This document shows, in pieces, positions 1 through 64,000 of a stretch of DNA of 64,000 nt. Under the pieces are notes generated by a model. That model was given only the letters and a program-made list of their open reading frames with translations, did not search any database and was not told where the DNA came from. Each line of letters begins with the position of its first letter. Position 1 is the stretch's first letter. Source of the DNA: Gulosibacter sp. 10 (GTDB taxonomy: Bacteria; Actinomycetota; Actinomycetes; Actinomycetales; Microbacteriaceae); assembly GCF_900163695.1 (NCBI RefSeq), contig NZ_FUIC01000017.1:1-64000 (forward strand). The letters run 5' to 3'. Position numbers and translations under genes: made by a program.

Positions 1-3
1 CTC

Positions 4-2172
4 CTACACGGACAGCGACGCGCTCAACGGACTACACCCTCGTTCGAGAAGAGCCCAGTATCTTCCCGGCTCGTTGAATGCGAGACCCAACCCTGCCTCG
101 GCAGTGCTATCGAGCGACCCCGGATAGGAGCCGCTCCCCGCCTGCACTCGGATACTGTTAGCCACCGAACGGTCCTCGGAGTTCCAGTACCGATCAGTCG
201 AGGGCACCGCAACGGTACTAGCTCCCGACTCATAGTGATATGTGCTGAGGCGACCGCCCTCGGGCCCTTCTACCGCTCCGAGCTCGAACCGAACATTGGC
301 ATCGATATCGAGACCGTTCTTCGGCACGAACGAGGCGTCGGGGCGGACTTGGAATGTGTTCCCACCGGCAACGCCATCGTCCGTCTTGCCGGGTTTGGTT
401 CTGAACAGTATCTCGTCAGGGTCGGCCACCGAACGCCATGGGCCTTGAAAGCCCGAGGCCGCACCGATCATATTCGACTGTGACCATTCCTGTTCGTCCC
501 GTTTCGGAATGCTGATCACGGTCTCCTGGGGCGAGAACCATTGAGCCTGATCCGAGGCCACGTATCCGCCGAGGCTGAACGTACCGTTCTGCAGGCGTGC
601 AGCGAGGGCGATGTCCGCGCCGGTCGCCACCGGCTCAGTAAACTCTTCATCGCCGGGTTCCCCGGGCGGGTCTTCGGGACCGGGATCATCCGGGTTCTCC
701 GCCTGCGGCTGTTCACAGAGTTCCACACCTGCAGGTTCAACACCAACCGCAAACGTATAAGTAGCTGAATGCTCGACCTTTGGCCCGGCTTGGGAATCGC
801 TGCTGGCAGCCGTCACACAGTAGACACCCGGTTCCGTAAACACAAAACCTGTTGTCACGTTCGTTCGCCCGAGCGTCTTATCGCTCACTCCTGGCTCATC
901 GTAGATATTTGGATTACCAGTCCAATCACCCGCATTCGAGAAGCCGAAAGGTGAGTTCGTGCCTGGACGCGAATCCACCACAGAACCCAATTCCCATTTG
1001 CCATCCGGACGTATGAGCCTGGTCCTGGCGTCATGAACGACGAGCTCACCACCACCACTAGTACTCACGTCCGAAATACTCACCGTGGTAGTCCCCAACA
1101 AATCCCCTGGATACCCGGACCAAGGAACAAATCCCGTATCAAAACTGATCGTCAAGGGGTTGATCGCTTCAAAGCCTGTTTCAGGGTTCTCCTTCGAAAG
1201 TGTGCGCCACACTTCATTCTTATCAGGGACCCATTCCTCCCAAGTAGATTGCACACGCGCGGGCTGGCCCGGTACACCACCAGGCCACGGCTCGCTGTTC
1301 TGGATCGAGATGATCGTCGACTCGACCGGGTATCGTTCGAAAGAACCGTCCCCTTCTACAACCATGACCGACTGCGAGAGTCCCGATTCGTCACGCTTCG
1401 TCGCGAGCCGGATATCGCCTTCATCGAGCACCGTGGGTTCCGCGTCTTGGCTCTCTGGAACCGTTTCCTGCGTCGAGGGAGCGGGCTGCTTCTGCTCTGC
1501 AGGGTTCGGCTCGGTGGTTTCACCATCGCTCGGCTCGACTTCGAAGCGGTAGTTCGCCGAAACCTCAACGGCCTGTTCACCGCCCGCACCGGAACCCCCG
1601 ACATCGCCTTCCTCCGATTCTCCGTCAGCGGCAATACTTGCGGTGCCGGTCACGTTGATCGCGTACTCGCCCTCGGTGTCGAACTGCCACTCGAGTGCAC
1701 CGGCGCCATCGGAGGCAATCGTGAGGGATTGTCCCGGTGCCCAGGCGGTGCGGACCTCCTGCTCGTCGAGGGCCGCGATCTGCAGCGATCCCTCGGCGGG
1801 AGTCGCAAGCACCTCATACGTCAGCTCGAGATCCTCGATCGCGTACCCCTCGGGAGCCGCCGCGGTGTCGACCACCACCGGCACTGCCGTGGCTTCCCCC
1901 GCAGGAGTGCCGAAGACTGCTCCGGCGGGGTCGAACGCTTCACCGTTATGCGCCGCAAGGAGTGCTAAGCCCGAGTCGTCAGCGATGAGCGCGGGGATCG
2001 AAGCCTCCGCGAGCGGGATCGTCGTCGAGCCTTCATCGGCGCTCGCGGGCTCGGCTGGAGGCACATCTGCGAGCAGGGTTGCCGCGATCAGCGTTGAAAG
2101 CGCCAGGATCGCCGGCTTCCGGAAACGGGAACCGCGCGAGCGGGGCGGGACTTCTCTGTGTACGAGGGACAT
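4..2172 (-). CDS. Surface-anchored repeat protein (TIGR03769-like domains)
   Basis: Secreted, acidic protein of 722 residues. I start it at the ATG at 2172 because residues 15-42 then form a typical signal peptide (basic RSRGSRFRK, hydrophobic AILALSTLIAATLLA); the longer reading from 2304 would bury it. Three segments resemble the actinobacterial surface-anchored 'P-W repeat' domain: EWQFDTEGEYAINVTG near residue 160, FVFTEPGVYCVTA near 440 and FNEPGRYWALLERG near 695. The first two end in the usual Y-F-V strand, but the third stops about 15 residues after its PG motif, so the last domain is cut short. A Pro/Glu/Asp-rich spacer lies near residues 540-570. No membrane anchor is seen at the C-terminus. 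In other actinobacteria such domains lie beside a putative metal ABC importer; here the Zur-like box upstream fits that role (inference). Confidence 0.75.
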   Translation of the reverse strand: MSLVHREVPPRSRGSRFRKPAILALSTLIAATLLADVPPAEPASADEGSTTIPLAEASIPALIADDSGLALLAAHNGEAFDPAGAVFGTPAGEATAVPVVVDTAAAPEGYAIEDLELTYEVLATPAEGSLQIAALDEQEVRTAWAPGQSLTIASDGAGALEWQFDTEGEYAINVTGTASIAADGESEEGDVGGSGAGGEQAVEVSANYRFEVEPSDGETTEPNPAEQKQPAPSTQETVPESQDAEPTVLDEGDIRLATKRDESGLSQSVMVVEGDGSFERYPVESTIISIQNSEPWPGGVPGQPARVQSTWEEWVPDKNEVWRTLSKENPETGFEAINPLTISFDTGFVPWSGYPGDLLGTTTVSISDVSTSGGGELVVHDARTRLIRPDGKWELGSVVDSRPGTNSPFGFSNAGDWTGNPNIYDEPGVSDKTLGRTNVTTGFVFTEPGVYCVTAASSDSQAGPKVEHSATYTFAVGVEPAGVELCEQPQAENPDDPGPEDPPGEPGDEEFTEPVATGADIALAARLQNGTFSLGGYVASDQAQWFSPQETVISIPKRDEQEWSQSNMIGAASGFQGPWRSVADPDEILFRTKPGKTDDGVAGGNTFQVRPDASFVPKNGLDIDANVRFELGAVEGPEGGRLSTYHYESGASTVAVPSTDRYWNSEDRSVANSIRVQAGSGSYPGSLDSTAEAGLGLAFNEPGRYWALLERGCSPLSASLSV

Positions 2173-2328
2173 ATCCGTGTTTCTAGAGTTCGCGAGCCGC
2201 GCAAGCGGCTCTGAGTGATACCGTGCACCGGACGCAACCCGACCGGTGCTGGCGAGAGGCGGAATGCCGATCGCGCTGGGTGGGGCAACCCGTGCGTTGC
2301 CCACCCAGCGCGACTCAGCTATTGCTGG

Positions 2329-2943
2329 CTAGTTGACCGTGAAGCGGTAATCCTGCTGAGCAATCTCAACGCCGCTGGCAGCATCAGTCGCAGTCACACT
2401 GATCTCGTAGTCACCAGTCGCGCCGAACTCCCAGTCGAAGTGCTCGTGGTAGTTATCCGCGAGGACCTGCGAATCGGTAGGGTCGTTTTCCGAGATAGAC
2501 CATTCCGCATCGACATTGGGGTCGTTGACATTGGAGATCGTCAGGCCTCCACCGTTCTCGCTCTCGACGAGATCGATAGTGATCTCCACGTTGTCCGCAT
2601 CCGGGTAGTCGATGCGGAAGCCACCGCCGGTCGTGTCGCCCGCCGCGCTGTGGTCCGCGGGGATCAGCTGGTTGCTGACGCTGTACCACTCGTCGGTGGA
2701 GTAGTCGTACCACTGCTCGTTCTCGTGGTCGTAGCTCGTCAGATCGCCGGTCGAGTCGAGCGCGACGATGTCGTACTCGCCGTTGGGCACCTGCGTGCCG
2801 GGCCAGGCCTGCGCGACCGAGCCTCCCGCGAAGGCGAGCGCGCCCGCCGTGAGGAGGGAGCCGACGGCGAGGACGCCGCCGCGGTTGAAGCGGCTCTTCT
2901 GCGTGGACTGCTCGGCCTCGGGGTTCAGGGTGATGTTCGTCAT
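2329..2943 (-). CDS. Secreted single-domain anchored-repeat protein
   Basis: A 204-residue exported protein. The start is the ATG at 2943, preceded by an AAAGGT ribosome binding site; the upstream ATG at 2967 has no better signal. N-terminal residues 18-46 carry basic residues then a hydrophobic GGVLAVGSLLTAGALAFAGG stretch ending at an Ala-X-Ala site. The mature part is acidic. Its C-terminal 50 residues (HFDWEFGATGDYEISV ... YRFTVN) match one copy of the same surface domain as the larger downstream neighbour, so the two are paralogous partners. It sits between the small Zur-box gene and the 722-residue protein, all on the minus strand with 130-160 bp gaps, suggesting one operon. No sortase motif or C-terminal membrane helix is present; release or binding to a partner is likely (inference). 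Confidence 0.75.
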   Translation of the reverse strand: MTNITLNPEAEQSTQKSRFNRGGVLAVGSLLTAGALAFAGGSVAQAWPGTQVPNGEYDIVALDSTGDLTSYDHENEQWYDYSTDEWYSVSNQLIPADHSAAGDTTGGGFRIDYPDADNVEITIDLVESENGGGLTISNVNDPNVDAEWSISENDPTDSQVLADNYHEHFDWEFGATGDYEISVTATDAASGVEIAQQDYRFTVN

Positions 2944-3072
2944 GGTGTGATTACCTTTCAGTTGCATTCAATGGGTGATGAATTTCTCCAAAGGCGCCAT
3001 CGGCATCGCGAAGGATCGTGCGGCCGACGGCGATAGTCACCACGTTCCAGCAGGTGCTCGTGCACGAAGGGG

Positions 3073-3318
3073 TCAGCGACCCGGCTGCCGGAACGTGCAC
3101 ACCATTCGGGTGGAATAGATGAAGTGCGTACGGATGTAGCCGTGGAACTGCCGACGCACGGGCGCCCAGCCTCCGTCGACGACGGCTGCAGGGGCCTGAT
3201 GCCCGTGGACCTCGACCAGTTCCTCGGGGCGGCAGCCGCAGCGCGGCACTCCGCCGGACGCGAGATGGCCCCGATGATGCAGGTGGCGGCTCGCGACCGC
3301 ACTGGCAGCAGTTCCCAC
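3073..3318 (-). CDS. Small His/Cys-containing protein, first gene behind Zur-like box
   Basis: Unrecognised 81-residue reading frame. It has a GTG start with a strong ribosome binding site (AAGGGGTGA) 3-5 bases before it, and begins 36 bp below the Zur/Fur-like palindrome. The N-terminus contains RHLHHRGH and a CGC motif, with more histidines after it, so metal binding is conceivable; the end is basic (TRMVCTFRQPGR). Third codon positions are mostly G or C. It shows no similarity I can recall to the usual Zur-regulated ribosomal proteins (L28, L31, L33, S14, S18) or to CobW. Coding status rests on the ribosome binding site, position and composition only; the stretch could instead be a 5' leader or a decayed gene. 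Confidence 0.4.
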   Translation of the reverse strand: MGTAASAVASRHLHHRGHLASGGVPRCGCRPEELVEVHGHQAPAAVVDGGWAPVRRQFHGYIRTHFIYSTRMVCTFRQPGR

Positions 3319-3353
3319 GAGTCACCCCTTCCGTTCGAAGCCCGAGCACTAGT

Positions 3354-3370
3354 TGATAATGATTCTCATT
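3354..3370 (-). promoter_or_regulatory. Zur/Fur-type operator box
   Basis: TGATAATGATTCTCA (3354-3368) is a near-perfect 7-1-7 palindrome of the Fur-family type (TGAxAATnATTxTCA), closest to actinobacterial Zur boxes. On the minus strand a TTGACG hexamer (3373-3378) just upstream could be a -35 element, so a bound repressor would block the promoter of the downstream surface-protein operon. The AT-rich island stands out in GC-rich surroundings. Zur is preferred over Fur because anchored-repeat proteins are linked to zinc uptake in this group (inference). Confidence 0.65.
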
Positions 3371-3544
3371 CGCGTCAACTCGAACTCTAACCAGATTGCC
3401 AGCGAACGTCAATACGCGACACCGTCGCGTTAGTCACAAAGCGCAATATCCTCCCCGGCCTCGCCGAAGATTCCTCCGAAACGAGGCAGACGAACGAGGA
3501 CAGCCCGCGGACAGCGGCCCGCGGCCGTGCCCCCCCTTCGGCCA

Positions 3545-4774
3545 TCAGGAAGAACGCCGCTGCAGCCGCGCGAGCACCAGCGCGACCGCGAAGCACCCGA
3601 TGTAGGTGGCGCCCACCAGGCCCCAGCCGATCGCGTACTCGCCGGTGACGTCGACCACGGCGCCCATCACCGCGGGCCCGAGCGCGAAGCCGAGGTACAT
3701 GCCCGCCGAGACCAGCCCCGAGGCGATGCCCACGCGCCCCTCCGGCGCGGCGGCGACGATGCCGGAGTTGATGACCACGTTGGCCGCGAGCGGCAGGACG
3801 GCGTGGAACGCCACGCCCACCCACATGAGCGCGTCGAGCTGCGTGCGCTCCGCGGCCACGAGGAACAGGAGTCCAAGGACGCCGCCGAGGCTCATCACCA
3901 TCACGAGCACGGCGGGCCTGCCCCAGCGGCCCGTCGCCCGGCCCCAGCCGATGCGGCTCAGGATGCCGATGACGCCCACGACGCCGAGCATGAGTCCCGC
4001 GATGGTGATGGGGTATCCCATCGCATGCACCGCGAACAGCGACGCGAAGGCGTTGACGCCCTGCGTCCCCACGGCGTTGAGGAACGACACGAGCGCGAAC
4101 AGCCAGACCGCCGCGGGCATCCTGCCGCCGGCCGTGGACGCGGATCGCGTATCGGCGGCCGGGGACTTCCGCTCCAGCTCGGGCGCGATCCGGGACAGCC
4201 GCGAGATCACGATCCACGCGAGCACCAGCCCCGCGGCGCACATCCCCGCGCCCGCGAGCGCGGCGCCCCGCCACCCCGCCGCGGCGGCGATGACGGGGAA
4301 CGACAGCCCGGCGATGAGCATGCCCATCTGCACGCCCGACTGCTTCCACCCCATCCAGGCCGAACGCTGCCGCAGCGGCACCCGCGAGGCGATGATGCGG
4401 TTCGTGAAGGGGTTCGAGAAGGCCTGCGTGGGGCCCACGATGAGCGCGGCCAGCACGAGCAGCCAGTAGTTGTGGAACGAGGCGCCGACCACGAAGGCGA
4501 GCAGCGCCCCGCCCAGGATGATGAGGATCTGGGCGCGGGGGCCGATGCGGTCGGCGGCCGCGCCGACGAACGCCGAGGTGAGCCCCGCGCTCACGAACAC
4601 GACCGAGAGCAGGATGCCGTAGCGCCCCTCCGAGATCGAGAACTCGTCGATGATGGTCGCGCTCAGCGCGCTGAGGGCGAAGTTGAAGACCGGTCCCGCC
4701 GCCATCGCCACCATGAGCACGACGAGCAGGATGCCGGGCGCACGACGAGGCGCCCCGGGTGCGGGAGCTGACAT
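3545..4774 (-). CDS. MFS transporter
   Basis: Major facilitator superfamily permease of 409 residues, the usual length, with about 12 hydrophobic segments. After a short Pro-rich N-terminus the first helix starts near residue 14 (GILLVVLMVAMAAG). The loop between helices 2 and 3 carries the family motif as GAAADRIGPRAQ. A central hydrophilic loop (about residues 195-218, ERKSPAADTRSAST) splits the two halves. The second half has GWGRATGRWGRPA as the matching loop. The substrate cannot be told from sequence. The gene follows the aldehyde dehydrogenase with a 57-bp gap and is probably co-transcribed, so it may import a precursor of that pathway. A 15-bp stem encloses its start codon. Confidence 0.85.
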   Translation of the reverse strand: MSAPAPGAPRRAPGILLVVLMVAMAAGPVFNFALSALSATIIDEFSISEGRYGILLSVVFVSAGLTSAFVGAAADRIGPRAQILIILGGALLAFVVGASFHNYWLLVLAALIVGPTQAFSNPFTNRIIASRVPLRQRSAWMGWKQSGVQMGMLIAGLSFPVIAAAAGWRGAALAGAGMCAAGLVLAWIVISRLSRIAPELERKSPAADTRSASTAGGRMPAAVWLFALVSFLNAVGTQGVNAFASLFAVHAMGYPITIAGLMLGVVGVIGILSRIGWGRATGRWGRPAVLVMVMSLGGVLGLLFLVAAERTQLDALMWVGVAFHAVLPLAANVVINSGIVAAAPEGRVGIASGLVSAGMYLGFALGPAVMGAVVDVTGEYAIGWGLVGATYIGCFAVALVLARLQRRSS

Positions 4775-4811
4775 GCTGTTCAGCCTAATCCCGCGCCCCG
4801 GGGCGCCTCGT
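4745..4811 (-). promoter_or_regulatory. Stem-loop enclosing the MFS start codon
   Basis: Perfect 15-bp inverted repeat: ACGAGGCGCCCCGGG (4745-4759) and its complement (4797-4811), loop 37 nt. In the minus-strand mRNA the 5' arm lies in the short gap after the dehydrogenase stop and the 3' arm covers codons 5-9 of the MFS gene, leaving the ATG (4774) in the loop. It may act as a partial terminator or limit translation of the transporter. Confidence 0.5.
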
Positions 4812-4830
4812 CATCCGACCGCGGCCGGTG

Positions 4831-6306
4831 CTACTGGTCCGAGTAGGGGTCCGGCACGGCGGTGTACTTGGTGTACATGTACTCCTCGATGCCCTCGAAG
4901 GAGCCCTCCTTGCCGACGCCCGACATCTTCACGCCGCCGAACGGCGCCGCGGCGTTGGAGAGCACGCCCACGTTGAGGCCCATCATGCCGGCCTCGATGC
5001 GGTCCATCATGCGCTGGCCGCGCGAGAAGTTCTCGGTGAAGACGTACGACATGAGGCCGTACTCCGACGCGTTGGCGAGCTCGACGGCCTCCTCCTCGGT
5101 CTCGAAGGGGATGATCGGCAGCACCGGGCCGAAGATCTCCTCCTTGACGACCTGCGACTCGAGGCCGACGTTGTTGAGGACGGTCGCCTCGTAGAAGTAG
5201 CCCTCGCCGGCGCCCTTGTTGCCGCCGATGACGACGTCGGCGCCCTTCGACTTCGCGTCCTCGACCATCTCGGCGACCTTCTCGACGGCCTTCGCCTCGA
5301 CGAGCGGGCCGATCACGACGCCGTCCTCGGTGCCGCGGCCCATCTTGAAGTCGGCGACGCGGGCGGCGACGCGCTTCGCGAACTCGTCGGCCACCGACTT
5401 CTGCACGAACACGCGGTTCGCGGCCGTGCATGCCTGGCCGATGTTGCGGAACTTCGCAAGGATGACGCCGTCCACCGCCTTGTCGAGGTCCGCGTCCTCG
5501 AACACGACGAACGGGGCGTTGCCGCCGAGCTCCATCGAGGTGCGGAGGACCTTCTCGGCGGCCTTCTTCATGAGGTTCACGCCCACCGGGGTCGAACCGG
5601 TGAAGGACACCTTGCGGAGGCGGTCGTCCTCCATGATGACGTCCGAGACGCCGGCGGTGTCGCGGGTGGTGACGAGGTTGACGACGCCCTTGGGCACGCC
5701 GACCTCTTCGAGGATCTTCACGAAGTACAGCGTGGTGAGCGGCGTGAGCGACGCGGGCTTGACGACGCAGGTGTTGCCCGCGGCCAGCGCCGGGGCGATC
5801 TTGCGCGTGGCCATCGCGAGCGGGAAGTTCCAGGGGGTGATGAGGAAGCAGGGGCCGACCGGCTGCTTCGACACGAGCATGCGCGCGTTGCCCTCGGGGG
5901 TCGATCCGTAGCGGCCGATGATGCGGGGGGCCTGCTCGGCGAACCAGCGGATGAACTCCGCGCCGTAGGTGACCTCGCCCTGCGCCTCGGGCAGCGGCTT
6001 GCCCATCTCGATGGTCATGAGCAGCGCGAACTCGTCGCGGAGCTCGATGACGCGGTCGAACGCCTTGCGGAGCAGCTCTGCGCGGTGGCGGGGCGTCGTG
6101 CGAGCCCACTCGTCCTTGACCTCGACGGCCGCGTCGAGCGCCGCCTTGCCCTGCGCGGGCGTCGCATTCGCCACACGGGCGAGCTCCTCGCCCGTGGCCG
6201 GGTCGAGCACCGCGAAGGGCTCGTTTTCGCCGTCGACCCACTCGCCGCCGATGTACAGCTGCGTGGGCACCTTTGCCAGAAGTTCGGCCTCGTTGGGGAA
6301 GGGCAT
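4831..6306 (-). CDS. gabD: NAD(P)-dependent succinate-semialdehyde dehydrogenase
   Basis: Aldehyde dehydrogenase of 491 residues, normal for the succinate-semialdehyde branch, which oxidises the semialdehyde to succinate in 4-aminobutyrate breakdown. Visible family residues: N160 in TPWNFPLAM, K183 in VVKPAS, the FTGSTPVG cofactor loop at 235-242, general base E259 in MELGGNAP, and the nucleophile C293 in GQACTAANR. The C-terminal APFGGVKMSGVGKEG motif is intact. The ATG at 6306 has an AGGAG ribosome binding site. A GabT-like aminotransferase is not adjacent; the second dehydrogenase and an aminotransferase lie about 18 kb away. Exact substrate is inferred from family resemblance. Confidence 0.85.
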   Translation of the reverse strand: MPFPNEAELLAKVPTQLYIGGEWVDGENEPFAVLDPATGEELARVANATPAQGKAALDAAVEVKDEWARTTPRHRAELLRKAFDRVIELRDEFALLMTIEMGKPLPEAQGEVTYGAEFIRWFAEQAPRIIGRYGSTPEGNARMLVSKQPVGPCFLITPWNFPLAMATRKIAPALAAGNTCVVKPASLTPLTTLYFVKILEEVGVPKGVVNLVTTRDTAGVSDVIMEDDRLRKVSFTGSTPVGVNLMKKAAEKVLRTSMELGGNAPFVVFEDADLDKAVDGVILAKFRNIGQACTAANRVFVQKSVADEFAKRVAARVADFKMGRGTEDGVVIGPLVEAKAVEKVAEMVEDAKSKGADVVIGGNKGAGEGYFYEATVLNNVGLESQVVKEEIFGPVLPIIPFETEEEAVELANASEYGLMSYVFTENFSRGQRMMDRIEAGMMGLNVGVLSNAAAPFGGVKMSGVGKEGSFEGIEEYMYTKYTAVPDPYSDQ

Positions 6307-6738
6307 ACCTGTGCTCCTATTGACTGATTCGTTTGCGGTAATTGTCTCGCATCACAACGATTCCGCGCGAATACGCACGTTGGTTGAACGCTACACCCCG
6401 CCCCAGTGCGAAACGTCCATACCTGTGCACTATCGGCGCAGGGTTTCTTGTACGTTTCGCACGTTGCTCCGTCCCCGCCCCTCCGCCCGGCGGCGCACGC
6501 AAAAACGTTGCCTCGGGGGAACACGGCATCCCCGAGGCAACACAGGTATGTTGCCACATCCCGCCCCTGTTCGTGAACCCGTCCGCCTGCGGGACGACCC
6601 GGCAGCGCTCCTCGGATGATGCGTCGCGCGCGCACGCGCGGGTACGCTCGAAGGAATCGAGCGGCGGGACGCGCGCGAGCACCGCCCCTCCGACCACCGG
6701 TCCGCGGCGCTGGCGCCATTCACGAGGGGGTTCGCATC
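6307..6738. other. Divergent intergenic region with a minus-strand hairpin
   Basis: This spacer separates the minus-strand dehydrogenase from the plus-strand lipoprotein. It must hold both promoters and also contains a strong hairpin (6507-6541) oriented as a minus-strand terminator. I see no convincing protein gene or tRNA in it; reading frames crossing it lack a start signal and family resemblance. Confidence 0.5.
6507..6541 (-). terminator. Intrinsic terminator without an obvious upstream gene
   Basis: Arms GTTGCCTCGGGG / CCCCGAGGCAAC form a perfect 12-bp stem with an 11-nt loop. Read on the minus strand the stem is followed by GTTTTTGC, so it terminates leftward transcription. The nearest rightward genes are on the plus strand, so the terminated transcript would have to start between about 6550 and 6740. 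Confidence 0.6.
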
Positions 6739-7344
6739 ATGACTTCGACACGGCGGGTGCTCGGGGCGCTGGCCGCCTTCGCGGCCTCGGCGCTCGTCCT
6801 CTCCGGCTGCAGCACGTCGGACGGGGCGCCCGAGACGAGGGAGACTCGAGGCGCGCAGATCGAGAGCCAGGGCGATGGATCGCTGGGCGGCCTCGGGAAC
6901 GCGAGCGGCGACAGCAGCGGCTCGGAGGCCGATGCGGACGGCGACGCCGAGGGCGGCTTCCAGAGCCCCGAGGAGCAGAGCGTCTTCGACCTCACCGTGG
7001 GCAGCTGCATCACCGAGGCCAGCATGGCCGGCACCGAGCACCAGTCCCTCTACACGGTCCCGTGCTCGCAGCCGCACACCTTCGAGGTGTTCCACGAGTT
7101 CACGATCGACGACCTCGAGAAGTTCGACAAGACGGAGGTCGAGGAGAAGTCGAAGTCGGGCTGCACCGGCACCGCCTTCAAGAACTTCAACGGCAAGGCC
7201 TGGATCAACTCCGCGCTCGGCGTCACCTACCTGATGCCCACCCAGGGCAGCTGGGACCAGGGCGACCGCCTCGTGACCTGCATGGTCTACGAGGAGAACA
7301 GCGGCGACGTCAGCACCGGCTCCCTCGAGGGCGCGAAGCTGTGA
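6739..7344 (+). CDS. Septum-formation-family lipoprotein (copy 1)
   Basis: A 201-residue lipoprotein. The ATG at 6739 follows a GAGGGGG ribosome binding site and gives a signal peptide (RRVLGALAAFAASALVLSGC) with the lipobox LSGC, so the mature protein is lipid-anchored at the membrane. A Ser/Gly/Asp-rich linker (about residues 27-75) precedes a domain with VGSCI, YTVPCSQPHTFEVFHEF and GDRLVTCMVYEE, matching the 'Septum formation' family PF13845 with its conserved cysteines. Function is not established; the family name comes from association with division genes. A paralog follows 176 bp downstream in the same orientation. Confidence 0.8.
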   Translation: MTSTRRVLGALAAFAASALVLSGCSTSDGAPETRETRGAQIESQGDGSLGGLGNASGDSSGSEADADGDAEGGFQSPEEQSVFDLTVGSCITEASMAGTEHQSLYTVPCSQPHTFEVFHEFTIDDLEKFDKTEVEEKSKSGCTGTAFKNFNGKAWINSALGVTYLMPTQGSWDQGDRLVTCMVYEENSGDVSTGSLEGAKL

Positions 7345-7520
7345 CCGGCGCTCCTCTCCAGGAGTACATCTCCTGCTCCGATGGACGGATATCGGCGAGC
7401 AACCCGCGCCGATCGCTGCGGAGTGGGCCCGATTCCCAGTATTCTCTTGATATCGACGGTCGGTCCCCTGGGTTCCGAGTCCCGCCGAATCACCGTCAAC
7501 AGTGAAGGAATAACAAGACA

Positions 7521-8102
7521 ATGGCTTCGAAACTGCGCATCACGGGTGCACTCGCCGCATTCGCCGCTTCGGCACTGCTCATGTCGGGCTGCACGTTCGG
7601 CGGAGACGATGAGGAGCGCCAGGACCGCTCCGACACCCCCCAGGCCGAGACGCAGGACACCAACACCGACTCGGGCAGCGACACCACGGAGGAGACTCCC
7701 GAGGAGGAGTTCCAGGAGCCCGAGGACGCGGACGTCTTCTCGCTCGCGGTGGGCGACTGCATCACCGATGCCGACATGTACGGCACCGAGGTTTCCTCGG
7801 TCCCGACCGTGCCCTGCTCGCAGCCGCACACCTTCGAGGTCTTCTACGAGGAGGAGCTGCCCGACGGCGATGGCGAGTTCCCCGGTGAAGACGGAATCCA
7901 GGACGCCGTGATGGACATCTGCTACGGCCAGTCCTTCACCGACTTCGTCGGCGTGGCCTGGGACAGCTCGGAGCTCGACGCGCTCTACCTCGCGCCGACC
8001 CAGGGCAGCTGGGACCAGGGCGACCGCCTCATCAGCTGCCTCGTCTACGAGGAGCAGGAGGGCAACGTCACCACCGGCACCCTCGAGGGCGCGAACCGCT
8101 AA
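7521..8102 (+). CDS. Septum-formation-family lipoprotein (copy 2)
   Basis: A 193-residue paralog of the preceding gene. Signal peptide RITGALAAFAASALLMSGC with lipobox MSGC, then a Thr/Glu/Asp-rich linker. The conserved domain repeats the same landmarks: VGDCI, SVPTVPCSQPHTFEVF, a central cysteine (DICYGQSF), TQGSWDQGDRLISCLVYEE and a shared TGTLEGAN end. The linker differs from copy 1 but the domain is close, indicating tandem duplication followed by divergence of the spacer. A GAAGGA ribosome binding site lies 12 bases before the ATG. A strong terminator follows. Confidence 0.82.
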   Translation: MASKLRITGALAAFAASALLMSGCTFGGDDEERQDRSDTPQAETQDTNTDSGSDTTEETPEEEFQEPEDADVFSLAVGDCITDADMYGTEVSSVPTVPCSQPHTFEVFYEEELPDGDGEFPGEDGIQDAVMDICYGQSFTDFVGVAWDSSELDALYLAPTQGSWDQGDRLISCLVYEEQEGNVTTGTLEGANR

Positions 8103-8125
8103 GGCTCCCGACGCGCTTCACGACG

Positions 8126-8159
8126 TGCGGCCCCGCGCTGAATACAGCGCGGGGCCGCA
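8126..8159 (+). terminator. Rho-independent terminator
   Basis: Perfect 15-bp stem TGCGGCCCCGCGCTG with an AATA loop, followed by TCACTTTTCC; closes the lipoprotein pair. Confidence 0.8.
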
Positions 8160-8222
8160 TCACTTTTCCCCGCGTGCCGCAGACGCCGCCCCTTCGGCCA
8201 GGGATGTGATGAACTTGACATC

Positions 8223-9116
8223 GTGCCCCAATTCACGCTCCGCCAGCTCGAGTACCTCACCACCGTCGCCGAGCACGGCAGCATCGCCGCGGCCGCGAAC
8301 GCGCTGCACCTCTCCGAATCGGCGGTCGCCACGGCGCTGACCCAGCTCGAGAAGGCCGTGGACGCCACCCTGCTGCTGCGCCGCCGCGCGCACGGCGTGG
8401 TCCTCACCGTCGAGGGCGAGCGCGCCGTCGCCCTCGCCCGCACGCTGCTCTCCTCCGCGGCCGATTTCGTCGCCGAGCTCGCCCCCGGCGCGCTCACCGG
8501 CACGGTGCGGCTCGGCTGCTATCCGACGCTCGCCCCGGCGACGATGCCGCGCCTCGTCCGCGATCTCGAGGCCACGCATCCCGGCGTCCGCGTCGACGTC
8601 ATCACCGACCACGCCGAAGGTCTGCAGGACGCGATCCGCAACGGCCACCTCGATCTCGCGGTCGGCTACGGCCGCCGCCTCGCGCCCGATCTCGCGAAGG
8701 AGCACCTCTACAGCCTCGCGCCGCACGTCGCCCTGCACCCCGATCACCCCCTCGCCGGGGCGGATGCGGTGCGGCTCGCCGACCTGGTCGAGGAGCCGTT
8801 CATCCGCTACGACCGCTCCCCCAGCTGGGAGAACACGCAGTCCCTGCTCGACGACGTCGGCATCACCGCGGTGCGCACGCGCTTCAGCACCGACGACTTC
8901 GAGCTCGCGCGCTCCTTCGTGGGGGCGGGGCTCGGATGGAGCCTGTTCGTCGTCCCCTCCCGCGCGGAGCGGACGCGGGACGGCATGCGCGTGGTCGATC
9001 GCCCCATCACGCCCGCGCCGACCCCGGCCGACGTCGTGGCCTTCTGGAACGCGTCGCGCCCCCGCATCCGCGTCGAGCCGCTGCTCGCCGCGCTCCACGC
9101 CCAGGCGCCGGCCTGA
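8223..9116 (+). CDS. LysR-family transcriptional regulator
   Basis: A 297-residue LysR-type regulator, standard length. The GTG at 8223 is used: it gives MPQFTLRQLEYLTTVAEHGS, the usual first helix. The winged helix-turn-helix spans about residues 4-62 (AAAANALHLSESAVATALTQLE). The effector-binding domain begins near 90 (GTVRLGCYPTLAP). Its effector cannot be predicted. It has no divergently oriented target gene; the lipoproteins lie upstream behind a terminator and repeats follow, so the target may be elsewhere. No clear ribosome binding site is seen before the GTG, so leaderless translation is possible. Confidence 0.85.
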   Translation: MPQFTLRQLEYLTTVAEHGSIAAAANALHLSESAVATALTQLEKAVDATLLLRRRAHGVVLTVEGERAVALARTLLSSAADFVAELAPGALTGTVRLGCYPTLAPATMPRLVRDLEATHPGVRVDVITDHAEGLQDAIRNGHLDLAVGYGRRLAPDLAKEHLYSLAPHVALHPDHPLAGADAVRLADLVEEPFIRYDRSPSWENTQSLLDDVGITAVRTRFSTDDFELARSFVGAGLGWSLFVVPSRAERTRDGMRVVDRPITPAPTPADVVAFWNASRPRIRVEPLLAALHAQAPA

Positions 9117-9378
9117 GCGCCGCCTCCCCCGCGATGTGCGGTGCCCGAAGCCCGAACTGCATGACACCAGACACGGGACACGGGACACGGGACACGGGAC
9201 ACGGGACACGGGACACGGGACACGGGACACCAGGATTATGCGGGTATGCGGGAGACCCAAGCCAGCGCGAGCCACCCACGAGCGCACACCGTGGATAGGA
9301 CACGAACGCGGGAGCTCTCCGCGGATAGGAGACGAACGTCGGGTCTCTCCGCGGATGTGAGGGAAACGCCGACAACCA

Positions 9379-9459
9379 CCGCGGATGTGAGGCGTATGCC
9401 GGGAAAACCGCCCGCAAACCCTGCAACCGCCTCACATCCGGCATTTGCCTCACATCCGC
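9379..9459. repeat. 81-bp inverted-repeat element, copy 1
   Basis: Left end CCGCGGATGTGAGGC and right ends GCCTCACATCCG and GCCTCACATCCGC are complementary, so it folds into a stem. A second copy at 9631-9711 differs at only a few bases. Confidence 0.7.
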
Positions 9460-9630
9460 AGACACCTCATACCCGTGGAACCGAACGCCACCGTTCGGCG
9501 CCGAAGTGCGCCCGCATGCCTCACACCTCAACAGCGGACCAGCACCATACGGATGCACCGCACCTCACGGCGCCCGGCACGAAGAACACGCAGGCCCCGA
9601 CCCCCGATATGAGGGAAACGCCGGGCTCCT

Positions 9631-9711
9631 CCGCGGATGTGAGGCGTATGGCGGGAAAACCGCCCGCACACCCCGCAAACGCCTCACATCCGGCATTTGC
9701 CTCACATCCGC
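9631..9711. repeat. 81-bp inverted-repeat element, copy 2
   Basis: Same length and arrangement as the copy at 9379-9459, including the GTGAGGCGTATG left arm and the doubled CCTCACATCCG right arm. Confidence 0.7.
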
Positions 9712-9794
9712 GTTCATCTCATATCCGCTTTGCCACGCATTCGACGCCCGGGCAGCAGTCGGCACTCACGCGCATCCGGTGTTCAGCCGCAGCC

Positions 9795-9964
9795 GCGTTC
9801 AAGCCGCGGCCGGATTCAAGCGACAGCCGGGTTCAAGCGGCAACCGGGTTCAAGCGGCAACCGGGTTCAAGCGGCAACCGGGTTCAAGCGGCAACCGCGT
9901 TCAAGCGACAGCCGGGTTCAAGCGGCAGCCGCGTTCAAACGACAGCCGCGTTCAAACCGCGACC
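9795..9964. repeat. 17-bp tandem repeat, ten units
   Basis: Units have the form GSGTTCAAGCGRCARCC. The four central units are identical and the outer ones drift, the usual sign of expansion from the middle. There are no spacers. Confidence 0.8.
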
Positions 9965-10252
9965 AGCGCTCGGGCAGCGGTCGATGCTCGTCCATATCCA
10001 GCGCTCAGCCGCATCCCGGACGAGACTCGCAGACCACGCCTGAACGACAACCGGTGCTCAAACGGCATCCGATGCTCGACCCGAAATCCACGCCTGAGCG
10101 GCAGTCGGCGCTTACGCGACAGCCGGCGCTCGGGCAGCAGCCGGCGCACGCTCCGCCTCCGCGCTCGGCTCGCCTCCGCATCGCCCAACCTCCCGCGCCC
10201 GGCGGACAGCGGACAGTGGGCGGCGGACGGCGGGCGGCGGGAAAACGGCGAT

Positions 10253-10276
10253 GGGCCGCCCCTGACGGAGCGGCCC
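10253..10276 (-). terminator. Short terminator-like hairpin
   Basis: GGGCCGC / GCGGCCC with a 10-nt loop just below the stop of the MHS transporter on the minus strand; no clear T-run. Confidence 0.4.
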
Positions 10277-10300
10277 ACCGCGGAGCGGCAGCGACGAGCG

Positions 10301-11734
10301 CTACTGCTTCTTCGAGGTGCCAGGGGCGTCCTCCACCCCGTGGTACTCGATCATGATGGCCCGGGTCTCGGTAGGCCGGCGATCCGGGTCGAAGAGCTCG
10401 TACTTGCCGGACTCCTCGAAGCCGATGTCAAGCGGGATGCCCCTGCGGTCGCGCAGCACGAGCGTGGCGGCCAGCGCCACGACGATCATGATGAGCAGGT
10501 ACTGCGAGACCGCGAGGGTCGTGCTGAACCCGTCGACGAGCGCGGCGGCGATGGTCGGGGCGAAGGCGCCGCCCAGGATCGCGCCGATCGCGTACGAGAT
10601 CGAGACGCCCGAGGTGCGCACCGACGCGGGGAACGTCTCGGCGTACCACGCGGCCTGCGGGCCGTAGGTGAGGCCGAGCCCGACGGCGAAGGAGCACATC
10701 GCGAGGTAGAGCATCGCGATCGAGCCGGTATCGACGAGCCAGAACAGCGGGAACGCGAGCAGGATCATGATGAGCCAGCCGATGACGTACGTGTTCTTGC
10801 GCCCGATGCGGTCGGCCATGTAGCCCGAGATGAACGTGAACACGAGCCACGCGAGCGCCGCGAGCGTGACGCCGTTGAGCACCGCCGTCTGGTCGAGGCC
10901 GGGGCCGAGCGGGTTCTGCGTCGAGTAGTTGAGGATGAACCCGCCGGTGATCATGTACCCGGAGGCGTTGTTGCCGGCGAACACGAGGGCGAGGAGGATG
11001 ACGAGCTTCCAGTGCTTCTTGAAGAGCTCGACCATCGGCATCTTCGTCTGCTTGCCGCTCGCCGCGATCTCCTTGAACACGGGCGACTCGTCGACGGCCT
11101 GGCGGACGATGAAGCCGACCACCACGAGCACGATCGAGAAGACGAAGGGCACGCGCCAGCCCCATTCCATGAACGCATCGCCGGGGGTGATGACGCCCGA
11201 CATGAGCGCGAGCACGCCCGTCGCGAGCAGCATGCCCAGGGGCACGCCGAGCTGCGGGAACATGCCGAAGCGGCCGCGCTGGTTGACGGGCGCGTACTCG
11301 ACGGCCATGAGGACCGCGCCGCCCCACTCGCCGCCGGCCGAGATGCCCTGCAGGATGCGCAGGATGATCAGCAGGATGGGCGCGGCCACGCCGATCGTGT
11401 CGTAGGTGGGCAGCACGCCGATCAGCGTCGTGGCCACGCCCATGAGCACGAGCGTGATGACGAGCATGGCCTTGCGGCCCACTCGGTCGCCGAAGTGGCC
11501 GACGAGCGCGGCGCCGAGCGGACGGAAGAGGAAGGAGATGCCGACCGTGAGGAACGAGAGGATCTGCCCGAAGGTGCCGCCGACCTGCGAGAAGAAGAGT
11601 TCGTTGAAGACGAGCGCCGCGGCGTTCGCGTAGATGAAGAAGTCGTACCACTCGACGGTGGTGCCGACGATCGTAGCCCCGGCGACGCGCCGTCGCTGCG
11701 ACGCGGTGAGCTGCGGTTTGGCTGCAGTGTCCAT
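10301..11734 (-). CDS. MHS-family MFS transporter
   Basis: Permease of 477 residues of the metabolite:H+ symporter branch (ProP, ShiA, KgtP type), which takes up small carboxylates, betaines or shikimate by proton symport. Typical marks: TTVEWYDFFIYANAAALVF at residues 25-43, GHFGDRVGRKAML between helices 2 and 3, RILQGISAGGEWGGAV near 125-140 and DRIGRKNTYV in the second half. The C-terminal 45 residues are hydrophilic (YELFDPDRRPTETRA). ATG at 11734 has a GAGGAG ribosome binding site. It is separated by about 100 bp from the APC permease gene, which is transcribed in the same direction, so linkage is possible; the substrate is unknown. Confidence 0.88.
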   Translation of the reverse strand: MDTAAKPQLTASQRRRVAGATIVGTTVEWYDFFIYANAAALVFNELFFSQVGGTFGQILSFLTVGISFLFRPLGAALVGHFGDRVGRKAMLVITLVLMGVATTLIGVLPTYDTIGVAAPILLIILRILQGISAGGEWGGAVLMAVEYAPVNQRGRFGMFPQLGVPLGMLLATGVLALMSGVITPGDAFMEWGWRVPFVFSIVLVVVGFIVRQAVDESPVFKEIAASGKQTKMPMVELFKKHWKLVILLALVFAGNNASGYMITGGFILNYSTQNPLGPGLDQTAVLNGVTLAALAWLVFTFISGYMADRIGRKNTYVIGWLIMILLAFPLFWLVDTGSIAMLYLAMCSFAVGLGLTYGPQAAWYAETFPASVRTSGVSISYAIGAILGGAFAPTIAAALVDGFSTTLAVSQYLLIMIVVALAATLVLRDRRGIPLDIGFEESGKYELFDPDRRPTETRAIMIEYHGVEDAPGTSKKQ

Positions 11735-11835
11735 GGCTCCTCTAACTGGATTGGGATGAGTTGATTGCCCTCGGCGGCGCCGGAGCGGGGCCCGGCTCCA
11801 TGCCGCCGCCCCGCTCCGTCACAACGCCCGGTGGG

Positions 11836-13315
11836 TCACTCCGCCGGAGATTCGACGGCGTGCCCGATTCCGCGGTACCGATCCGGATCGCGGCGACGGA
11901 AGACCTCACCAACAATAATGCCGATCAGGCCGCCCAGGATCACGAGCAGGGGCAGCAGGTAGGTGAGGAAATCGCCCTGCGGCATGTCCATGAGCACCGG
12001 GAAGTTCACCAGGACCAGGATGAACACGGTGGTCAGCGCGATGCCCGCGATGGCCGGCGCGATCAGCCGGGTGAAGATTCCGACGCCCCGGGCATCCTTG
12101 ACGAAGAACATCACCACCGCGAGGGCCACGATGGCCATGAGCAGGATGAGCCCGAACGCGCCGGTGTTGGTGAGCCACGTGAACATCGTCAGCACCGGGA
12201 ACAGCGGGTCGCCCGAGTCGCCCATGATGAAGCCGAGCGTGACGAGCACCGCGAGGATGCTCTGTGCGAGCGAGCCCGAGACGGGGGCGCCCGCCTTGGA
12301 GCGGCGCGCGAACCACGTCGGCAGCATGCCCTCGTTGCCGAGCTCGGCGAAGTAGCGGGCCACGGTGTTGTGGAAGGCCTGCAGCGCGGCGAAGAGGCTC
12401 GTGATGAACAGCAGGTTCGCGATGTCCACGATGATCGTGGCCGCGTGGCCGTCGAGGAAGACGAAGAGCAGGTCGGGGCCGAACTCCTGGCTCTGCCCGA
12501 CGATCTCCGACTGGCCGACGCCCGTGACCATCGCCCAGGCGCTGAACGCGTAGAAGAGGCCCACGACGATCACGGCGAGGAAGGTCGCGCGGCCCACGGT
12601 GCGCTTCGGGTCCTTGGCCTCGCGGGCGTAGATGGCCGCGGATTCGAAGCCCATGAACGCCGCCACGCCGAACGCGAGCACGGCGCCCACGCCGGGCACG
12701 AAGAGCTCGAGCGGGTTGAGCGGCGCCGGCGAGTAGCCCTCGGGCGCGACGCCGAGCGCGATGATGTCGAACACGAGCACCACGACGAACTCGAGCGCGA
12801 CGAGCACGCCGATGATCTTCGCGGAGAAGTCGATGCGGTTGACGCCGAGCACGCCCACGAGCACGACGCCGATGAGCACCCACAGCCACCAGGGCGATTC
12901 GATGCCGAACCGGCCGTTCAGCCAGCTCGAGATCGTGAAGCCCCACATCGCGAAGATGCCGATCTGCATCATGTTGTAGGCGACGATGGCCGCGTAGGCC
13001 GTGCCGACGCCGAGCGATCGGCCGATGCCCTGGGCGACGTAGGGGTAGAACGCGCCCGGCCGGTCCACGAAGCGAGCCATCGCGGCATAGCCGAAGGCGA
13101 AGAGCGCGAGGATCGCGGCGAGCACGATGTACCCGGCGGGCACCGTCGTGAGCTCGGTGACCGCGAAGCTCGTGGGGGCGCCGCCCGCGATCACGGTGAG
13201 GGGCGCGGACGCCGCAACGATCATGAAGGCGATCGACAGGACGCCGAGCCGGCGCTCGGGCTGATGTTCCGAGCGCAGATGGCCCGTATGGGGGGGCGGG
13301 GGTTGCAGATGCCAT
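11836..13315 (-). CDS. APC-family amino acid permease, apparent frameshift near the start
   Basis: Amino-acid/polyamine/organocation permease of about 492 residues with 12 hydrophobic segments. The family's first helix GVLSIAFMIVAASAPLT is clear, followed by GGAPTSFAVTEL, PGAFYPYVAQGIGRSLG and FMGFESAAIYAREAKDP. The natural start is the ATG at 13315: it has a GAGGTGG ribosome binding site and reads MASATPAP. That frame runs into the wrong phase at a run of seven G on the plus strand (13290-13296). With six G the protein continues as HTGHLRSEHQPERRLGVLS into the permease. So the gene carries one extra base in a homopolymer: sequencing error, phase-variable tract or inactivating mutation. It faces the AraC gene and probably feeds the amine oxidase genes beyond it. 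Confidence 0.8.
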
Positions 13316-13434
13316 AGTCCACCTCGTTGTGACTGGTCGTGGTTCGGCGCGCAGGGCGCCCGAGTATGAGTTCGAGTCAATCCGATTTCCCGCGGGCTCG
13401 CAGGAAAATCCGTCGACGACGCATCCATCATCGA

Positions 13435-13448
13435 TCTACGAACGTAGA
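13435..13448. promoter_or_regulatory. Palindromic operator candidate, site 1
   Basis: TCTACGAACGTAGA lies in the 207-bp spacer between the divergent APC permease and AraC genes. The arms TCTAC/GTAGA and their 4-bp core spacing recur at 14840-14853 before the oxidase operon, so it is a likely binding site for the local AraC regulator (inference). Confidence 0.45.
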
Positions 13449-13522
13449 AAAACAAGTCCCGGCTCGAAATCCGCCCCGTGCCCGAGTCCCTCCGGCCGAC
13501 TACAGTTACCGGGGAGACGCGC

Positions 13523-14509
13523 ATGACAGAACAGCACGAGCCCCCGCACCCGCCCGCCGACCAGGCCGCCGACGGCCCGGACGGCGACGCGCGAGCGCTC
13601 GGGCTCCCGGAGTTCCGGGACGCGGTCTCGCGCTCCTTCGTGCCGCTGCTCGTCACGGCGCCGGATCCCGACGCCTTCCGCGCCCGCCTCACGCAGGCGA
13701 ACGTGCACGGCGTCTCCTTCACCGACATCCGCGCCGACGCCCACGTCGTCGAGCGCACCCCCGAGCTCATCGGGCGCACCCCGGGCAGCTTCTACAAGAT
13801 CAGCCTGCAGCTCGAGGGCCGCGGCCTGCTGCGCCAGGGCGGCCGCGAGGTCGAGCTGCAGCCGGGGGACCTCGCGATCTACGACACCGAGCAGCCGTAC
13901 ACGCTCACCTTCGAGCGCCGCTTCCGCACCATGGTGATCCAGCTGCCGCACGACCGGCTGCACATCCCCCACGAGTTCGCGAACCGGATGACCGCGGTGC
14001 GCCTGGACGGGCACGAGGGGCTCGGCCGCGTGGTGTCCCCCTTCCTCGCGACGATCGGGACCAATCTCGCGGAGCTGCACGGCCCGGCCGGGGCGAAGCT
14101 CGCGCAGAACGCCGTGGACCTGCTCGAGACGCTGTTCGCCACCGAGTTCGACCTCGCCCGCTACGCCGCCGATCCGCGGCGGGCGCAGCTGCAGCGCATC
14201 CGCGACGACATCGACGAGCGCCTCGACGATCCGGCGCTCTCGCCGCAGACCATCGCCGCGAGCGCGTTCATCTCGGTGCGCCACCTGCACAGCCTCTTCC
14301 ACGACCAGGGCCAGACCGTGGCCTCCTACGTGCGCACCAGGCGGCTCGAGCGCTGCTACCTCGACCTCACCGATCCGTCGAGCTCCGAGGTGCCGGTCGC
14401 GACCATCGGCGCCCGCTGGGGCTTCAAGGACGCCGCGCACTTCAGCCGCGTCTTCAAGGGCGCCTACGGCGAGACGCCGAGCGCCGTGCGTCGCCGGGCC
14501 CTCGGCTAG
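13523..14509 (+). CDS. AraC-family transcriptional regulator
   Basis: A 328-residue regulator. The ATG at 13523 (MTEQHEPPHP) is chosen for its GGGGAG ribosome binding site; a GTG at 13478 would add 15 residues. Residues about 45-210 form an AraC_binding_2-type sensor (TPGSFYKISLQLEGRGLL, GDLAIYDTEQPYTL), as in NphR- and FeaR-type activators of aromatic and amine pathways. The C-terminal 100 residues hold two helix-turn-helix units (TIAASAFISVRHLHSLF and VATIGARWGFKDAAHFSRVFKGAYG). It is divergent from the APC permease and upstream of the OCD-family and flavin oxidase genes, suggesting it activates this cluster on an amine or amino acid. Confidence 0.87.
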   Translation: MTEQHEPPHPPADQAADGPDGDARALGLPEFRDAVSRSFVPLLVTAPDPDAFRARLTQANVHGVSFTDIRADAHVVERTPELIGRTPGSFYKISLQLEGRGLLRQGGREVELQPGDLAIYDTEQPYTLTFERRFRTMVIQLPHDRLHIPHEFANRMTAVRLDGHEGLGRVVSPFLATIGTNLAELHGPAGAKLAQNAVDLLETLFATEFDLARYAADPRRAQLQRIRDDIDERLDDPALSPQTIAASAFISVRHLHSLFHDQGQTVASYVRTRRLERCYLDLTDPSSSEVPVATIGARWGFKDAAHFSRVFKGAYGETPSAVRRRALG

Positions 14510-14910
14510 CGGGATCCGCGGCGCACGCCGCTGGCCCCTCGGCCAGCGGGATCGGCGGCAAGATGTCGTCCTCCGACGGCTCGGGGCCGTTTGCGAAGGC
14601 ATGACGCGCTCTACGACGTCTTAGCGCGGAACCGGACCTCGGCCGAACGGTCAGGGCAGACCGCGGATGCCAGGCCGGCCCTGTGGCCCGGGCACCGCCC
14701 CCACAGGTCCGGGTGCCGCCCCTACGGGCTGGGGCGGCACCCGACCCCGGAGCGGGCCGCGGCGCGTGCGCAGCCGATCCGGATGCGGCTACGGCCCGGG
14801 GCGCCGAGAACTCGTCGTCGACAAATCCGCGATCGTTCTTCTACACTCGTAGATGAATGGCGCGGCGGACCGCGCACCACCCGCAACGACGCGGCAGCGA
14901 AAGGACACAC
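14510..14910. other. Leader region of the OCD/oxidase operon
   Basis: About 400 bp without a gene. It holds an imperfect half operator TCTACGACGT at 14610-14619 and the full palindrome at 14840-14853, and presumably the operon promoter. Short frames through it lack a ribosome binding site. Confidence 0.5.
14840..14853 (+). promoter_or_regulatory. Palindromic operator candidate, site 2
   Basis: TCTACACTCGTAGA, same arms and spacing as site 1 at 13435-13448, 58 bp before the GTG start of the OCD-family gene. Confidence 0.45.
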
Positions 14911-16044
14911 GTGAGCGCACACGACACACGAATCGACTTCCTCTACCTCAGCGAGCAGGACACGATCGCGGCCGGGGTCACCGACATGGCGGCCTGCGTG
15001 GACGCGATGGAGGAGACGCTGGCCCTCGTCGGCGCGGGCGACTACCGCATGGGCGGCCCGGACGGGAACTCGCACGGCTCGATGCTGACCTTCCCCGAGC
15101 ATCCGCAGCACGAGGGCATGCCCGCCGACGGCGCGCACCGCCGCTTCATGGCGATGCCCGCGTACCTCGGCGGCTCCTTCCAGCACGCGGGCTGCAAGTG
15201 GTACGGCTCCAACCCCGCCAACCGCGAGCGCGGGCTCCCCCGCTCGGTCCTCATGTTCACGCTCAGCGACAAGGACACCGGCGCACCCCTCGCGTTCATG
15301 TCGGCCAACCTGCTCAGCGCCTACCGCACCGGCGCGATCCCCGGCGTCGGGGCGCGGCACCTCGCCCGCCGGGATGCGCGCACCGTGGGCGTCGTCGCCC
15401 CCGGCGTGATGAACAAGACCACCCTCGAGGCGTTCATGGCCGTGTGCCCGCGCATCGAGCTCGTCAAGGTGCACGGCCGCACCCGCTCCCGGGCGGAGGA
15501 GTTCGCAGCGTGGGCCGAGCAGCAGTACCCGGGGCTGAGCGCCGTCGTAGTGGACACCATCGAGGAGGCGGTGCGCGACAGCGACCTCGTCACCATCGCG
15601 CCGACCACCCCGGCCGGCTCCGAGAACTACCTGCGCATCCGGCGCGAATGGGTCAAGGACGGCGCCTTCGTCAGCCTGCCCGCCGACATCATGATCGACG
15701 AGGCGCTGCTGCGCGACGCCCGCCACGTGGCCGACTACCGCGGGCTCTACGAGGCCTGGCACACCGAGGTCCCCTCCCCCGGCCACGAGCACATCGGCCT
15801 GCTCGGCATGTACCTGATGGACCGCATCCGCGAGGGCGAGGTCGAGGACGCCGTGCTCGAGGACCTCCCCCGGATCATGTCCGGCGAGCGGGAGGGCCGC
15901 CGCGACGAGGACGAGATCTTCCTGTTCTCGGTGGGCGGCATGCCCGTCGAGGACGTCGCATGGGGCACCGTGGTGTACCGCAACGCCCTCGAGCGCGGCA
16001 TCGGCACGACCCTCAACCTCTGGGACGCCCCGGCCCTCGCCTGA
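14911..16044 (+). CDS. Ornithine cyclodeaminase/mu-crystallin family protein ('tyramine oxidase subunit B' type)
   Basis: Protein of 377 residues. The GTG at 14911 is used because AAAGGA lies six bases before it; the frame opens earlier at 14857 without a ribosome binding site. The family substrate-binding half includes RFMAMPAYLGG and KWYGSNPANR, then the Rossmann half (RTVGVVAPGVMNKTTLEAF, VKVHGRTRSRAEEFA, DLVTIAPTTP). The glycine pattern differs from the usual GxGxxA (APGVMN), so the preferred cofactor is uncertain. Close relatives in actinobacteria are often named tyramine oxidase subunit B, though I know of no firm biochemistry. The flavin oxidase gene follows after 27 bp, so the two probably act on the same amine or amino acid delivered by the APC permease. 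Confidence 0.78.
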   Translation: MSAHDTRIDFLYLSEQDTIAAGVTDMAACVDAMEETLALVGAGDYRMGGPDGNSHGSMLTFPEHPQHEGMPADGAHRRFMAMPAYLGGSFQHAGCKWYGSNPANRERGLPRSVLMFTLSDKDTGAPLAFMSANLLSAYRTGAIPGVGARHLARRDARTVGVVAPGVMNKTTLEAFMAVCPRIELVKVHGRTRSRAEEFAAWAEQQYPGLSAVVVDTIEEAVRDSDLVTIAPTTPAGSENYLRIRREWVKDGAFVSLPADIMIDEALLRDARHVADYRGLYEAWHTEVPSPGHEHIGLLGMYLMDRIREGEVEDAVLEDLPRIMSGEREGRRDEDEIFLFSVGGMPVEDVAWGTVVYRNALERGIGTTLNLWDAPALA

Positions 16045-16071
16045 ACGCACCGCTTCGAAAGGAACCCCCCA

Positions 16072-17253
16072 ATGAACACCTCCGCCCCGCTCACCGTCGC
16101 CGTCATCGGCCTCGGCGCCGTCGGCTCGATGGCCGCCTGGCAGCTCTCGAAGCGCGAGAACGTGCGCGTCATCGGTCTCGAGCAGTACGGCCGCGTGCAC
16201 TCGCACGGCTCCTACGCCGGCGAGTCCCGCGTCTTCCGCAGCGCCTACCACGAGGGCGGCATCTACGTTCCGATGCTCCTCGAGTCGCGCGAGCTGTGGC
16301 GGCGGCTCGAGCAGGAGTCGGGCCGCGAGATCTACTACGAGGTCGGCTGCCTCTCGATCGCGCAGGAGGACCGGATCGAGTACCGCACCACGCTCGAGAC
16401 CGTCCACGACTACGACCTGCCGCACGAGCTGCTCGACACCGACGAGCTCCGCGAACGGTACCCGCAGCACCGCATCCACGACGGCGACAAGGGCATCCTC
16501 GACGCCTTCGGCGGCGGCCTGCGCCCCGAGGTCGCGGTGATGAGCGCCCTGCGCCTCGCCGAGGAGGCGGGTGCCGAGCTGCGCTTCAACACCCCCGTGC
16601 TCGCCATCGAGGAGGAGCCCGGCGGCGTGGTCGTCCGCACGCCGCAGGAGGCGCTGCGCGTGGATCGCGTCGTCGTCGCCTCCGGCTCGTGGTCGAACCG
16701 CATCCGCCCCGAGCTCGACGAGCTGCTGCGGCTGCAGGTGCTCGGGCTCACCTGGTTCATGCCGGAGCGCGGCATCGAGCCTTTCCTGCCCGAGCGCTTC
16801 CCCGCCTTCCTGCGCGACGTCGGGCCCGTGCACTTCTTCGGAGCCCCGAGCTTCGACGGCTACAGCATCAAGGCGTGCTCGAACCCGACGTGGCCCGTCG
16901 CCCGCGATGTGCGGGAGGTGCCGACCGCCTACACCCGCGAGGAGCTCGTGAAGATCGGCCAGCAGGCCGCGGAGTTCTTCCCCGGGCTCAACCCGGAGCC
17001 CGTGCGCTCGAGCGTGCACCACTGCGCCTACACGCCGAACCGCATGCCGGTGGTCGACCTGAACGGATCCTCGCGCATCGCGGTGGTGGCGGGCCTCTCG
17101 GGCCACGGATTCAAGTTCGCCCCGAAGCTCGGCGAGCTCGCCGCGCAGCTCGCCGCCGACGGCTCGACCGAGGGCGTGCCGGAGGAGTTCGCGCTCGCGC
17201 ACCACATGCGGGTGCTCCGCGAGCGCGGGGCGTACACGGGCGGCGGCCACTAG
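16072..17253 (+). CDS. solA: FAD-dependent N-methyl-L-tryptophan/sarcosine oxidase-like protein
   Basis: A 393-residue flavoenzyme of the monomeric sarcosine oxidase family. N-terminal dinucleotide motif VIGLGAVGSMAAW at residues 10-22, then EQYGRVHSHGSYAGESRVFRSAYHEG, the region that contacts flavin. C-terminal YSIKACSNPTW holds the cysteine expected to bind FAD covalently in this family (K-x-C). Near the end RIAVVAGLSGHGFKFAPKLGE is the second flavin-contact motif. Expected reaction: oxidation of a secondary or primary amine to an imine with H2O2. The true substrate is unknown; an aromatic amine fits the context. AAAGGA ribosome binding site, 27 bp after the OCD gene. Confidence 0.8.
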   Translation: MNTSAPLTVAVIGLGAVGSMAAWQLSKRENVRVIGLEQYGRVHSHGSYAGESRVFRSAYHEGGIYVPMLLESRELWRRLEQESGREIYYEVGCLSIAQEDRIEYRTTLETVHDYDLPHELLDTDELRERYPQHRIHDGDKGILDAFGGGLRPEVAVMSALRLAEEAGAELRFNTPVLAIEEEPGGVVVRTPQEALRVDRVVVASGSWSNRIRPELDELLRLQVLGLTWFMPERGIEPFLPERFPAFLRDVGPVHFFGAPSFDGYSIKACSNPTWPVARDVREVPTAYTREELVKIGQQAAEFFPGLNPEPVRSSVHHCAYTPNRMPVVDLNGSSRIAVVAGLSGHGFKFAPKLGELAAQLAADGSTEGVPEEFALAHHMRVLRERGAYTGGGH

Positions 17254-17415
17254 CCCGCGCCTCCCCGCGCCGGGTGCTCCTCGCCGCTGCTCGACGATCA
17301 TCATGCCTCAGTCTGAGGATGGATCTTCGGCGTCGGGCATTCGGCCTCCGGTCGCGAGCCCCTACACTTTTCGCGGAGGCCGCGGAGTCGGCGGCCCTGA
17401 CGAATAGGACTTGAA

Positions 17416-17979
17416 ATGAAGCGCAAGCACATCACCGCCCTGGTCGCCTCGCTCTCGATGGTGGCCGCGCTCACCGCGTGCAGCAGCGACGGCGACAGCG
17501 AAGCCCCCGAGGCCAACGAGAACGACACCTCGCAGGACGCGGGCGCCGGCGAGGAGGCCCCCGCGGAGGAGCAGGGCGGCGCCGAGGAGGCGCCCGCTGA
17601 GGACGGCGGCGCGGCATCGGGCTCGAGCGACGTGTCGATCACCCTCGACGGCGAGGCAGTCGAGTTCGCCGACCCGACCGTCTCCTGCGCGGACAGCGAG
17701 ATGGGCTTCGCCATCGGCGTCACCTCCGGCGGCGCCGTCGGCGAGGAGACCGTCGCGGTGGTCCTCACCTCCGCAGAGGGCGACGGCGTCACCGCCGCGA
17801 CCTACACCGATGCCGAGGGCAACGCCGTGGCCTACGCGGAAGGCGTCGGCGCCGGCGAGCCGACCGTGACCGTCGACGGCAACACCTACACCGTCTCCGG
17901 CGAAGCGATGTCGGCCAACCTCGAGGACCCGACCTCGAGCTCGACGGTGCAGTTCGAGTTCGTCATCACCTGCCCGTAA
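17416..17979 (+). CDS. LpqH-like (19-kDa antigen family) lipoprotein, copy 1
   Basis: A 187-residue lipoprotein. Signal peptide ends in lipobox LTAC (residues 18-21, ALTACSSDG). Residues about 25-75 are a Glu/Ala/Gly linker. The C-terminal domain has two cysteines (VSCADSEMGFAIGV ... FEFVITCP) and the pattern TVTVDGNTYTVSGEAMSANLEDP typical of the mycobacterial LpqH family PF05481. Surface-exposed lipid-anchored protein; function unknown. Two further paralogs follow. The segment before the start (GACGAATAGGACT) is nearly the same as before copy 3, so the duplication included the leader. Confidence 0.8.
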   Translation: MKRKHITALVASLSMVAALTACSSDGDSEAPEANENDTSQDAGAGEEAPAEEQGGAEEAPAEDGGAASGSSDVSITLDGEAVEFADPTVSCADSEMGFAIGVTSGGAVGEETVAVVLTSAEGDGVTAATYTDAEGNAVAYAEGVGAGEPTVTVDGNTYTVSGEAMSANLEDPTSSSTVQFEFVITCP

Positions 17980-17995
17980 CTGCGCAGCGCGAACC

Positions 17996-18025
17996 CGCGG
18001 CCCCGGAACCCGTTCCGGGGCCGCG
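17996..18025 (+). terminator. Terminator-like hairpin
   Basis: CGCGGCCCCGGAA / TTCCGGGGCCGCG, 13-bp stem, 4-nt loop, just after copy 1 of the LpqH-like genes. Confidence 0.65.
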
Positions 18026-18158
18026 TCGCGTTTCCGACGCGGGTTCCCGCTCCCAGGGCATTCTCCGCGAGTCGCACCCGCCCTTGATCGCGAAGCCGTA
18101 CGGTGCTGCGCAACCACACCGCATCCGACCCCTCGGGGTCGTGCGAAAGGGGATTGCG

Positions 18159-18749
18159 ATGAAGCACACGACGATGAAGACCCTGATCGCCGCCGTCTCG
18201 ACGGCCGCGCTCCTGACGGCCTGCAGCAGCACCGATCCCGAGGAGACGGCCCCTCCCGAGACCGGCCAGGACGAGCAGACCCAGGAAGGGGTCGGCCAGG
18301 AGACGCCCTCGCAGGACGCGGATGCCCCGGTCGAGACGGAGCCGCCCGCGGAGGAGCCTCCCGCCGAGGAGGATCCGTCGGCGTCCGACCCCGCGGTTTC
18401 CGAGGCCCTGGTGACCGTCGACGGCGAGCCCATGGATCTCGGCGAATACGTCGTCGAGTGCGTCCACAGCTCCGGGTTCGTGGTCGGCGTGTACGCGACC
18501 TCGCCGAGCGCGGAATACGCCGTGGTCCTGCACTCCGAGACCGGCGAGGGCGGCCTCCAGGCGCTCGCGTTCTACGACCCCGAGGACAACTCCCTGCAGT
18601 GGAGCGAGGGCATGGACGGCATGGCCGCGCCCGAGGTCTCGGTGGACGGCCAGACCTACACGGTCTCGGGCGAGGGCATCTTCTTCCCGGTCGACGGCTC
18701 GGAGGGCACGCGCAACACGCCGTTCGAGTTCCAGGCGACCTGCCCATAG
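18159..18749 (+). CDS. LpqH-like lipoprotein, copy 2
   Basis: A 196-residue lipoprotein. The ATG at 18159 follows GAAAGGGG and opens a short signal peptide (MKTLIAAVSTAALLTAC) with lipobox LTAC. A long acidic Glu/Pro-rich linker (about residues 25-78) is the most extended of the three copies. The domain shows YVVECVHSSGFVVGVYA, the VSVDGQTYTVSGEG strand and the terminal FEFQATCP with the second cysteine. Divergence from copies 1 and 3 is greater than between those two. A palindromic repeat lies 36 bp after the stop. Confidence 0.8.
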   Translation: MKHTTMKTLIAAVSTAALLTACSSTDPEETAPPETGQDEQTQEGVGQETPSQDADAPVETEPPAEEPPAEEDPSASDPAVSEALVTVDGEPMDLGEYVVECVHSSGFVVGVYATSPSAEYAVVLHSETGEGGLQALAFYDPEDNSLQWSEGMDGMAAPEVSVDGQTYTVSGEGIFFPVDGSEGTRNTPFEFQATCP

Positions 18750-18778
18750 ACCCGGAGCCGGGAGCCGCCGCCCGGAAC

Positions 18779-18852
18779 GCCGTTGCGGATACGAATAGGG
18801 TTCACAGCCCGATATCCGGGTTCTGAACCCTATTCGCATCCGGAACAGCAGC
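18779..18852. repeat. Palindromic intergenic repeat, copy 1
   Basis: GCGGATACGAATAGGGTTCA pairs with TGAACCCTATTCGCATCC around a CCCGATATCCGGG core, ending CGGAACAGCAGC. Same element at 19508-19580. Sits after an LpqH-like gene, so it may also work as a terminator. Confidence 0.75.
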
Positions 18853-18956
18853 ACGGGCGGGGCAGCCGCCAGCGTTCTCCAACCGGAGCCTTCCGCGCGG
18901 CCGATACCCTCGGAATGAGTGCCGCAATGGAGCGGCCCCGACGAACAGGACTGCAG

Positions 18957-19484
18957 ATGACACGCACACGCATCGGAGCGCTGGCGGCATCGATCTCGCT
19001 CATCGCGGCGCTGACCGCATGCAGCGGCGACGATCAGGGCGACGCGGAGCCCGCTGCCGAGAACGACCAGGACACCGCGGACCAGCAGGCTCCCGCCCCG
19101 GAGGCGCCGACGGAGGAGGGCGCGGTGCAGGGCGAGGCCTCGTTCACGGTCGGCGGCGAATCCTTCGACATCGAGGACCCTCTGATCGAATGCGCGGGCG
19201 GCGATAACGGCTTCGCCATCACCGTGGCCCCGTCGGACGAGTCGAGCCAGGAGAACTTCGCGGCCGTGCTGTACTCCGAGTCGGGCGAGGAGGGCGCCGA
19301 GGCCGTGGCCTTCACCTTCGACGACGGCAGCAATATCGCGTGGCTCGACAGCATGGACCCGGTCGAGGTCTCGCTTGACGGCAGCACCTACACGATCACC
19401 GGCCAGGCGCCCACGAACCGGGAGGGCGTCGAGATCATCGAGAACTCGTTCGCGGAGTTCGAGTTCGTCATCACCTGCCCGTAG
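18957..19484 (+). CDS. LpqH-like lipoprotein, copy 3
   Basis: A 175-residue lipoprotein. The ATG at 18957 (MTRTRIGALAASISLIAALTAC) gives a clean signal peptide with lipobox LTAC; the longer frame from 18783 runs through the palindromic repeat and is rejected. The linker is Asp/Gln/Ala/Pro-rich. The domain has LIECAGGDNGFAITVAPSDE, YSESGEEGAEAVAF, VSLDGSTYTITGQAP and ends FEFVITCP as in copy 1. ACAGGA ribosome binding site. Function unknown, likely surface display. Confidence 0.8.
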   Translation: MTRTRIGALAASISLIAALTACSGDDQGDAEPAAENDQDTADQQAPAPEAPTEEGAVQGEASFTVGGESFDIEDPLIECAGGDNGFAITVAPSDESSQENFAAVLYSESGEEGAEAVAFTFDDGSNIAWLDSMDPVEVSLDGSTYTITGQAPTNREGVEIIENSFAEFEFVITCP

Positions 19485-19507
19485 CGGGGCGGTCGCCGCC
19501 GGGAGCG

Positions 19508-19580
19508 CCGTTCCGGATGCGAATACGTGTCATAGCCCGATATCCGGGTTCTGAGCCCTATTCGCATCCGGAACAGCAGC
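19508..19580. repeat. Palindromic intergenic repeat, copy 2
   Basis: Same element as 18779-18852: left arm CCGGATGCGAATA, core CCCGATATCCGGG, right arm CCTATTCGCATCCGG, tail AACAGCAGC. Positioned after copy 3 of the lipoprotein genes. Confidence 0.75.
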
Positions 19581-19638
19581 GGGTGCGGCAACCGGCCCCG
19601 CACAGCGCCCGGCAAGCCGCGGGCGGCACACTCGACGC

Positions 19639-19992
19639 ATGAGTGATATCCGCATCGCGCGCGTCTACGACGACGCCGAGTCCGAATCGCGCTACCGGGT
19701 GCTCGTCGACCGGCTCTGGCCCCGCGGCGTCAAGAAGGACGATCTGCAGTTCGACCGGTGGGACAAGGAAGTCGCCCCGTCGTCCGAGCTGCGCAAGTGG
19801 TTCGGTCACCGGGCGGAGCGCTTCGACGAGTTCGCCGAGCGCTACCGCGAGGAGCTCGACTCGAGCGAGGCGCCCGGCGCGCTCCTCGACGAGGCCGGGG
19901 ACCGGCCGATCTCCCTCCTCATCGCGGCGAAGGACGCCGAGCACAACCACGCCGTCGTGCTCAAGCGGTACCTCGAGGAGCTCGCCGGATAG
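19639..19992 (+). CDS. DUF488 family protein
   Basis: A 117-residue cytosolic protein typical in length for DUF488. Family marks: RVYDD near the N-terminus, YRVLVDRLWPRGVKKDDLQFDRWDKEVAPSSELRKWF (shown here as the family landmark VDRLWPRG), then the AKDAEHNHAVVLKRYLEEL end. The family is related to uroporphyrin-III C-methyltransferase-like YeaO proteins, but no activity is established. Start ATG at 19639 lacks an obvious ribosome binding site. Its neighbours give no functional hint. Confidence 0.85.
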   Translation: MSDIRIARVYDDAESESRYRVLVDRLWPRGVKKDDLQFDRWDKEVAPSSELRKWFGHRAERFDEFAERYREELDSSEAPGALLDEAGDRPISLLIAAKDAEHNHAVVLKRYLEELAG

Positions 19993-20046
19993 CGACGCGC
20001 CTCGGGCTCCGGAGAGCCGGGTCGGCCCCGTGGCAGACTGGGGCCC

Positions 20047-20736
20047 ATGCCGAGCAGCGTCCCCGCCATCAACCGGAACCCGACGACGAATCGCCGGCTG
20101 CATCCCGACCGTGCGTGGATCCGCATCCTCCGCGTCCTGCTCGGCCTCCTCACGCTCTCGGCGGTGGTCTGGAACGTGTACCGCTCGGCGAACGGCCTGA
20201 CCGAGAGCACCATCGTCCAGTCGCTCTCGCAGTTCACGAATCAGGCCAACCTCGCGTTCGGCGTCTCCCTCGTGATCGGCGGGCTCCTCCCCCGCGAGCG
20301 CCTGCCGCGCTGGTGGGACCACCTCCGCGGCGGCCTGGCCTTCTGCATGGTCATGACCGGGCTCATCTACGCGCTGCTCGTCGCCGAGCCCGGCGAGATG
20401 CTGCGCTGGGACGTCGAATGGTCGAACCTCGTGCTGCACCGGCTCACCCCGGTCGCCGGGCTGCTCGGGTGGCTCGCGGTGACGATGACCGTGCGCGGCG
20501 CGTGGGGCCGCCCGCTCGCGTGGCTGCTCTACCCGGTCGCCTACCTCGTCTACACGTGGGTGCGCGGCGGCATCGCGGGCTGGTATCCCTACGGGTTCCT
20601 CGATCCGCTCGGCGACGGCGGCTGGGGCGCCGTGCTGCAGACCACCTCGATGGTGTTCGTCGCGTTCCTCGCGGTGGCGCTGGTGGTGCACGTGCTCGGC
20701 AATCTGCGCGTCGCCCTGGCCCACCACGGCCGGTAG
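20047..20736 (+). CDS. Pr6Pr family integral membrane protein
   Basis: A 229-residue membrane protein with six hydrophobic segments: about residues 25-45, 65-82, 92-112, 130-150, 160-178 and 195-218. Landmarks of the Pr6Pr family are the FTNQANLAFG motif after helix 1, the conserved LLHRLTP-like segment (LVLHRLTPVAG) and PYGFLDP before the last helix. No catalytic role is known. It follows the DUF488 gene by 54 bp and ends at a repeat block. Confidence 0.8.
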   Translation: MPSSVPAINRNPTTNRRLHPDRAWIRILRVLLGLLTLSAVVWNVYRSANGLTESTIVQSLSQFTNQANLAFGVSLVIGGLLPRERLPRWWDHLRGGLAFCMVMTGLIYALLVAEPGEMLRWDVEWSNLVLHRLTPVAGLLGWLAVTMTVRGAWGRPLAWLLYPVAYLVYTWVRGGIAGWYPYGFLDPLGDGGWGAVLQTTSMVFVAFLAVALVVHVLGNLRVALAHHGR

Positions 20737-21584
20737 GTGCGGATGCGCTGCAGCCCGGTGCGGATGCGCTGCGGTCCCGGTGCGGATGCGCTGCAGCCCC
20801 GGTACGGATGCGCTGCAGCCCCGGCTGGATGCACGACAGCCGTGGGCCGCCGTACGGCCGACTTCGACAATGTGAGGCGAGGGCCGGATTCGGACGCTGC
20901 AAAACCCGCGTTCCCCTCGCGTCCACAGCCGGCACCAACCCAGGCGAACAGGGCCCGGACGATATGAGGCGAATGCCTGATTCAGGCGCTGCAAAACCCG
21001 CGTTCGCCTCGCATCCACAGCCGGCACCAACCCGGACAAACGAGACCTGGGCGATGTGAGGCGAATGCCGGGTTCAAAGCCCCGAAAGCCCGCGTTCGTC
21101 TCATATCCCGGAGCCGAAGCGGCACGAGACTCCAATCCGCGCGTTCGCACCTCCGAGCAGCGTGCTCGGGGCGCCCGATTCGCAAACGGGGCATCCTGTC
21201 CGGGCGCACGGCTGCGCGCAGCGGATTCCGGCGTAGATGCGTCGCAATCTGCTGTTCTGCGGGCCCGAGAACAGCGGATTGCGACGCATCCGTACGCGGA
21301 GAGGACCCAGCAAGCTCTACTACTGGGCTCCGGACGGACCCAGCCGCATCCGTACGCGGACAGGCCCGGGCAGACTTTGCCGCTTGGGCTCAAGCCTGGT
21401 TCAAGCGCATCCGTACGCGGCGCGGCCGGGGCAGGCTCGGCCGCTTGACTCGGGACCGACCCAGCCGCATCCGCACGCGGACAGGCCCGGGCAGGCCCGG
21501 CGGCTCGGCTCGGGACCGGCACAGACGCATCCATGCGCGGGCCCGCCCAGCCCGCAGGCATGCTCCCGAGGACGCGCGTGGCGC
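20737..21584. repeat. Intergenic repeat block between convergent genes
   Basis: About 850 bp without a gene. Order: four 21-22-bp units beginning GTGCGGATGCGCTGC (20737-20823); three tandem units of 92 bp (20866, 20958, 21050), each with a stem GAGGCGAATGC / GCGTTCGCCTC; one long palindrome (21236-21290); about four units of roughly 60 bp starting CGCATCCGTACGCGG (21286-21545). Confidence 0.8.
21236..21290. repeat. Long palindrome, GATGCGTCGCA family
   Basis: Arms of 23 bp beginning GATGCGTCGCAATC and ending GATTGCGACGCATC pair at 22 of 23 positions around a 9-nt GC-rich loop. Its ends match the four palindromes at 27.3-27.9 kb. Confidence 0.8.
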
Positions 21585-22559
21585 TCAGCGCAGCTGCGGG
21601 AGCGCCCGGACGGCGCCGCGCAGGTGCGGATGCGCGAACTCGTATCCGGCCTCCTCGAGCCGCTCGGGCAGCACCCACCGGCTCTTGAGCACGAGCTCGG
21701 GCTCGGTGCGGAGCGCCCACATGGCCGGCTCGAGCACGGCCCGGGGCGCGGGGATGCCGATGGGCATGCGGACGGCGGCGCGCAGCTCGCGCATGAGCGT
21801 GCGGTTGTCGCTCGGGTTGGGCGCCGCCACGTTGATCGGGCCCTCGATCTCCTCGCGATCGCGGATGAATCGGATCGCGCCGATCACGTCGTCGATGTGC
21901 ACCCAGCTGAACATCTGGCGGCCGCGGCTGTCGTGCCATGGCGCGAGCCCGCTCCCGGTCGGCGTCGGGCCGATGCCGCGGTAGCGCCGATGCGGGAGCC
22001 ACGCGTGGTCGAGCTGCGGGCCGCCGAGCCCGAGGCGCGCGAGGGCGACGAGCATTCCGGTGGCCGGCCCGCCGCCCAGCACGATCGTCATCCGCAGGGC
22101 GGCGCGGCGGGTGCCGGGCAGGTCCCCCGCGAAGAACTCCCGCTCCCATTCGCGCGCGATGTCGACCGAGAGCCCCTCCCCGATCTGGCCTGAGCGCTCG
22201 GTCTGCGGGACGTCCATCGCGTAGCGGTAGATCGTGGCGGTGCTGGCGTTGAGCCAGAGCGCGGGAGGGGACGCTACCGCGGCGACGGCCTCGCGCAGCT
22301 CGCGAGTCGTCTCGATGCGCGAGCGCAGGAGCTCCCGCCGATTGGTATCCGTGTAGCGGCAGTTCACGGACTTGCCTGCGAGGTTGACGAGGAGCTCGGC
22401 CCCGTCGACGAGACGGCGGATGGCCTCGGCGTCGCCCCAGCGCGCGTCCGGGCCGGATCGTCCGATGCCGCGGACCTCGTAGCCGTCCTCCTCGAGGGCG
22501 TCGCGCAGCGCCCTCCCGATGAAGCCGGAGCCACCTGCGAGCACGGCACGTTTCATCAT
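21585..22559 (-). CDS. TIGR01777 family NAD-dependent epimerase/oxidoreductase
   Basis: A 324-residue short-chain-type oxidoreductase (YfcH/SulA-like). N-terminal Rossmann motif AVLAGGSGFIGRAL, LLVNLAGKSVNCRY with the conserved cysteine-Arg pair, STATIYRYAMDVPQTE carrying the Y-type active site, and FSWVHIDDVIGAI. The C-terminal ~45 residues (RAVLEPAMWALRTEPELVLKSRWVLPERL) are the DUF1731 domain that defines the family. Substrate unknown. Start can be M1 or M2 (22559 or 22556). Upstream is a low-complexity spacer, so it is probably a single transcription unit. Confidence 0.87.
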   Translation of the reverse strand: MMKRAVLAGGSGFIGRALRDALEEDGYEVRGIGRSGPDARWGDAEAIRRLVDGAELLVNLAGKSVNCRYTDTNRRELLRSRIETTRELREAVAAVASPPALWLNASTATIYRYAMDVPQTERSGQIGEGLSVDIAREWEREFFAGDLPGTRRAALRMTIVLGGGPATGMLVALARLGLGGPQLDHAWLPHRRYRGIGPTPTGSGLAPWHDSRGRQMFSWVHIDDVIGAIRFIRDREEIEGPINVAAPNPSDNRTLMRELRAAVRMPIGIPAPRAVLEPAMWALRTEPELVLKSRWVLPERLEEAGYEFAHPHLRGAVRALPQLR

Positions 22560-22610
22560 GCGGCCAGGCTATCGGCCCGCTCGCGCGGGTGCATCCCGAT
22601 CCTCTGCCGC

Positions 22611-22845
22611 CGGGCGGCCGAGCGGCCGGGCAACCGAGCGGTCGAGCGGCCGGGCAACCGGGCGGCCGAGCGGCCGGGCGGCCGGGCGGCCAGGCAACCG
22701 AACGGCCGAGTGGCCGGGCAGCCGAGCGGCCGAGTGGCCGGGCAGCCGAGCGGCCGAGTGGCCGGGCGGCCGAACGGCCGAACGGCCAGGCGGCCGAACG
22801 GCCAAGCAGCCGAGCGGCCGAGCGGCCAGGCGGCCGAGTGACGGG
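22611..22845. repeat. Low-complexity GCGGCCGA/G tract
   Basis: The 315-bp spacer 22560-22874 is filled by about 28 degenerate copies of an 8-bp unit (GCGGCCGA, GCGGCCGG, GTGGCCGG). No gene is seen; frames through it are repeats of Pro-Gly-Arg-Ser type. Confidence 0.8.
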
Positions 22846-22874
22846 GCGGCGAGCGGCGAGCGGCGACGAACCCG

Positions 22875-24329
22875 CTACTCGTGCGGGATGAAGGTGTACT
22901 TGTACTCGAGGAACTCGTCGATGCCGAGCACACCGCCCTCGCGGCCGATCCCGGAGGACTTCACGCCGCCGAGGGGTGCGGCGACGTCCGAGATGATGCC
23001 CGAGTTGATGCCGACCATGCCGATCTCGAGCCGGCGCGAGACGCGCATGGCCCGGACGAGGTCGTCCGTCATGAGATAGCCGGCGAGCCCGTACTCGGTG
23101 TCATTGGCCAGCGCGATCGCGTCCTCCTCGTCGGCGAAGGTCACGATCGGGGCGACCGGGCCGAACACCTCCTCGTCGAGCATGCGGGCGTCGCGCGGGA
23201 CGTTGCGGAGCACCGTCGGCGGGTAGAAGGACCCCGGTCCCTCGACGCCGCTGCCGCCGATGAGCGCCTCGGCGCCCTTCCCGATCGCGTCGTCGACGAG
23301 CGCCTGGATGTTCGCGACCGCGCCGCGGTCGATCATCGGGCCGATGTCGGTCCCCTCCTCGAGGCCGTCGCCGACGGTCATCTCGGCGAAGCGCGCGGCG
23401 AGCCGCTCCGCGAACTCCTCGGCGATGCCCTCCTGCACGAGGATGCGGTTCGCGGCGGTGCACGCCTCGCCCATGTTGCGCATCTTCGCGGCGGTCGCCT
23501 CCGCGACGGCCCTGTCGAGGTCGACGTCCTCGAACACGATGAACGGCGCGTTGCCGCCGAGCTCGAGCGAGGTGCGGACCATGTGCGCCGAGCACTGCCC
23601 GTGCAGCAGCTTGCCCACGGGCGTCGACCCGGTGAAGGAGAGGTGGCGCACGCGCCCGTCCGCGAGCAGCGGCTCCGTGATCGCCCGCGAGCTCGACGTG
23701 GTGACCACGTTGAGCGCGCCCGCGGGCAGCCCCGCCTCCTGGAAGATCCGGGCGAGGAACAGCATCGTGAGCGGCGTCTTCGCGGCCGGCTTCACGACGA
23801 CCGCGCAGCCCGTGGCCACGGCGGGGGCGATCTTGCGCGCGCCCATCGCGAGCGGGAAGTTCCACGGCGTGATGAGCAGCGAGACGCCCACCGGCTCCCG
23901 CGTGAGCAGGATCTGCCCGCGGCCGCTCGGCGACTGCCCGTGCGAGCCCTGCACGCGCACGCCCTCCTGCGCGTACCACTGCAGGTAGCCGGCCGAGTAG
24001 TCCACCTCGCCGCAGGCCTCCTTGAAGGGCTTGCCCATCTCGGCGGTCATGATGGCCGCGAGCTCCTCCTTCGATTCGAGGAGCAGCGCGTGGGCCCGGA
24101 GCAGGATCGCCGAGCGCTCCGCGGGCGCGAGCGCCGCGAATCCGGGCTGCGCCCGGTGGGCCGCATCGAGCGCGCGCAGGCCGTCCTCCGGCGCCGCGTC
24201 GGGCAGCTCTGCGAGGACCTCGCCGGTGGCGGGGTTCTCGACGGCGAGGCCGGGGCGATGGCGGAGGTCCTCCCAGACGCCGTCGATGAGGATGGCGCGG
24301 GGGACGCCGCCGAGGTCGAGTTCCGGCAT
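22875..24329 (-). CDS. NAD(P)-dependent succinate-semialdehyde dehydrogenase, second copy
   Basis: Aldehyde dehydrogenase of 484 residues close to the first copy at 4.8-6.3 kb. Key residues: N157 (TPWNFPLAM), K180 (VVKPAAKT), FTGSTPVG at 232-239, general base E256 (LELGGNAPF) and nucleophile C290 (GEACTAANR). The gene is the last of an operon with an HAD hydrolase (3-bp gap) and, upstream, the GntR regulator and class III aminotransferase, a set that fits transamination of an omega-amino acid followed by oxidation of the semialdehyde. The N-terminus (RHRPGLAVENPATG) is more diverged than the core. Confidence 0.86.
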   Translation of the reverse strand: MPELDLGGVPRAILIDGVWEDLRHRPGLAVENPATGEVLAELPDAAPEDGLRALDAAHRAQPGFAALAPAERSAILLRAHALLLESKEELAAIMTAEMGKPFKEACGEVDYSAGYLQWYAQEGVRVQGSHGQSPSGRGQILLTREPVGVSLLITPWNFPLAMGARKIAPAVATGCAVVVKPAAKTPLTMLFLARIFQEAGLPAGALNVVTTSSSRAITEPLLADGRVRHLSFTGSTPVGKLLHGQCSAHMVRTSLELGGNAPFIVFEDVDLDRAVAEATAAKMRNMGEACTAANRILVQEGIAEEFAERLAARFAEMTVGDGLEEGTDIGPMIDRGAVANIQALVDDAIGKGAEALIGGSGVEGPGSFYPPTVLRNVPRDARMLDEEVFGPVAPIVTFADEEDAIALANDTEYGLAGYLMTDDLVRAMRVSRRLEIGMVGINSGIISDVAAPLGGVKSSGIGREGGVLGIDEFLEYKYTFIPHE

Positions 24330-24332
24330 CGT

Positions 24333-25064
24333 TCAGGCCTTCGCGGCGAATGCGGCGTCGACCGCGTCGGCGAACTCGGCGAGCGACGTGAACTCGAGGT
24401 TCGGGGTCACGTCCACGCGCGGATCGGGCGTCGCGCCCCAGCCCGGGCGGTCATGACGGCGGTTGATCCAGACCGTGTCGAGTCCGGCCCGCTTGCCGGG
24501 CACATGGTCGTGGAACAGCGACTGGGCGACGTGCAGGAGCTGCGGCCGCTCGACGTCGAGCTCGCCGAGCCGCTCGAGGAGCACCTCGAAGTTGCGGGCC
24601 GCGGGCTTGTACGAGCCGATGGCCTGCGCCGTGTTCACCTGATCGAACTCGACGTCCATGCGGCGGATGCTGCCCTCGACGCCCTGCTCGTGGACGTTCG
24701 AGAGGATGATGAGCCGGTAGTGCCGCTTGAGCCGCGTGAGCGCCTCGTGCGTGTCCGCGAAGGCCGGCCAGTCCGGCACCGAGCGGCCGAGCTCCTGGAG
24801 CTCCTCGTCCGCGGCGGGCAGGTCGAGATCGGCGGCGGTGCGGCGGAAGGCCGCCTGCAGCACCTCGGCGTAGGCGAGGCCCGGGTATTCGCGCTCCACG
24901 GCCGCCTCGTTGTCGGCGTAGGCCAGCAGCAGCCGCTCGTCGTCGAGGTCGGAGCCGTGGCGCTCGGCCCACTCCTTGAGCACCTTCGCGATGCCGGCCT
25001 CCCAATCGATGAGCGTGCCGTACACGTCGAAGCTCAGTGCGGCGTAGGACGTCAGATCAACCAT
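24333..25064 (-). CDS. HAD-family hydrolase (haloacid dehalogenase type II)
   Basis: A 243-residue HAD hydrolase. Motif I FDVYGTLID gives nucleophile D13; motif II is LSNVHEQG near residue 125; motif III lysine lies in GSYKPAARNFEVLL; the end motif is HVAQSLFHDHVPGKRAGLDTVWINR. This layout is that of L-2-haloacid dehalogenase type II proteins, though many relatives are phosphatases of unknown substrate. It lies three bases from the aldehyde dehydrogenase start, so translation is coupled. An operator-like CTGTATAACAG sits 45 bp before its ATG. Confidence 0.85.
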   Translation of the reverse strand: MVDLTSYAALSFDVYGTLIDWEAGIAKVLKEWAERHGSDLDDERLLLAYADNEAAVEREYPGLAYAEVLQAAFRRTAADLDLPAADEELQELGRSVPDWPAFADTHEALTRLKRHYRLIILSNVHEQGVEGSIRRMDVEFDQVNTAQAIGSYKPAARNFEVLLERLGELDVERPQLLHVAQSLFHDHVPGKRAGLDTVWINRRHDRPGWGATPDPRVDVTPNLEFTSLAEFADAVDAAFAAKA

Positions 25065-25108
25065 GATCCCTCCAGAAGTCGTGCGGGCGGTCCCTCCGCC
25101 CCGAGCAA

Positions 25109-25119
25109 CTGTATAACAG
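25109..25119 (-). promoter_or_regulatory. CTGTATAACAG operator candidate, site 1
   Basis: Palindrome CTGT-ATA-ACAG in front of the HAD-dehydrogenase genes. It overlaps AT-rich sequence (on the minus strand GATATACTG and GTTATACAG) that could be a -10 box. Related sites at 25851 and 27246. Confidence 0.55.
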
Positions 25120-25142
25120 TATATCTACTTTGAGAAGCGGGA

Positions 25143-25796
25143 TCAGCGGTCCGCGATGTGGCGCTCCACGAAGCGCTGCGCCGAGTCGAGATGCTCGACC
25201 CACGCGCGCTCGAGCTCGGCCGGATCCGCGCCGCGCTCGAGCATGCGGTAGAGCTCCTCGTGCTCCTCATAGAGACTCGCGCCGCCCCGGTACTGATCCT
25301 TGAGAATGCCGATGAGCAGCCGCGACTCGCTCGAGATGCCGAGGAACAGCGCTCGGAGCCGCGGCGAGCCGGCCGCCTTCACCACCGCCGAGTGGAACGC
25401 GAAGTCGGCCTCGACGATCACCGTCCAATTGGCGTCGTCCTTGAGGTCCTCGAAGCCGCGGAGCGCCTCGAGCACGCCGTCGAGCGGCGCACCCGTCTCC
25501 CGCACCTCGCGGACGGCGTCGAGCTCGATCAGCCTGCGGATGCGATAGATGTCGCGGACCTCGTCAGCGTCGAAGGTCCGCACCCGCGCGCTGTGCCCCG
25601 GCGGGCGGACGAGCAGCCCCTCCGAGATGAGCTGCTGCACCGCGGCCCGCGCGGTGGGCCTGGCGATGCCGAACTCGCCCGCGACCCGCGTGTCCTTGAG
25701 CTCCTGCCCCGCCGCGTACTCCCCCGCGAACAGGCTGTCCCGCAGGCGGGCCGCCGCCGCGTCGACGACGGATACGGTCTCCAGTTGCTGACTCAC
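25143..25796 (-). CDS. GntR-family (FCD) transcriptional regulator
   Basis: A 217-residue regulator. The GTG at 25796 is chosen for the GAGGAG ribosome binding site; upstream ORF sequence is leader. Residues 10-72 are the winged helix (ARLRDSLFAGEYAAGQELKDTRVAGEFGIARPTARAAVQQLISEGLL). Residues 85-210 are the all-helical FCD effector domain with the metal-binding pattern (D..R in ADFAFHSAVV, H in EHEELYRML, H near HLDSAQRFV). Sits between the aminotransferase and HAD-dehydrogenase genes, each preceded by the same operator-like palindrome, so it likely controls both and itself, in response to the amino acid degraded. Confidence 0.87.
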   Translation of the reverse strand: MSQQLETVSVVDAAAARLRDSLFAGEYAAGQELKDTRVAGEFGIARPTARAAVQQLISEGLLVRPPGHSARVRTFDADEVRDIYRIRRLIELDAVREVRETGAPLDGVLEALRGFEDLKDDANWTVIVEADFAFHSAVVKAAGSPRLRALFLGISSESRLLIGILKDQYRGGASLYEEHEELYRMLERGADPAELERAWVEHLDSAQRFVERHIADR

Positions 25797-25850
25797 GTGC
25801 GCGCTCCTCACTATGCAGCCATCGGGAGCATGGTACCGAACGCGGTGTGA

Positions 25851-25861
25851 CTGTATAGCTG
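25851..25861 (-). promoter_or_regulatory. CTGTATAGCTG operator candidate, site 2
   Basis: Degenerate copy of the palindrome, 55 bp before the GntR start; suggests autoregulation. Confidence 0.45.
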
Positions 25862-25934
25862 TCCACCACCCGGACGGCGACACCGGCGCACCCGTGCAGC
25901 ACGGGCGCGCCGGCGGGCCGATCACGCGCCGGGC

Positions 25935-27188
25935 TCAGCCGAGCAACGCGCGGAGCGCGCGCTCGAGCGCGGCGAGACCGATCTCGATCTCCTCCTCGCT
26001 GACGGTGAGCGCGGGCACGACGCGCACGACGTTGTTCGCGGGGCCGCACGTGAGCAGCAGCAGCCGCTCGTCGACCGCGGCCTGCTGCACCTCGGCCGCC
26101 GCCGTCGGATGCGGCTCGCCGTCCGATTCCGAGAACTCGATGGCCTGCATGAGGCCCGCGCCGCGCACATCGCCGATGACCCGGAACCGCTCCTGCAGCC
26201 GCTCGAGCCCCGCGTGCAGCTGCGCGCCGCGCACGGCCGCGTTCTCGACGAGTCCCTCGTCCTCGATCACCTTGAGCGTCTCCACGCCGGCCGCCGCGGC
26301 GACCGCGTTGCCGCCGTAAGTGCCGCCCTGCGAGCCGGGCAGCGCCTTCGACATCAGCTCCGCGCTCGCGGCGATCGCCGAGATCGGGAAGCCCGAGGCG
26401 ATCCCCTTGGCCATGATGATCACATCCGGAGCGATCCCGGCCGCCTCGTGCGCCCAGAACCGGCCGGTGCGGCCCACGCCCGCCTGGATCTCGTCGAGGA
26501 CGAAGAGGATGCCGTACTCGCGCGCCCGGCGCTCGAGCCCGCGCAGGAAGGCCTCGGGCACGGGGATGTAGCCCCCGTCGCCCTGCACCGGCTCGATGAT
26601 GAACGCCGCCACCTCGTCGGGGCTGGTGACCGTCTGGAACAGGTAGTCGAGCTCCCGGAGCGCGAAGTCGGTCGCCTCCTGCTCGGTCATCCTGAGCCGG
26701 TAGGCGTACGGGAAGGGCGCGACCACGACGCCGCCCACCAGCGGCGAAAAGCCGGTGCGGAACTTCGTCCCGGCCGTGGTGATGCTCGCGGCGCCGAAGG
26801 TGCGGCCGTGGAATCCGCCCTGGAAGGCGATGATGTTCGGCCGACCGGTGGCCATGCGCGCGAGCCGCAGCGACGCCTCGACCGCCTCCGCGCCCGAGTT
26901 GGCGTAGAAGAGCGAGTCGATGTCGCCCGGGAGGTGCCGGCCGACCGCCTCGGTGAGCTCGAGCAGCGGCTTGTGCATGACGGTGGTCGCCTGCGCGTGG
27001 ATGACGCTGCCCACCTGCCGCTGCGCGGCCCGCACCACGCGCGGGTGGCAGTGGCCGGTGGAGGTCACGCCGATGCCGGAGGTGAAGTCGAGGTAGCGGA
27101 TGCCGTCGGTGCCGAGAATCCAGTTCCCCTCGGCCTTCTCCACGACGACCGGAGTCGCCTGCTTCACTACGGGGCTGATACGGGCCAT
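25935..27188 (-). CDS. Class III aminotransferase (4-aminobutyrate aminotransferase-like)
   Basis: PLP-dependent aminotransferase of 417 residues, normal for omega-amino acid transaminases. The ATG at 27188 has a GAGGAG ribosome binding site; a longer frame reaches into the repeat block. Landmarks: SGIGVTSTGHCHPRV, cofactor loop YANSGAEAVEASLRLAR (GAEA at 99-102), FHGRT at 127-131, D232-E233 in FVLDEIQAGVGRTG, and the PLP lysine K261 in IMAKGIASGFPISA. Likely moves the amino group of 4-aminobutyrate or a similar compound to 2-oxoglutarate; the downstream dehydrogenase would oxidise the semialdehyde. Substrate is inferred from the operon. Confidence 0.87.
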   Translation of the reverse strand: MARISPVVKQATPVVVEKAEGNWILGTDGIRYLDFTSGIGVTSTGHCHPRVVRAAQRQVGSVIHAQATTVMHKPLLELTEAVGRHLPGDIDSLFYANSGAEAVEASLRLARMATGRPNIIAFQGGFHGRTFGAASITTAGTKFRTGFSPLVGGVVVAPFPYAYRLRMTEQEATDFALRELDYLFQTVTSPDEVAAFIIEPVQGDGGYIPVPEAFLRGLERRAREYGILFVLDEIQAGVGRTGRFWAHEAAGIAPDVIIMAKGIASGFPISAIAASAELMSKALPGSQGGTYGGNAVAAAAGVETLKVIEDEGLVENAAVRGAQLHAGLERLQERFRVIGDVRGAGLMQAIEFSESDGEPHPTAAAEVQQAAVDERLLLLTCGPANNVVRVVPALTVSEEEIEIGLAALERALRALLG

Positions 27189-27245
27189 GGTGCTCCTCTT
27201 CGAAATCGTTGCGCACGCTCTACAACAGACAACATTTTCGGCTAA

Positions 27246-27256
27246 CTGTATAACAG
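27246..27256 (-). promoter_or_regulatory. CTGTATAACAG operator candidate, site 3
   Basis: Identical 11-mer to site 1, 58 bp before the aminotransferase start, within a short AT-rich stretch that likely holds the promoter. Confidence 0.55.
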
Positions 27257-27331
27257 CTATCCAGTAGGGACAATGTGTCGAGTTCGACTCGATACGGCGG
27301 GATTCGTCCACCGGCCCTCGCCCATCCGCAC

Positions 27332-27388
27332 AGATGCGTCGCAGATCGCGGTTTCGGCCCCGGCATAACGACAATGTGCGACGCATTT
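27332..27388. repeat. GATGCGTCGCA-family palindrome, copy 1
   Basis: AGATGCGTCGCAGA ... TGTGCGACGCATTT with internal GGTTTCGGCCCCGGCATAAC; about 57 bp. Confidence 0.75.
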
Positions 27389-27470
27389 GCGCAAGAAGGT
27401 GCCAAACCACAGAGCGAGCAGCCGCCGCCCGGCAAAGGACCGAGAGGCAAGCGGCAAGGAACAGATGAAC

Positions 27471-27527
27471 AGATGCGTCGCAGAGTGCGGTTCCGGCGCC
27501 GGCATAACCGCGATCTTCGACGCATCT
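27471..27527. repeat. GATGCGTCGCA-family palindrome, copy 2
   Basis: AGATGCGTCGCAGAG ... TTCGACGCATCT with internal GGTTCCGGCGCCGGCATAAC; 57 bp, same spacing as copy 1. Confidence 0.75.
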
Positions 27528-27632
27528 GTGCAACGAGGAGCGCCAGCCACCCCGACAGGCGCCTTGCCGTCGGACAAGGGCCCCATAGGCGCAGCAGGGG
27601 GCCAAAGAGCGGACAGCGAGGCACAGGCGAAC

Positions 27633-27689
27633 AGATGCGTCGCAGAGTGCGGGCATGCGGAGTCCAGAACGGCAATCTGTGACGCATCC
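27633..27689. repeat. GATGCGTCGCA-family palindrome, copy 3
   Basis: AGATGCGTCGCAGAG ... TGTGACGCATCC; the centre has diverged but the length is again 57 bp. Confidence 0.7.
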
Positions 27690-27862
27690 GCGCGATGGGG
27701 ATGCCGTCCGCCAGAACAGGCACCCGCCACCGCACGGGGAACCGAGGCGCGAATGGGAAGGGACCGGAGGGACGCGCAACATGAGACCGATGAGGACACG
27801 GCAAAGGCCCGAGAGGCGCACAGCGAAGGGCGAGAACGGACGGCCGCAAGGAGCAGATGAAC

Positions 27863-27919
27863 AGATGCGTCGCAGATTGTGGTTTCGACGCCGTCAGAAC
27901 AGCAATGTGCGACGCATCT
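27863..27919. repeat. GATGCGTCGCA-family palindrome, copy 4
   Basis: AGATGCGTCGCAGATTG ... CAATGTGCGACGCATCT; 57 bp with arms pairing best of the four. Confidence 0.75.
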
Positions 27920-28190
27920 GAGGCTGCGGGACGCGCAGAAGGCGCTCGCCGGAGGAAGGAGCCATCGGATGGCAATGAGGGTGCCGGAGACAGAAAGGGC
28001 CGGAACAGAGGGACGCCGGAGCAGAAACGAAGGAAGCCGGGGCGCAAAGGGGCCTGAACAAGAGCAGGCCGGGAAGCAGGAGGAAGCCAGGAATGGGAGG
28101 AAACCGAGGACGGGAGGAGACCAAGAGCGGGAGGGGACCCACGGATATAGGGGAGACCAGGGGTGGGAGCAGGCCGGCGGACAGAAGGAG

Positions 28191-28397
28191 GCCGACGGAC
28201 GAGAGGAAGTCAGGAGCGGGAAGAAACCGAGGGCAGGAAGAGGTCAAGAGTGGAAGCAGGCCGACGGACGAGAGGAAGCCAGGAACGGGAAGAAACCGAG
28301 GGCAGGAAGAGGCCCAGAGTGGAAGCAGGCCGACGGGCAGGAGGACACCAAGGGTGAGAGCAGAGCGCCGGGCGGGAGAAGGCCGGGAGCGGGGGCC
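28191..28397. repeat. 69-bp direct repeat in purine-rich tract
   Basis: Units begin GCCGACGGACGAGAGGAAG at 28191 and 28260 and a diverged third at 28329. The surrounding 500 bp is mostly G and A on the plus strand. Confidence 0.7.
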
Positions 28398-28468
28398 GAG
28401 GACGGGAGGAAGCCGGGGAACGCACGCTCACGAAGCTCACAGGTTCAGGGGTTGCCACCGAGTGCAGA

Positions 28469-28490
28469 TCGTATATGATTTCGTATATCA
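28469..28490 (+). promoter_or_regulatory. hpa operon promoter/operator candidate
   Basis: TCGTATATGATTTCGTATATCA holds two CGTATAT half sites 12 bp apart in an AT-rich island just before the FAH-RraA gene (start 28539). It suits the GntR regulator encoded in the same operon and overlaps possible -10 sequence. Confidence 0.5.
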
Positions 28491-28538
28491 GGCCCGGAGA
28501 CGGGTCGGAGGACCACAGCAACGACGCGAAGGGAAGCC

Positions 28539-30002
28539 ATGTCGATCGACTTCACTGATCGTGAGAACCGCCCGGGCAAGATCATCGCCCTCCACCTCAA
28601 CTATCCCTCGCGCATCGAGCAGCGCGGGCGCTCCCCCAAGTTCCCCGGCTACTTCATCAAGGCCGGCACATCGATCGCCAAGAGCGGCGACGCCATCGAG
28701 CGCCCCACGGGCACCGAGCTCCTCGCCTACGAGGGCGAGATCGCGCTCATCATCGGCGAGACCTGCCGGCGCGTGAGCCCCGAGGACGGCTGGTCCAAGG
28801 TCTCGGGCATCACCGCGGCCAACGACTGGGGCCTCTACGACCTGCGCCACGCCGACAAGGGCTCGAACGTCAAGAACAAGTCGGGCGACGGCTACACCCC
28901 GCTCGGCCCCGACGTGATCCCCGCCGACGGCCTCGACCCGAAGGCCCTGCGCGTGCGCACCTGGGTCAACGGCGCCCTCGTCCAGGACGACGACACCTCG
29001 GGCCTCGTGTTCCCCTTCGGCCAGCTCGTGGCCGACCTCTCGCAGCTCATGACGCTCGAGGCCGGCGACGTGATCCTCACCGGCACTCCGGCCGGCTCGT
29101 CCGTGGCCCAGCCCGGCGACACCGTCGAGGTCGAGGTGGATGCCCCGGCCGCGCCCGGCGCGCCGAGCACCGGCCGCCTCGTCACCGAGGTCGTCGAATC
29201 GCAGTACGAGATGGCCGCCTTCGGGGCGCAGCCCAAGGTCGACGACACGCAGCGCGAGGAGGCCTGGGGCTCCCGCGAGGCCGCGGGCCTGCCCGACCCG
29301 CGCGGCATCATCACCGACGAGCTGCGCGCGAAGGTCGCGGAGACTGCCGTCGCCACGCTCTCGGCGCAGCTGCGCAAGCGCGGTCTCAACAACGTCTCGA
29401 TCGACGGCCCCACGCTCAACCACGCCGGCAGCCGCATCCTCGGCTACGCGAAGACGCTGCGCTACGTGCCCAACCGCGAGGACCTCTTCAAGAAGTTCGG
29501 CGGCGGCTACAACGCGCAGAAGCAGGCGATGGACTCGGTGCGGCCCGACGACGTGGTCGTCATGGAGGCCCGCGGCGAGAAGGGCACCGGCACCCTCGGC
29601 GACGTGCTCGCCCTGCGCGCCCAGGTGCTCGGCGCATCCGGCATCGTCACCGACGGCGGCGTGCGCGACTCGGCCGCGGTGGACGAGCTCGGCATCCCCG
29701 TCTACTCCAACGGCTCGCATCCCGCGGTCCTCGGCCGCCGCCACGTGCCGCTCGAGTTCGACCGCACCATCGCGTGCGGCGGCGCCACCGTGCAGCCCGG
29801 CGACATCATCGTCGGCGACGACGACGGCGTGATCGTCGTGCCGCCCGAGCTCTTCGCCGAGGTCGTCGAGGACGCCTACGAGCAGGAGCAGCAGGACGCC
29901 TGGGTGTTCGAGCAGGTCAAGGCCGGCAACAAGGTCGACGGCCTCTTCCCGCCCACCGGCGAGTGGAAGCAGAAGTACCAGGAGTGGAAGCAGTCGCGAT
30001 GA
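28539..30002 (+). CDS. Fused fumarylacetoacetate hydrolase-family / RraA-like protein of homoprotocatechuate pathway
   Basis: A 487-residue two-domain protein. Residues 1-230 are an FAH-family fold (ELLAYEGEIALIIGE, ANDWGLYDLRHADKGSN, LTGTPAGSSVAQPGD), as in HpaG isomerase/decarboxylase. Residues about 255-470 are RraA-like, with the class II aldolase/RraA signature GIVTDGGVRDSAAVDELGIPVY and GDDDGVIVVPPEL. RraA relatives include 4-hydroxy-4-methyl-2-oxoglutarate aldolase and oxaloacetate decarboxylase. In this operon the FAH half should decarboxylate and isomerise the ring-cleavage product; the RraA half may perform a later lyase step. Separate HpaH and HpaI genes are absent from the window. 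Its stop overlaps the GntR start (ATGA). GAAGGGAAGCC precedes the ATG. Confidence 0.82.
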   Translation: MSIDFTDRENRPGKIIALHLNYPSRIEQRGRSPKFPGYFIKAGTSIAKSGDAIERPTGTELLAYEGEIALIIGETCRRVSPEDGWSKVSGITAANDWGLYDLRHADKGSNVKNKSGDGYTPLGPDVIPADGLDPKALRVRTWVNGALVQDDDTSGLVFPFGQLVADLSQLMTLEAGDVILTGTPAGSSVAQPGDTVEVEVDAPAAPGAPSTGRLVTEVVESQYEMAAFGAQPKVDDTQREEAWGSREAAGLPDPRGIITDELRAKVAETAVATLSAQLRKRGLNNVSIDGPTLNHAGSRILGYAKTLRYVPNREDLFKKFGGGYNAQKQAMDSVRPDDVVVMEARGEKGTGTLGDVLALRAQVLGASGIVTDGGVRDSAAVDELGIPVYSNGSHPAVLGRRHVPLEFDRTIACGGATVQPGDIIVGDDDGVIVVPPELFAEVVEDAYEQEQQDAWVFEQVKAGNKVDGLFPPTGEWKQKYQEWKQSR

Positions 30003-30670
30003 CCACCACGACGCCCGCCACCGAGCTGTCGAAGTCGCAGCAGGCCTACGCGTACCTGCGCGACAGGATCGCCTCGGGCGCCTTCGGACCCGGCTACCGC
30101 CTGGTCCTGGGGCAGATCGCGAGCGAGCTCGGCTTCTCGACGGTGCCGGTGCGCGAGGCGATCCGGATGCTCGAGGCCGAGGGCGTGGTCACCTACGTGC
30201 ACAACGTGGGCGCGCAGGTGACCACCCTCGACCGGGGCGTCTACCGCGACACGATGGAGACGCTGAGCCTCGTCGAGGGATTCGCCACGGCGCAGTCCGC
30301 GCCGCGGCTCACCGCCGCCGAGATCGCCGAGGCCCGCGAGATCAACGCGCGGATGCGCGAGCTCGCCGCGGCCCCCACCCTCGACGCCTCGCGCTTCACC
30401 CGGCTCAACCGGGAGTTCCACTCCGTGCTCTTCCAGCACTGCCGGAACGAGCACATCGCCGACCTCGTGCGCCGAGGCTGGCACCGGCTCGAGACGATGC
30501 GCGAGTCCTCCTTCGGCTTCGTGCCCGAGCGCACCGCCGAATCCGTCGCCGAGCACGAGGAGCTCCTGCGCCTCATCGAATCCGGCGCCGGCCCCGAAGT
30601 GATCGAGCGCCAGGCCCGGCTCCACCGGCAGAACACGATGCACGCCGTCCTCGCCTCGATCGACGACTAG
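29999..30670 (+). CDS. GntR-family (FCD) regulator of the hpa operon
   Basis: A 223-residue regulator starting at the ATG that overlaps the stop of the upstream gene by four bases. Residues 12-75 form the winged helix (AYAYLRDRIASGAFGPGYRLV, FSTVPVREAIRMLEAEGVV); residues 95-215 are the FCD ligand domain (EFHSVLFQHCRNEHIADLVRRGW, EHEELLRLIESG). Located inside the homoprotocatechuate operon, it probably represses the promoter at about 28470 until the aromatic substrate or an intermediate is present (inference). Confidence 0.87.
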   Translation: MTTTTPATELSKSQQAYAYLRDRIASGAFGPGYRLVLGQIASELGFSTVPVREAIRMLEAEGVVTYVHNVGAQVTTLDRGVYRDTMETLSLVEGFATAQSAPRLTAAEIAEAREINARMRELAAAPTLDASRFTRLNREFHSVLFQHCRNEHIADLVRRGWHRLETMRESSFGFVPERTAESVAEHEELLRLIESGAGPEVIERQARLHRQNTMHAVLASIDD

Positions 30671-30728
30671 CGCGCACCCCATCACACGAACCCGACCCGC
30701 ACCCCCACCACCGAAGTAAGGAATTCGC

Positions 30729-32222
30729 ATGACTACCCGTCCCGCAAATCTCCCCACCGAGATCAAGCACTACATCAACGGCGAGTTCGTCGACTCGGTC
30801 TCGGGCGAGACCTTCGACGTCCTCAACCCCTCCACCAACGAGAACTACGCGGTCGCCGCCTCCGGCGACAAGGCCGACATCGACCTCGCCGTGGCCGCCG
30901 CCACCGAGGCCTTCGACAACGGCCCCTGGCCCACCATGAAGCCCCGCGAGCGCGCCCGCGTGCTCAACAAGATCGCCGACGCGGTCGAGGAGCGCGACCA
31001 GGAGCTCGCCGAGATCGAGACCTGGGACACCGGTCTGCCGATCACGCAGGCCAAGGGCCAGGCCCGCCGCGCCGCCGAGAACTTCCGCTTCTTCGCGGAC
31101 CTCATCGTCGCGCAGCACGACAACGCCTTCAAGGTGCCCGGCACGCAGATCAACTACGTGAACCGCAAGCCCATCGGCGTCGCCGGCCTCATCACGCCGT
31201 GGAACACCCCCTTCATGCTCGAGTCCTGGAAGCTCGCCCCCGCGATCGCCTCGGGCTGCACCGTCGTGCTCAAGCCGGCCGAGTTCACACCCGCCTCGGC
31301 GCAGCTGTGGGCCGGCATCTTCGAGGAGGCCGGGCTGCCCAAGGGCGTCTTCAACCTCGTCAACGGCTTCGGCGAGACCGCGGGCGACTCGCTCGTGAAG
31401 CACCCCGACGTGCCGCTCATCTCCTTCACCGGCGAGTCGCGCACCGGCCAGATCATCTACGGCAACTGCGCCGCGAACCTCAAGGGCATGTCGATGGAGC
31501 TCGGCGGCAAGTCGCCCGCCGTGGTCTTCGCCGACGCCGACCTCGACGCCGCGATCGACTCGACCCTCTTCGGCGTGTTCTCGCTGAACGGCGAGCGCTG
31601 CACCGCCGGCTCGCGCATCATCGTCGAGCGCTCGATCTACGACGAGTTCGTCGAGAAGTACGCCGCCCGCGCCCGCAACATCAAGGTCGGCGACGTGTTC
31701 GACCCGGCCACCGAGGTCGGCGCGCTCGTGCACCCCGAGCACTACGAGAAGGTCATGAGCTACGTCGAGCTCGGCAAGGACGAGGGCCGCGTGCTCGCCG
31801 GCGGCGGCCGCCCCGAGGGCGCCCCCGAGGAGGGCAACTGGGTGGCCCCCACCGTGTTCGCCGACGTCGCGCCCGACGCCCGCATCTTCCAGGAGGAGAT
31901 CTTCGGCCCCGTCGTCGCGATCACCCCGTTCGACACGGACGAGGAGGCGCTCGAGCTCGCGAACAACACCCGCTACGGCCTCGCCGGCTACATCTGGACC
32001 TCGAACCTCAAGCGCGGCCACAACTTCGCCCAGAACGTCAACGCCGGCATGGTGTGGCTCAACTCGCACAACGTCCGCGACCTGCGCTCGCCCTTCGGCG
32101 GCGTCAAGGCCTCGGGCCTCGGCAACGAGGGCGGCTACCGCTCGATCGACTTCTACACCGACCAGCAGGCCGTCCACGTCACCCTCGGCGACGTGCACAC
32201 CGCCCGCTTCGGCGCCAACTAA
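30729..32222 (+). CDS. hpaE: 5-carboxymethyl-2-hydroxymuconate semialdehyde dehydrogenase
   Basis: Aldehyde dehydrogenase of 497 residues. Residues: N159 (TPWNTPFML), K182 (VLKPAEFTP), FTGESRTG at 233-240, general base E257 (MELGGKSP) and nucleophile C291 (GERCTAGSR). The MLESWKLAPA and FTGESRTG sequences are characteristic of the HpaE/HpcC subgroup, which oxidises the semialdehyde produced by ring cleavage of homoprotocatechuate. It is directly followed, 34 bp on, by the ring-cleaving dioxygenase, which supports the assignment. TAAGGA ribosome binding site. Confidence 0.9.
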   Translation: MTTRPANLPTEIKHYINGEFVDSVSGETFDVLNPSTNENYAVAASGDKADIDLAVAAATEAFDNGPWPTMKPRERARVLNKIADAVEERDQELAEIETWDTGLPITQAKGQARRAAENFRFFADLIVAQHDNAFKVPGTQINYVNRKPIGVAGLITPWNTPFMLESWKLAPAIASGCTVVLKPAEFTPASAQLWAGIFEEAGLPKGVFNLVNGFGETAGDSLVKHPDVPLISFTGESRTGQIIYGNCAANLKGMSMELGGKSPAVVFADADLDAAIDSTLFGVFSLNGERCTAGSRIIVERSIYDEFVEKYAARARNIKVGDVFDPATEVGALVHPEHYEKVMSYVELGKDEGRVLAGGGRPEGAPEEGNWVAPTVFADVAPDARIFQEEIFGPVVAITPFDTDEEALELANNTRYGLAGYIWTSNLKRGHNFAQNVNAGMVWLNSHNVRDLRSPFGGVKASGLGNEGGYRSIDFYTDQQAVHVTLGDVHTARFGAN

Positions 32223-32256
32223 CCCTCCCCCGAACGTCACAGCAAGGAAGCGAATC

Positions 32257-33399
32257 ATGACCGCATTCTCCGAGGAGAACCGCACCTCGGCGGGCTTCTA
32301 CGTCACCGAAGAAGCCCCCATCCAGCCCGCGAACCCCATCAAGACCCCCGAGGCCCCGGCCCCGGACATCCTGCGCTGCGCCTACATGGACCTCGTCGTC
32401 ACCGACCTCGCCGCCTCGCGCCACTTCTACGTGGACGTGCTCGGCCTGCACGTGACCGAGGAGGACGACGAGGCGATCTACCTGCGCTCGACCGAGGAGT
32501 TCATCCACCACAACCTCGTGCTCCGCAAGGGCCCCGTCGCCGCCGTCGCCGCGTTCTCGTACCGCGTGCGCTCCGCCGAGGACCTCGACAAGGCCGTGGC
32601 CTTCTACGAGGAGCTCGGCTGCCGCGTCGAGCGCCGCCCCGAGGGCTTCACCAAGGGCATCGGCGACTCGGTGCGCGTGGAGGACCCGCTGGGCTTCCCC
32701 TACGAGTTCTTCTACGCCGCCGACCACGTGGAGCGCCTCTCCTGGCGCTACGACCTGCAGATCCCGGGCGAGCTCGTGCGCCTGGACCACTTCAACCAGG
32801 TCACCCCCGACGTGCCCCGCGCCGTGCGCCACTACCAGGACCTCGGCTTCCGCGTCACGGAGGACATCCAGGACAAGGAGGGCACCGTCTACGCCGCGTG
32901 GATGCGCCGCAAGCCCACCGTGCACGACACCGCCGCGACCGGCGGCGACGGCCCGCGCATGCACCACATCGCGTTCGCGACGCACGAGAAGCACAACATC
33001 CTCGCGATCTGCGACAAGCTCGGCGCGCTGCGCATGTCGGACGCGATCGAGCGCGGCCCCGGCCGCCACGGCGTCTCGAACGCGTTCTACCTCTACCTGC
33101 GCGACCCGGACGGGCACCGCGTCGAGATCTACACCCAGGACTACTACACGGGCGACCCGGACAACCCGGTCGTCACCTGGGACGTGCACGACAACCAGCG
33201 CCGCGACTGGTGGGGCAACCCGGTCGTGCCCTCGTGGTACACCGACGCCTCGCTCGTGCTCGACCTCGACGGCAACCCGCAGGAGGTCGTGGCCCGCACC
33301 GACGCGTCGGAGATGGCGCAGACCATCGGCGCCGACGGCTTCTCGTACACCCGCGAGGGCGACGAGGCGAAGGGCTACAAGCTGGGCAACCAGGTCTAG
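32257..33399 (+). CDS. hpaD: 3,4-dihydroxyphenylacetate 2,3-dioxygenase
   Basis: Extradiol dioxygenase of 380 residues of the vicinal-oxygen-chelate fold, like the well-studied Brevibacterium/Arthrobacter homoprotocatechuate enzymes (about 365 residues). With an offset of 23, the metal ligands of that enzyme correspond to H178 (RLDHFNQ), H237 (RMHHIAFAT) and E290 (RVEIY), and the second-sphere acid-base His to H223 (TVHDT); Y280 corresponds to the active-site Tyr. The two VOC modules begin at about 40 and 172. The C-terminal 45 residues form the lid typical of this group. It opens the ring of homoprotocatechuate, giving the substrate of HpaE. Confidence 0.93.
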   Translation: MTAFSEENRTSAGFYVTEEAPIQPANPIKTPEAPAPDILRCAYMDLVVTDLAASRHFYVDVLGLHVTEEDDEAIYLRSTEEFIHHNLVLRKGPVAAVAAFSYRVRSAEDLDKAVAFYEELGCRVERRPEGFTKGIGDSVRVEDPLGFPYEFFYAADHVERLSWRYDLQIPGELVRLDHFNQVTPDVPRAVRHYQDLGFRVTEDIQDKEGTVYAAWMRRKPTVHDTAATGGDGPRMHHIAFATHEKHNILAICDKLGALRMSDAIERGPGRHGVSNAFYLYLRDPDGHRVEIYTQDYYTGDPDNPVVTWDVHDNQRRDWWGNPVVPSWYTDASLVLDLDGNPQEVVARTDASEMAQTIGADGFSYTREGDEAKGYKLGNQV

Positions 33400-33423
33400 G
33401 CCGTTCCGCGACGCTCGCGGACG

Positions 33424-33466
33424 AACGCCTCGGGGGCGGATGCGATGCATCCGCCCCCGAGGCGTT
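33424..33466. terminator. Bidirectional terminator between convergent operons
   Basis: 19-bp perfect stem AACGCCTCGGGGGCGGATG with a 5-nt loop, between the end of hpaD and the end of the minus-strand RpiR gene. Confidence 0.85.
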
Positions 33467-33504
33467 CTCCCGTCCCGCCCGGAGCGAGTACCGCGGCGGC
33501 GCCC

Positions 33505-34401
33505 TCAACCGGCGCCGGACCCGAACTCGAGCCGCACCCGCATCGGGTCGAGCTGCTCGAGCTTCGCGATGCCCTGCTCGCCGATGCGCTCCGACACCTG
33601 CTCCGCGATGGCCTCGACGAGCGCGAGCCCGGGGACGAGCGAGTCGGAGGGCCCCGGGGCGTCGACGCTCGCGATGAGCACGACGTCGGCGATGCTCGCG
33701 ATCGGCGAGAGCCACCGGTCCGTCACGAGCACGAGCCGCGCCCCGCGCTGATCCACCTCCTGCGCGAGCAGCTCCGTGCTGCTCTGATAGCGGCGGAAGT
33801 CGAAGAGCACCCACACGTCGTTCTTCGCCCGGGAGTCGAGCACCAGCGAGGCCCGGTGCAGCGCGCTCTGCGGGCTCACGAGCACGTTGCCGCGGAAGAG
33901 CGAGAGCTGGGCCGCGAGGTGCTCGGCGAGCAGGCCCGAGAACGTGCCTCCGGCCGTGACGATCCGCCGCTTGGTGTCGGCGAGCCACTCGACCGTGCGG
34001 ATGTACTCCCCCGACGGCACCGAGCCCAGGGTCTTCTCGATCCCCTCGAGGAATACGCGCTTGCTCTCCTCCAGCGCGCCCGTGGCGCCCGTGTTCGCCT
34101 CGTGCGGGTTCGTCGACGTCGCCTGGGTGAGGACGGACTCCTGCCGCTCCTTGAGCTCGGTGCGGAGGCTCTCCTGGAACTCGCGGAACGAGTCGAATCC
34201 GAGGGATTTCACGAAGCGGACGATCGTGGCCGGGCTCACCGACGCGCGCTCCGCGAAGCGCTGGACGGTGTCCATGCCGGTCACGGGATAGTCGGTGGTC
34301 AGCGCGCGCGCGGCCCGCTTCTCGGCGCCCGTCAACGAGTCGAAATGCAACTGGATCCGTTCGGCAACGGTGCTCTGCCTGTCTCGCCCTGGATCGTTCA
34401 C
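33505..34401 (-). CDS. MurR/RpiR-family transcriptional regulator
   Basis: A 298-residue regulator. The GTG at 34401 is chosen because AGGAGA lies before it; the upstream frame is leader. Residues 8-80 form the HTH_6 domain (AERIQLHFDSLTGAEKRAARAL, FAERASVSPATIVRFVKSLGFDSFREFQESL). A linker of about 45 residues leads to the SIS domain from about 130 (RRIVTAGGTFSGLLAEHL, NDVWVLFDFRRYQSSTELL, VLVTDRWLSPIASIADVVL). It is the last gene of the Liv/oxidase operon, so it probably regulates that locus; the AT-rich inverted repeat at 43473-43514 is its likely target. The ligand is unknown, and phosphosugar binding need not hold here. Confidence 0.87.
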   Translation of the reverse strand: MNDPGRDRQSTVAERIQLHFDSLTGAEKRAARALTTDYPVTGMDTVQRFAERASVSPATIVRFVKSLGFDSFREFQESLRTELKERQESVLTQATSTNPHEANTGATGALEESKRVFLEGIEKTLGSVPSGEYIRTVEWLADTKRRIVTAGGTFSGLLAEHLAAQLSLFRGNVLVSPQSALHRASLVLDSRAKNDVWVLFDFRRYQSSTELLAQEVDQRGARLVLVTDRWLSPIASIADVVLIASVDAPGPSDSLVPGLALVEAIAEQVSERIGEQGIAKLEQLDPMRVRLEFGSGAG

Positions 34402-34533
34402 CGCTATCTCCTCTTTTCTCCGACCGCGGGGCCGCCGAGCGGCCGCCCGTCTCCTCGCCTTTTCTGCACGGGGTTTGCACGATACCGGTTGCCGGCTGGC
34501 GCGAACCGTCGCGCTCCACACCGCGCCGCGGGA

Positions 34534-35583
34534 TCAGGCCTTCTCCGCGACCGCCGGCGCGGCCCGGCCCCGCGCTCGCCTGCGGAATCCGAGTTCGCGA
34601 TGGCCCATGATCCCCAGCGGCCGGACGATCAGCACGATCAGCAGGATGACGGCGAGGACGAGCTCCGCGGTGCCCGGCGGGAAGGCGATGCCGAGGATCT
34701 GCCCGTCCTGCACGCGCCGCAGGAACTCCTGCAGGGCGCTGATCAGCAGCGTGCCCATCACCGCGCCGCTGAGCGAGAGGTAGCCGCCCACCACGATCAT
34801 CACCACGAACCCGAACATCGCCGCGATGAAGAACGCCGAGACGTGGAAGGTCGTGAGGAAGGAGGCGTAGAGCGAGCCCGAGATGCCGCAGAGGAAGCCG
34901 CTGAGCACCCAGGCGAGGAACCGATGCCGGCCCACGCTGATGCCCGAGGCCTCGGCGGCCCCCGCGTCCTCGCGCGAGGCCCGCAGCTGCAGGCCCGAGG
35001 AGGACACCTTGTAGAGCCAGGCCAGCACGATGGCGAGCACGGCGGCGCCGAGCGCCCACCACACGTCGACGGCCTGGGGGATGCCGATCATGCTCGAGGA
35101 GCCGCGGGTGACGTCCGTCCAGTTGTTGATGACGGTGAACACGATGAGCAGCAGCGAGAGCGTCGCGATGCCCGCCTGCAGGCCGCCGAGCCGCGCGATG
35201 GCGGGCCCGGTGAGGAGCGCGAGCCCGGCCGCGGCGACGCCCGAGAGCAGCAGCGCCACGGGGAAGGAGACCTCGAGGTCGAGCACCCACGCGAACGGCT
35301 CCGGCATGCTCGAGAACATCGACTGCTTGAGCCCGGCGGGGATGGTCAGGTACGCGGTGGCGTAGGCGCCGATCGCCATGAACGCGACGTGGCCGAAGGA
35401 CATGATCCCGGAATTGCCCGAGAACGTGAACAGGCCCACGACGAAGACCACGGAGATGAGCGCGAGCGTCGCGATGTACAGGATGATCGATCCCGAGACG
35501 ACGCCGATGACGGCGACGAGGACCGCGATCCCGCACAGGATGAGCGGGAGGGATTTCGTCGAGCGGAGCTCTTCGGTGAACAT
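34534..35583 (-). CDS. livM: Branched-chain amino acid-type ABC transporter permease, LivM
   Basis: Inner-membrane permease of 349 residues with about 9 hydrophobic segments. The ATG at 35583 overlaps the livH stop (ATGA). The permease loop GLQLRASREDAGAAEASGISVGRHRFLAWVLSGFLCGISGSL fits the EAA-like LivM consensus (visible part: REDAGAAEASGI). The FGHVAFMAIGAYATAYL stretch near residue 70 is also typical. Last component of a full importer (LivKGFHM). Given the enzymes around it, the cargo is probably an amino-acid derivative or amide rather than leucine or isoleucine (inference). Confidence 0.87.
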   Translation of the reverse strand: MFTEELRSTKSLPLILCGIAVLVAVIGVVSGSIILYIATLALISVVFVVGLFTFSGNSGIMSFGHVAFMAIGAYATAYLTIPAGLKQSMFSSMPEPFAWVLDLEVSFPVALLLSGVAAAGLALLTGPAIARLGGLQAGIATLSLLLIVFTVINNWTDVTRGSSSMIGIPQAVDVWWALGAAVLAIVLAWLYKVSSSGLQLRASREDAGAAEASGISVGRHRFLAWVLSGFLCGISGSLYASFLTTFHVSAFFIAAMFGFVVMIVVGGYLSLSGAVMGTLLISALQEFLRRVQDGQILGIAFPPGTAELVLAVILLIVLIVRPLGIMGHRELGFRRRARGRAAPAVAEKA

Positions 35584-36458
35584 CAGGACACCCGGACCTT
35601 CTCGCCCGACAGCAGTCCCTGGGGCCGGACCACCAGGATCGCCATCACGAGCGTGTAGAGGAATGCATCGCGGAAGGGCACCAGCTGCTGCGGGAGGAAG
35701 GCCTCCAGCCCCGCGCTGATGATGCCGAGGAGCAGGCCGCCGAGCACGGCGCCCCGGAGGTTGCTCATGCCGCCGAGCACGGCGCCGACCACGCCGATCA
35801 GCAGGGGCGAGAGCCCCATCTCGGCGGAGATCGCGCCCTGCCGGCCGACCAGGACGACCGCGGAGACGGCGCCGACCACGCCGACGATCGCGAACGCGCT
35901 GATCATCACCACGTTCGTCCTGATGCCGAGCACGTTCGCCATCTCGAAGTTCTCGGAGGAGGCGCGCAGCTGCGCGCCGAGAGAGGTCTTCTGCAGCAGG
36001 AGCATCACGCCCGCGAGCGTGATGCCGCACAGCGCGATCGTCACGAGCTGCAGCACCGATATGCGGCTGCCGAGCACCTCGAAGGAGGTGGACATGAAGC
36101 TCCGCGACGGGACGCCCTGCGCGCGCGGCAGCACCGTCATGCGCGCCACGCTCTGCAGGATGAGGCTCACCGCGAAGGAGGCGATCATCAGCGTCACCGG
36201 ATCGGCGTCGCGCAGCGGTCTGAAGGCGAGCCGCTCCGTGAGCACCGAGACGAGGACGCCCGCGGCGATGGCCGCGAGCAGCGCCACCGGCCAGGGCAGG
36301 GTCCGGCACAGGTACAGGGTGAAGGCCGCGGCGAGGATGATCTCGCCGTAGGCGAAGTTCATGAGTCCGAGGACCCCGAACAGCAGTGCGATGCCGATGG
36401 AGAGCAGGGCGTAGAACGCGCCGAGCCCCACCGCATCCACGATGAACTGGACGAACAT
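35583..36458 (-). CDS. livH: Branched-chain amino acid-type ABC transporter permease, LivH
   Basis: Inner-membrane permease of 291 residues, the usual LivH length. Opening GAFYALLSIGIALLFGVLGLMNFAYGEIILAAAF (landmark LGLMNFAYGE) is diagnostic. The coupling loop is LRASSENFEMANVLGIRTNVV near 170-190. GGMSNLRGAVLGGLLLGI precedes the last helices. The start follows the livF stop with no gap and the stop overlaps livM, so the four Liv genes are translationally coupled. Confidence 0.9.
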   Translation of the reverse strand: MFVQFIVDAVGLGAFYALLSIGIALLFGVLGLMNFAYGEIILAAAFTLYLCRTLPWPVALLAAIAAGVLVSVLTERLAFRPLRDADPVTLMIASFAVSLILQSVARMTVLPRAQGVPSRSFMSTSFEVLGSRISVLQLVTIALCGITLAGVMLLLQKTSLGAQLRASSENFEMANVLGIRTNVVMISAFAIVGVVGAVSAVVLVGRQGAISAEMGLSPLLIGVVGAVLGGMSNLRGAVLGGLLLGIISAGLEAFLPQQLVPFRDAFLYTLVMAILVVRPQGLLSGEKVRVS

Positions 36459-37190
36459 CTATTCCTCTCCCCTCGTGGCGGGCTCGAACCCCAGGTAGTC
36501 CACGACCGCGGGGCTCGCGGCGAGATCCGCCGCCCCGCCCTGGCCGATGATGCGCCCCGGCGGCTGGACCACGTAGGCGCGGTCCGAGATCTCGATGGCG
36601 CGGACGGCGTTCTGCTCGACGAGCATCACCGTCACGCCGTCCTCGGGGAGGGCGCCGATGAAGTCGAAGAGCATGTCGACGACGATCGGGGCGAGCCCGA
36701 GCGTCGGCTCGTCGAGGAGCAGCAGTCGCGGCCTCGAGACCAGGGCGCGGGCGATCACGAGCTGCTGCTGCTCGCCGCCCGACAGCCAGGAGGCGCCCTT
36801 GCCCCAGTACTTCCTGAGGATCGGGAAGCGCGCGAGCTGCGCCTCGATGTCGCGCTCGGCCTCGGCCCGGTCGCGCCGGGGCGTGGTGCCGAGGCGGAGG
36901 TTCTCGGCGACGGTGAGCTTGGCGAACACTCCGCGCTCCTCGGGCACGTAGGCGATCCCCCGCCTGACCCGCTGCTCGATGCGCCCCGAGGCCAGCGGGG
37001 AGTCCTCGAACGCGATCGTCCCGGCGGTGATCGGCGCGAGCCCCGCCACCGCCTTGAGCACGGAGGACTTGCCCGCGCCGTTCTGGCCGACGAGCGAGAC
37101 GATCTCGCCCTCGCCGACCGAGAAGGACGCGCCCTGGACGGCCTTGATCGATTTGCCGTACTGCACGTGCAGGTCGTTGATCTCAAGCAT
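36459..37190 (-). CDS. livF: ABC transporter ATP-binding protein, LivF
   Basis: Cytosolic ATPase of 243 residues. Walker A GQNGAGKS at 35-42, signature LSGGEQQQLVIARAL near 138-152, Walker B LLLLDEPTLGLAP, and a switch His replaced by Gln in the LVEQNAVRAIEISDRAYV segment, as is normal for LivF. Its start overlaps the end of livG by eight bases. Forms a pair with LivG to power uptake through LivHM. Confidence 0.9.
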   Translation of the reverse strand: MLEINDLHVQYGKSIKAVQGASFSVGEGEIVSLVGQNGAGKSSVLKAVAGLAPITAGTIAFEDSPLASGRIEQRVRRGIAYVPEERGVFAKLTVAENLRLGTTPRRDRAEAERDIEAQLARFPILRKYWGKGASWLSGGEQQQLVIARALVSRPRLLLLDEPTLGLAPIVVDMLFDFIGALPEDGVTVMLVEQNAVRAIEISDRAYVVQPPGRIIGQGGAADLAASPAVVDYLGFEPATRGEE

Positions 37191-37953
37191 GGTCGCCCTG
37201 CTTTCCGAAGTAGATCTCGATGACCCTGGGGTCGCGGTAGACCTCGGCCGGGTCGCCCTCCACGACGGTCCTGCCGCTGTCGAGCACGTGGAGCCGGTCG
37301 CAGGTGTTCATCACCACGGACATGTCGTGCTCGACGAGCAGCACGCCGCAGTTGCGCTTGAGCACGAGGTTCTTGATCGACTCGATCAGCTCCTCGCCCT
37401 CGCTCTCGTTCTGGCCCGCGGCGGGCTCGTCGAGCAGGATGAACCTCGGCCTGGTCGCGAGCGCCCGGGCGATGCCGATGCGCCGCACGAGGCCCGCCGA
37501 GGCGCTGCTGGCGGGGATCCCCTGGTGGTCGCCGAGCCAGAGCTCCTCGACGATCTCGTCGATGAGCGGCGCGGCCTCCCGGCTCGAGAGCCCGCTCCCC
37601 ACCGCGGCCGCCTCGATGTTCTGCCTCACGGTGAGGCGGTCGAAGGGGCGGACGCTCTGGAAGGTCCGGGCGATGCCGAGCCGGACGCGACGGCGGATGG
37701 GATCGCGCGTGACGTCCCGATCGCCCAGGCGGATCCTCCCCGCGCTCGGGCGGAGGAGCCCGCTGATGAGGTTGAGCGTGGTCGTCTTGCCCGAGCCGTT
37801 CGGCCCGATGAGCCCGAGGACCTCGCCCCGCCGCACCTCGAAGGAGACGTCGTCGACGGCCTTGACGGCGCCGAACGTGATGCCCGCGGCGTCGACGACG
37901 AGCGCCTCCGGTTCCGCCGCGGCGCTCGGCGCGGATGGGTTTTCCGTGTTCAC
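37183..37953 (-). CDS. livG: ABC transporter ATP-binding protein, LivG, with unusual signature motif
   Basis: ATPase subunit of 256 residues with a GTG start at 37953 and a 20-residue N-terminal extension (PSAPSAAAEPEAL). Walker A GPNGSGKT is intact near 50-57, the Q loop is TFQSVRPFDRLTV, Walker B RFILLDEPAAGQN, and the H loop LLVEHDMSVV. The ABC signature, normally LPYGQQRRLEIARAL in LivG, reads SASAGLVRRIGIARAL here, so the Gly-Gln pair that contacts ATP is replaced. As LivF keeps a standard signature, one of the two ATP sites may be degenerate. It follows livK with an 80-bp gap. Confidence 0.87.
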   Translation of the reverse strand: MNTENPSAPSAAAEPEALVVDAAGITFGAVKAVDDVSFEVRRGEVLGLIGPNGSGKTTTLNLISGLLRPSAGRIRLGDRDVTRDPIRRRVRLGIARTFQSVRPFDRLTVRQNIEAAAVGSGLSSREAAPLIDEIVEELWLGDHQGIPASSASAGLVRRIGIARALATRPRFILLDEPAAGQNESEGEELIESIKNLVLKRNCGVLLVEHDMSVVMNTCDRLHVLDSGRTVVEGDPAEVYRDPRVIEIYFGKQGDHA

Positions 37954-38035
37954 GGCTGACCGCCTTCGTGTCGGGCGGGGCGCCCCGGGAGGTCCCGGGA
38001 GGCCCCGCCTGCGAGAATCGTCCGGTCCATCGCGC

Positions 38036-39292
38036 CTACTGCGTCGCGCAGGCGTTGCCGTCGCCGGTGTCGGGGATGAGCGCGGCCGTGTGCTGGGTCA
38101 CGAACTCGACCTCCCCGCCCGAGAGCTCGAGGATGCTGAAGGGGAAGTCGATGATCTTGTTGCAGGTCTCGTTGAAGTACTGCAGCTCGCCGATCGGCGT
38201 CTCCACGGCGATCCCCGCCTGGATGGTCTCGTAGATGGGCTCGGGCTCGAACGACGCCGTCTCCGCGAGCGCCTGCTCGAGCATGAGCATGAGGTTGTAC
38301 CCGTGCAGGGCGTATCCCGAGGAGGGCTCCGCGTCGTACTTCGCCTGGTAGGCGTCGACGAACTCCTGGGGCCCCTCGGAGTCGGCGCCGCTGCAGTACA
38401 CGTAGCACGTGAACGCCGTGTAGTACACGTCGGACACGTTGCCGGCGATGTCGATGAGCAGCTGGCCGTCGACGGCCGCGGGGGTCACGATCGGCAGGTC
38501 GATGCCGCTGTCGCGGATCTGCTTGACCGCGGTGGCCCCGGCCGGGTTCCAGCTCGCGACGTAGATGAAGTCGAGGTCCGCGGCGTTCGCCCGGATGTCG
38601 CTGATCTGCGCGCCGATGTCCACGGAGTCGCCGCCCGGGAAGCTGCTCGTCCCGACGACCTCGCCGCCGAGCTCCTCGAACGCCGCCTGGAAGTAGACGC
38701 CGGTCGACTTGGTGTACTCGATGCTCTCGTCCTGCAGCAGGTAGGCGGACGTCCAGTCCTGGTCGAACGCCCAGGACGCGCCCGTCGCGCCTTCCACGTC
38801 CGAGCCCGCGTTCGCCGTGAACACGTGATCGCCCAGCGTGGTCCGGTCGGCGGTCTTCGGGTCGCCCGCGCAGATCGAGATCGCCGGGATCCCGGCTCCC
38901 TGCGCGGCGATGGCCCCGGGGGCGCTGAGGTCGAAGTCGCAGGGGGTCACGATGAGGTCGGCGCCCTCGGCGATCAGCTCGGAGGTCACGACGCCCATCG
39001 TCTCGGTGCTGGACTGCACGTCCTTCACGACGGTGCGGATCTCGGTGCCGTCGATGCCCCCGTTCTCGTTGATCTCCTCCACCCGCAGGAGCGCGGCGTT
39101 GCCCGGTTCCACATCGAACGGGGCCATGTTGCCGCTCTGCGAGAGCGCGAAGCCGATCACGATCTCGTCGGCGTCGCCGGAGCCGCCCCCGCCGGCGGCC
39201 GCGCAGCCGCTCAGGACGAGCCCCGCGGCCGCCGTGAGGCCGATGGCGGCGGGCCCCCATCGCCGAGCGCTCGCTCGCTTGCTGGTATTCAT
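38036..39292 (-). CDS. livK: ABC transporter substrate-binding lipoprotein, LivK/Peripla_BP_6 type
   Basis: Periplasmic-type binding protein of 418 residues, anchored as a lipoprotein: signal peptide with lipobox LSGC near residue 30. The family opening DEIVIGFALSQSGNMAPFD and EINENGGIDG is clear, followed by SELIAEGADLIVTPCDFDLSAPGAIAAQGAGIP. The usual conserved serine-threonine ligand segment is represented by VTPCDFD. Several cysteines in the C-terminal half (TCYVYCSG, ETCNKI, NACATQ) may form disulfides. GGAGAAC ribosome binding site. It captures the substrate for LivGFHM; the ligand is not predictable. Confidence 0.88.
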   Translation of the reverse strand: MNTSKRASARRWGPAAIGLTAAAGLVLSGCAAAGGGGSGDADEIVIGFALSQSGNMAPFDVEPGNAALLRVEEINENGGIDGTEIRTVVKDVQSSTETMGVVTSELIAEGADLIVTPCDFDLSAPGAIAAQGAGIPAISICAGDPKTADRTTLGDHVFTANAGSDVEGATGASWAFDQDWTSAYLLQDESIEYTKSTGVYFQAAFEELGGEVVGTSSFPGGDSVDIGAQISDIRANAADLDFIYVASWNPAGATAVKQIRDSGIDLPIVTPAAVDGQLLIDIAGNVSDVYYTAFTCYVYCSGADSEGPQEFVDAYQAKYDAEPSSGYALHGYNLMLMLEQALAETASFEPEPIYETIQAGIAVETPIGELQYFNETCNKIIDFPFSILELSGGEVEFVTQHTAALIPDTGDGNACATQ

Positions 39293-39326
39293 GCTGGTGT
39301 TCTCCTTGATCTGCGGGCGCCGTCGA

Positions 39327-40631
39327 TCACTGCTGATCGGCGACGCGTTGGAATGCCGTGCGCGCGACGTCGAGCGCCCGGTCGATATCTGCCTCGGTGG
39401 TGGAGGCGTTGAGTCGGCGGTCCCCGGTGGGGGCCGAGGGTTCGAGGACGCCGCCCTCGAGCAGCGTCTCGTGGTAGAGGCGGTAGCTCGCGGTGTCGAC
39501 GTCCATGGTGTCGCGGAAGGTGCGCGGCGCGCCCTGCCGGAAGTAGACGGCCCACTCGGAGCCGAGTCCGACGACGCTCGCCGTGGCTCCCGTCTCCGCG
39601 ATGGCCCGCTCGAGGCCGCTCCGGAGGCGGTCGCCGAGCTCGTAGAGCCGGTCGACGGTCCGCTCCCGCCGCATGATCTCGAGCGTCTTCAGCGCCGCGG
39701 CCACCGCGTAGGGCTGGCCGTTGTAGGTGCCGTCGATGGTGGCGGTGTCGCGGGCGTAGGCGCCGAGGTGCGCCATGACGGAGTCGCGGCCCGCGATGCC
39801 GGCCAGGGAGTAGCCGTTGGCGATGGCCTTGCCGAAGATCGCGAGGTCCGGGGTCACGCCGCAGATGCTCTGGTATCCCCCGAGCGCGGAGCGGAATCCG
39901 GTCTTCACCTCGTCCATGACGAAGACGACGGCGTGGCGGTCGCACAGCTCGCGGAGGGTCTCGAGGAACCCGGGCTCGGCCGGCACGCAGCCGAAGCTGT
40001 GCACGTAGCCCTCGGCGAAGGCCGCCGCGAGCTCGTCTCCGTGCTCGGCGAACGCCGCGCGGAGCCCGGCCTCGTCGTTCCACTCCACCACGACCACGTC
40101 GTCGGTGACGGCGGGGTGGAGGCCCGCGGAGTTCGGCGTGTTCAGCGGCGACTCGGGGGTCAGGTCCCCGCGGGCGCCGCCGACGGCGACGTGGTCGCTC
40201 CAGCCGTGATAGGAGCCGTGGAACTTGAGGATGCGGCGCCGTCCCGTGGCGGCGCGGGCCAGGTGCACCGCGTGCATGCCCGCGTCGGTCCCCGAGGTGC
40301 AGAACGCGACCTTCTCCGCGCACGGCATGAGGTCGCACACCTCCTCGGCGAGCTGCGCCTCGCCGAGCTGCGGGCCCACGCCCGTGATGTCGCAGGTGCT
40401 CGCGGCCTCGAAGACGGCGCGGTTCACCCGCTCGTCGCAGTGGCCGAGCACGATCGGGCCCCACGCGTTGAGGAAGTCGGTGTACTGCGCGCCCTCCTGG
40501 TCCCACAGGTAGGCCCCCTTCGCCCGCGTGAAGACCTGCTGCCAGCCGACGCGGTGGCCCGAGGAGACGCCTCGGGGCACGTATCGCTTCGCCTTCTCCC
40601 ATCCGGGCTGGGCTGATGAGTGCTGTGTCAT
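39327..40631 (-). CDS. Class III aminotransferase / glutamate-1-semialdehyde aminomutase-like
   Basis: PLP enzyme of 434 residues. The opening RYVPRGVSSGHRV resembles glutamate-1-semialdehyde 2,1-aminomutase, as do AFCTSGTDAGMHAVHLARAATGR and FHGSYHGWSDH. D240-E241 lie in FVMDEVKTGFR and the PLP lysine is K268 in IFGKAIANGYSLAGIAG. The gene is in a catabolic operon between a binding protein and a GMC oxidase, not among haem genes, and the family includes many amino-group transferases, so a role as aminotransferase or aminomutase on the pathway compound is more likely than haem synthesis. GAAGGA ribosome binding site. Confidence 0.83.
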   Translation of the reverse strand: MTQHSSAQPGWEKAKRYVPRGVSSGHRVGWQQVFTRAKGAYLWDQEGAQYTDFLNAWGPIVLGHCDERVNRAVFEAASTCDITGVGPQLGEAQLAEEVCDLMPCAEKVAFCTSGTDAGMHAVHLARAATGRRRILKFHGSYHGWSDHVAVGGARGDLTPESPLNTPNSAGLHPAVTDDVVVVEWNDEAGLRAAFAEHGDELAAAFAEGYVHSFGCVPAEPGFLETLRELCDRHAVVFVMDEVKTGFRSALGGYQSICGVTPDLAIFGKAIANGYSLAGIAGRDSVMAHLGAYARDTATIDGTYNGQPYAVAAALKTLEIMRRERTVDRLYELGDRLRSGLERAIAETGATASVVGLGSEWAVYFRQGAPRTFRDTMDVDTASYRLYHETLLEGGVLEPSAPTGDRRLNASTTEADIDRALDVARTAFQRVADQQ

Positions 40632-40689
40632 GATCGTCCTTCCTGGTGGATCGGCGTGCGGCGGTGCGGAGCCGGTTCGGCGGCCCTGC

Positions 40690-42126
40690 TCATCGGTCGA
40701 GCTCCTCGCGCAGGGCGGCGGTGAGCCGCTCCGCGATCATCGCCGTCGGCAGGTTCGAGTTGGCGCTCGGCACGAGCGGCATGATCGAGGCGTCGAAGAC
40801 GTGGGCGTTCTCGAGCCCGTGGATCCTGCCGCGCTGGTCGACCACCGCGCCCTCGTCGCCCTCCCCGCCCATCCGGGCGGTGCCGACCGCGTGGAAGTAG
40901 TCGCCGACGTAGGTGGAGAGCCACTGCTCGAAGAACTCCTCGTCCCGCAGCCGGTCGAGCGGGGTGCCGATCTCGTCGACGAACACCTCGTCGACGATGC
41001 GGCGGAAGCTCGGGGCCTCGAGGACGCGCTCGAGCGCGCGCATCGCGTCGCGCATCGCCGTGCGGTCCTCCTCGGTGCTGAGCATCCGCTCGTAGACCAC
41101 CGGGGGCTTCATCGGGTCCTCGGGGTCGAGCTCGAGGTATCCGGTGGAGGTCACGCGCATGAGCGCGGCCATGATGAGGCCGTGGTTGGCGGGGCCCGGA
41201 TGGAGCAGCGTGCCGTGCAGCGGCAGCAGGTTGATGTCGTGCTCGCGCACGGAGGAGGAGCAGCGCAGGACCGCGCCGATCGCGGGGATGCTCCGGTCGG
41301 CCTCGCGGTAGGGCTCCCGCATCGAGAAGTAGACGGAGGCGGCGGGATGGTCCTGCAGCCCCTTGCCGATGCCGGGCAGGTCGAGCCCGGTGCGCAGGAG
41401 GATCGACGGCGTCTCGAAGGCGCCGGCGCAGAGCACGACGCGATCGGCCTCGAGGATCCGGCCGTCGCCGAGGCGCACGCCCGTCGCCCGGCCGTCGCGG
41501 AGCTCTAGGCTGTGCACCTGCGAGCGGTCGAGGACGCGGAGGTTCGGGCGCGGGCGCGCGGGCTCGAGGTAGGCCTCGCGGCTCGAGTACCGCTTGCCGT
41601 CGCGCGCGTTGCGCCACAGCCGTCCGCTGCCGTCCACGGGCTCGTAGGTGTCGATGTCCTCGGGCAGGTCGAGCGCGCTGCCGGCCTCGATGAGCGCCCG
41701 GTCGACCGGGGTGAGCTCCTCGTCGGCCGAGACGACGAGATCCTCCTTGAGCAGCTCGAACCACGGCCGGACGTGCTCCCAGCTCCACTCGTCGAGCCCG
41801 AAGTCCTCGACCCAGGCCCGGTAGTCCTCGGGCACGCCCGGCACCGCGAGCATCGCGTTCGTCGTCGCCGAGCCCCCGACGCCGGTGCCCCTGCGGTAGG
41901 GGCGGGCCGGATCGTTCTCCAGCTTCTCGGCGTAGAGGTCGCTGTAGAAGGCGTCGGCCTCCTCGAGCGCGTCGAGCCAGTTCACGGAGGTGAGGTTCGG
42001 CAGCGAGGCCAGCGGGGTGTCGGGCCCGGCCTCCAGCAGCGTGACCCGGATGTCGGGGCATTCGGTCAGGCGGGCCGCGACGATGCATCCGGCGGTGCCC
42101 GCGCCTACGACGATGATGTGTTCCAT
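40690..42126 (-). CDS. GMC-family FAD oxidoreductase
   Basis: Glucose-methanol-choline oxidoreductase of 478 residues, short for the family (usually 500-570). FAD-binding VVGAGTAGCIVAARL at residues 6-20, GTGVGGSATTNAMLAVPG near 82-99 (GMC signature 1 region), and VVLCAGAFETPSILLRTG (signature 2) near 225-242. The C-terminal active site is FHAVGTARMGGEGDEGAV, giving the catalytic His, and SANSNLPTAMIAER with the partner Asn. It probably oxidises an alcohol or amine-derived alcohol to a carbonyl. It follows the MftD-like gene by 41 bp; in mycofactocin loci a GMC enzyme (MftG) also accompanies MftD. Confidence 0.86.
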   Translation of the reverse strand: MEHIIVVGAGTAGCIVAARLTECPDIRVTLLEAGPDTPLASLPNLTSVNWLDALEEADAFYSDLYAEKLENDPARPYRRGTGVGGSATTNAMLAVPGVPEDYRAWVEDFGLDEWSWEHVRPWFELLKEDLVVSADEELTPVDRALIEAGSALDLPEDIDTYEPVDGSGRLWRNARDGKRYSSREAYLEPARPRPNLRVLDRSQVHSLELRDGRATGVRLGDGRILEADRVVLCAGAFETPSILLRTGLDLPGIGKGLQDHPAASVYFSMREPYREADRSIPAIGAVLRCSSSVREHDINLLPLHGTLLHPGPANHGLIMAALMRVTSTGYLELDPEDPMKPPVVYERMLSTEEDRTAMRDAMRALERVLEAPSFRRIVDEVFVDEIGTPLDRLRDEEFFEQWLSTYVGDYFHAVGTARMGGEGDEGAVVDQRGRIHGLENAHVFDASIMPLVPSANSNLPTAMIAERLTAALREELDR

Positions 42127-42167
42127 TGCGCTCCTCTGCGTCGGATGGAGTGTTCGGGGCGGCCGCG

Positions 42168-43349
42168 CTAGCGGGCCGGTCGCTGGAAGAAGTCGCTGTT
42201 CAGGACCATGAGGTCGTCTCGGGATATCTCGTCGAGGCTGGATCGGCCGATGCCGAGCATGGTCTCCCGGACGCCGCGCTTGAGGATGTCGAGCACCCGG
42301 TAGACGCCCGCCTGGCCGGCGACGGCGAGGCCGTAGAGATACGCGCGGCCCACGAACACCGCCTTGGCGCCGAGCGCGAGGCACTTCACGACGTCGGATC
42401 CGCGGCGCACGCCGCCGTCGACCATGACCTCGATGCGGTCGCCGACCGCCTCCGCGATATAGGGCAGGAAGCGGATCGTGGCGGGCGTGCCGTCGATGTT
42501 GTTGCCGCCGTGGTTGGAGACCGAGATCGCGTCGGCGCCGATGTCGACGGCGATCTCGGCGTCCTTGACGGTGGTGATGCCCTTGATCATGAGCGGCCCG
42601 TCCCAGATGCCGCGGATCCACTCGATGTCCGCGACGGTCGGGGCCGGGGTCTGCTCGAACTCGCTCCAGGCCTCGCCGAAGTAGGGGATGTGGCCGTCCG
42701 GCATGAACAGGTTCGGCACCTTGAGCTCGGGGATGCGGCCGCGTCGGAGATACTGGGCCAGCCAGCCGGGCCGCGAGAGCGCGATCGGCGCGAGCCGCGC
42801 CATCGTCGCGAGGCCGAGGTCGCTGGGCGGCGCGATCGGCACGCCCCCGTCGCGACGCGGCGTGTGCGACCAGTCCAGGGTGACGATGAGCGCCTTGGCG
42901 CCGGCCTCCCGGGCCCGCTCCACGCGGCGGCGGATGCGGTCGCGCGTGCCCACCCAGTAGAGCTGGAAGAACGTGTCGGGGTTGGCGCCGACCACGCGGT
43001 CGACCGGGTCGGCCGACCACGAGCTGAGCCCCATGGCGGTGCCCATCTGGTGGGCCGCGGCGGCCGCGGCGGTCTCTCCCCCGGGGTGGATCGCCTGGGC
43101 GCCCACCGGCGACACGATGACGGGGAAGCCGATGTCGACGCCCATGATCCTCGTGGCGGTGTCGATGCTCGCGGGCCGGTCGAAGATCGTCGGCGAGAAG
43201 CCCAGCTGCTCGAATGCGCGGACGTTCTCCGAGAGCGTCCACTGCTTCTCGTTGCCCGCCTTCACCGCGAGCCAGACGTCGTGCGGCAGTTTGCGCTTCG
43301 CGAGCTTCTCCGCTTCGGCGAGCGTCTGGAAAGGCACCGGTCCAACCAT
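42168..43349 (-). CDS. MftD-like FMN-dependent alpha-hydroxy-acid oxidase family protein
   Basis: FMN enzyme of 393 residues with a TIM-barrel fold. Landmarks: PVIVSPVGAQAIHPGGE at 76-92, FFQLYWVGTRD, LIVTLDW, K256 in LMIKGITT, catalytic H280 in AISVSNHGGNNIDGTPA, and VMVDGGVRRGSDVVKCLALGAKAVFVGRAYLYGLAVAG. It resembles MftD, the pre-mycofactocin synthase, more than lactate or glycolate oxidase, including the KLPHDVW start and WTLSENVRAFEQLGFSP. In lactate-type enzymes the residue three after the His is Arg and binds the substrate carboxylate; here it is N283, as in MftD. No mftA, B, C, E or F gene is in the window. First gene of the long minus operon; AAGGAGG ribosome binding site. Confidence 0.85.
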   Translation of the reverse strand: MVGPVPFQTLAEAEKLAKRKLPHDVWLAVKAGNEKQWTLSENVRAFEQLGFSPTIFDRPASIDTATRIMGVDIGFPVIVSPVGAQAIHPGGETAAAAAAHQMGTAMGLSSWSADPVDRVVGANPDTFFQLYWVGTRDRIRRRVERAREAGAKALIVTLDWSHTPRRDGGVPIAPPSDLGLATMARLAPIALSRPGWLAQYLRRGRIPELKVPNLFMPDGHIPYFGEAWSEFEQTPAPTVADIEWIRGIWDGPLMIKGITTVKDAEIAVDIGADAISVSNHGGNNIDGTPATIRFLPYIAEAVGDRIEVMVDGGVRRGSDVVKCLALGAKAVFVGRAYLYGLAVAGQAGVYRVLDILKRGVRETMLGIGRSSLDEISRDDLMVLNSDFFQRPAR

Positions 43350-43472
43350 CTCGTTCCTCCTTGAACGTCATCGGCCGCGTCGCGGTCCGTCGTGAACGGC
43401 GACGCTCGAGGCTTCGGAAGAAACCTCTCAGCTTGCGTCAAGCGTAAGGAATCGACACGAACATTTCAATAC

Positions 43473-43514
43473 AAATATTTCAAGTCATCAAAAACTCGAC
43501 ACTTTGAAATATTT
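43473..43514. promoter_or_regulatory. AT-rich inverted repeat in shared control region
   Basis: AAATATTTCAA (43473-43483) and its exact inverse TTGAAATATTT (43504-43514) lie between the divergent MftD-like and GS-like genes. The 80-bp stretch 43441-43520 is far more AT-rich than its surroundings. An RpiR regulator is encoded in the operon and such regulators bind GAAAnnTTTC-type sites, so this is a plausible common operator (inference). Confidence 0.5.
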
Positions 43515-43582
43515 CTGCAATGCTGACCTGACGCTACGAAGCCGGTGCGCAGCGCTGCGCCCGATCGATCGGAGGGAAGCCG

Positions 43583-44899
43583 ATGCCGCAAGAGTCCGCA
43601 TTCGAGCCGCTGGAGGACGTCGTATTCATCGCCACGAGCGATCTCGCGGCCCGCACGAAGGGGCGCGCGCTGCCCGCGCGCCGATTCGACGAGACGACCT
43701 CGGTCGGCTGGGTGCCGGCGAACATCGGCATCGGCCCGCTCGGCCACATCGTGGACGGCATCCCGTTCGGCGCCTCCGGGGACCTCCGGCTCCGGCCCGA
43801 TCCCGCCTCGCGCGTGCGGATCCCGCGGATCGGCGAGCGGCCGGCGTTCGACCTGGTGTTCGGCGACCTCGTGGAGGTGGACGGCGAGCCCTGGCACTCG
43901 TGCCCGCGGACGTTCCTGCGGGAGACGGTGCGCGAGCTCCGCGAGGAGTTCGGCATCGAGGCGCGCTCCACCTTCGAGCACGAGTTCGTCGATCTCTCGG
44001 CCGGCCCCGACCACCACCCGTTCTCGCTCGAGGCCTTCCGCCGCGCCGAGCCCCTCGGCTCGACGCTGCTCGCGCTGCTCGAGCGCATGGGGCTCGAGCC
44101 CGAGAACTGGCTACCGGAGTACGCGAAGCACCAGTACGAGATCACCCTCGAGCCGACCGATCCGCTGACCTCCGCGGACCGGGCCATCCTGCTCCGCGAC
44201 CTCGTCCGCGACCTCTTCGAGGCGCACGGCAGAAGGGCGACCTTCGCGCCGATCACCGAGGAGGGCGGCGGCGGCAGCGGCGTCCACGTGCATTTCGGCC
44301 TCTACGACGAGTCCGGCCGGACCCTCCTCTTCGACCCGGACCGCCCGGGGCGGCTCTCGGAGCTCGGCGGCCGGTTCGCGGCCGGCGTCATCCGGCACGC
44401 GCCCGGCCTGACCGCGCTCTTCGCCCCGCTGCTCACGAGCTACCAGCGGCTCCGGCCCCACAACTGGTCCACGGCGCGCGCCTTCCTCGGCGTGCAGAAC
44501 CGCGAGGCGCTGCTGCGCATCTGCCCCACCAACGAGCTCGACGGCCGGGACCCCTCGCGCCAGCTCCACTTCGAGTTCCGCGGCAGCGATGCCGGCGCCA
44601 ACCCGTGGCTGCTGCTCGGGGCGCTGCTGCGGGCGGGGATGGCCGGGCTGCGCGAGTCCCTCGACCCCGCCGAGGTCGTCGAGGGCGACCTCGACCTGGA
44701 GGGCCGCCACGCGGGCCTCGCGCCGCTGCCGGAGCGCCTCGAGGACGCGCTCGACGCCATGCTCGCCGACGAGACCGTGACGGGATGGTTCTCGCCCGAG
44801 CTCGTCGAGACCTTCGCCGCCATCAAGCGGGACGAGCTCCGACTGCTCCGGAGCCGTTCGCTCGCGGAGCAGATCGAGGTGTACTCCCGTGTCCTCTGA
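43583..44899 (+). CDS. Glutamine-synthetase-like (gamma-glutamyl ligase type) protein
   Basis: Glutamine synthetase family member of 438 residues. Catalytic-domain marks: EHEF (E132, E134) after STF, E186 in KHQYEITLEP, GGGGSGVHVHFGL (H235, H237) in place of the usual GSGMHVHQS, and FEFRGSDAGANPWLLLGALL near the end. The N-terminal beta-grasp part is reduced and lacks the adenylylation-loop tyrosine region. This is the pattern of PuuA, GlnA3/4 and FluG-type ligases that join glutamate to amines rather than assimilate ammonia. Overlaps the next gene, an amidohydrolase, by 11 bp. GGAGGG ribosome binding site at start. Confidence 0.85.
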   Translation: MPQESAFEPLEDVVFIATSDLAARTKGRALPARRFDETTSVGWVPANIGIGPLGHIVDGIPFGASGDLRLRPDPASRVRIPRIGERPAFDLVFGDLVEVDGEPWHSCPRTFLRETVRELREEFGIEARSTFEHEFVDLSAGPDHHPFSLEAFRRAEPLGSTLLALLERMGLEPENWLPEYAKHQYEITLEPTDPLTSADRAILLRDLVRDLFEAHGRRATFAPITEEGGGGSGVHVHFGLYDESGRTLLFDPDRPGRLSELGGRFAAGVIRHAPGLTALFAPLLTSYQRLRPHNWSTARAFLGVQNREALLRICPTNELDGRDPSRQLHFEFRGSDAGANPWLLLGALLRAGMAGLRESLDPAEVVEGDLDLEGRHAGLAPLPERLEDALDAMLADETVTGWFSPELVETFAAIKRDELRLLRSRSLAEQIEVYSRVL

Positions 44900-46049
44900 T
44901 CATCGAGACCTCAACGGGCTGCCGCTGTTCGACCACCACTGCCACACGATCTCCGGCAGGCCGCTCGAGCGGGACGAGTTCGAGTCCCTGATCAGCGAGT
45001 CCACGGCCCCGCCGCCCGCCGGGGCGACCAACTTCGACTCGCCCGTGGGCTTCGCGATCCGCCGCCACTGCGCGCCGGCGCTCGGCCTCGAGCCGTTCGC
45101 CTCGCCCGAGGAGTACCTCGAGGAGCGCGCCCGCCTCGGCGTCGAGGCCGCGAACCGCCGGCTCATGCGGGCCGCGGACATCCGGCTCCTCGGCATCGAG
45201 ACCGGCATCCACGCCCCCGGCGCCCTCGACGCCGCCGCTACCGCCGAGGCCGCCGGCGCCGACCACCGCGAGATCCTGCGCCTGGAGCGCCTCGCCGAGA
45301 CGGTCGCCGCGGACATGCGCGAGCGGGGCGAGCCGGCCGCGGAGCTGCTCGCCCGGTTCGGCGCCGCGCTCGACGCCGGGCTCCGCACGGCGATCGGCGT
45401 GAAGACCATCGCCGCCTACCGGATCGGCCTCGACTTCGAGCCCGCGCGCCCCTCGCCCGAGGAGGTCGAGGCCACCGCGGCGCGCTGGTTCGCCGGCACC
45501 GGGCGGCACGAGTTCCGGCTCGCCGAGCCGACGATCATCCGGGCCCTGATCTGGGCGGCGGTGGACCGCGGCTGCATGATCCAGGTCCACGTCGGCTACG
45601 GCGACGACGATCTCGACCTCGACCGCTGCGATCCGCTCCGACTCACGAGCCTGCTGCGGGCCACCGCCGCGACCGGCGCGAGATTCGCCCTGCTGCACTG
45701 CTACCCGTTCCACCGCGAGGCGGGGTACCTCGCCCACGTGTTCCCCCACGTCTGGTTCGACGTGGGGCTCGCGATCCACTACTCGGGCGCGCGATCGCCG
45801 GCCGTCATCGCCGAATCGCTGGAGCTCGCGCCCTTCCGCAAGATCCTGTTCTCCACGGACGCGTACGCGCTGCCCGAGTTCTACCTGCTCGGCGCGCTCC
45901 TGTTCCGCCGCGGCCTCGCCGCCGTGCTGCGGGGTTTCCGCGAGCACGACGGCTGGCCGGCCGAGGAGTGCCGCCGCATCGCCCTCGACCTCGGATACCG
46001 CAACGGGCTGCGCGCCTACGGCCTCGACGAGAAAGCACTCCGCTCATGA
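44889..46049 (+). CDS. Amidohydrolase-2 family protein (FluG N-terminal type)
   Basis: Protein of 386 residues with a GTG start overlapping the GS-like gene. Metal-site motif FDHHCH near residues 14-19, MIQVHVGYGDDDLDLDRCDPLRL near 235, LLHCYPFHREAGYLAHVFPHVWFDVGLA, and KILFSTDAYALPEFYLLGA with the terminal Asp. This is the arrangement of the amidohydrolase half of FluG-like proteins, in which it is fused to a GS-like half; here the two halves are separate, overlapping genes. Likely hydrolyses or decarboxylates a product or substrate of the ligase. The substrate is unknown. Confidence 0.83.
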   Translation: MSSDHRDLNGLPLFDHHCHTISGRPLERDEFESLISESTAPPPAGATNFDSPVGFAIRRHCAPALGLEPFASPEEYLEERARLGVEAANRRLMRAADIRLLGIETGIHAPGALDAAATAEAAGADHREILRLERLAETVAADMRERGEPAAELLARFGAALDAGLRTAIGVKTIAAYRIGLDFEPARPSPEEVEATAARWFAGTGRHEFRLAEPTIIRALIWAAVDRGCMIQVHVGYGDDDLDLDRCDPLRLTSLLRATAATGARFALLHCYPFHREAGYLAHVFPHVWFDVGLAIHYSGARSPAVIAESLELAPFRKILFSTDAYALPEFYLLGALLFRRGLAAVLRGFREHDGWPAEECRRIALDLGYRNGLRAYGLDEKALRS

Positions 46050-47254
46050 ACCACGACTCCCCCGCCGACCTCATCGACGACTGGCGATCCGCGCTGCGCG
46101 AGGAGCTGCCCTTCGCGCTGGAGCTGCGGCGCGCGCTGCACCGCGACCCCCGCGTCTCGGGCCGCGAGGGGGACACCCGCGACGCGATCATCGAGGCCGC
46201 CGGCATCGACATGGCCCCCGTGGCCGAGACCGGCGCGATCGGGCGGGTGGGCCCTCCCCACGGGCCGAGCATCGGCATCCGGGCCGAGCTCGACGCGCTC
46301 CCCGTGCATGAGAAGACCGGCATCGACTGGGCCTCCGCGAACGGCGCGATGCACGCGTGCGGCCACGACGTGCACCTCGCGGCGCTCACCGCGGTCGTGC
46401 GCGCGGCCGCACGGATCGAGCTCCCCTACGGCCTGGTGCCGATCCTGCAGCCCCGCGAGGAGGCCTATCCCTCCGGAGCCCTCGACATCAGCCGCTCGGG
46501 CGCCCTCGACGAGTTCGAGGTCGCGCACGTCATCGGCGCGCACGTGCACCCCAACGTGACGCCGGGGTCGGTGGCCACCGGCGGCGGATTCGTCAACGCC
46601 GCGGCCGGCGAGATCGAGATCTCCGTGGCGGGGCGGGGCGGCCACGGCGCGTACCCGCACCACGCCTCCGACGTCATCTCGACGCTCGCCTCCATCGCGC
46701 TCGCGATCCCCGAGGTGCTGCGCCGGACCGTGGACCCCCTCGTCCCCGCCCTCGTCAGCGTCGGGACGCTCGAGGCGGGGAACGGCGCGGCGAACGTCCT
46801 CGCCGATCGCGGCCGCATCCTGGCCACCGTCCGCACCACCCGGGCCGGGGACGCCCGCACGATCGTCGACGCCGTCGAGCGCATGGCGCGGGGGCAGGCC
46901 GAGTCGTTCGGCACCTTCGCCACCACCTCGTACGTCGAGGGCGAGCCCACGCTCTCCAACGATCGCGAGCTGAGCCGCGTGATCGACGGCCTGCTGCCGG
47001 AGGCGGGGCTGAGCGCCTCCGAGCCGATGCGCTCGCTGGGCGCCGACGACTTCTCCTACTTCAGCGACGCCCGCCCCTCGGTGATGTGCTTCGTCGGCGT
47101 GGAGTCCCGCGGCCCCGGCGGGCGCCATTCGCTCCACGACGCCGAGTTCCTCCCCGACGAGGGCGCGGTGGAGCGGGTCGCGCACACGCTCGTCGTCGGC
47201 TACGCCGCCGCCGCGAGCAGGCTCGCGAAGGCGCCGCGGAGGCATCCCGCGTAG
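46046..47254 (+). CDS. M20 family amidohydrolase (N-acyl-amino acid hydrolase-like)
   Basis: M20D metallopeptidase-like hydrolase of 402 residues. Metal ligands appear in MHACGHDVHL (C105, H107, H110), QPREEAYPSGA (catalytic/ligand E138-E139), an His in IGAHVHPN and the C-terminal LGADDFSYF / RHSLHDAEF. The dimerisation domain inserts at about 185-290 (VSVAGRGGHGAYPHHASD-like segment). Family members cleave N-acetyl, N-benzoyl (hippurate) or indole-acetyl amino acids. The ATG overlaps the amidohydrolase stop by four bases, completing a three-gene operon. Likely releases an amino acid from an acylated substrate taken up by the Liv importer (inference). Confidence 0.87.
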   Translation: MNHDSPADLIDDWRSALREELPFALELRRALHRDPRVSGREGDTRDAIIEAAGIDMAPVAETGAIGRVGPPHGPSIGIRAELDALPVHEKTGIDWASANGAMHACGHDVHLAALTAVVRAAARIELPYGLVPILQPREEAYPSGALDISRSGALDEFEVAHVIGAHVHPNVTPGSVATGGGFVNAAAGEIEISVAGRGGHGAYPHHASDVISTLASIALAIPEVLRRTVDPLVPALVSVGTLEAGNGAANVLADRGRILATVRTTRAGDARTIVDAVERMARGQAESFGTFATTSYVEGEPTLSNDRELSRVIDGLLPEAGLSASEPMRSLGADDFSYFSDARPSVMCFVGVESRGPGGRHSLHDAEFLPDEGAVERVAHTLVVGYAAAASRLAKAPRRHPA

Positions 47255-47279
47255 GCGCGGGGCGCCCGCGCGGGATGCC
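47241..47279. terminator. Bidirectional terminator
   Basis: GGCATCCCGCG / CGCGGGATGCC, 11-bp stem overlapping the M20 stop codon, between convergent genes. Confidence 0.65.
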
Positions 47280-47284
47280 GGGCG

Positions 47285-47491
47285 CTAGCGCTGCTCGGGC
47301 CGCTTGTCGCCCTCGTCGCCGAAGAACTCGGCGGCCTTGGCCGCGACGCCGTCGATCTGGCTGTCGAACCGGTTGCCCGTCGCGTTCTTGGCCGCCCCGC
47401 TCGCCTTGTCGATGAACGCCCCGGCCTGCTCGGGGTCGATGTTCTTCTTCGCCTCGTTGAACTTGTCGCCGATGCTGCCGAAATCCACCAT
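47285..47491 (-). CDS. Rv0909/MT0933 antitoxin-like small protein
   Basis: A 68-residue charged helical protein. The ATG at 47491 has an AAAGGA ribosome binding site; upstream sequence in frame is leader. Repeats of AAK/DKA (DKFNEAKKNIDPEQ, DKASGAAKNATG, KAAEFFGDEGDKRPEQR) and length match the MT0933-like antitoxin family PF14013, named from Mycobacterium Rv0909. No toxin gene (Rv0910-like) is adjacent, so a toxin-antitoxin role is doubtful; CsbD-like stress proteins have similar composition. Confidence 0.6.
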   Translation of the reverse strand: MVDFGSIGDKFNEAKKNIDPEQAGAFIDKASGAAKNATGNRFDSQIDGVAAKAAEFFGDEGDKRPEQR

Positions 47492-47627
47492 GTGCCGCGT
47501 CCTTTCCGAATGGGATCTGCCGTGCCGCTCCCGCATCCCGGATCGGAGGAGAGTCGACGGGATGAAGCGTAGGCCCATACGCGCCCGCCGAAGGTGGGAA
47601 TCGGGTGCGGATCGTCGGACCGCGCCC

Positions 47628-50423
47628 TCAGCGCAGCACGCCGCCGAGCTCCGAGCGCTTGCTGACGTTGAGCTTGTCGAACGCGTTCGACAGGTGGAAG
47701 GCGACGGTGGCGGGGCCGATGCGCAGCTCGGAGGCGATCTCCTTGTTCCGCCAGCCCTGCGCCGCGAGCATCGCCACCTGCCGCTCGCGCACCGTGAGCG
47801 CCGCGATCCTGTCCGCCGCCTCGCCCGAGATGAACTCCGCGCGCTTCCTCGCGATGCCGATGAAGGTGTGCGCCCCGATCGACTCGAAGTGCCGCACCGC
47901 CCGCTCCAGCGCGGCCCGCACCTCCTGGTGGTGGCCGCGCAGCCGCCAGTAGGCCGAGGCGAGCCCGAGCTCGCTCTTGCCCAGGTGGTACGCCGAGTCC
48001 GACTGCGCGGTCGCCGCCTCGAACGCCTCGATCGCCCCCGTGTAGTCGCCCAGCGCGTGCCGCACCCGCCCCGGCATCCACACGATGTGCCCGGGCTTGC
48101 TCGCGAAGGGCCGGTCCGTGCCCGTCCTGAACTCCTCCCACGCGACGCGCATGCCCTCCGCGTCGCCGAGCTCGGCGAGCAGGTCGAAGCGCAGCCCCCA
48201 CAGCCGGAAGGCCCGCGCGTTCCGCGGCTCCCGCCGCAGGGCGTCGAGGGCGTCGAGCGCCGTGCGCGCGCCGTCCCGGTGCCAGAGCAGCTCGACCTCG
48301 GCGACCGCGAGGAAATCGATCGCGTACCCGGGATACCGGTAGCGGTCGGAGGACTTCGCGAGATCGAGATACCGCTGCGCGAGCTCGAAGTCGCCGCTCA
48401 CCGTGTGCAGCCAGGAGCGGATCGCGGGCACCACGATGCGCGTGGGCATGTCGAGCCCGTCGAACGCCCGGGTGAGCGCCGGGCCGATGAGCTCCCGCGT
48501 GCGTTCCCAGTCGCCGCTGCGCAGACCGAGCTCGAGCTCGACGATGTCGAGCTGCCCGGGCAGGAGCGTCGGGCGCACGAGCGTGCGGGAGCGCTCCCGG
48601 GCCGACCTGACCGCCGCGACGACCTGCTCGGGCCGGTCGAGCTGGGCGAACCCCATCGCCGCGATGGTCAGGACGTCCACCGCCTCGCTCGATTCCGCGG
48701 GCAGCATGCGCGCCGCCTCCGCCAGGCGCTCGGTCTCGACGAGCGCCGCCTCGGGGTCGGCCGGCTGCGCGGCGCCCGCCATCGCCCCGGTCAGCGCCTG
48801 CGCGAGCAGCATCCGGCTCTCCGGGTGCAGCCACTGCAGCTCCGGCGCGCGTGGGCGCTCGCCCACGAGCGGCAGGAAGCGCCGCAGCACCGCCTCGAGC
48901 GCCTCCGGGCCCCGCGCGGGATCCGTCTGCAGCGCCGACACCAGCTCGAGCGCCGCGATGTCCGCCTGCATGAACGCGTGATCGACGTCCTGCGTCGGCG
49001 CCTCGATGAACTGCCGCCGCAGCGCCTCCGCGTCGAGGCGGCCGTGGGCGCGGAAGGTCCGCAGATACGCGTACAGGTAGGCGAAGGCGGGGTCCTCGGC
49101 CGCGAAGGCGCCGATATCGCTGAGCGACTGCTGGTACGCGGGCGCCTGCTGGGTCTGGATGCACGCGAACCCGAAGGCGCGCAGCAGCCGCCGGTACTGC
49201 TCGCCGCCTCGCGCCCGCTCCGCCGCGTGATAGGCGACCTCGGTGGCCGCCTCGATCTCGCGGGCGTCGAGGAGCCCCTCGACGGCGGCCAGCACCGCCT
49301 CGGCCTCCTCGCGCCCCACCTCCTCCAACGACGCGATCCAGTGGATGTGCGACTCCGCGCCGTACGTGAGATCCGCGAGCACCGCGTGGATCCGCCGCTC
49401 CCGCGAGGCGGGGATGCGGGCCGCGATGTCCGGCGCGGACAGCGGGTCGCGGAGCTGGAACACCCCCGTCAGCGCGTTCTTCACGACCACCCGGCCGTCC
49501 GCCGGATCCTCGCCGCGCAGCGGGATCTCGAGCCGCGCGGCCGTCTGGCTCAGCGTCTGGAGGGACACCCCCTCGGGGTGCAGCGCCAGCAGCTCGGCGG
49601 CCAGCCGGCTCGCGGGCCGCAGCGCCGCGAAGTCGCGCTCCTCGTAGGGCAGGAGCCGCGCCGAGGTGACCCGCGGCAGCGCGCGGATCGCGGCGAGATC
49701 CGCGCGCTGCTCGTGGTCGACGCTCTCGAGGAACGCGAGCACGGCCTCGTACCTGGCGCCGGCGGTGTACCGGAGGCGCTCCGCCTCGGCTCTGCCGATC
49801 CTCGTGCCGGTGCGCTGGGTCACCAGCACCGCGATGTCCTCCGCGTCGAGATCCGGGAGCACCAGCAGCCGCCCGGAGGGGTCCGTCTGCCCGAACCGGG
49901 TGAGCACCGAGCTGAGCGCGGTGGGGCGGGCCAGCGAGTCGCCGAAGAGGCAGAGGCCGCCGTCGGCGAGGTGGGTCACGACGTAGCGGAGGACCGCCGC
50001 GCTCTCGGCGTCGCAGTGCTGGAGCTCGTCCACGACCAGCACGAGCGGCTGCGGCTCCTCCCCCGCGACGGCCTCGAGGCGCTCGACCAGCTGCCTGCCG
50101 AGCCGCACGGGGTCGGCTCCCGGCTCGAGCCCGTCGAGCAGGGGCCGCAGCCGATCCGCGCGTCGGCACAGGTGCTCGAGCGCGGCGTAGGGCGTCTCCG
50201 CCTCCCATTCGTCGAGGCTCACGTAGACGGTCCCGAGCCCCCGGCGCCGCGCCTCCCTCGTCGCGCGGCGCAGGATCGCCGTGACGCCGCTGCCCGGCAT
50301 GCCCCGCACCGTGACCACCATGCTCCCCCGCGCGGTCGCGGAGTCGAGCAGGCCGAGGATCTTCCGCTCGCACACGTCGATCGACGTCTCCAATGGAGCC
50401 GATTCCACGATGCACTCACGCAC
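47628..50423 (-). CDS. LAL-type LuxR-family transcriptional regulator with altered P-loop
   Basis: Large regulator of 931 residues: N-terminal ATPase-like domain (1-250), helical/TPR-like middle, and C-terminal LuxR helix-turn-helix (867-931; ALTVRERQVAMLAAQGWRNKEIASELRIGPATVAFHL). Walker B is intact (VLVVDE, 128-133), but the P-loop reads GMPGSGVT at 41-48, with Val in place of the Lys that binds phosphate, so ATP hydrolysis is questionable. Sits directly upstream, in operon direction, of nothing else; the surface protein gene lies behind a terminator on its 5' side. It likely governs the neighbouring surface protein genes (inference). Confidence 0.85.
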   Translation of the reverse strand: MRECIVESAPLETSIDVCERKILGLLDSATARGSMVVTVRGMPGSGVTAILRRATREARRRGLGTVYVSLDEWEAETPYAALEHLCRRADRLRPLLDGLEPGADPVRLGRQLVERLEAVAGEEPQPLVLVVDELQHCDAESAAVLRYVVTHLADGGLCLFGDSLARPTALSSVLTRFGQTDPSGRLLVLPDLDAEDIAVLVTQRTGTRIGRAEAERLRYTAGARYEAVLAFLESVDHEQRADLAAIRALPRVTSARLLPYEERDFAALRPASRLAAELLALHPEGVSLQTLSQTAARLEIPLRGEDPADGRVVVKNALTGVFQLRDPLSAPDIAARIPASRERRIHAVLADLTYGAESHIHWIASLEEVGREEAEAVLAAVEGLLDAREIEAATEVAYHAAERARGGEQYRRLLRAFGFACIQTQQAPAYQQSLSDIGAFAAEDPAFAYLYAYLRTFRAHGRLDAEALRRQFIEAPTQDVDHAFMQADIAALELVSALQTDPARGPEALEAVLRRFLPLVGERPRAPELQWLHPESRMLLAQALTGAMAGAAQPADPEAALVETERLAEAARMLPAESSEAVDVLTIAAMGFAQLDRPEQVVAAVRSARERSRTLVRPTLLPGQLDIVELELGLRSGDWERTRELIGPALTRAFDGLDMPTRIVVPAIRSWLHTVSGDFELAQRYLDLAKSSDRYRYPGYAIDFLAVAEVELLWHRDGARTALDALDALRREPRNARAFRLWGLRFDLLAELGDAEGMRVAWEEFRTGTDRPFASKPGHIVWMPGRVRHALGDYTGAIEAFEAATAQSDSAYHLGKSELGLASAYWRLRGHHQEVRAALERAVRHFESIGAHTFIGIARKRAEFISGEAADRIAALTVRERQVAMLAAQGWRNKEIASELRIGPATVAFHLSNAFDKLNVSKRSELGGVLR

Positions 50424-50558
50424 GGCGTTCGCCTTCCCTACCGAACTCAGCCGATCGGGGTTTCGCGTCGAGCGTCGTCGGCGAGCGCTTCCCCGAACCG
50501 CTCCGATGGGGCAATCCTACCGCGAGCCGAGGGGCCGCTCGCCCGCCGTTGCAACGAA

Positions 50559-50588
50559 GAGCGGGATCATCCGGAGATGATCCCGCTC
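50559..50588 (-). terminator. Terminator of the VaFE surface protein gene
   Basis: GAGCGGGATCAT / ATGATCCCGCTC, perfect 12-bp stem, 6-nt loop, 50 bp beyond the stop. Confidence 0.7.
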
Positions 50589-50637
50589 CCGTGCCGTCGG
50601 TCCCGCCGGAGCGGATCCCGTCGTCAGGCCTCCGCCG

Positions 50638-52830
50638 CTATGCGGAACGGCGCTTCGCGAAGAAGGCCAGGCCGGCTCCGGCGCCGATCAGGAGCAGCGC
50701 TCCCGCGATCAGGCCGAAGTGCATCTCGCCGCCGGTGGTGGCCAGACCGCCGCCGTTCCCGGGCTTGGGGCCGGGCTTGCCGGGCTCGCCGGGCTTGCTC
50801 GGCTCGGGGGTCGTGCTCGGCGCCGGCTTCGGCTCGACCGTGACGGTCTGGGCCTCGTCCTCGATGTCGGTGTGCTCGGCCACGAGGTCGCCGGTCACGT
50901 CGTAGAGGTGCTCGAAGGCGACGAGCGTGCTGCCCGCGAAGCCTTCGGGGACGGTGAACTCGACCTCGACCGTGCCCGAGGGCTCCTCCGGGGTGAAGGT
51001 GGTCTCGCCGAGGATGCCGGTGCCCTCGCCCGTCTCCTTGTCCATGAGCTCGCCCTGAAGCGTGTACTCCTCGCCCGGGGTGAGGTGCTCGTAGCTCACG
51101 ACGTCGACGATCGTACCGCCGTCGTGGGGCAGGATGCGGTCGCCATCGGCCTGGTCGGTCGCGGAGGTGCCGATCGACGGCGTCTCCCCCACGGTCACGG
51201 TCTGCGCCTCGTCCTCGATGTCGGTGTGCTCCGCCACGAGGTCGCCCTCGATGTCGTAGAGGTACTCGAAGACCACCAGGGTCGAGCCGCCGAAGCCCTT
51301 CGGCACGTCGAACTCCACCTCGACGGTGCCGGAGGCCTCCTCCGGGGTGAAGGTCGCCTCCCCGAGGATCCCGGTGCCCTCGCCCGTCTCCTGATCCATC
51401 AGTGCGCCCTCGAGCGTGTACTCCTGCCCCGGGACGAGATTCTCGTAGCTCACGACGTCGACGATCGTGCCGCCCTTGAACGACAGCACGCGGTCGCCAT
51501 CCGACTGATCCGTCGCAGACGTGCCGATCGACGGTCCCTCCTCGACCGTCACGGTCTGCGCCTCGTCCTCGATGTCGGTGTGCTCGGCCACGAGCTCGCC
51601 CGTCACGTCGTAGAGGCGCTCGAAGGCGACGAGCGTGCTGCCCGCGAAGCCCGCAGGCACCTCGAACTCGACCTCGACCGTGCCCGAGGCCTCCTCCGGG
51701 GTGAAGGTCGCCTCGCCCACGATGCCGGTGCCCTCGCCGGTCTCCTGATCCATGAGCTCGCCCTCGAGCGTGTACTCCTCACCAGGGACGAGATTCTCGT
51801 AGCTCACGACGTCGACGATCGTCCCGCCCTTGAACGAGAGCACGCGGTCGCCATCCGACTGATCCGTCGCGGACGTGCCGATCCACGGCTCGACCGGCTG
51901 GGGCTTCGCATCGAACTCGATCTCCGCGCTGACGACGTTGTCGCTGACGAGGATCATGTTCTGCGGCCGGGAGCCGCCGTCCCACGCGATGGGCTCGCGC
52001 ATCTTGACCTCGCTCGCCGGCGCGATGCGGCTCGCGTCGACCGAGACCGAGGCGGCCTCGACCGTGATGGTCGTCGAGAACGCGCCGTTCGCATCCGTCG
52101 TGACGGTCTCGTCCGCGAGCGCGCCGCCGTTCGCGGCGAGGTGCACCTCGTGGTCCGGGATCGCGTTGCCCGATGCCGTCTCGAGGGTGCCCGAGACGGT
52201 GATCTCGTCGCCGACGGTGAGGTCGGGGGCCGTGACCTCGTCCAGGTCCAGCGTCCACGCGCCCGAGTACTGCTGGGCGTTGGCGATGAGGAGGTCGTAG
52301 ACGTCGCGTACGTCGTTCGGCTGCTGGCCGGTGCCTCCCGGGTCGTCGCCGGCGTCGAAGAGCGCCAGCGGCCACTCGGGGTCGTAGGGCTGGGAGCCGC
52401 TGTTCGTCCAGTCGTGCACGATCACCGAGGTGGCGGCCGCGTAGTCGTCGGCCTCCTTGCCGGTCTTGTCGATGACCCGGTCGCTGGCCTCCGAGATGAT
52501 GTACGCGAGCTGCTGCATCCGCTCGGCGGTCAGCGGCGCGCCGTTGTTGAGCGTGAGCGTGGTCTCGGCGCCGTACTCGTCCGCGTGGATGGGCTCCGGC
52601 GCCCAGATCTGGGCGCACCAGGCCTCCGAGCCGTCGGGCATGCGGTAGGTGCCCTCCCAGTTGCTGCCGACGGTGCCCGTCCACAGGTAGCCGCGCACTT
52701 CGCCGTTCGCGCCGTCGGCGTGGGCCGCCGAGGCCGAGCCGATGAACGGCGTGACGGCGATGGCCGCGGCCGCCGTTACGGCGAAGGCGGATTGCATCAA
52801 AGTTCTGAGTCTCCGAGGTCTGTTCGACAC
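50638..52830 (-). CDS. VaFE-repeat cell-wall-anchored surface protein
   Basis: Protein of 730 residues. Signal peptide ends near residue 38 (TPFIGSASAAHA). Residues 43-165 resemble a thioester-domain region (GYLWTGTVGSNWEGTYRMPDGSEAWC, YAAATSVIVHDW) but the Gln expected to form the Cys-Gln bond is not seen. An Ig-like domain follows (200-270). Then come three VaFE repeats of about 118 residues (start near 315, 433, 553), each SIGTSATDQ ... ELVAEHTDIEDEAQTVTV. The end has a Pro-rich wall spanner, LATTG at about 695, a hydrophobic helix and KRRSA. LAXTG is the motif read by class E sortases; no sortase is in the window. Confidence 0.88.
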   Translation of the reverse strand: MSNRPRRLRTLMQSAFAVTAAAAIAVTPFIGSASAAHADGANGEVRGYLWTGTVGSNWEGTYRMPDGSEAWCAQIWAPEPIHADEYGAETTLTLNNGAPLTAERMQQLAYIISEASDRVIDKTGKEADDYAAATSVIVHDWTNSGSQPYDPEWPLALFDAGDDPGGTGQQPNDVRDVYDLLIANAQQYSGAWTLDLDEVTAPDLTVGDEITVSGTLETASGNAIPDHEVHLAANGGALADETVTTDANGAFSTTITVEAASVSVDASRIAPASEVKMREPIAWDGGSRPQNMILVSDNVVSAEIEFDAKPQPVEPWIGTSATDQSDGDRVLSFKGGTIVDVVSYENLVPGEEYTLEGELMDQETGEGTGIVGEATFTPEEASGTVEVEFEVPAGFAGSTLVAFERLYDVTGELVAEHTDIEDEAQTVTVEEGPSIGTSATDQSDGDRVLSFKGGTIVDVVSYENLVPGQEYTLEGALMDQETGEGTGILGEATFTPEEASGTVEVEFDVPKGFGGSTLVVFEYLYDIEGDLVAEHTDIEDEAQTVTVGETPSIGTSATDQADGDRILPHDGGTIVDVVSYEHLTPGEEYTLQGELMDKETGEGTGILGETTFTPEEPSGTVEVEFTVPEGFAGSTLVAFEHLYDVTGDLVAEHTDIEDEAQTVTVEPKPAPSTTPEPSKPGEPGKPGPKPGNGGGLATTGGEMHFGLIAGALLLIGAGAGLAFFAKRRSA

Positions 52831-53076
52831 GGTATTTCCTCCCTGGAAATCTCGTAAAGGTCACGATTGCCTCGGAGAGTAATGAGATTTCTACGGGGCG
52901 AACGGGGCCGTCCTGCCGGGCCCGTTCGGGAAAACGACGAGGCGACCCCGAAAAACTTCGAGGTCGCCCGCGCCGGATTACTAGGTTCGGTGACTATTCA
53001 TGCTCGTATCGGACATCGGGTCCGCCACGCGGCTGCGCGTCTGCTCCGCTGCCGATGCGTCCGGTCCGGCGGTGCC

Positions 53077-53101
53077 GCCCCGCGGATGGTCTCCGCGGGG
53101 C
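53077..53101 (-). terminator. Hairpin after the fimbrial protein gene
   Basis: GCCCCGCGGA / TCCGCGGGGC, 10-bp stem, 5-nt loop, downstream of the minus-strand gene; no T-run. Confidence 0.5.
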
Positions 53102-53138
53102 GCCGCCGCCCGCATCCGGTCGAGAGGACCGGCGCCAG

Positions 53139-56100
53139 TCAGAGCCGCGCGTCGCGCCGCTTGGCGATCATCGTGATGGTCGCGCCGGCCGCCGCCAGCA
53201 CCAGGCCCGCGACGATGAGCTGCGCGAGCCCCTCGGCGCCGGACTGGGCGAGCCCGTCAGGGGTGTCGGACGAGCCGTCCTGGCCGGGAGCGCTCGGGCC
53301 GCTCGGCGAGGGCGAATCGCTCGGACCGGGCGTCGGCTCCTCGCTCGGGCCCGGGGTGGGCTCCTCGCTCGGCTCCGGCGTCGGGGTCGGCGTCGGAGTG
53401 GGCTCCTCGGTCGGCTCCGGGGTCGGCTCCGGCGTGGTCGGCGGAGTCGTGTCCTTCTCGATCACGCCCGCGTCCCAGGTCGGGTCGATGCCCTCGGACG
53501 CCTCGATGACGATGTCGGACGCGTTGTCGTAGTCCTTCGTCAGCGCCGCGTTCGAGTCGTCGAGCGTGATCGTGATGGTGCGGCCGGTGGCCGGGTCGGC
53601 GTCCGAGTCGGCGGCGTCGGAGTCGCCCGCGTCCTGCACGGTGAACTCGTAGCGCTCCTGCTGCTCCTCGGTCAGCTCGAACGTGATCCGGTAGTCGCCA
53701 GCGGGCAGCCGGTCGAACACGTACAGCCCGTGCTCGTCCGTCTCCGTCGGCTCGACGGTGTTGCCGTCGATGTCGACGACCGGGTTGCCCTCCGGATCGG
53801 TGATGGTCACGCGCACGCCGGGGAGCACTGGCTCGTCCGGATCCTGGATGCCGTCCCTGTTCTCGTCGATCCAGGTGTAGTCGCCGATCGCGTAGGACTT
53901 CTCCGGCTCGGAGGTGCCCGGAACGTTCGGGATGACCACGTCGCCCGTCTGGCCGTGCTCGCCGACGACGACCTCGAAGGTCTCATCGGTCTTCTGATAG
54001 CCCTCGGGCGCCCTGGCCTCGATGATCGTGTAGGCGCCCGGCTCCTGCACGCGCAGCGCGGTGCCGTCGTCGTTCACGAGCAGGCCGTCCTTCACCCGCA
54101 CGTTGTTCGCGATCACCTCACCGCTCTCGTCCTTGAGGACGAACACGGCGTTCTCGTCGTCGATGACCTTCGTCGGGTCGCTCGCGTCGACCTTCTGGAT
54201 CATCAGCGGGTGGTCGCCCGTCGGGGTGATGATGGTGGAGGTGCCCGGGATGACGTTCGGGATCGAGACGTTCGGGTCGAAGTCGCCGATCTTCACCTTG
54301 AAGAAGACCTCGATGCCGGACTCGTTCGTGATCGTCGAGCCCTCGGGGTTCTCGATCGTCACGGTGTGCTGCTCCGCATCGTAGCTGGCCGTCAGGTTGC
54401 CCTTCGCGAGCTGGTACGGCTCGGTGCTGGCCTCCGAGACCTCGACGCCGTCGACGAAGCCGACGAACTCGAGGTTCTCCTCCAGGACGTCCTGGATCGG
54501 GATGATGGTCACGCCGCCGAAGTCGCCGTGCGGGATGATCTCGACGCGGTAGACGTACTCGTCGTGCTCGAGGACGAACTCGCCGTCCACCTCCTCGTAG
54601 TCGATCCGGAGGTTGCTGGTGAACTCGTCGGTCTGCTCATCGAAGACGGTCTTGCGCACCGAGAGCTCGTCGCCGTAGGTGCTCGCGTCGACCACCTCGG
54701 TGCTCACGAACTCGATGTCCTCGTCCGTGCCCTTGAGCGTCGCGGCGTTGGTGATCTCGAGGTCCTGCTTGCCCTCGATCGGCTTGGTGGTGAGCGTGAG
54801 CGTCACCTCGAGGCGCTGCTCGAAGCCGGCCTCCTCGTGCCGCTCGCGGAACGCGTCCGTGACCGCGAAGGTCAGATCGGAGCCGTCGAGCGTCAGAGTC
54901 CACTCGTCATCCGCGAGCGCGACGCCGCCGTAGGCCGCCACGACCGAGTCCTCGACGGCCGCGAGCGCCTCGTCCGAGAGGTCGAAGACGTTCGCGTCGA
55001 CGTGGTCGACGATCTCGACGTGCTCGACGCTGACCGGCTCGACCGCGCCCTCCTCGTTCACGACGAAGGTGTAGGGGATCTCGGCGGTGTCGCCGGGTGC
55101 CAGCTCGACCTCGCCGACGCCGGAGCGCTTGTCGAAGACGAGCGAGTCGGTCACGCCGTCCTCGTCCTGGTAGACGATGAGCTCCGTGTTCGTGCTCGCC
55201 CGCTGCTCGTAGGAGTCCGTGGCGGTCTGCGCCTGCACCTCGACGGTGTTGCCGACGTGGTAGCGGAGGTTGCCCTCGTCATCGGCGGCGGCCTCGAGCC
55301 CCTCGATGCCGTCGATCTGCGCCTGCACCTTGAGCGTGGTCCGCGCCGGGTCCTTGCCGAGGTTGACGAGCAGCTCGCCGGAGTCGGCGATCAGGTACTG
55401 GCCGACGAACGCGTCGCCGCCGAACTGCTCGACCGTGGTGCCATCGGGTGCCGCCGTGTAGACGGTCTCGCCGTCGCCCGAGGTGAGGAAGCCGTCCTCC
55501 CCGTGCAGCCAGGAGGTCTGGGGCGCCTTGGTGTCGCGGAGGATCGCGTTGCCGATGAGCGTGTGCGTCTCGCCCTTCTCAGGGTCGAAGGACTCGAGGT
55601 TCGCCACGATCGTGTACTCGATCGGCAGCGGCGGGGTCAGGTTGCCCTCGTCGTCGGTCGAGACCACCGCGCGGTTGATGTCGACGGCCTTCGAGAGGCC
55701 GATGCCGGGCTTCTCGGGGCCGCGGACGGTGCTGCCGATCCAGTAGGAGCTCTCGTTCTCCTGACCCGCGATGACCGCGAGGTTGGGCAGCGCGAGGCCG
55801 AAGTCGCCGGTCTCGCCCGCCTCGATCATCGCGTCGTACTCCGCCTGGAGCGCCTGCTGGATCTCGGGGAGCTTGTCCGCCCTGATCTTCACCGTGTACT
55901 GCAGCTGGTAGATGGACGGCGCACCGACGTCGGCGGTGTGCGTGAAGCTCGAGCCGTCGATGGCGACGGCGGGGTCCGCGATCGTCGTGACGGTCTTGTT
56001 GTATCCCTGCTCGTCCCAGGTCGTGACCTTGGCCGAGAACGAGTCCGCGACGTACTCGCCCCAGCCGCCGAGCGTCTCGTCGTCGAGGGCGTCCGCGAAT

Positions 56101-56780
56101 TCGACGCCCTGCCGGGGCTCATCCGCGTTCGAGTAGGTGAGGGTGTAGTGGAATTCGGCGTCCAGCAGCGCTTCGTCGACGACGACCGTGCCGTCCGCCA
56201 CGGTCACCGCGCCTTCGGGCAGCGCCTCGACCCACGGGTCGGACTTGTTGCTCCACGTAGAGATATTCTCTTTCTCATCGCCGTCCCGCTTCACGATGAC
56301 CTCGACGGTCTCCTCGTTCGGGCCGATCTTCCACGAGATCTGCGTGACCTTCGTCTCTTCGACCGCATTCACTCGGAAATGCAGATCGAAAACACCCTGG
56401 TTGATATCTCCGGGGAATGGATCCGCGAAGGTGATCTCGTATTCTCCGTTCCCCTTGGCCTCGATCGATTCGATAGCCGTGTTCCCGGGAGGCACCGTGA
56501 GCGAGGACTCGTCGATCGCAATTCCGGAGACCGAGAAGGAGACCTTCTGCCCGTCGTCCATCTTCGGATACTGCATACGGAGCGTGTAGTCGGTATCCGG
56601 CGAGAGCACGGGCGTTCCGTCATCGAATTCCACGCCGTTCTCCAGCAGGGTGAACCGGACGTCCCCCTCCGCCGCGGCGGCGGATTGCGCGACGCCGCCG
56701 ATGATGAACAGTGCTGCGGCGAGTGCGAGCGCGGCTATCGCCGCGATCCCCCTCCGCAATAACCGGTAGGTTCTCTGCAT
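53139..56780 (-). CDS. Isopeptide-forming fimbrial/SdrD-B-type surface protein
   Basis: Protein of 1213 residues. The ATG at 56780 (MQRTYRLLRRG) has a GGGAGAGA ribosome binding site and opens a signal peptide ending AQSAAAAEG. Several DUF11/isopeptide-type beta-domains fill residues 35-850 (motifs such as LRIDYEEVDGEFVLEHDEYVYRVEI region and FDPNVSIPNVIPG). A SpaA-like prealbumin domain lies at about 860-950 (FVLKDESGEVIANN, GAYTIIEARAPEGYQKT), then an SdrD B-like repeat at about 958-1107 (GDYTWIDENRDGIQDPDEP, GLYVFDRLPAGDYRI). A PTPEPTEEP spacer leads to LAQSG near 1178, a hydrophobic helix and AKRRDARL. Probable adhesin or pilin-like backbone; the anchor motif is a variant of LAXTG. Confidence 0.87.
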   Translation of the reverse strand: MQRTYRLLRRGIAAIAALALAAALFIIGGVAQSAAAAEGDVRFTLLENGVEFDDGTPVLSPDTDYTLRMQYPKMDDGQKVSFSVSGIAIDESSLTVPPGNTAIESIEAKGNGEYEITFADPFPGDINQGVFDLHFRVNAVEETKVTQISWKIGPNEETVEVIVKRDGDEKENISTWSNKSDPWVEALPEGAVTVADGTVVVDEALLDAEFHYTLTYSNADEPRQGVEFADALDDETLGGWGEYVADSFSAKVTTWDEQGYNKTVTTIADPAVAIDGSSFTHTADVGAPSIYQLQYTVKIRADKLPEIQQALQAEYDAMIEAGETGDFGLALPNLAVIAGQENESSYWIGSTVRGPEKPGIGLSKAVDINRAVVSTDDEGNLTPPLPIEYTIVANLESFDPEKGETHTLIGNAILRDTKAPQTSWLHGEDGFLTSGDGETVYTAAPDGTTVEQFGGDAFVGQYLIADSGELLVNLGKDPARTTLKVQAQIDGIEGLEAAADDEGNLRYHVGNTVEVQAQTATDSYEQRASTNTELIVYQDEDGVTDSLVFDKRSGVGEVELAPGDTAEIPYTFVVNEEGAVEPVSVEHVEIVDHVDANVFDLSDEALAAVEDSVVAAYGGVALADDEWTLTLDGSDLTFAVTDAFRERHEEAGFEQRLEVTLTLTTKPIEGKQDLEITNAATLKGTDEDIEFVSTEVVDASTYGDELSVRKTVFDEQTDEFTSNLRIDYEEVDGEFVLEHDEYVYRVEIIPHGDFGGVTIIPIQDVLEENLEFVGFVDGVEVSEASTEPYQLAKGNLTASYDAEQHTVTIENPEGSTITNESGIEVFFKVKIGDFDPNVSIPNVIPGTSTIITPTGDHPLMIQKVDASDPTKVIDDENAVFVLKDESGEVIANNVRVKDGLLVNDDGTALRVQEPGAYTIIEARAPEGYQKTDETFEVVVGEHGQTGDVVIPNVPGTSEPEKSYAIGDYTWIDENRDGIQDPDEPVLPGVRVTITDPEGNPVVDIDGNTVEPTETDEHGLYVFDRLPAGDYRITFELTEEQQERYEFTVQDAGDSDAADSDADPATGRTITITLDDSNAALTKDYDNASDIVIEASEGIDPTWDAGVIEKDTTPPTTPEPTPEPTEEPTPTPTPTPEPSEEPTPGPSEEPTPGPSDSPSPSGPSAPGQDGSSDTPDGLAQSGAEGLAQLIVAGLVLAAAGATITMIAKRRDARL

Positions 56781-57198
56781 TTCTCTCTCCCAGATAGATG
56801 AACGACTGACCGCGCCGAAAAGGGGCGACGAGGAGCGGATCGGGCGCGACGAATACCGCCTCGGCGAGACCGTTCTCACCGAACTCGCGAGGAGCGGTCC
56901 GGGCCGGCCCATGCGGCGCGAATGCCCAGCGGCATCCGCACAACTAAGGGCGAGACTATCCAGCGGACGGCACCTCTGCCCCCTTCTTCACCCCCTCTCT
57001 CACCCCGGACTTCACCCCCGGTTTCACCCCGGGGGTGAAGCGTAGGATGAATGACAAGAACCCCCGGTGCACGGCCGAAACGGGTTTTCGTCACTGGCTC
57101 CCTCAATCGGCCGGAAATCCCCCGCGGCCCTCTTTTCGAAGCCGCGCGCCATCGGGGGCTCGGTTCCCTACCGAATCCCGCTCCTGGAGGGTCAGCAC
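56781..57198. promoter_or_regulatory. Divergent control region with TTCACCCC repeats
   Basis: Spacer between the fimbrial protein gene and the LuxR-type gene. Around 56985-57040 TCACCCC occurs four times on the plus strand and once inverted, including the hairpin CTTCACCCCCGG / CCGGGGGTGAAG (57010-57021, 57029-57040). These are candidate sites for one of the neighbouring LuxR-type regulators. No gene is seen. Confidence 0.5.
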
Positions 57199-58743
57199 AT
57201 GCCTGGCACCACACCGTTCTCCCCCGTACCTCCCCACCGCTGGGCCGCGAGCATCCGAGGAACCTTCCTCGACCTCGCGGAACGGCGCGACTGGCGAAGA
57301 CTCCGCGAGTTCGTCGCGACGAACTGGATCGAGATCTGGTTCGCCATTCCGGCGCACGAGATCGAAGCGCTCCTCGCCGACCTGCCGCACAGCGTCTTCG
57401 CCTCGAGCAGCGGCGGCACGAGCCTGCTCGGCATGCTCTTCGAGAACGCGAGCAGCGGCGCCGGCCGCGAGGCGGCGCCCACGTCGACCCCCGCGTTCGA
57501 GACCGCCCTCATCGCGATCGGCGACCGCGTGGACGGCGATCCGGTGCGCTCCTACCGACGGTTCCGGGTGATCATCCGGGCCATGTCCTCGCAGCAGCGC
57601 GAGGCGAAGAACCTCGCCGGCCGCTACGCGTCCGCCCTGCTGCACCAGGCCGCGCTCTCCGCACTGCTCGCCGGGGACTTCGAGACCGCGGACCTGTGGC
57701 TGGCCCGGGTCCGGGCCAGCACGCGCGTCGAGCCGCTGCCCTTCGTCCAGCGGGACGCCGCCTCCGTGCGCGCGCTCATGCACGCGGCGTTCGGCAGTCT
57801 GAGCATCGCCGAGCACGAGCTCGCCTTCGCGGAGCACCGGCCGCGGACCGACGCCTGGAGCGAGGCGATCGTCGACGCGACGATCGTCTTCGCCCGCCGC
57901 GCGATCGAGATCCGGAAGGGCACGTGGGACCGCTCGACGGACATCCTTGCCCTGCCCTGGTGGCAGGTGCAGCCGCACTGGCCGGTAGCCGTGTGGAGCA
58001 TCGCGACCGCCCTGCTCGGCCTCGGCGACGTCCAGGGGCTGCGCCGTCTCATCGACGCGATCGACACCTCCAGGCTGACCGCTTCGGCGAGCAGCGGCCT
58101 GCCCCGCTCGGTACTCCCCGCCGTGCGGGTGCTGCTGGCCCACGTGCAGGGCGAGCGGCCGCAGCCGTAGGACCTGGGGGTCCTGGCGACGAGCGAGAAC
58201 CCGATGGCCGCGATCGCGCACGCGGTCCACGAGCTCTCCGAATCACGGCCGGACCGCGCCCTGCAGCGCCTGACCGAGGTGCCCGAGTTCGAGAACGGGC
58301 CGCTCGACGCCCTCGCTCGCGGGCTCCGCGCGCAGACGCTGCTCAAGCCGGAGTTCGACGCGCCGGTGCTCGCCTATCTCGGGGAGTGGGAGACCAGTCT
58401 GCAGCCGGCCCTGGGGACCGACAGGTTCCTCATGCCGGCCGAGGTGCACGAGCTCGTCCTGCGCCGCCCTTCCTTGACCGCGCTGCAGCGCAACGCGGTG
58501 CCGCTCCGGTGGAAGGCGCCGCTGCCCGCGCAGTCGAAGCTCACGAAGCGCGAGGCCGAGCTGTTCACGCTGCTCATGGGCGATCTGCCCATGACCGAGA
58601 TCGTCAAGCAGCTGCAGCGCTCCGAGAACACGCTGAAGACGCACCGCCGCAATCTCTACCGCAAGCTCGGCGTCACGAGCCGCGGGCAGCTCCAGGCCTT
58701 CGGCGCGCAGCACCCCGAGCTGTGGGCGCGATCCCCGCGGTGA
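57199..58743 (+). pseudogene. LuxR-family regulator interrupted by an in-frame TAG
   Basis: The ATG at 57199 has a GGAGGG ribosome binding site. The frame reads 323 residues, meets TAG at 58168-58170 (GERPQP-stop-DLGVLA), then continues in the same frame for 191 codons to 58743. The second part ends in a LuxR helix-turn-helix (KLTKREAELFTLLMGDLPMTEIVKQLQRSENTLKTH; landmark MTEIVKQLQRSENTLKTH), so sensor and DNA-binding parts are split by a single nonsense codon. The intact gene would give 514 residues, similar to MalT/LAL proteins without ATPase domain. Possible explanations: pseudogene, sequencing error, or re-initiation at ATG 58204. It faces the fimbrial gene. Confidence 0.75.
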
Positions 58744-58766
58744 TCGCCGGGCCGCCGGCCGCGCCG

Positions 58767-59834
58767 TCAGCCCCAGTCGAGCGTCGCCCCGCCCCGCGGG
58801 TCGAACAGCGCCTCGACGTCCTCCCGGCGCACCGCTTCGAGCGATCCGGGCCGCCACCGCGGGCTCCGGTCCTTGTCGACCACCATCGCCCGCACGCCCT
58901 CGGCGAAGTCCTCGGCGACCGCGAGCCGCATCCCCACCCGGTACTCGAGCTCGAGCGCGGCGCGGAGGGTCGGCGCCTCGCGATTGCGGCGCAGCAGCTC
59001 GAGCGTCGCGAAGATCGAGGTCGGCGATGCCGCGCGGATGGCCTCGGCCGCCGTCGCGGCCCCGGGGTGCGCCGCGGCGAGCGCGTCGAGCCGTTCGAGG
59101 ATCTCGAGCGGATCGTCTCCCGCGTAGGCCTCGTCGATCCACGTGCGCTCCGCCGCCAGCGCCGGCTCCGGGGCGGGGCGCCGCAGGTCGTCGAGCACCG
59201 CATCCGCGGCCTCGGCCTCGAGGCGCCGGACGAGCTCCGGCAGCGCGTCCGCGGGGACGAAGACGTCGGCGAAGCCCGTGGCGATCGCATCGCCCGCGCC
59301 GAGGCGCGCGCCCGTGAGCCCGGCGTGGAGGCCGAGCCCGCCCGGCATGCGCGAGAGCAGATAGGCGCCCCCGACGTCCGGCACGAAGCCGATGGCCGCC
59401 TCGGGCATCGCGATCGAGCTGCGCTCGGTCACCACCCGGCCGCCCCGGCCGTGGGCGGAGAGGCCCACCCCGCCGCCGAAGGTCACGCCGTCCATGAGCG
59501 CGACGCAGGGCTTGGGCAGCTCGGCGGTGGCCGCGTCGAGCCGGTACTCGTCGGCGAAGAACCTGCCCGCCCCCGCCCCGCCGGTCGCGAGCACGTCGTC
59601 GCGGATCTCGGTGATGTCGCCGCCGGCGCAGAGCCCGCGCTCCCCCGCGCCGAGCAGCAGGTACTGCTCGATCGCGTCGTCGGCGTTCCACTCCTCGAGC
59701 CGCGCCGCGATCTCCCGCACCATCGCGTGGCTGAGCGCGTTGAGCCGCCGGGGCCGGTTCAGCGTGATCACGCCGAGCCGGCCGCCGGGGCCGCGCCGAT
59801 CGAACAGGACCTCTGCCGCCGTCGTTCCGCTCAT
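58767..59834 (-). CDS. 3-hydroxyisobutyryl-CoA hydrolase
   Basis: Enoyl-CoA hydratase/isomerase superfamily protein of 355 residues, longer than crotonases (about 260) and right for HIBCH. Oxyanion-hole motif RGLCAGGDITEI near residue 67, KPCVALMDGVTFGGGVGLSAHG near 108-128, and PEAAIGFVPDVGGAYLLSR with the catalytic Glu/Asp pair. The C-terminal EDFAEGVRAMVVDKDRSPRW is the HIBCH hallmark. It hydrolyses 3-hydroxyisobutyryl-CoA in valine catabolism. It converges with the broken LuxR gene. Confidence 0.88.
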   Translation of the reverse strand: MSGTTAAEVLFDRRGPGGRLGVITLNRPRRLNALSHAMVREIAARLEEWNADDAIEQYLLLGAGERGLCAGGDITEIRDDVLATGGAGAGRFFADEYRLDAATAELPKPCVALMDGVTFGGGVGLSAHGRGGRVVTERSSIAMPEAAIGFVPDVGGAYLLSRMPGGLGLHAGLTGARLGAGDAIATGFADVFVPADALPELVRRLEAEAADAVLDDLRRPAPEPALAAERTWIDEAYAGDDPLEILERLDALAAAHPGAATAAEAIRAASPTSIFATLELLRRNREAPTLRAALELEYRVGMRLAVAEDFAEGVRAMVVDKDRSPRWRPGSLEAVRREDVEALFDPRGGATLDWG

Positions 59835-59877
59835 GGCTGGAGCCTACGCGAGCGCCGTGGCGAAGGGCATCCCGCCG

Positions 59878-61884
59878 CTACTGCGTCGCAAGCAGCCGCG
59901 CGAAGGGGCCGTCGCCCGTGCTCAGCCGCTCCCAGTCGCCCTCCTCGACCACGCGGCCGCGCTCGAGCACCAGGATGCGGTCGGCGTCGCGCAGCACCTC
60001 GAGGCGATGGGCGATGACGATGACGGTCGCGTCGACCTCGCGCAGCCGCTCGACGATGCGGGCCTGGGTCAGCGGATCCTGGTGGCTCGTCGCCTCGTCG
60101 AGCACGAGCACCGCGCGCGCCGGGCCGCCCGGCGCCTGCGCCGCCCGCAGCAGCGTGCGCGCGAGCGCGAGGCGCTGGCGCTGGCCGCCGCTGAGGCGGT
60201 TGCCGCGCCGGCCCGCGGGACGGTCGAGCGGCAGGTCGAGCTCCGCGAGCCGCATCGCCTCCGCGAGCTCCGCGTCCGTCGCCTCCGGGGCGCCGAGCCG
60301 CAGGTTCTCGGCCACCGTCGCGTCGAGCACGAACGGATCCTGATCGGCGACCGCGATGAGCCGGGCCGTCTCGTCCGAGCCGAGCTCCTCGACGGGTGTG
60401 CCGTGCACGCGCACCCGGCCTCCGTCGACGTCCCAGTGACGCTGCACGAGGCGCGCGATGGTCGACTTGCCCGAGCCGCTCGCCCCGGCGATGCCGACCA
60501 CCCCGCCCCGCGGCACCGCGAGGTCCACGCCGTCGATCACGAGCTCCTCGCGGCCGGGATAGGCGAAGCGGATGCGCTCCAGCTCGAGCGCCGGCGCGTC
60601 GCCGTCCGCGGGTGCCTCCGCCGAGAGCCCGTCCGACGGTGCCGCTGCCGACACGTCGCCGCTCCCGTCGGCAGCCGCCGTTTCCTCCGGCTCCGCCCCG
60701 GCGGGCTCGCCGCCGGGCTCGTCCGGGGCCGTCGCGGCTCCCGGCTCGCCCGACGCCGCGCCGTCATCGGCCGCCGGCACGTCCGCGGGCTCCGCAGCCG
60801 TCGGCGTCGCGGACTCCGCGGCCGACGTCGCGCGCGCGGGCTCCGTCACGCTGGGCCTGCCCGCGGCGAGCGCGCGGATGCGCCGGGTGGCCTCGAGCCC
60901 CGCGGGCAGCGAGCCGGCGAGGCGTTCGATCGTGTCGAGCGAGGTGGCCGTGCCCGGCACGAGGGCCGCCGCCGCGAGCGCCCACGGCAGCGCGGTCGCA
61001 TCCGCGAGCACGGCCGGCGCCCCGGCGAGCAGCACCGCGAGCGTCCCGGCCCAGAGCCGGAGGGCGTTGACCCCGCTGCGCAGCCCCGCCCGGGTGCCGC
61101 CGCGACGGAGCGCCGACCCGAGGCGCTGGTCGAGTCGCGCCGCGCCGTCGAGCCGCGTGCCCTCGGCCTCCGAGGCGAGCACCTCCTCCCGCAGCCGCAC
61201 CGAGTCGGCGACGAACTGGGCGAGGTCGCTGCGCGTGCGCGCCGTCTCCCGCGCCGCCTCGCGCCCGGCGCGAGCGCCGGCCAGCGGCAGCAGCACGCCG
61301 ATCAGGAGCACGACCGCGAGCGCGGCGGCGGGCAGCGGGCCCGCCGCGGCCCACGCGACGCCCACCGCCGCGAGCGGGATGACCACGGCGCTCACCGCGG
61401 GGGCGATCGTGTGGGCGAAGAACACCTCGACCCGGTCGACGTCGCGCACCGCGGTGGCCTGGATGCGCGCCGCGCCCGAGCCGTCGGTCACGGCCGGAGC
61501 CTGTGGGATGAGCCGGTCGATCATCCAGACGCGCATCTCGCCCATGAGTCCGAAGGCGGCGAGGTGCCCGAAGAGCTGCTCCAGGTAGCGCAGCCCCGCC
61601 TTGAGGACGGCGGCGAGCACGAAGACGAGCAGCACGACGAGCACGAATCCGGCGCCCTCCGCCGAGCCGGTCGCGAGGGCGCCGACCGCCCAGGCAGGCA
61701 GGGCGATGAGCAGCGCCCCGAGCGCGTGGCCGAGCAGTCGCGCGACGGCCGAGACCGCGAGCCGCGCGGTGGCGGGCCGCGCGAAGCGCAGCAGCCAGCC
61801 GATCGTGCCGGCGGCCGGCTCGGGGCTCGGACGCGCCGGGGCCTCGTGCGCCCGCTCGGGCGATGCGGATGCCTTCGCGGTCAT
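59878..61884 (-). CDS. cydC: Thiol reductant ABC exporter, CydC subunit, with long acidic linker
   Basis: ABC exporter half of 668 residues; typical CydC is about 550-580. The membrane part covers residues about 25-340 (six helices; start GTIGWLLRFARPATARLAVSAV). A linker of about 88 residues rich in Ala, Glu, Asp and Pro (about 345-430) separates it from the nucleotide-binding domain. The latter has Walker A GASGSGKST, Q loop DQDPF, signature LSGGQRQRLALART, Walker B VLVLDEATS and H loop IAHRLEV. With CydD it exports glutathione or cysteine needed to assemble cytochrome bd oxidase. The ATG overlaps the cydD stop (ATGA). Confidence 0.86.
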   Translation of the reverse strand: MTAKASASPERAHEAPARPSPEPAAGTIGWLLRFARPATARLAVSAVARLLGHALGALLIALPAWAVGALATGSAEGAGFVLVVLLVFVLAAVLKAGLRYLEQLFGHLAAFGLMGEMRVWMIDRLIPQAPAVTDGSGAARIQATAVRDVDRVEVFFAHTIAPAVSAVVIPLAAVGVAWAAAGPLPAAALAVVLLIGVLLPLAGARAGREAARETARTRSDLAQFVADSVRLREEVLASEAEGTRLDGAARLDQRLGSALRRGGTRAGLRSGVNALRLWAGTLAVLLAGAPAVLADATALPWALAAAALVPGTATSLDTIERLAGSLPAGLEATRRIRALAAGRPSVTEPARATSAAESATPTAAEPADVPAADDGAASGEPGAATAPDEPGGEPAGAEPEETAAADGSGDVSAAAPSDGLSAEAPADGDAPALELERIRFAYPGREELVIDGVDLAVPRGGVVGIAGASGSGKSTIARLVQRHWDVDGGRVRVHGTPVEELGSDETARLIAVADQDPFVLDATVAENLRLGAPEATDAELAEAMRLAELDLPLDRPAGRRGNRLSGGQRQRLALARTLLRAAQAPGGPARAVLVLDEATSHQDPLTQARIVERLREVDATVIVIAHRLEVLRDADRILVLERGRVVEEGDWERLSTGDGPFARLLATQ

Positions 61885-64000
61885 GCCCGCGCCCCCTTCC
61901 GGGCGTGCTCGCCGGTCTCGAGCGCGTCGGCGTAGTATCCGGGCTCGGCGCGCAGCGCCTCGGGGGTGCCGAGCTGGGCCACGCGGCCGTCGACGAGCAC
62001 CGCCACCAGGTCGGCGTCGAGCGTCGTGTCGAGCCGGTGCGCGATCTGGACCACCGTGCGATCCCTCGAGACCTCCGCGAGGCTCGAGCGCACCTGCGCC
62101 TCGGTGCGGCGGTCGAGATCGGCCGTGGGCTCGTCGAGCAGCAGCACGGGGCGGCGCATGACCCGGTCGCGCAGGAAGGCCCGCGCGATCGCGAGGCGTC
62201 GCCGCTGCCCGCCCGAGAGGAACGCGCCGCGATCGCCCACGGCCTCCTCGAGCCGCCCCGGCATGGCCTCGACCTCGGCCTTGAGGTGCGCGCGGTCGAG
62301 CGCCTCCCAGAGCGCCGCGTCGTCGGCCTGCGAGGCCGCGAGCCGCAGGTTGTCGCCGATCGTGGTGCCGAGGATGCCCGCGTCCTGCCCCACGCGGGTC
62401 GCGAGGCTGCGGCGCTCCTCGAGCGCCATGACGCGGCCGTCCACGAGCAGCCGGCCCTCGGCGTCCGCGAGCCCCGCGATCACCCGCATGAGCGTGGTCT
62501 TGCCCGCCCCGCTCGGGCCTACCAGCGCGAGCCGCGTGCCGGCCGGGATGTGCAGGGTCACGCCGTCGAGGATGCGCCGGCCGTCGATGGCGAGCGAGAC
62601 GTCGCGCAGGTCGAGATCGCCGCGCAGCAGGTCGCCCGAGGAGGGCCGGATCGGCGAGTCCGCCCGCGGGGCGAGCGGCTCGCCGCCGCGGCGGGTGAGG
62701 CGGGGCGGATGCGCGCGGTGGTCGGGGAACGAGAACTCCCGTCTTTCCGGTTCGGCGCCGGCGGCGTCTCCATCCGGTTCCGCGGAGTCCGCCGCGTTCC
62801 GATCCGGAGCCGCCCCGCCGGCCGCCGAGGGCGCGGCGCCGGGGTTCGCGTCCGGTGCGCCGGAGCCCGCGGGGGCGGAATCGGAGTCCGTGCGGGCCGA
62901 ACTGGAACGGGCGGCGCCCGCCCCGGGGCCTTCGGCGGCCTCGGCGGTCGACGCAGGCGAGGCATCCCCGTCCGCGAGCAGCGCGTCGAGCTGATCCCGG
63001 CGGGCGCGCCCCGCGAGCCCCACATAGAAGGTGCGGCCGACGCGGTCGATGGGCTCGTGCAGCAGCACGGTGAGCAGCACCCCGGCGAGCGCGGCGCCGG
63101 GCTCGATCGCCCCGCCCGCGAGGCGGAGCAGCACGAGGGCGACGGCGGCCGCGCTCATGAGCAGCCCGAAGACGCCGTCGTTGACGATGATCATGAGCTG
63201 GTTGCGGGCGAGCAGCCGCCCGAGCTCGACCATCGCGGAGCGCGCGGACGCCGCGAAGCGGTCTCGCGCCCGGCCCGCGGCGCCGAGCACCTTCATGGTG
63301 CCGAGCCCCTCGAGCATCTCGAGATAGCGGTTCGCGGACTGCGCCTCGCGCCGCCGGTACTCGCCGTTGGAGCGGCGCAGGCGCCGCCCGGCGAGGACGA
63401 TCACCACCGGCACGAGGGCGACGAAGGCAGCGAGCACGAGGGCGCTCACGACGTCGATGCAGACCGCCCAGACGACGAGCACCACGAGCGGGGCCGTGAA
63501 GGAGGCGAGGGTGGGGCCGAGGAAGCCGCCGCGGTAGGCGGCGGTCTTCTCGACGCCGACCGTCGCGGCGTCGACGAGCATGCCGTCGCCCGCGGGGCCG
63601 GCGGCGCCCGCAGGACCGGCGGCACCCGCAGGACCGGCGGCACCCGGCGCCGTCGGGCGCGCGCCCGAGTCCGCGGCAGCGGTCTGCGAGCCGGCCGGTC
63701 CCTGCGCGGCGGAGCGGCCGGCGGGCGGCGCGTCGGCGGCGCTTCCGGGAGCGGCGCGGCCCGGCCCCGCGGCAGCGGACGCCCCGGCGCCGGTGGACGG
63801 CCCCGCGCCGGGCCCGCGCGCGCCGCTCCGTCCGCCCGGGTGCCCCGCGGGCGCGGGCGGCCGCGGCGGGTCGAGGCGGAGGATGCGCTCGAGCACGCGG
63901 CGCCGCCAGCGCCGCTCCTCCGCGGCCTGGATGCGCCCGGGCAGCGCCTCGGCCCAGCCGCCGCACAGCGCGCCGACCAGGGCCAGCCCGAGCGCCCAGG
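61881..64000 (-). CDS. cydD: Thiol reductant ABC exporter, CydD subunit (5' end beyond window)
   Basis: The frame stays open to the right edge, so the N-terminus is missing; 706 codons are seen. Visible helices include FTAPLVVLVVWAVCIDVVSAL and LMSAAAVALVLLRLAGG. Two low-complexity inserts are striking: about 95 residues of Pro/Gly/Ala with collagen-like GAAGPAG repeats (63585-63870) within the membrane domain, where a coupling helix with a GEL...DV segment is expected, and about 110 residues before the ATPase domain (62650-62980). The ATPase part is intact: GPSGAGKTT, LSGGQRRRLAIARAFL, VLLLDEPTAD, IAHRLDT. Partner of CydC. Confidence 0.83.
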   Translation of the reverse strand, partial: WALGLALVGALCGGWAEALPGRIQAAEERRWRRRVLERILRLDPPRPPAPAGHPGGRSGARGPGAGPSTGAGASAAAGPGRAAPGSAADAPPAGRSAAQGPAGSQTAAADSGARPTAPGAAGPAGAAGPAGAAGPAGDGMLVDAATVGVEKTAAYRGGFLGPTLASFTAPLVVLVVWAVCIDVVSALVLAAFVALVPVVIVLAGRRLRRSNGEYRRREAQSANRYLEMLEGLGTMKVLGAAGRARDRFAASARSAMVELGRLLARNQLMIIVNDGVFGLLMSAAAVALVLLRLAGGAIEPGAALAGVLLTVLLHEPIDRVGRTFYVGLAGRARRDQLDALLADGDASPASTAEAAEGPGAGAARSSSARTDSDSAPAGSGAPDANPGAAPSAAGGAAPDRNAADSAEPDGDAAGAEPERREFSFPDHRAHPPRLTRRGGEPLAPRADSPIRPSSGDLLRGDLDLRDVSLAIDGRRILDGVTLHIPAGTRLALVGPSGAGKTTLMRVIAGLADAEGRLLVDGRVMALEERRSLATRVGQDAGILGTTIGDNLRLAASQADDAALWEALDRAHLKAEVEAMPGRLEEAVGDRGAFLSGGQRRRLAIARAFLRDRVMRRPVLLLDEPTADLDRRTEAQVRSSLAEVSRDRTVVQIAHRLDTTLDADLVAVLVDGRVAQLGTPEALRAEPGYYADALETGEHARKGARA

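Follow-up and report, generated by a model that had tools for sequence, protein, structure and literature searches.

The window analysed here, a 64-kb stretch of DNA from Gulosibacter sp. 10, carries a gene for an MftD-like FMN oxidoreductase (hereafter MftDL) that is not the MftD of a mycofactocin locus. With a confidence somewhat above even, we propose that MftDL is a paralogue of the pre-mycofactocin synthase MftD that takes no part in mycofactocin biosynthesis and would oxidise neutral alpha-amino- or alpha-hydroxy-amides, lactams or lactones in a pathway for an imported amine. What is new is a rare family, apparently sister to pre-mycofactocin synthase, with its own conserved gene module. 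In the literature examined the MftD enzyme type is tied to one cofactor pathway, from which MftDL stands apart, and no report of an MftD paralogue outside mycofactocin (mft) loci was noticed in the openly licensed PMC literature. The gene and two parts of its active site are located as follows.

42168-43349, reverse strand: MftDL, MftD-like FMN oxidoreductase of 393 amino acids, first gene of its operon, matching PF01070 and TIGR03966
42504-42512, reverse strand: codons 280-282, His280 (catalytic base), Gly281 and Gly282
42498-42503, reverse strand: codons 283-284, Asn283-Asn284, replacing in the alignment the Arg-Gln of most other FMN_dh rows

The open reading frame named in the initial annotation was confirmed in position and strand. 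MftDL has a full FMN_dh domain (PF01070, 346.9 bits), and its nearest solved structures are lactate, glycolate and other hydroxy-acid oxidases. Residue equivalences were counted along the alignment to the solved spinach glycolate oxidase 1gox, where the chain index is one higher. With the residue names and roles that we take to apply to glycolate oxidase (GOX), N283 stands for Arg257, R166 for Arg164, A28 for Tyr24, Y131 for Tyr129, K256 for Lys230, H280 for His254 and D159 for Asp157. In this comparison H280, K256, D159, Y131 and R166 are kept, and A28 and N283 are changed. The motif reads SNHGGNN, H280 being followed by two glycines and N283-N284. In an alignment of 93 rows H280 is present in 6/6 MftDL, 68/68 MftD and 11/11 other FMN_dh rows; the two asparagines occur in all six MftDL and all 68 distinct MftD rows, and the other FMN_dh rows have Arg at 283 (11/11) and mostly Gln at 284 (9/11). 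Since N283 is found throughout the clade and in MftD against Arg in all the others, it is not a chance variant. At the Tyr24 position there is Ala in 6/6 MftDL rows, Ala (66/68) or Ser (2/68) in MftD, and Tyr in 10 of the 11 other FMN_dh rows, the remaining one (L125) having a gap. The initial annotation had described an MftD-like enzyme lacking the arginine that grips the carboxylate, and had pointed to the same change in MftD. This was correct, N283 being present in every distinct MftD row and in 0/11 of the other FMN_dh rows. The loss is real for the Arg257 equivalent only, the other carboxylate Arg, R166, being still in place; judged from the alignment, two carboxylate-binding residues (A28 and N283) are altered, not one, and R166 is retained. 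An AlphaFold model of MftDL built from 4 sequences (pLDDT 64, active-site loop 281-289 below 50) was of too low quality for an inspection of the pocket.

MftD (TIGR03966, Rv0694 type) resembles MftDL in being an FMN_dh protein of about 390 amino acids with A28, W132, D159-W160, R166 and H280-G-G-N283-N284. LldD, glycolate oxidase and mandelate dehydrogenase share with MftDL the FMN_dh fold family, the catalytic His, Lys and Asp and one carboxylate Arg, but the equivalents of Arg257 and Tyr24 are replaced in MftDL. R165 and R166 are both present in the MftDL clade and either could still bind a carboxylate. One may ask whether MftDL is still an alpha-hydroxy-acid oxidase, in which R166 together with R165 and H162 would bind the substrate carboxylate with an altered geometry, the module degrading an amine by way of a 2-hydroxy acid. 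These three residues are found in 6/6 MftDL rows, whereas MftD has Phe at 162 in 68/68 rows and, at 165, Gly in 53/68 and Arg in 7/68; moreover, W111 of MftDL aligns with a GOX tryptophan, presumably Trp108, where MftD has Phe in 67/68 rows. We nevertheless regard this reading as unlikely, as the equivalents of Tyr24 and Arg257 are both lost, as in MftD, which oxidises a lactam (PMC8728441), and as the tree places MftDL apart from all eleven other FMN_dh rows, E. coli LldD among them.

The tree was built on 93 rows, including 7 duplicates (six adjacent mftD pairs, in each of which one copy was taken twice, and one identical pair, L023/L024). Only matches with loci were taken, that is 30 of 102 at the class level and 22 of 22 at the order level, with the window's own gene counted in both, while 20 of the 23 over-cut-off matches from the bacterial family were entered; L029, at a contig end, was left out, and L030 and the window's gene were entered from longer stretches. 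The eleven other FMN_dh rows comprise two from the window genome, E. coli LldD, five of 40 listed plasmid matches and three distant Microbacteriaceae proteins. E. coli LldD is the only characterised one among them, glycolate, lactate-oxidase and mandelate enzymes being compared with MftDL through the structure alignment only, not in the tree. In this tree MftDL is not placed among hydroxy-acid oxidases, as far as the eleven other rows represent them, but groups with MftD. The six MftDL proteins (from the window, Leucobacter salsicius, L. weissii, G958, G981 and Streptomyces sp. AJS327) come together with a support of 100/100, their stem being 0.75 changes per column long; G958 and G981 are members of the genus group of L. 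salsicius and are called Leucobacter on that ground. Members of the clade are 66-89% identical to one another, 45-57% to the MftD rows and 29-37% to the remaining 11 FMN_dh proteins; within MftD the identity ranges from 54 to 100% (median 70). At 18 positions, including W26, W111, H162 and Y339, a residue is invariant in MftDL and another one is found in at least 90% of the MftD rows.

The exact relation of the two groups is less firmly drawn. The free tree does not unite the MftD rows in a single group (2 changes), and 40% of 200 bootstrap trees do, so that MftDL could be nested in MftD. When all 75 MftD rows were constrained as one clade, the log-likelihood was 1.69 higher than without the constraint (p-AU 0.55); because the constrained tree is the better one, the alignment favours, but does not prove, the MftDL clade as sister to MftD. 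The initial annotation had stated that a clade of its own in which the GMC neighbour is conserved would support a distinct function; both were found, the GMC gene being present in 6/6 loci.

Automated annotation would not separate the two groups. The NCBIfam equivalog model TIGR03966 has a cut-off of 470.85 bits, which the window protein (514.3) and the other five clade members (531-542) all pass, so that annotation would name each of them pre-mycofactocin synthase. Among 299 genomes of the same bacterial family this model gave 20 full-length matches of 632-712 bits (all over 600), and between 500 and 600 bits the only full-length matches were the window gene and one other, of the same clade; a third match (543 bits) is a partial gene at a contig end, and three more fall below the cut-off. 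For MftDL the name is probably wrong. The model is therefore a concrete source of wrong annotation, from which it would be falsely inferred that an organism makes mycofactocin. MftDL is also rare: two peptide patterns run against 84,980 species genomes gave 3 loci, although this kind of scan misses diverged members. It occurs in one of the 11 genomes of the window's genus (the window's own) and in four of the 54 genomes from the genus of L. salsicius, and among the matches listed for the class sample (394 genomes) and the order sample (297 genomes) there was none above 55% identity beyond the window genome.

A search of the 64 kb with the MftA-G and MftR set (tblastn) gave significant matches only to the MftDL gene and the adjacent GMC gene, and no significant match to MftA, B, C, E or F, in agreement with the earlier statement that the gene lies outside a mycofactocin locus. 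MftA, B, E and F were searched in the window and MftC genome-wide. In the window genome (3.65 Mb, completeness 99.08) the best MftC score is 41.8 bits against a cut-off of 265, and a complete mft cluster that could use MftDL as its MftD was not found within this scope. MftC exceeds the cut-off in 0/6 MftDL genomes and in 27/38 genomes of a panel chosen mainly for MftD; for L. weissii the search was made on both G936 and G983. MftDL thus differs from MftD in lying in another operon and in genomes without MftC, besides the differences in sequence given above. The mycofactocin-coupled SDR (TIGR03971) is below the cut-off in five of the six MftDL genomes, namely those of the window (269.9 against 300 bits), L. 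salsicius (G208), G958, G981 and G935, and above it in L. weissii, whose genome also encodes a true MftD.

These data also bear on whether MftDL could be a salvage MftD that finishes an imported mycofactocin precursor. Passing the TIGR03966 cut-off would fit such a role, and MftD without MftC does occur, in 6/33 MftD genomes of the panel; two of these keep MftF and MftG, with no MftA, B, C or E nearby, and one such case has been published (PMC11778925). However, there is no MftF in the window, the GMC protein is not MftG, the genome's best mycofactocin SDR stays below its cut-off, MftDL forms its own clade and differs consistently from MftD at 18 positions, and in L. weissii it is retained alongside a true MftD. 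We consider this explanation very improbable.

The gene that directly follows MftDL, after a gap of 41 bp, is located as follows.

40690-42126, reverse strand: GMC-family FAD oxidoreductase of 478 amino acids (PF00732/PF05199), not MftG

The initial annotation had likened this GMC partner to MftG, which it placed directly after MftD in mycofactocin loci. The adjacency is confirmed, the likeness is not. The window protein scores 218.4 bits with TIGR03970 (cut-off 387.45), 152.2 with TIGR04542 (400) and 70.7 with NF038210 (300), and with all three MftG models under their cut-offs its identification as MftG was rejected. With TIGR03970 the GMC partners reach 184-219 bits in 4/4 cases tested against 435.8 for a real MftG. 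The identity of the GMC partner to MftG is 31%. In the annotated mft locus that we examined, mftG does not come after mftD but sits between mftR and mftA on the opposite strand. Family scans of L037:9763-11160 and L117:10161-11561 returned no families. In the genus of L. salsicius a GMC orthologue (E 1e-70) is present in 4/54 genomes, exactly the four with MftDL, and at E 1e-95 in 1/394 genomes of the class sample, that of the window, with the best four candidates per genome scored.

The GMC gene belongs to a larger module, whose other ten genes in the window are listed below.

33505-34521, reverse strand: MurR/RpiR-type regulator with HTH_6 and SIS domains (PF01418, PF01380)
34534-35583, reverse strand: LivM-type permease, 349 amino acids from an inferred start, orthologues of 60-66% in three Leucobacter loci
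35583-36458, reverse strand: LivH-type permease, orthologues of 62-64% in three Leucobacter loci
36459-37190, reverse strand: LivF-type ABC ATPase, orthologues of 65-67% in three Leucobacter loci
37183-37953, reverse strand: LivG-type ABC ATPase, best NCBIfam match LivG (PRK11300) with 187.8 bits, below the cut-off of 362
38036-39292, reverse strand: LivK-type substrate-binding protein (PF13458, 156.2 bits)
39327-40631, reverse strand: class III aminotransferase, HemL/GSAM-like, 434 amino acids (PF00202)
43583-44899, forward strand: glutamine-synthetase-like protein, candidate gamma-glutamyl-amine ligase (PA5508-like), 438 amino acids, nearest structure 4hpp
44889-46049, forward strand: amidohydrolase resembling the FluG N-terminal part, 386 amino acids (PF04909, 42 bits)
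46046-47254, forward strand: M20-family amidohydrolase, its inferred start overlapping the preceding stop (TIGR01891, 206.5 bits against a cut-off of 153.75; nearest structure 4ewt; both scans used longer upstream starts)

Nine genes (RpiR, LivM, H, F, G and K, aminotransferase, GMC and MftDL) form one string with gaps of -8 to 82 bp, and the ligase, the amidohydrolase and the M20 hydrolase form a divergent unit. The conserved module consists of MftDL, the GMC enzyme, the HemL-like aminotransferase, RpiR, the PA5508-like ligase, the FluG-like amidohydrolase and the M20 hydrolase, mostly together with a Liv-type importer. MftDL, GMC and aminotransferase follow each other in that order in 6/6 loci. 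L. salsicius, G958 and G981 have the same twelve genes as the window in a different order, and the Streptomyces sp. AJS327 locus has seven of the twelve in a third order; the L. weissii locus ends at a contig end after LivK. RpiR is linked in the Streptomyces locus and in three Leucobacter loci. A comparable set is annotated on Shinella and Ensifer plasmids, made up of RpiR, a Liv importer, hydrolases, a PA5508-like ligase (41-43%) and a class III aminotransferase that is only distantly related (27-28%); the 19-21 kb stretches examined there contained nothing that matched MftDL or GMC. Given these similar gene sets, the module looks like a recurrent chassis for amine use to which the MftDL-GMC-aminotransferase trio has been added.

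The aminotransferase is conserved at 68-73% identity in 5/5 other loci and its nearest solved structures are glutamate-1-semialdehyde aminomutases; it stays under every curated NCBIfam cut-off among the 25 families shown. The ligase matches 4hpp, which we take to be PA5508, with 321.6 bits, the next structure reaching 130.2. Its position equivalent to Glu327 of E. coli GlnA is Trp in 5/5 module ligases (the window and 4 relatives) and Tyr in PuuA, and E129, E131, E212, E220, H269, R321, R339, E357 and R359 are kept in all five; the Asp50 position, which aligns poorly (Asp in the window row), was left out. We assume that Glu327 binds ammonium in GlnA and that the kept residues bind metal and glutamate. 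The replacement of the former and the conservation of the latter point to a gamma-glutamyl ligase for amines, not ammonia. The sole significant solved relative of the FluG-type amidohydrolase is 2qpx, presumably LSEI_0440; its family, PF04909, also includes decarboxylases.

Two known systems help to read this set of genes. The E. coli Puu region, by its annotation and with the enzyme classes that we assume for it, likewise combines a ligase, an oxidase, a class III aminotransferase, a hydrolase, a transporter and a regulator. The module differs from it in its oxidases and transporter, in the 26% identity of its ligase to PuuA and in having no aldehyde dehydrogenase. It may thus work like a Puu pathway without being one. 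Through their nearest structures, 2qpx and 4hpp, the amidohydrolase and the ligase match the two halves of Aspergillus FluG, but in the module they are two separate genes, not a fusion. The second half of FluG can be replaced by PA5508, for which a preference for bulky amines over polyamines has been reported (PMC6478659).

On these grounds we propose the following pathway, each activity being predicted from the family of the protein. The Liv-type importer would bring in a nitrogen-containing small molecule, which RpiR would sense either directly or through a metabolite. The ligase would cap the amine as a gamma-glutamyl amide, as PuuA does with putrescine, and MftDL would oxidise the amino- or hydroxyl-bearing carbon beside a neutral carbonyl (amide, lactam or lactone), like MftD with the lactam AHDP. 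The GMC enzyme would oxidise an alcohol, the aminotransferase would remove or move an amino group, and the hydrolases would release glutamate or an acyl part. For the peptide-derived substrate that the initial annotation had also considered, no evidence was found. Precedents for an FMN enzyme acting beside a neutral carbonyl come from three papers: MftD uses FMN to oxidise a lactam at its 3-amino group (PMC8728441; PMC7491314), and the FMN-dependent L-pantolactone dehydrogenase of Nocardia and Amycolatopsis acts on a neutral alpha-hydroxy lactone, four active relatives (Nocardia, Amycolatopsis, Cnuibacter) being 71-91% identical to the Nocardia asteroides enzyme (PMC10384591). The latter offers the kind of chemistry proposed here for MftDL, and the L-pantolactone dehydrogenases (GAD85679.1, WP_017981470.1) may themselves be MftD-like or MftD proteins. 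Several observations speak against the proposal: R166 and R165 are present, MftD is not one group in the free tree, none of the twelve module genes encodes an aldehyde dehydrogenase, the Streptomyces sp. AJS327 locus has no Liv importer within 10 kb, and the FluG-type amidohydrolase of the window is only 45-49% identical to those of the other loci.

If the module is indeed an amine pathway, it provides a testable route to new oxidase chemistry, an oxidation beside a neutral amide or lactone, and MftDL offers an outgroup for asking how MftD arose. More tentatively, and with considerable doubt, MftD and MftDL together could be FMN oxidases of neutral alpha-amino (or alpha-hydroxy) amides, lactams and lactones, MftDL being a catabolic branch in a new gamma-glutamyl-linked pathway where an imported amine would be deaminated next to an amide and not a carboxylate. 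Should such a joint group exist, mycofactocin biosynthesis would use an enzyme type that is also found outside cofactor biosynthesis.

The neighbours of the module could disclose the substrate class. The left flank of the window holds homoprotocatechuate genes, HpaE and HpaD, which both score above their cut-offs, together with a gene resembling tyramine oxidase B; the end of HpaD lies 105 bp from the module. They would suggest an aromatic amine or amino alcohol related to tyramine, octopamine or catecholamines, and a preference of PA5508 for bulky amines, for example catecholamines, has been reported (PMC6478659, citing Ladner 2012). In the Leucobacter and Streptomyces stretches examined, however, the left-flank genes were not found, the only matches being distant class III aminotransferases, and for this reason we hold that substrate class to be quite unlikely.

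A further possibility is that MftDL is part of a gene cluster that makes a specialised metabolite, in which the GMC enzyme and the HemL-like aminotransferase would turn an alcohol into an amine. Aminoglycoside pathways are known to contain such pairs of GMC enzyme and class III aminotransferase, and there are weak structure matches to 7dve and 7lld. The best plasmid relative of the GMC protein (49%, annotated 'GMC oxidoreductase') lies in a Streptomyces region near AMP-binding, condensation, P450 and glycosyltransferase genes, with no mft genes annotated in the 23 kb around it. Yet the Liv-type importer and RpiR stand in the same string, a gamma-glutamyl ligase and hydrolases accompany them, and the twelve module genes include no exporter, carrier protein or assembly enzyme; we rate a biosynthetic role as improbable, a shade below even the aromatic-amine assignment.

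Other genes near MftDL were considered as pathway members and set aside. An Orn/Lys/Arg-decarboxylase-like gene stands beside MftDL in four Leucobacter loci but is not adjacent to it in the window or in Streptomyces, and in one locus (L111) radA lies a few kb beyond it; we therefore hold its position to be a putative site effect. Next to the Streptomyces locus there are HglS, GDH, ornithine aminotransferase and mycothiol-formaldehyde genes, which were discarded as clues because the window module lacks them.

A last feature lies between the two divergent units of the window.

43350-43582, no strand assigned: divergent promoter region of 233 bp with two AT-rich near-palindromes, GAAATATTTC at 43506-43515 and a one-mismatch copy at 43472-43481

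The promoters of the other MftDL loci have no clear counterpart of these near-palindromes. In the window GAAATATTTC has 2 matches against 0.10 expected, and 1 of 100 shuffles gave a count as high.

Six of the 33 panel genomes with MftD carry MftD-clade genes but no MftC above the cut-off (265 bits), and two of these six, G463 and G406, have no firm place in the tree:

Leucobacter weissii, stretch L113, 9887-11134, MftD-clade gene
Genome G966, stretch L115, MftD-clade gene
Genomes G064, G132, G463 and G406, MftD-clade genes

The L. weissii and G966 stretches both retain MftR, MftG, MftD and MftF, and a search for MftA, MftB, MftC and MftE found none of them within the 20 kb and 13.6 kb, respectively, that these stretches cover. 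A similar published case is Herbiconiux sp. L3-i23 (PMC11778925). The presence of MftD without MftC may reflect either loss or the salvage of mycofactocin precursors. One genome of the L. salsicius genus (G937, stretch L120) has its mftC (C1:616958) about 280 kb away from an mftR-mftG-mftD-mftF locus (MftD at C1:334269), and six genomes of one genus (G726, G761, G773, G786, G825 and G847) possess an adjacent mftD pair on opposite strands, the two matches being separated by 115-241 bp.

Among the loci of the window enzyme and its clade members (MftDL), a gene resembling Orn/Lys/Arg decarboxylases adjoins MftDL divergently in all four Leucobacter-group loci, an assignment based on a family match in three of them and on size and position only in the fourth:

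L035, 10903-12435, divergent from MftDL
L093, 8289-9845, divergent from MftDL
L111, 10666-12234, divergent from MftDL
L112, 8187-9761, divergent from MftDL

No such gene lies beside MftDL in the window or in the Streptomyces locus.

Asparagine at the Arg257 position (spinach glycolate oxidase numbering) also occurs in a third kind of FMN_dh, encoded at 10117-11364 of stretch L114 (G967). This protein has the motif SNHGGNML, retains Tyr24, shares 37-38% identity with the window protein and scores under the TIGR03966 cut-off (470.85 bits); its contig also encodes an NMT1-type ABC transporter and two enzymes, one AMP-binding and one of the Cys/Met PLP type. On a Terrarubrum flagellatum plasmid (L131, 9029-11290), a single annotated reading frame combines an RpiR/SIS regulator with a PA5508-like ligase, and a Liv importer adjoins this frame.

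The window also holds, on either side of the module:

14857-17253, tyramine oxidase B-like and amine-oxidase-like genes
28539-33399, homoprotocatechuate meta-cleavage genes, the last ending 105 bp from the module, with HpaE and HpaD above their cut-offs and an FAA-hydrolase/RraA fusion
50638-56912, two large proteins bearing surface-protein domains, T-Q ester-bond in one, SpaA and SdrD_B in the other
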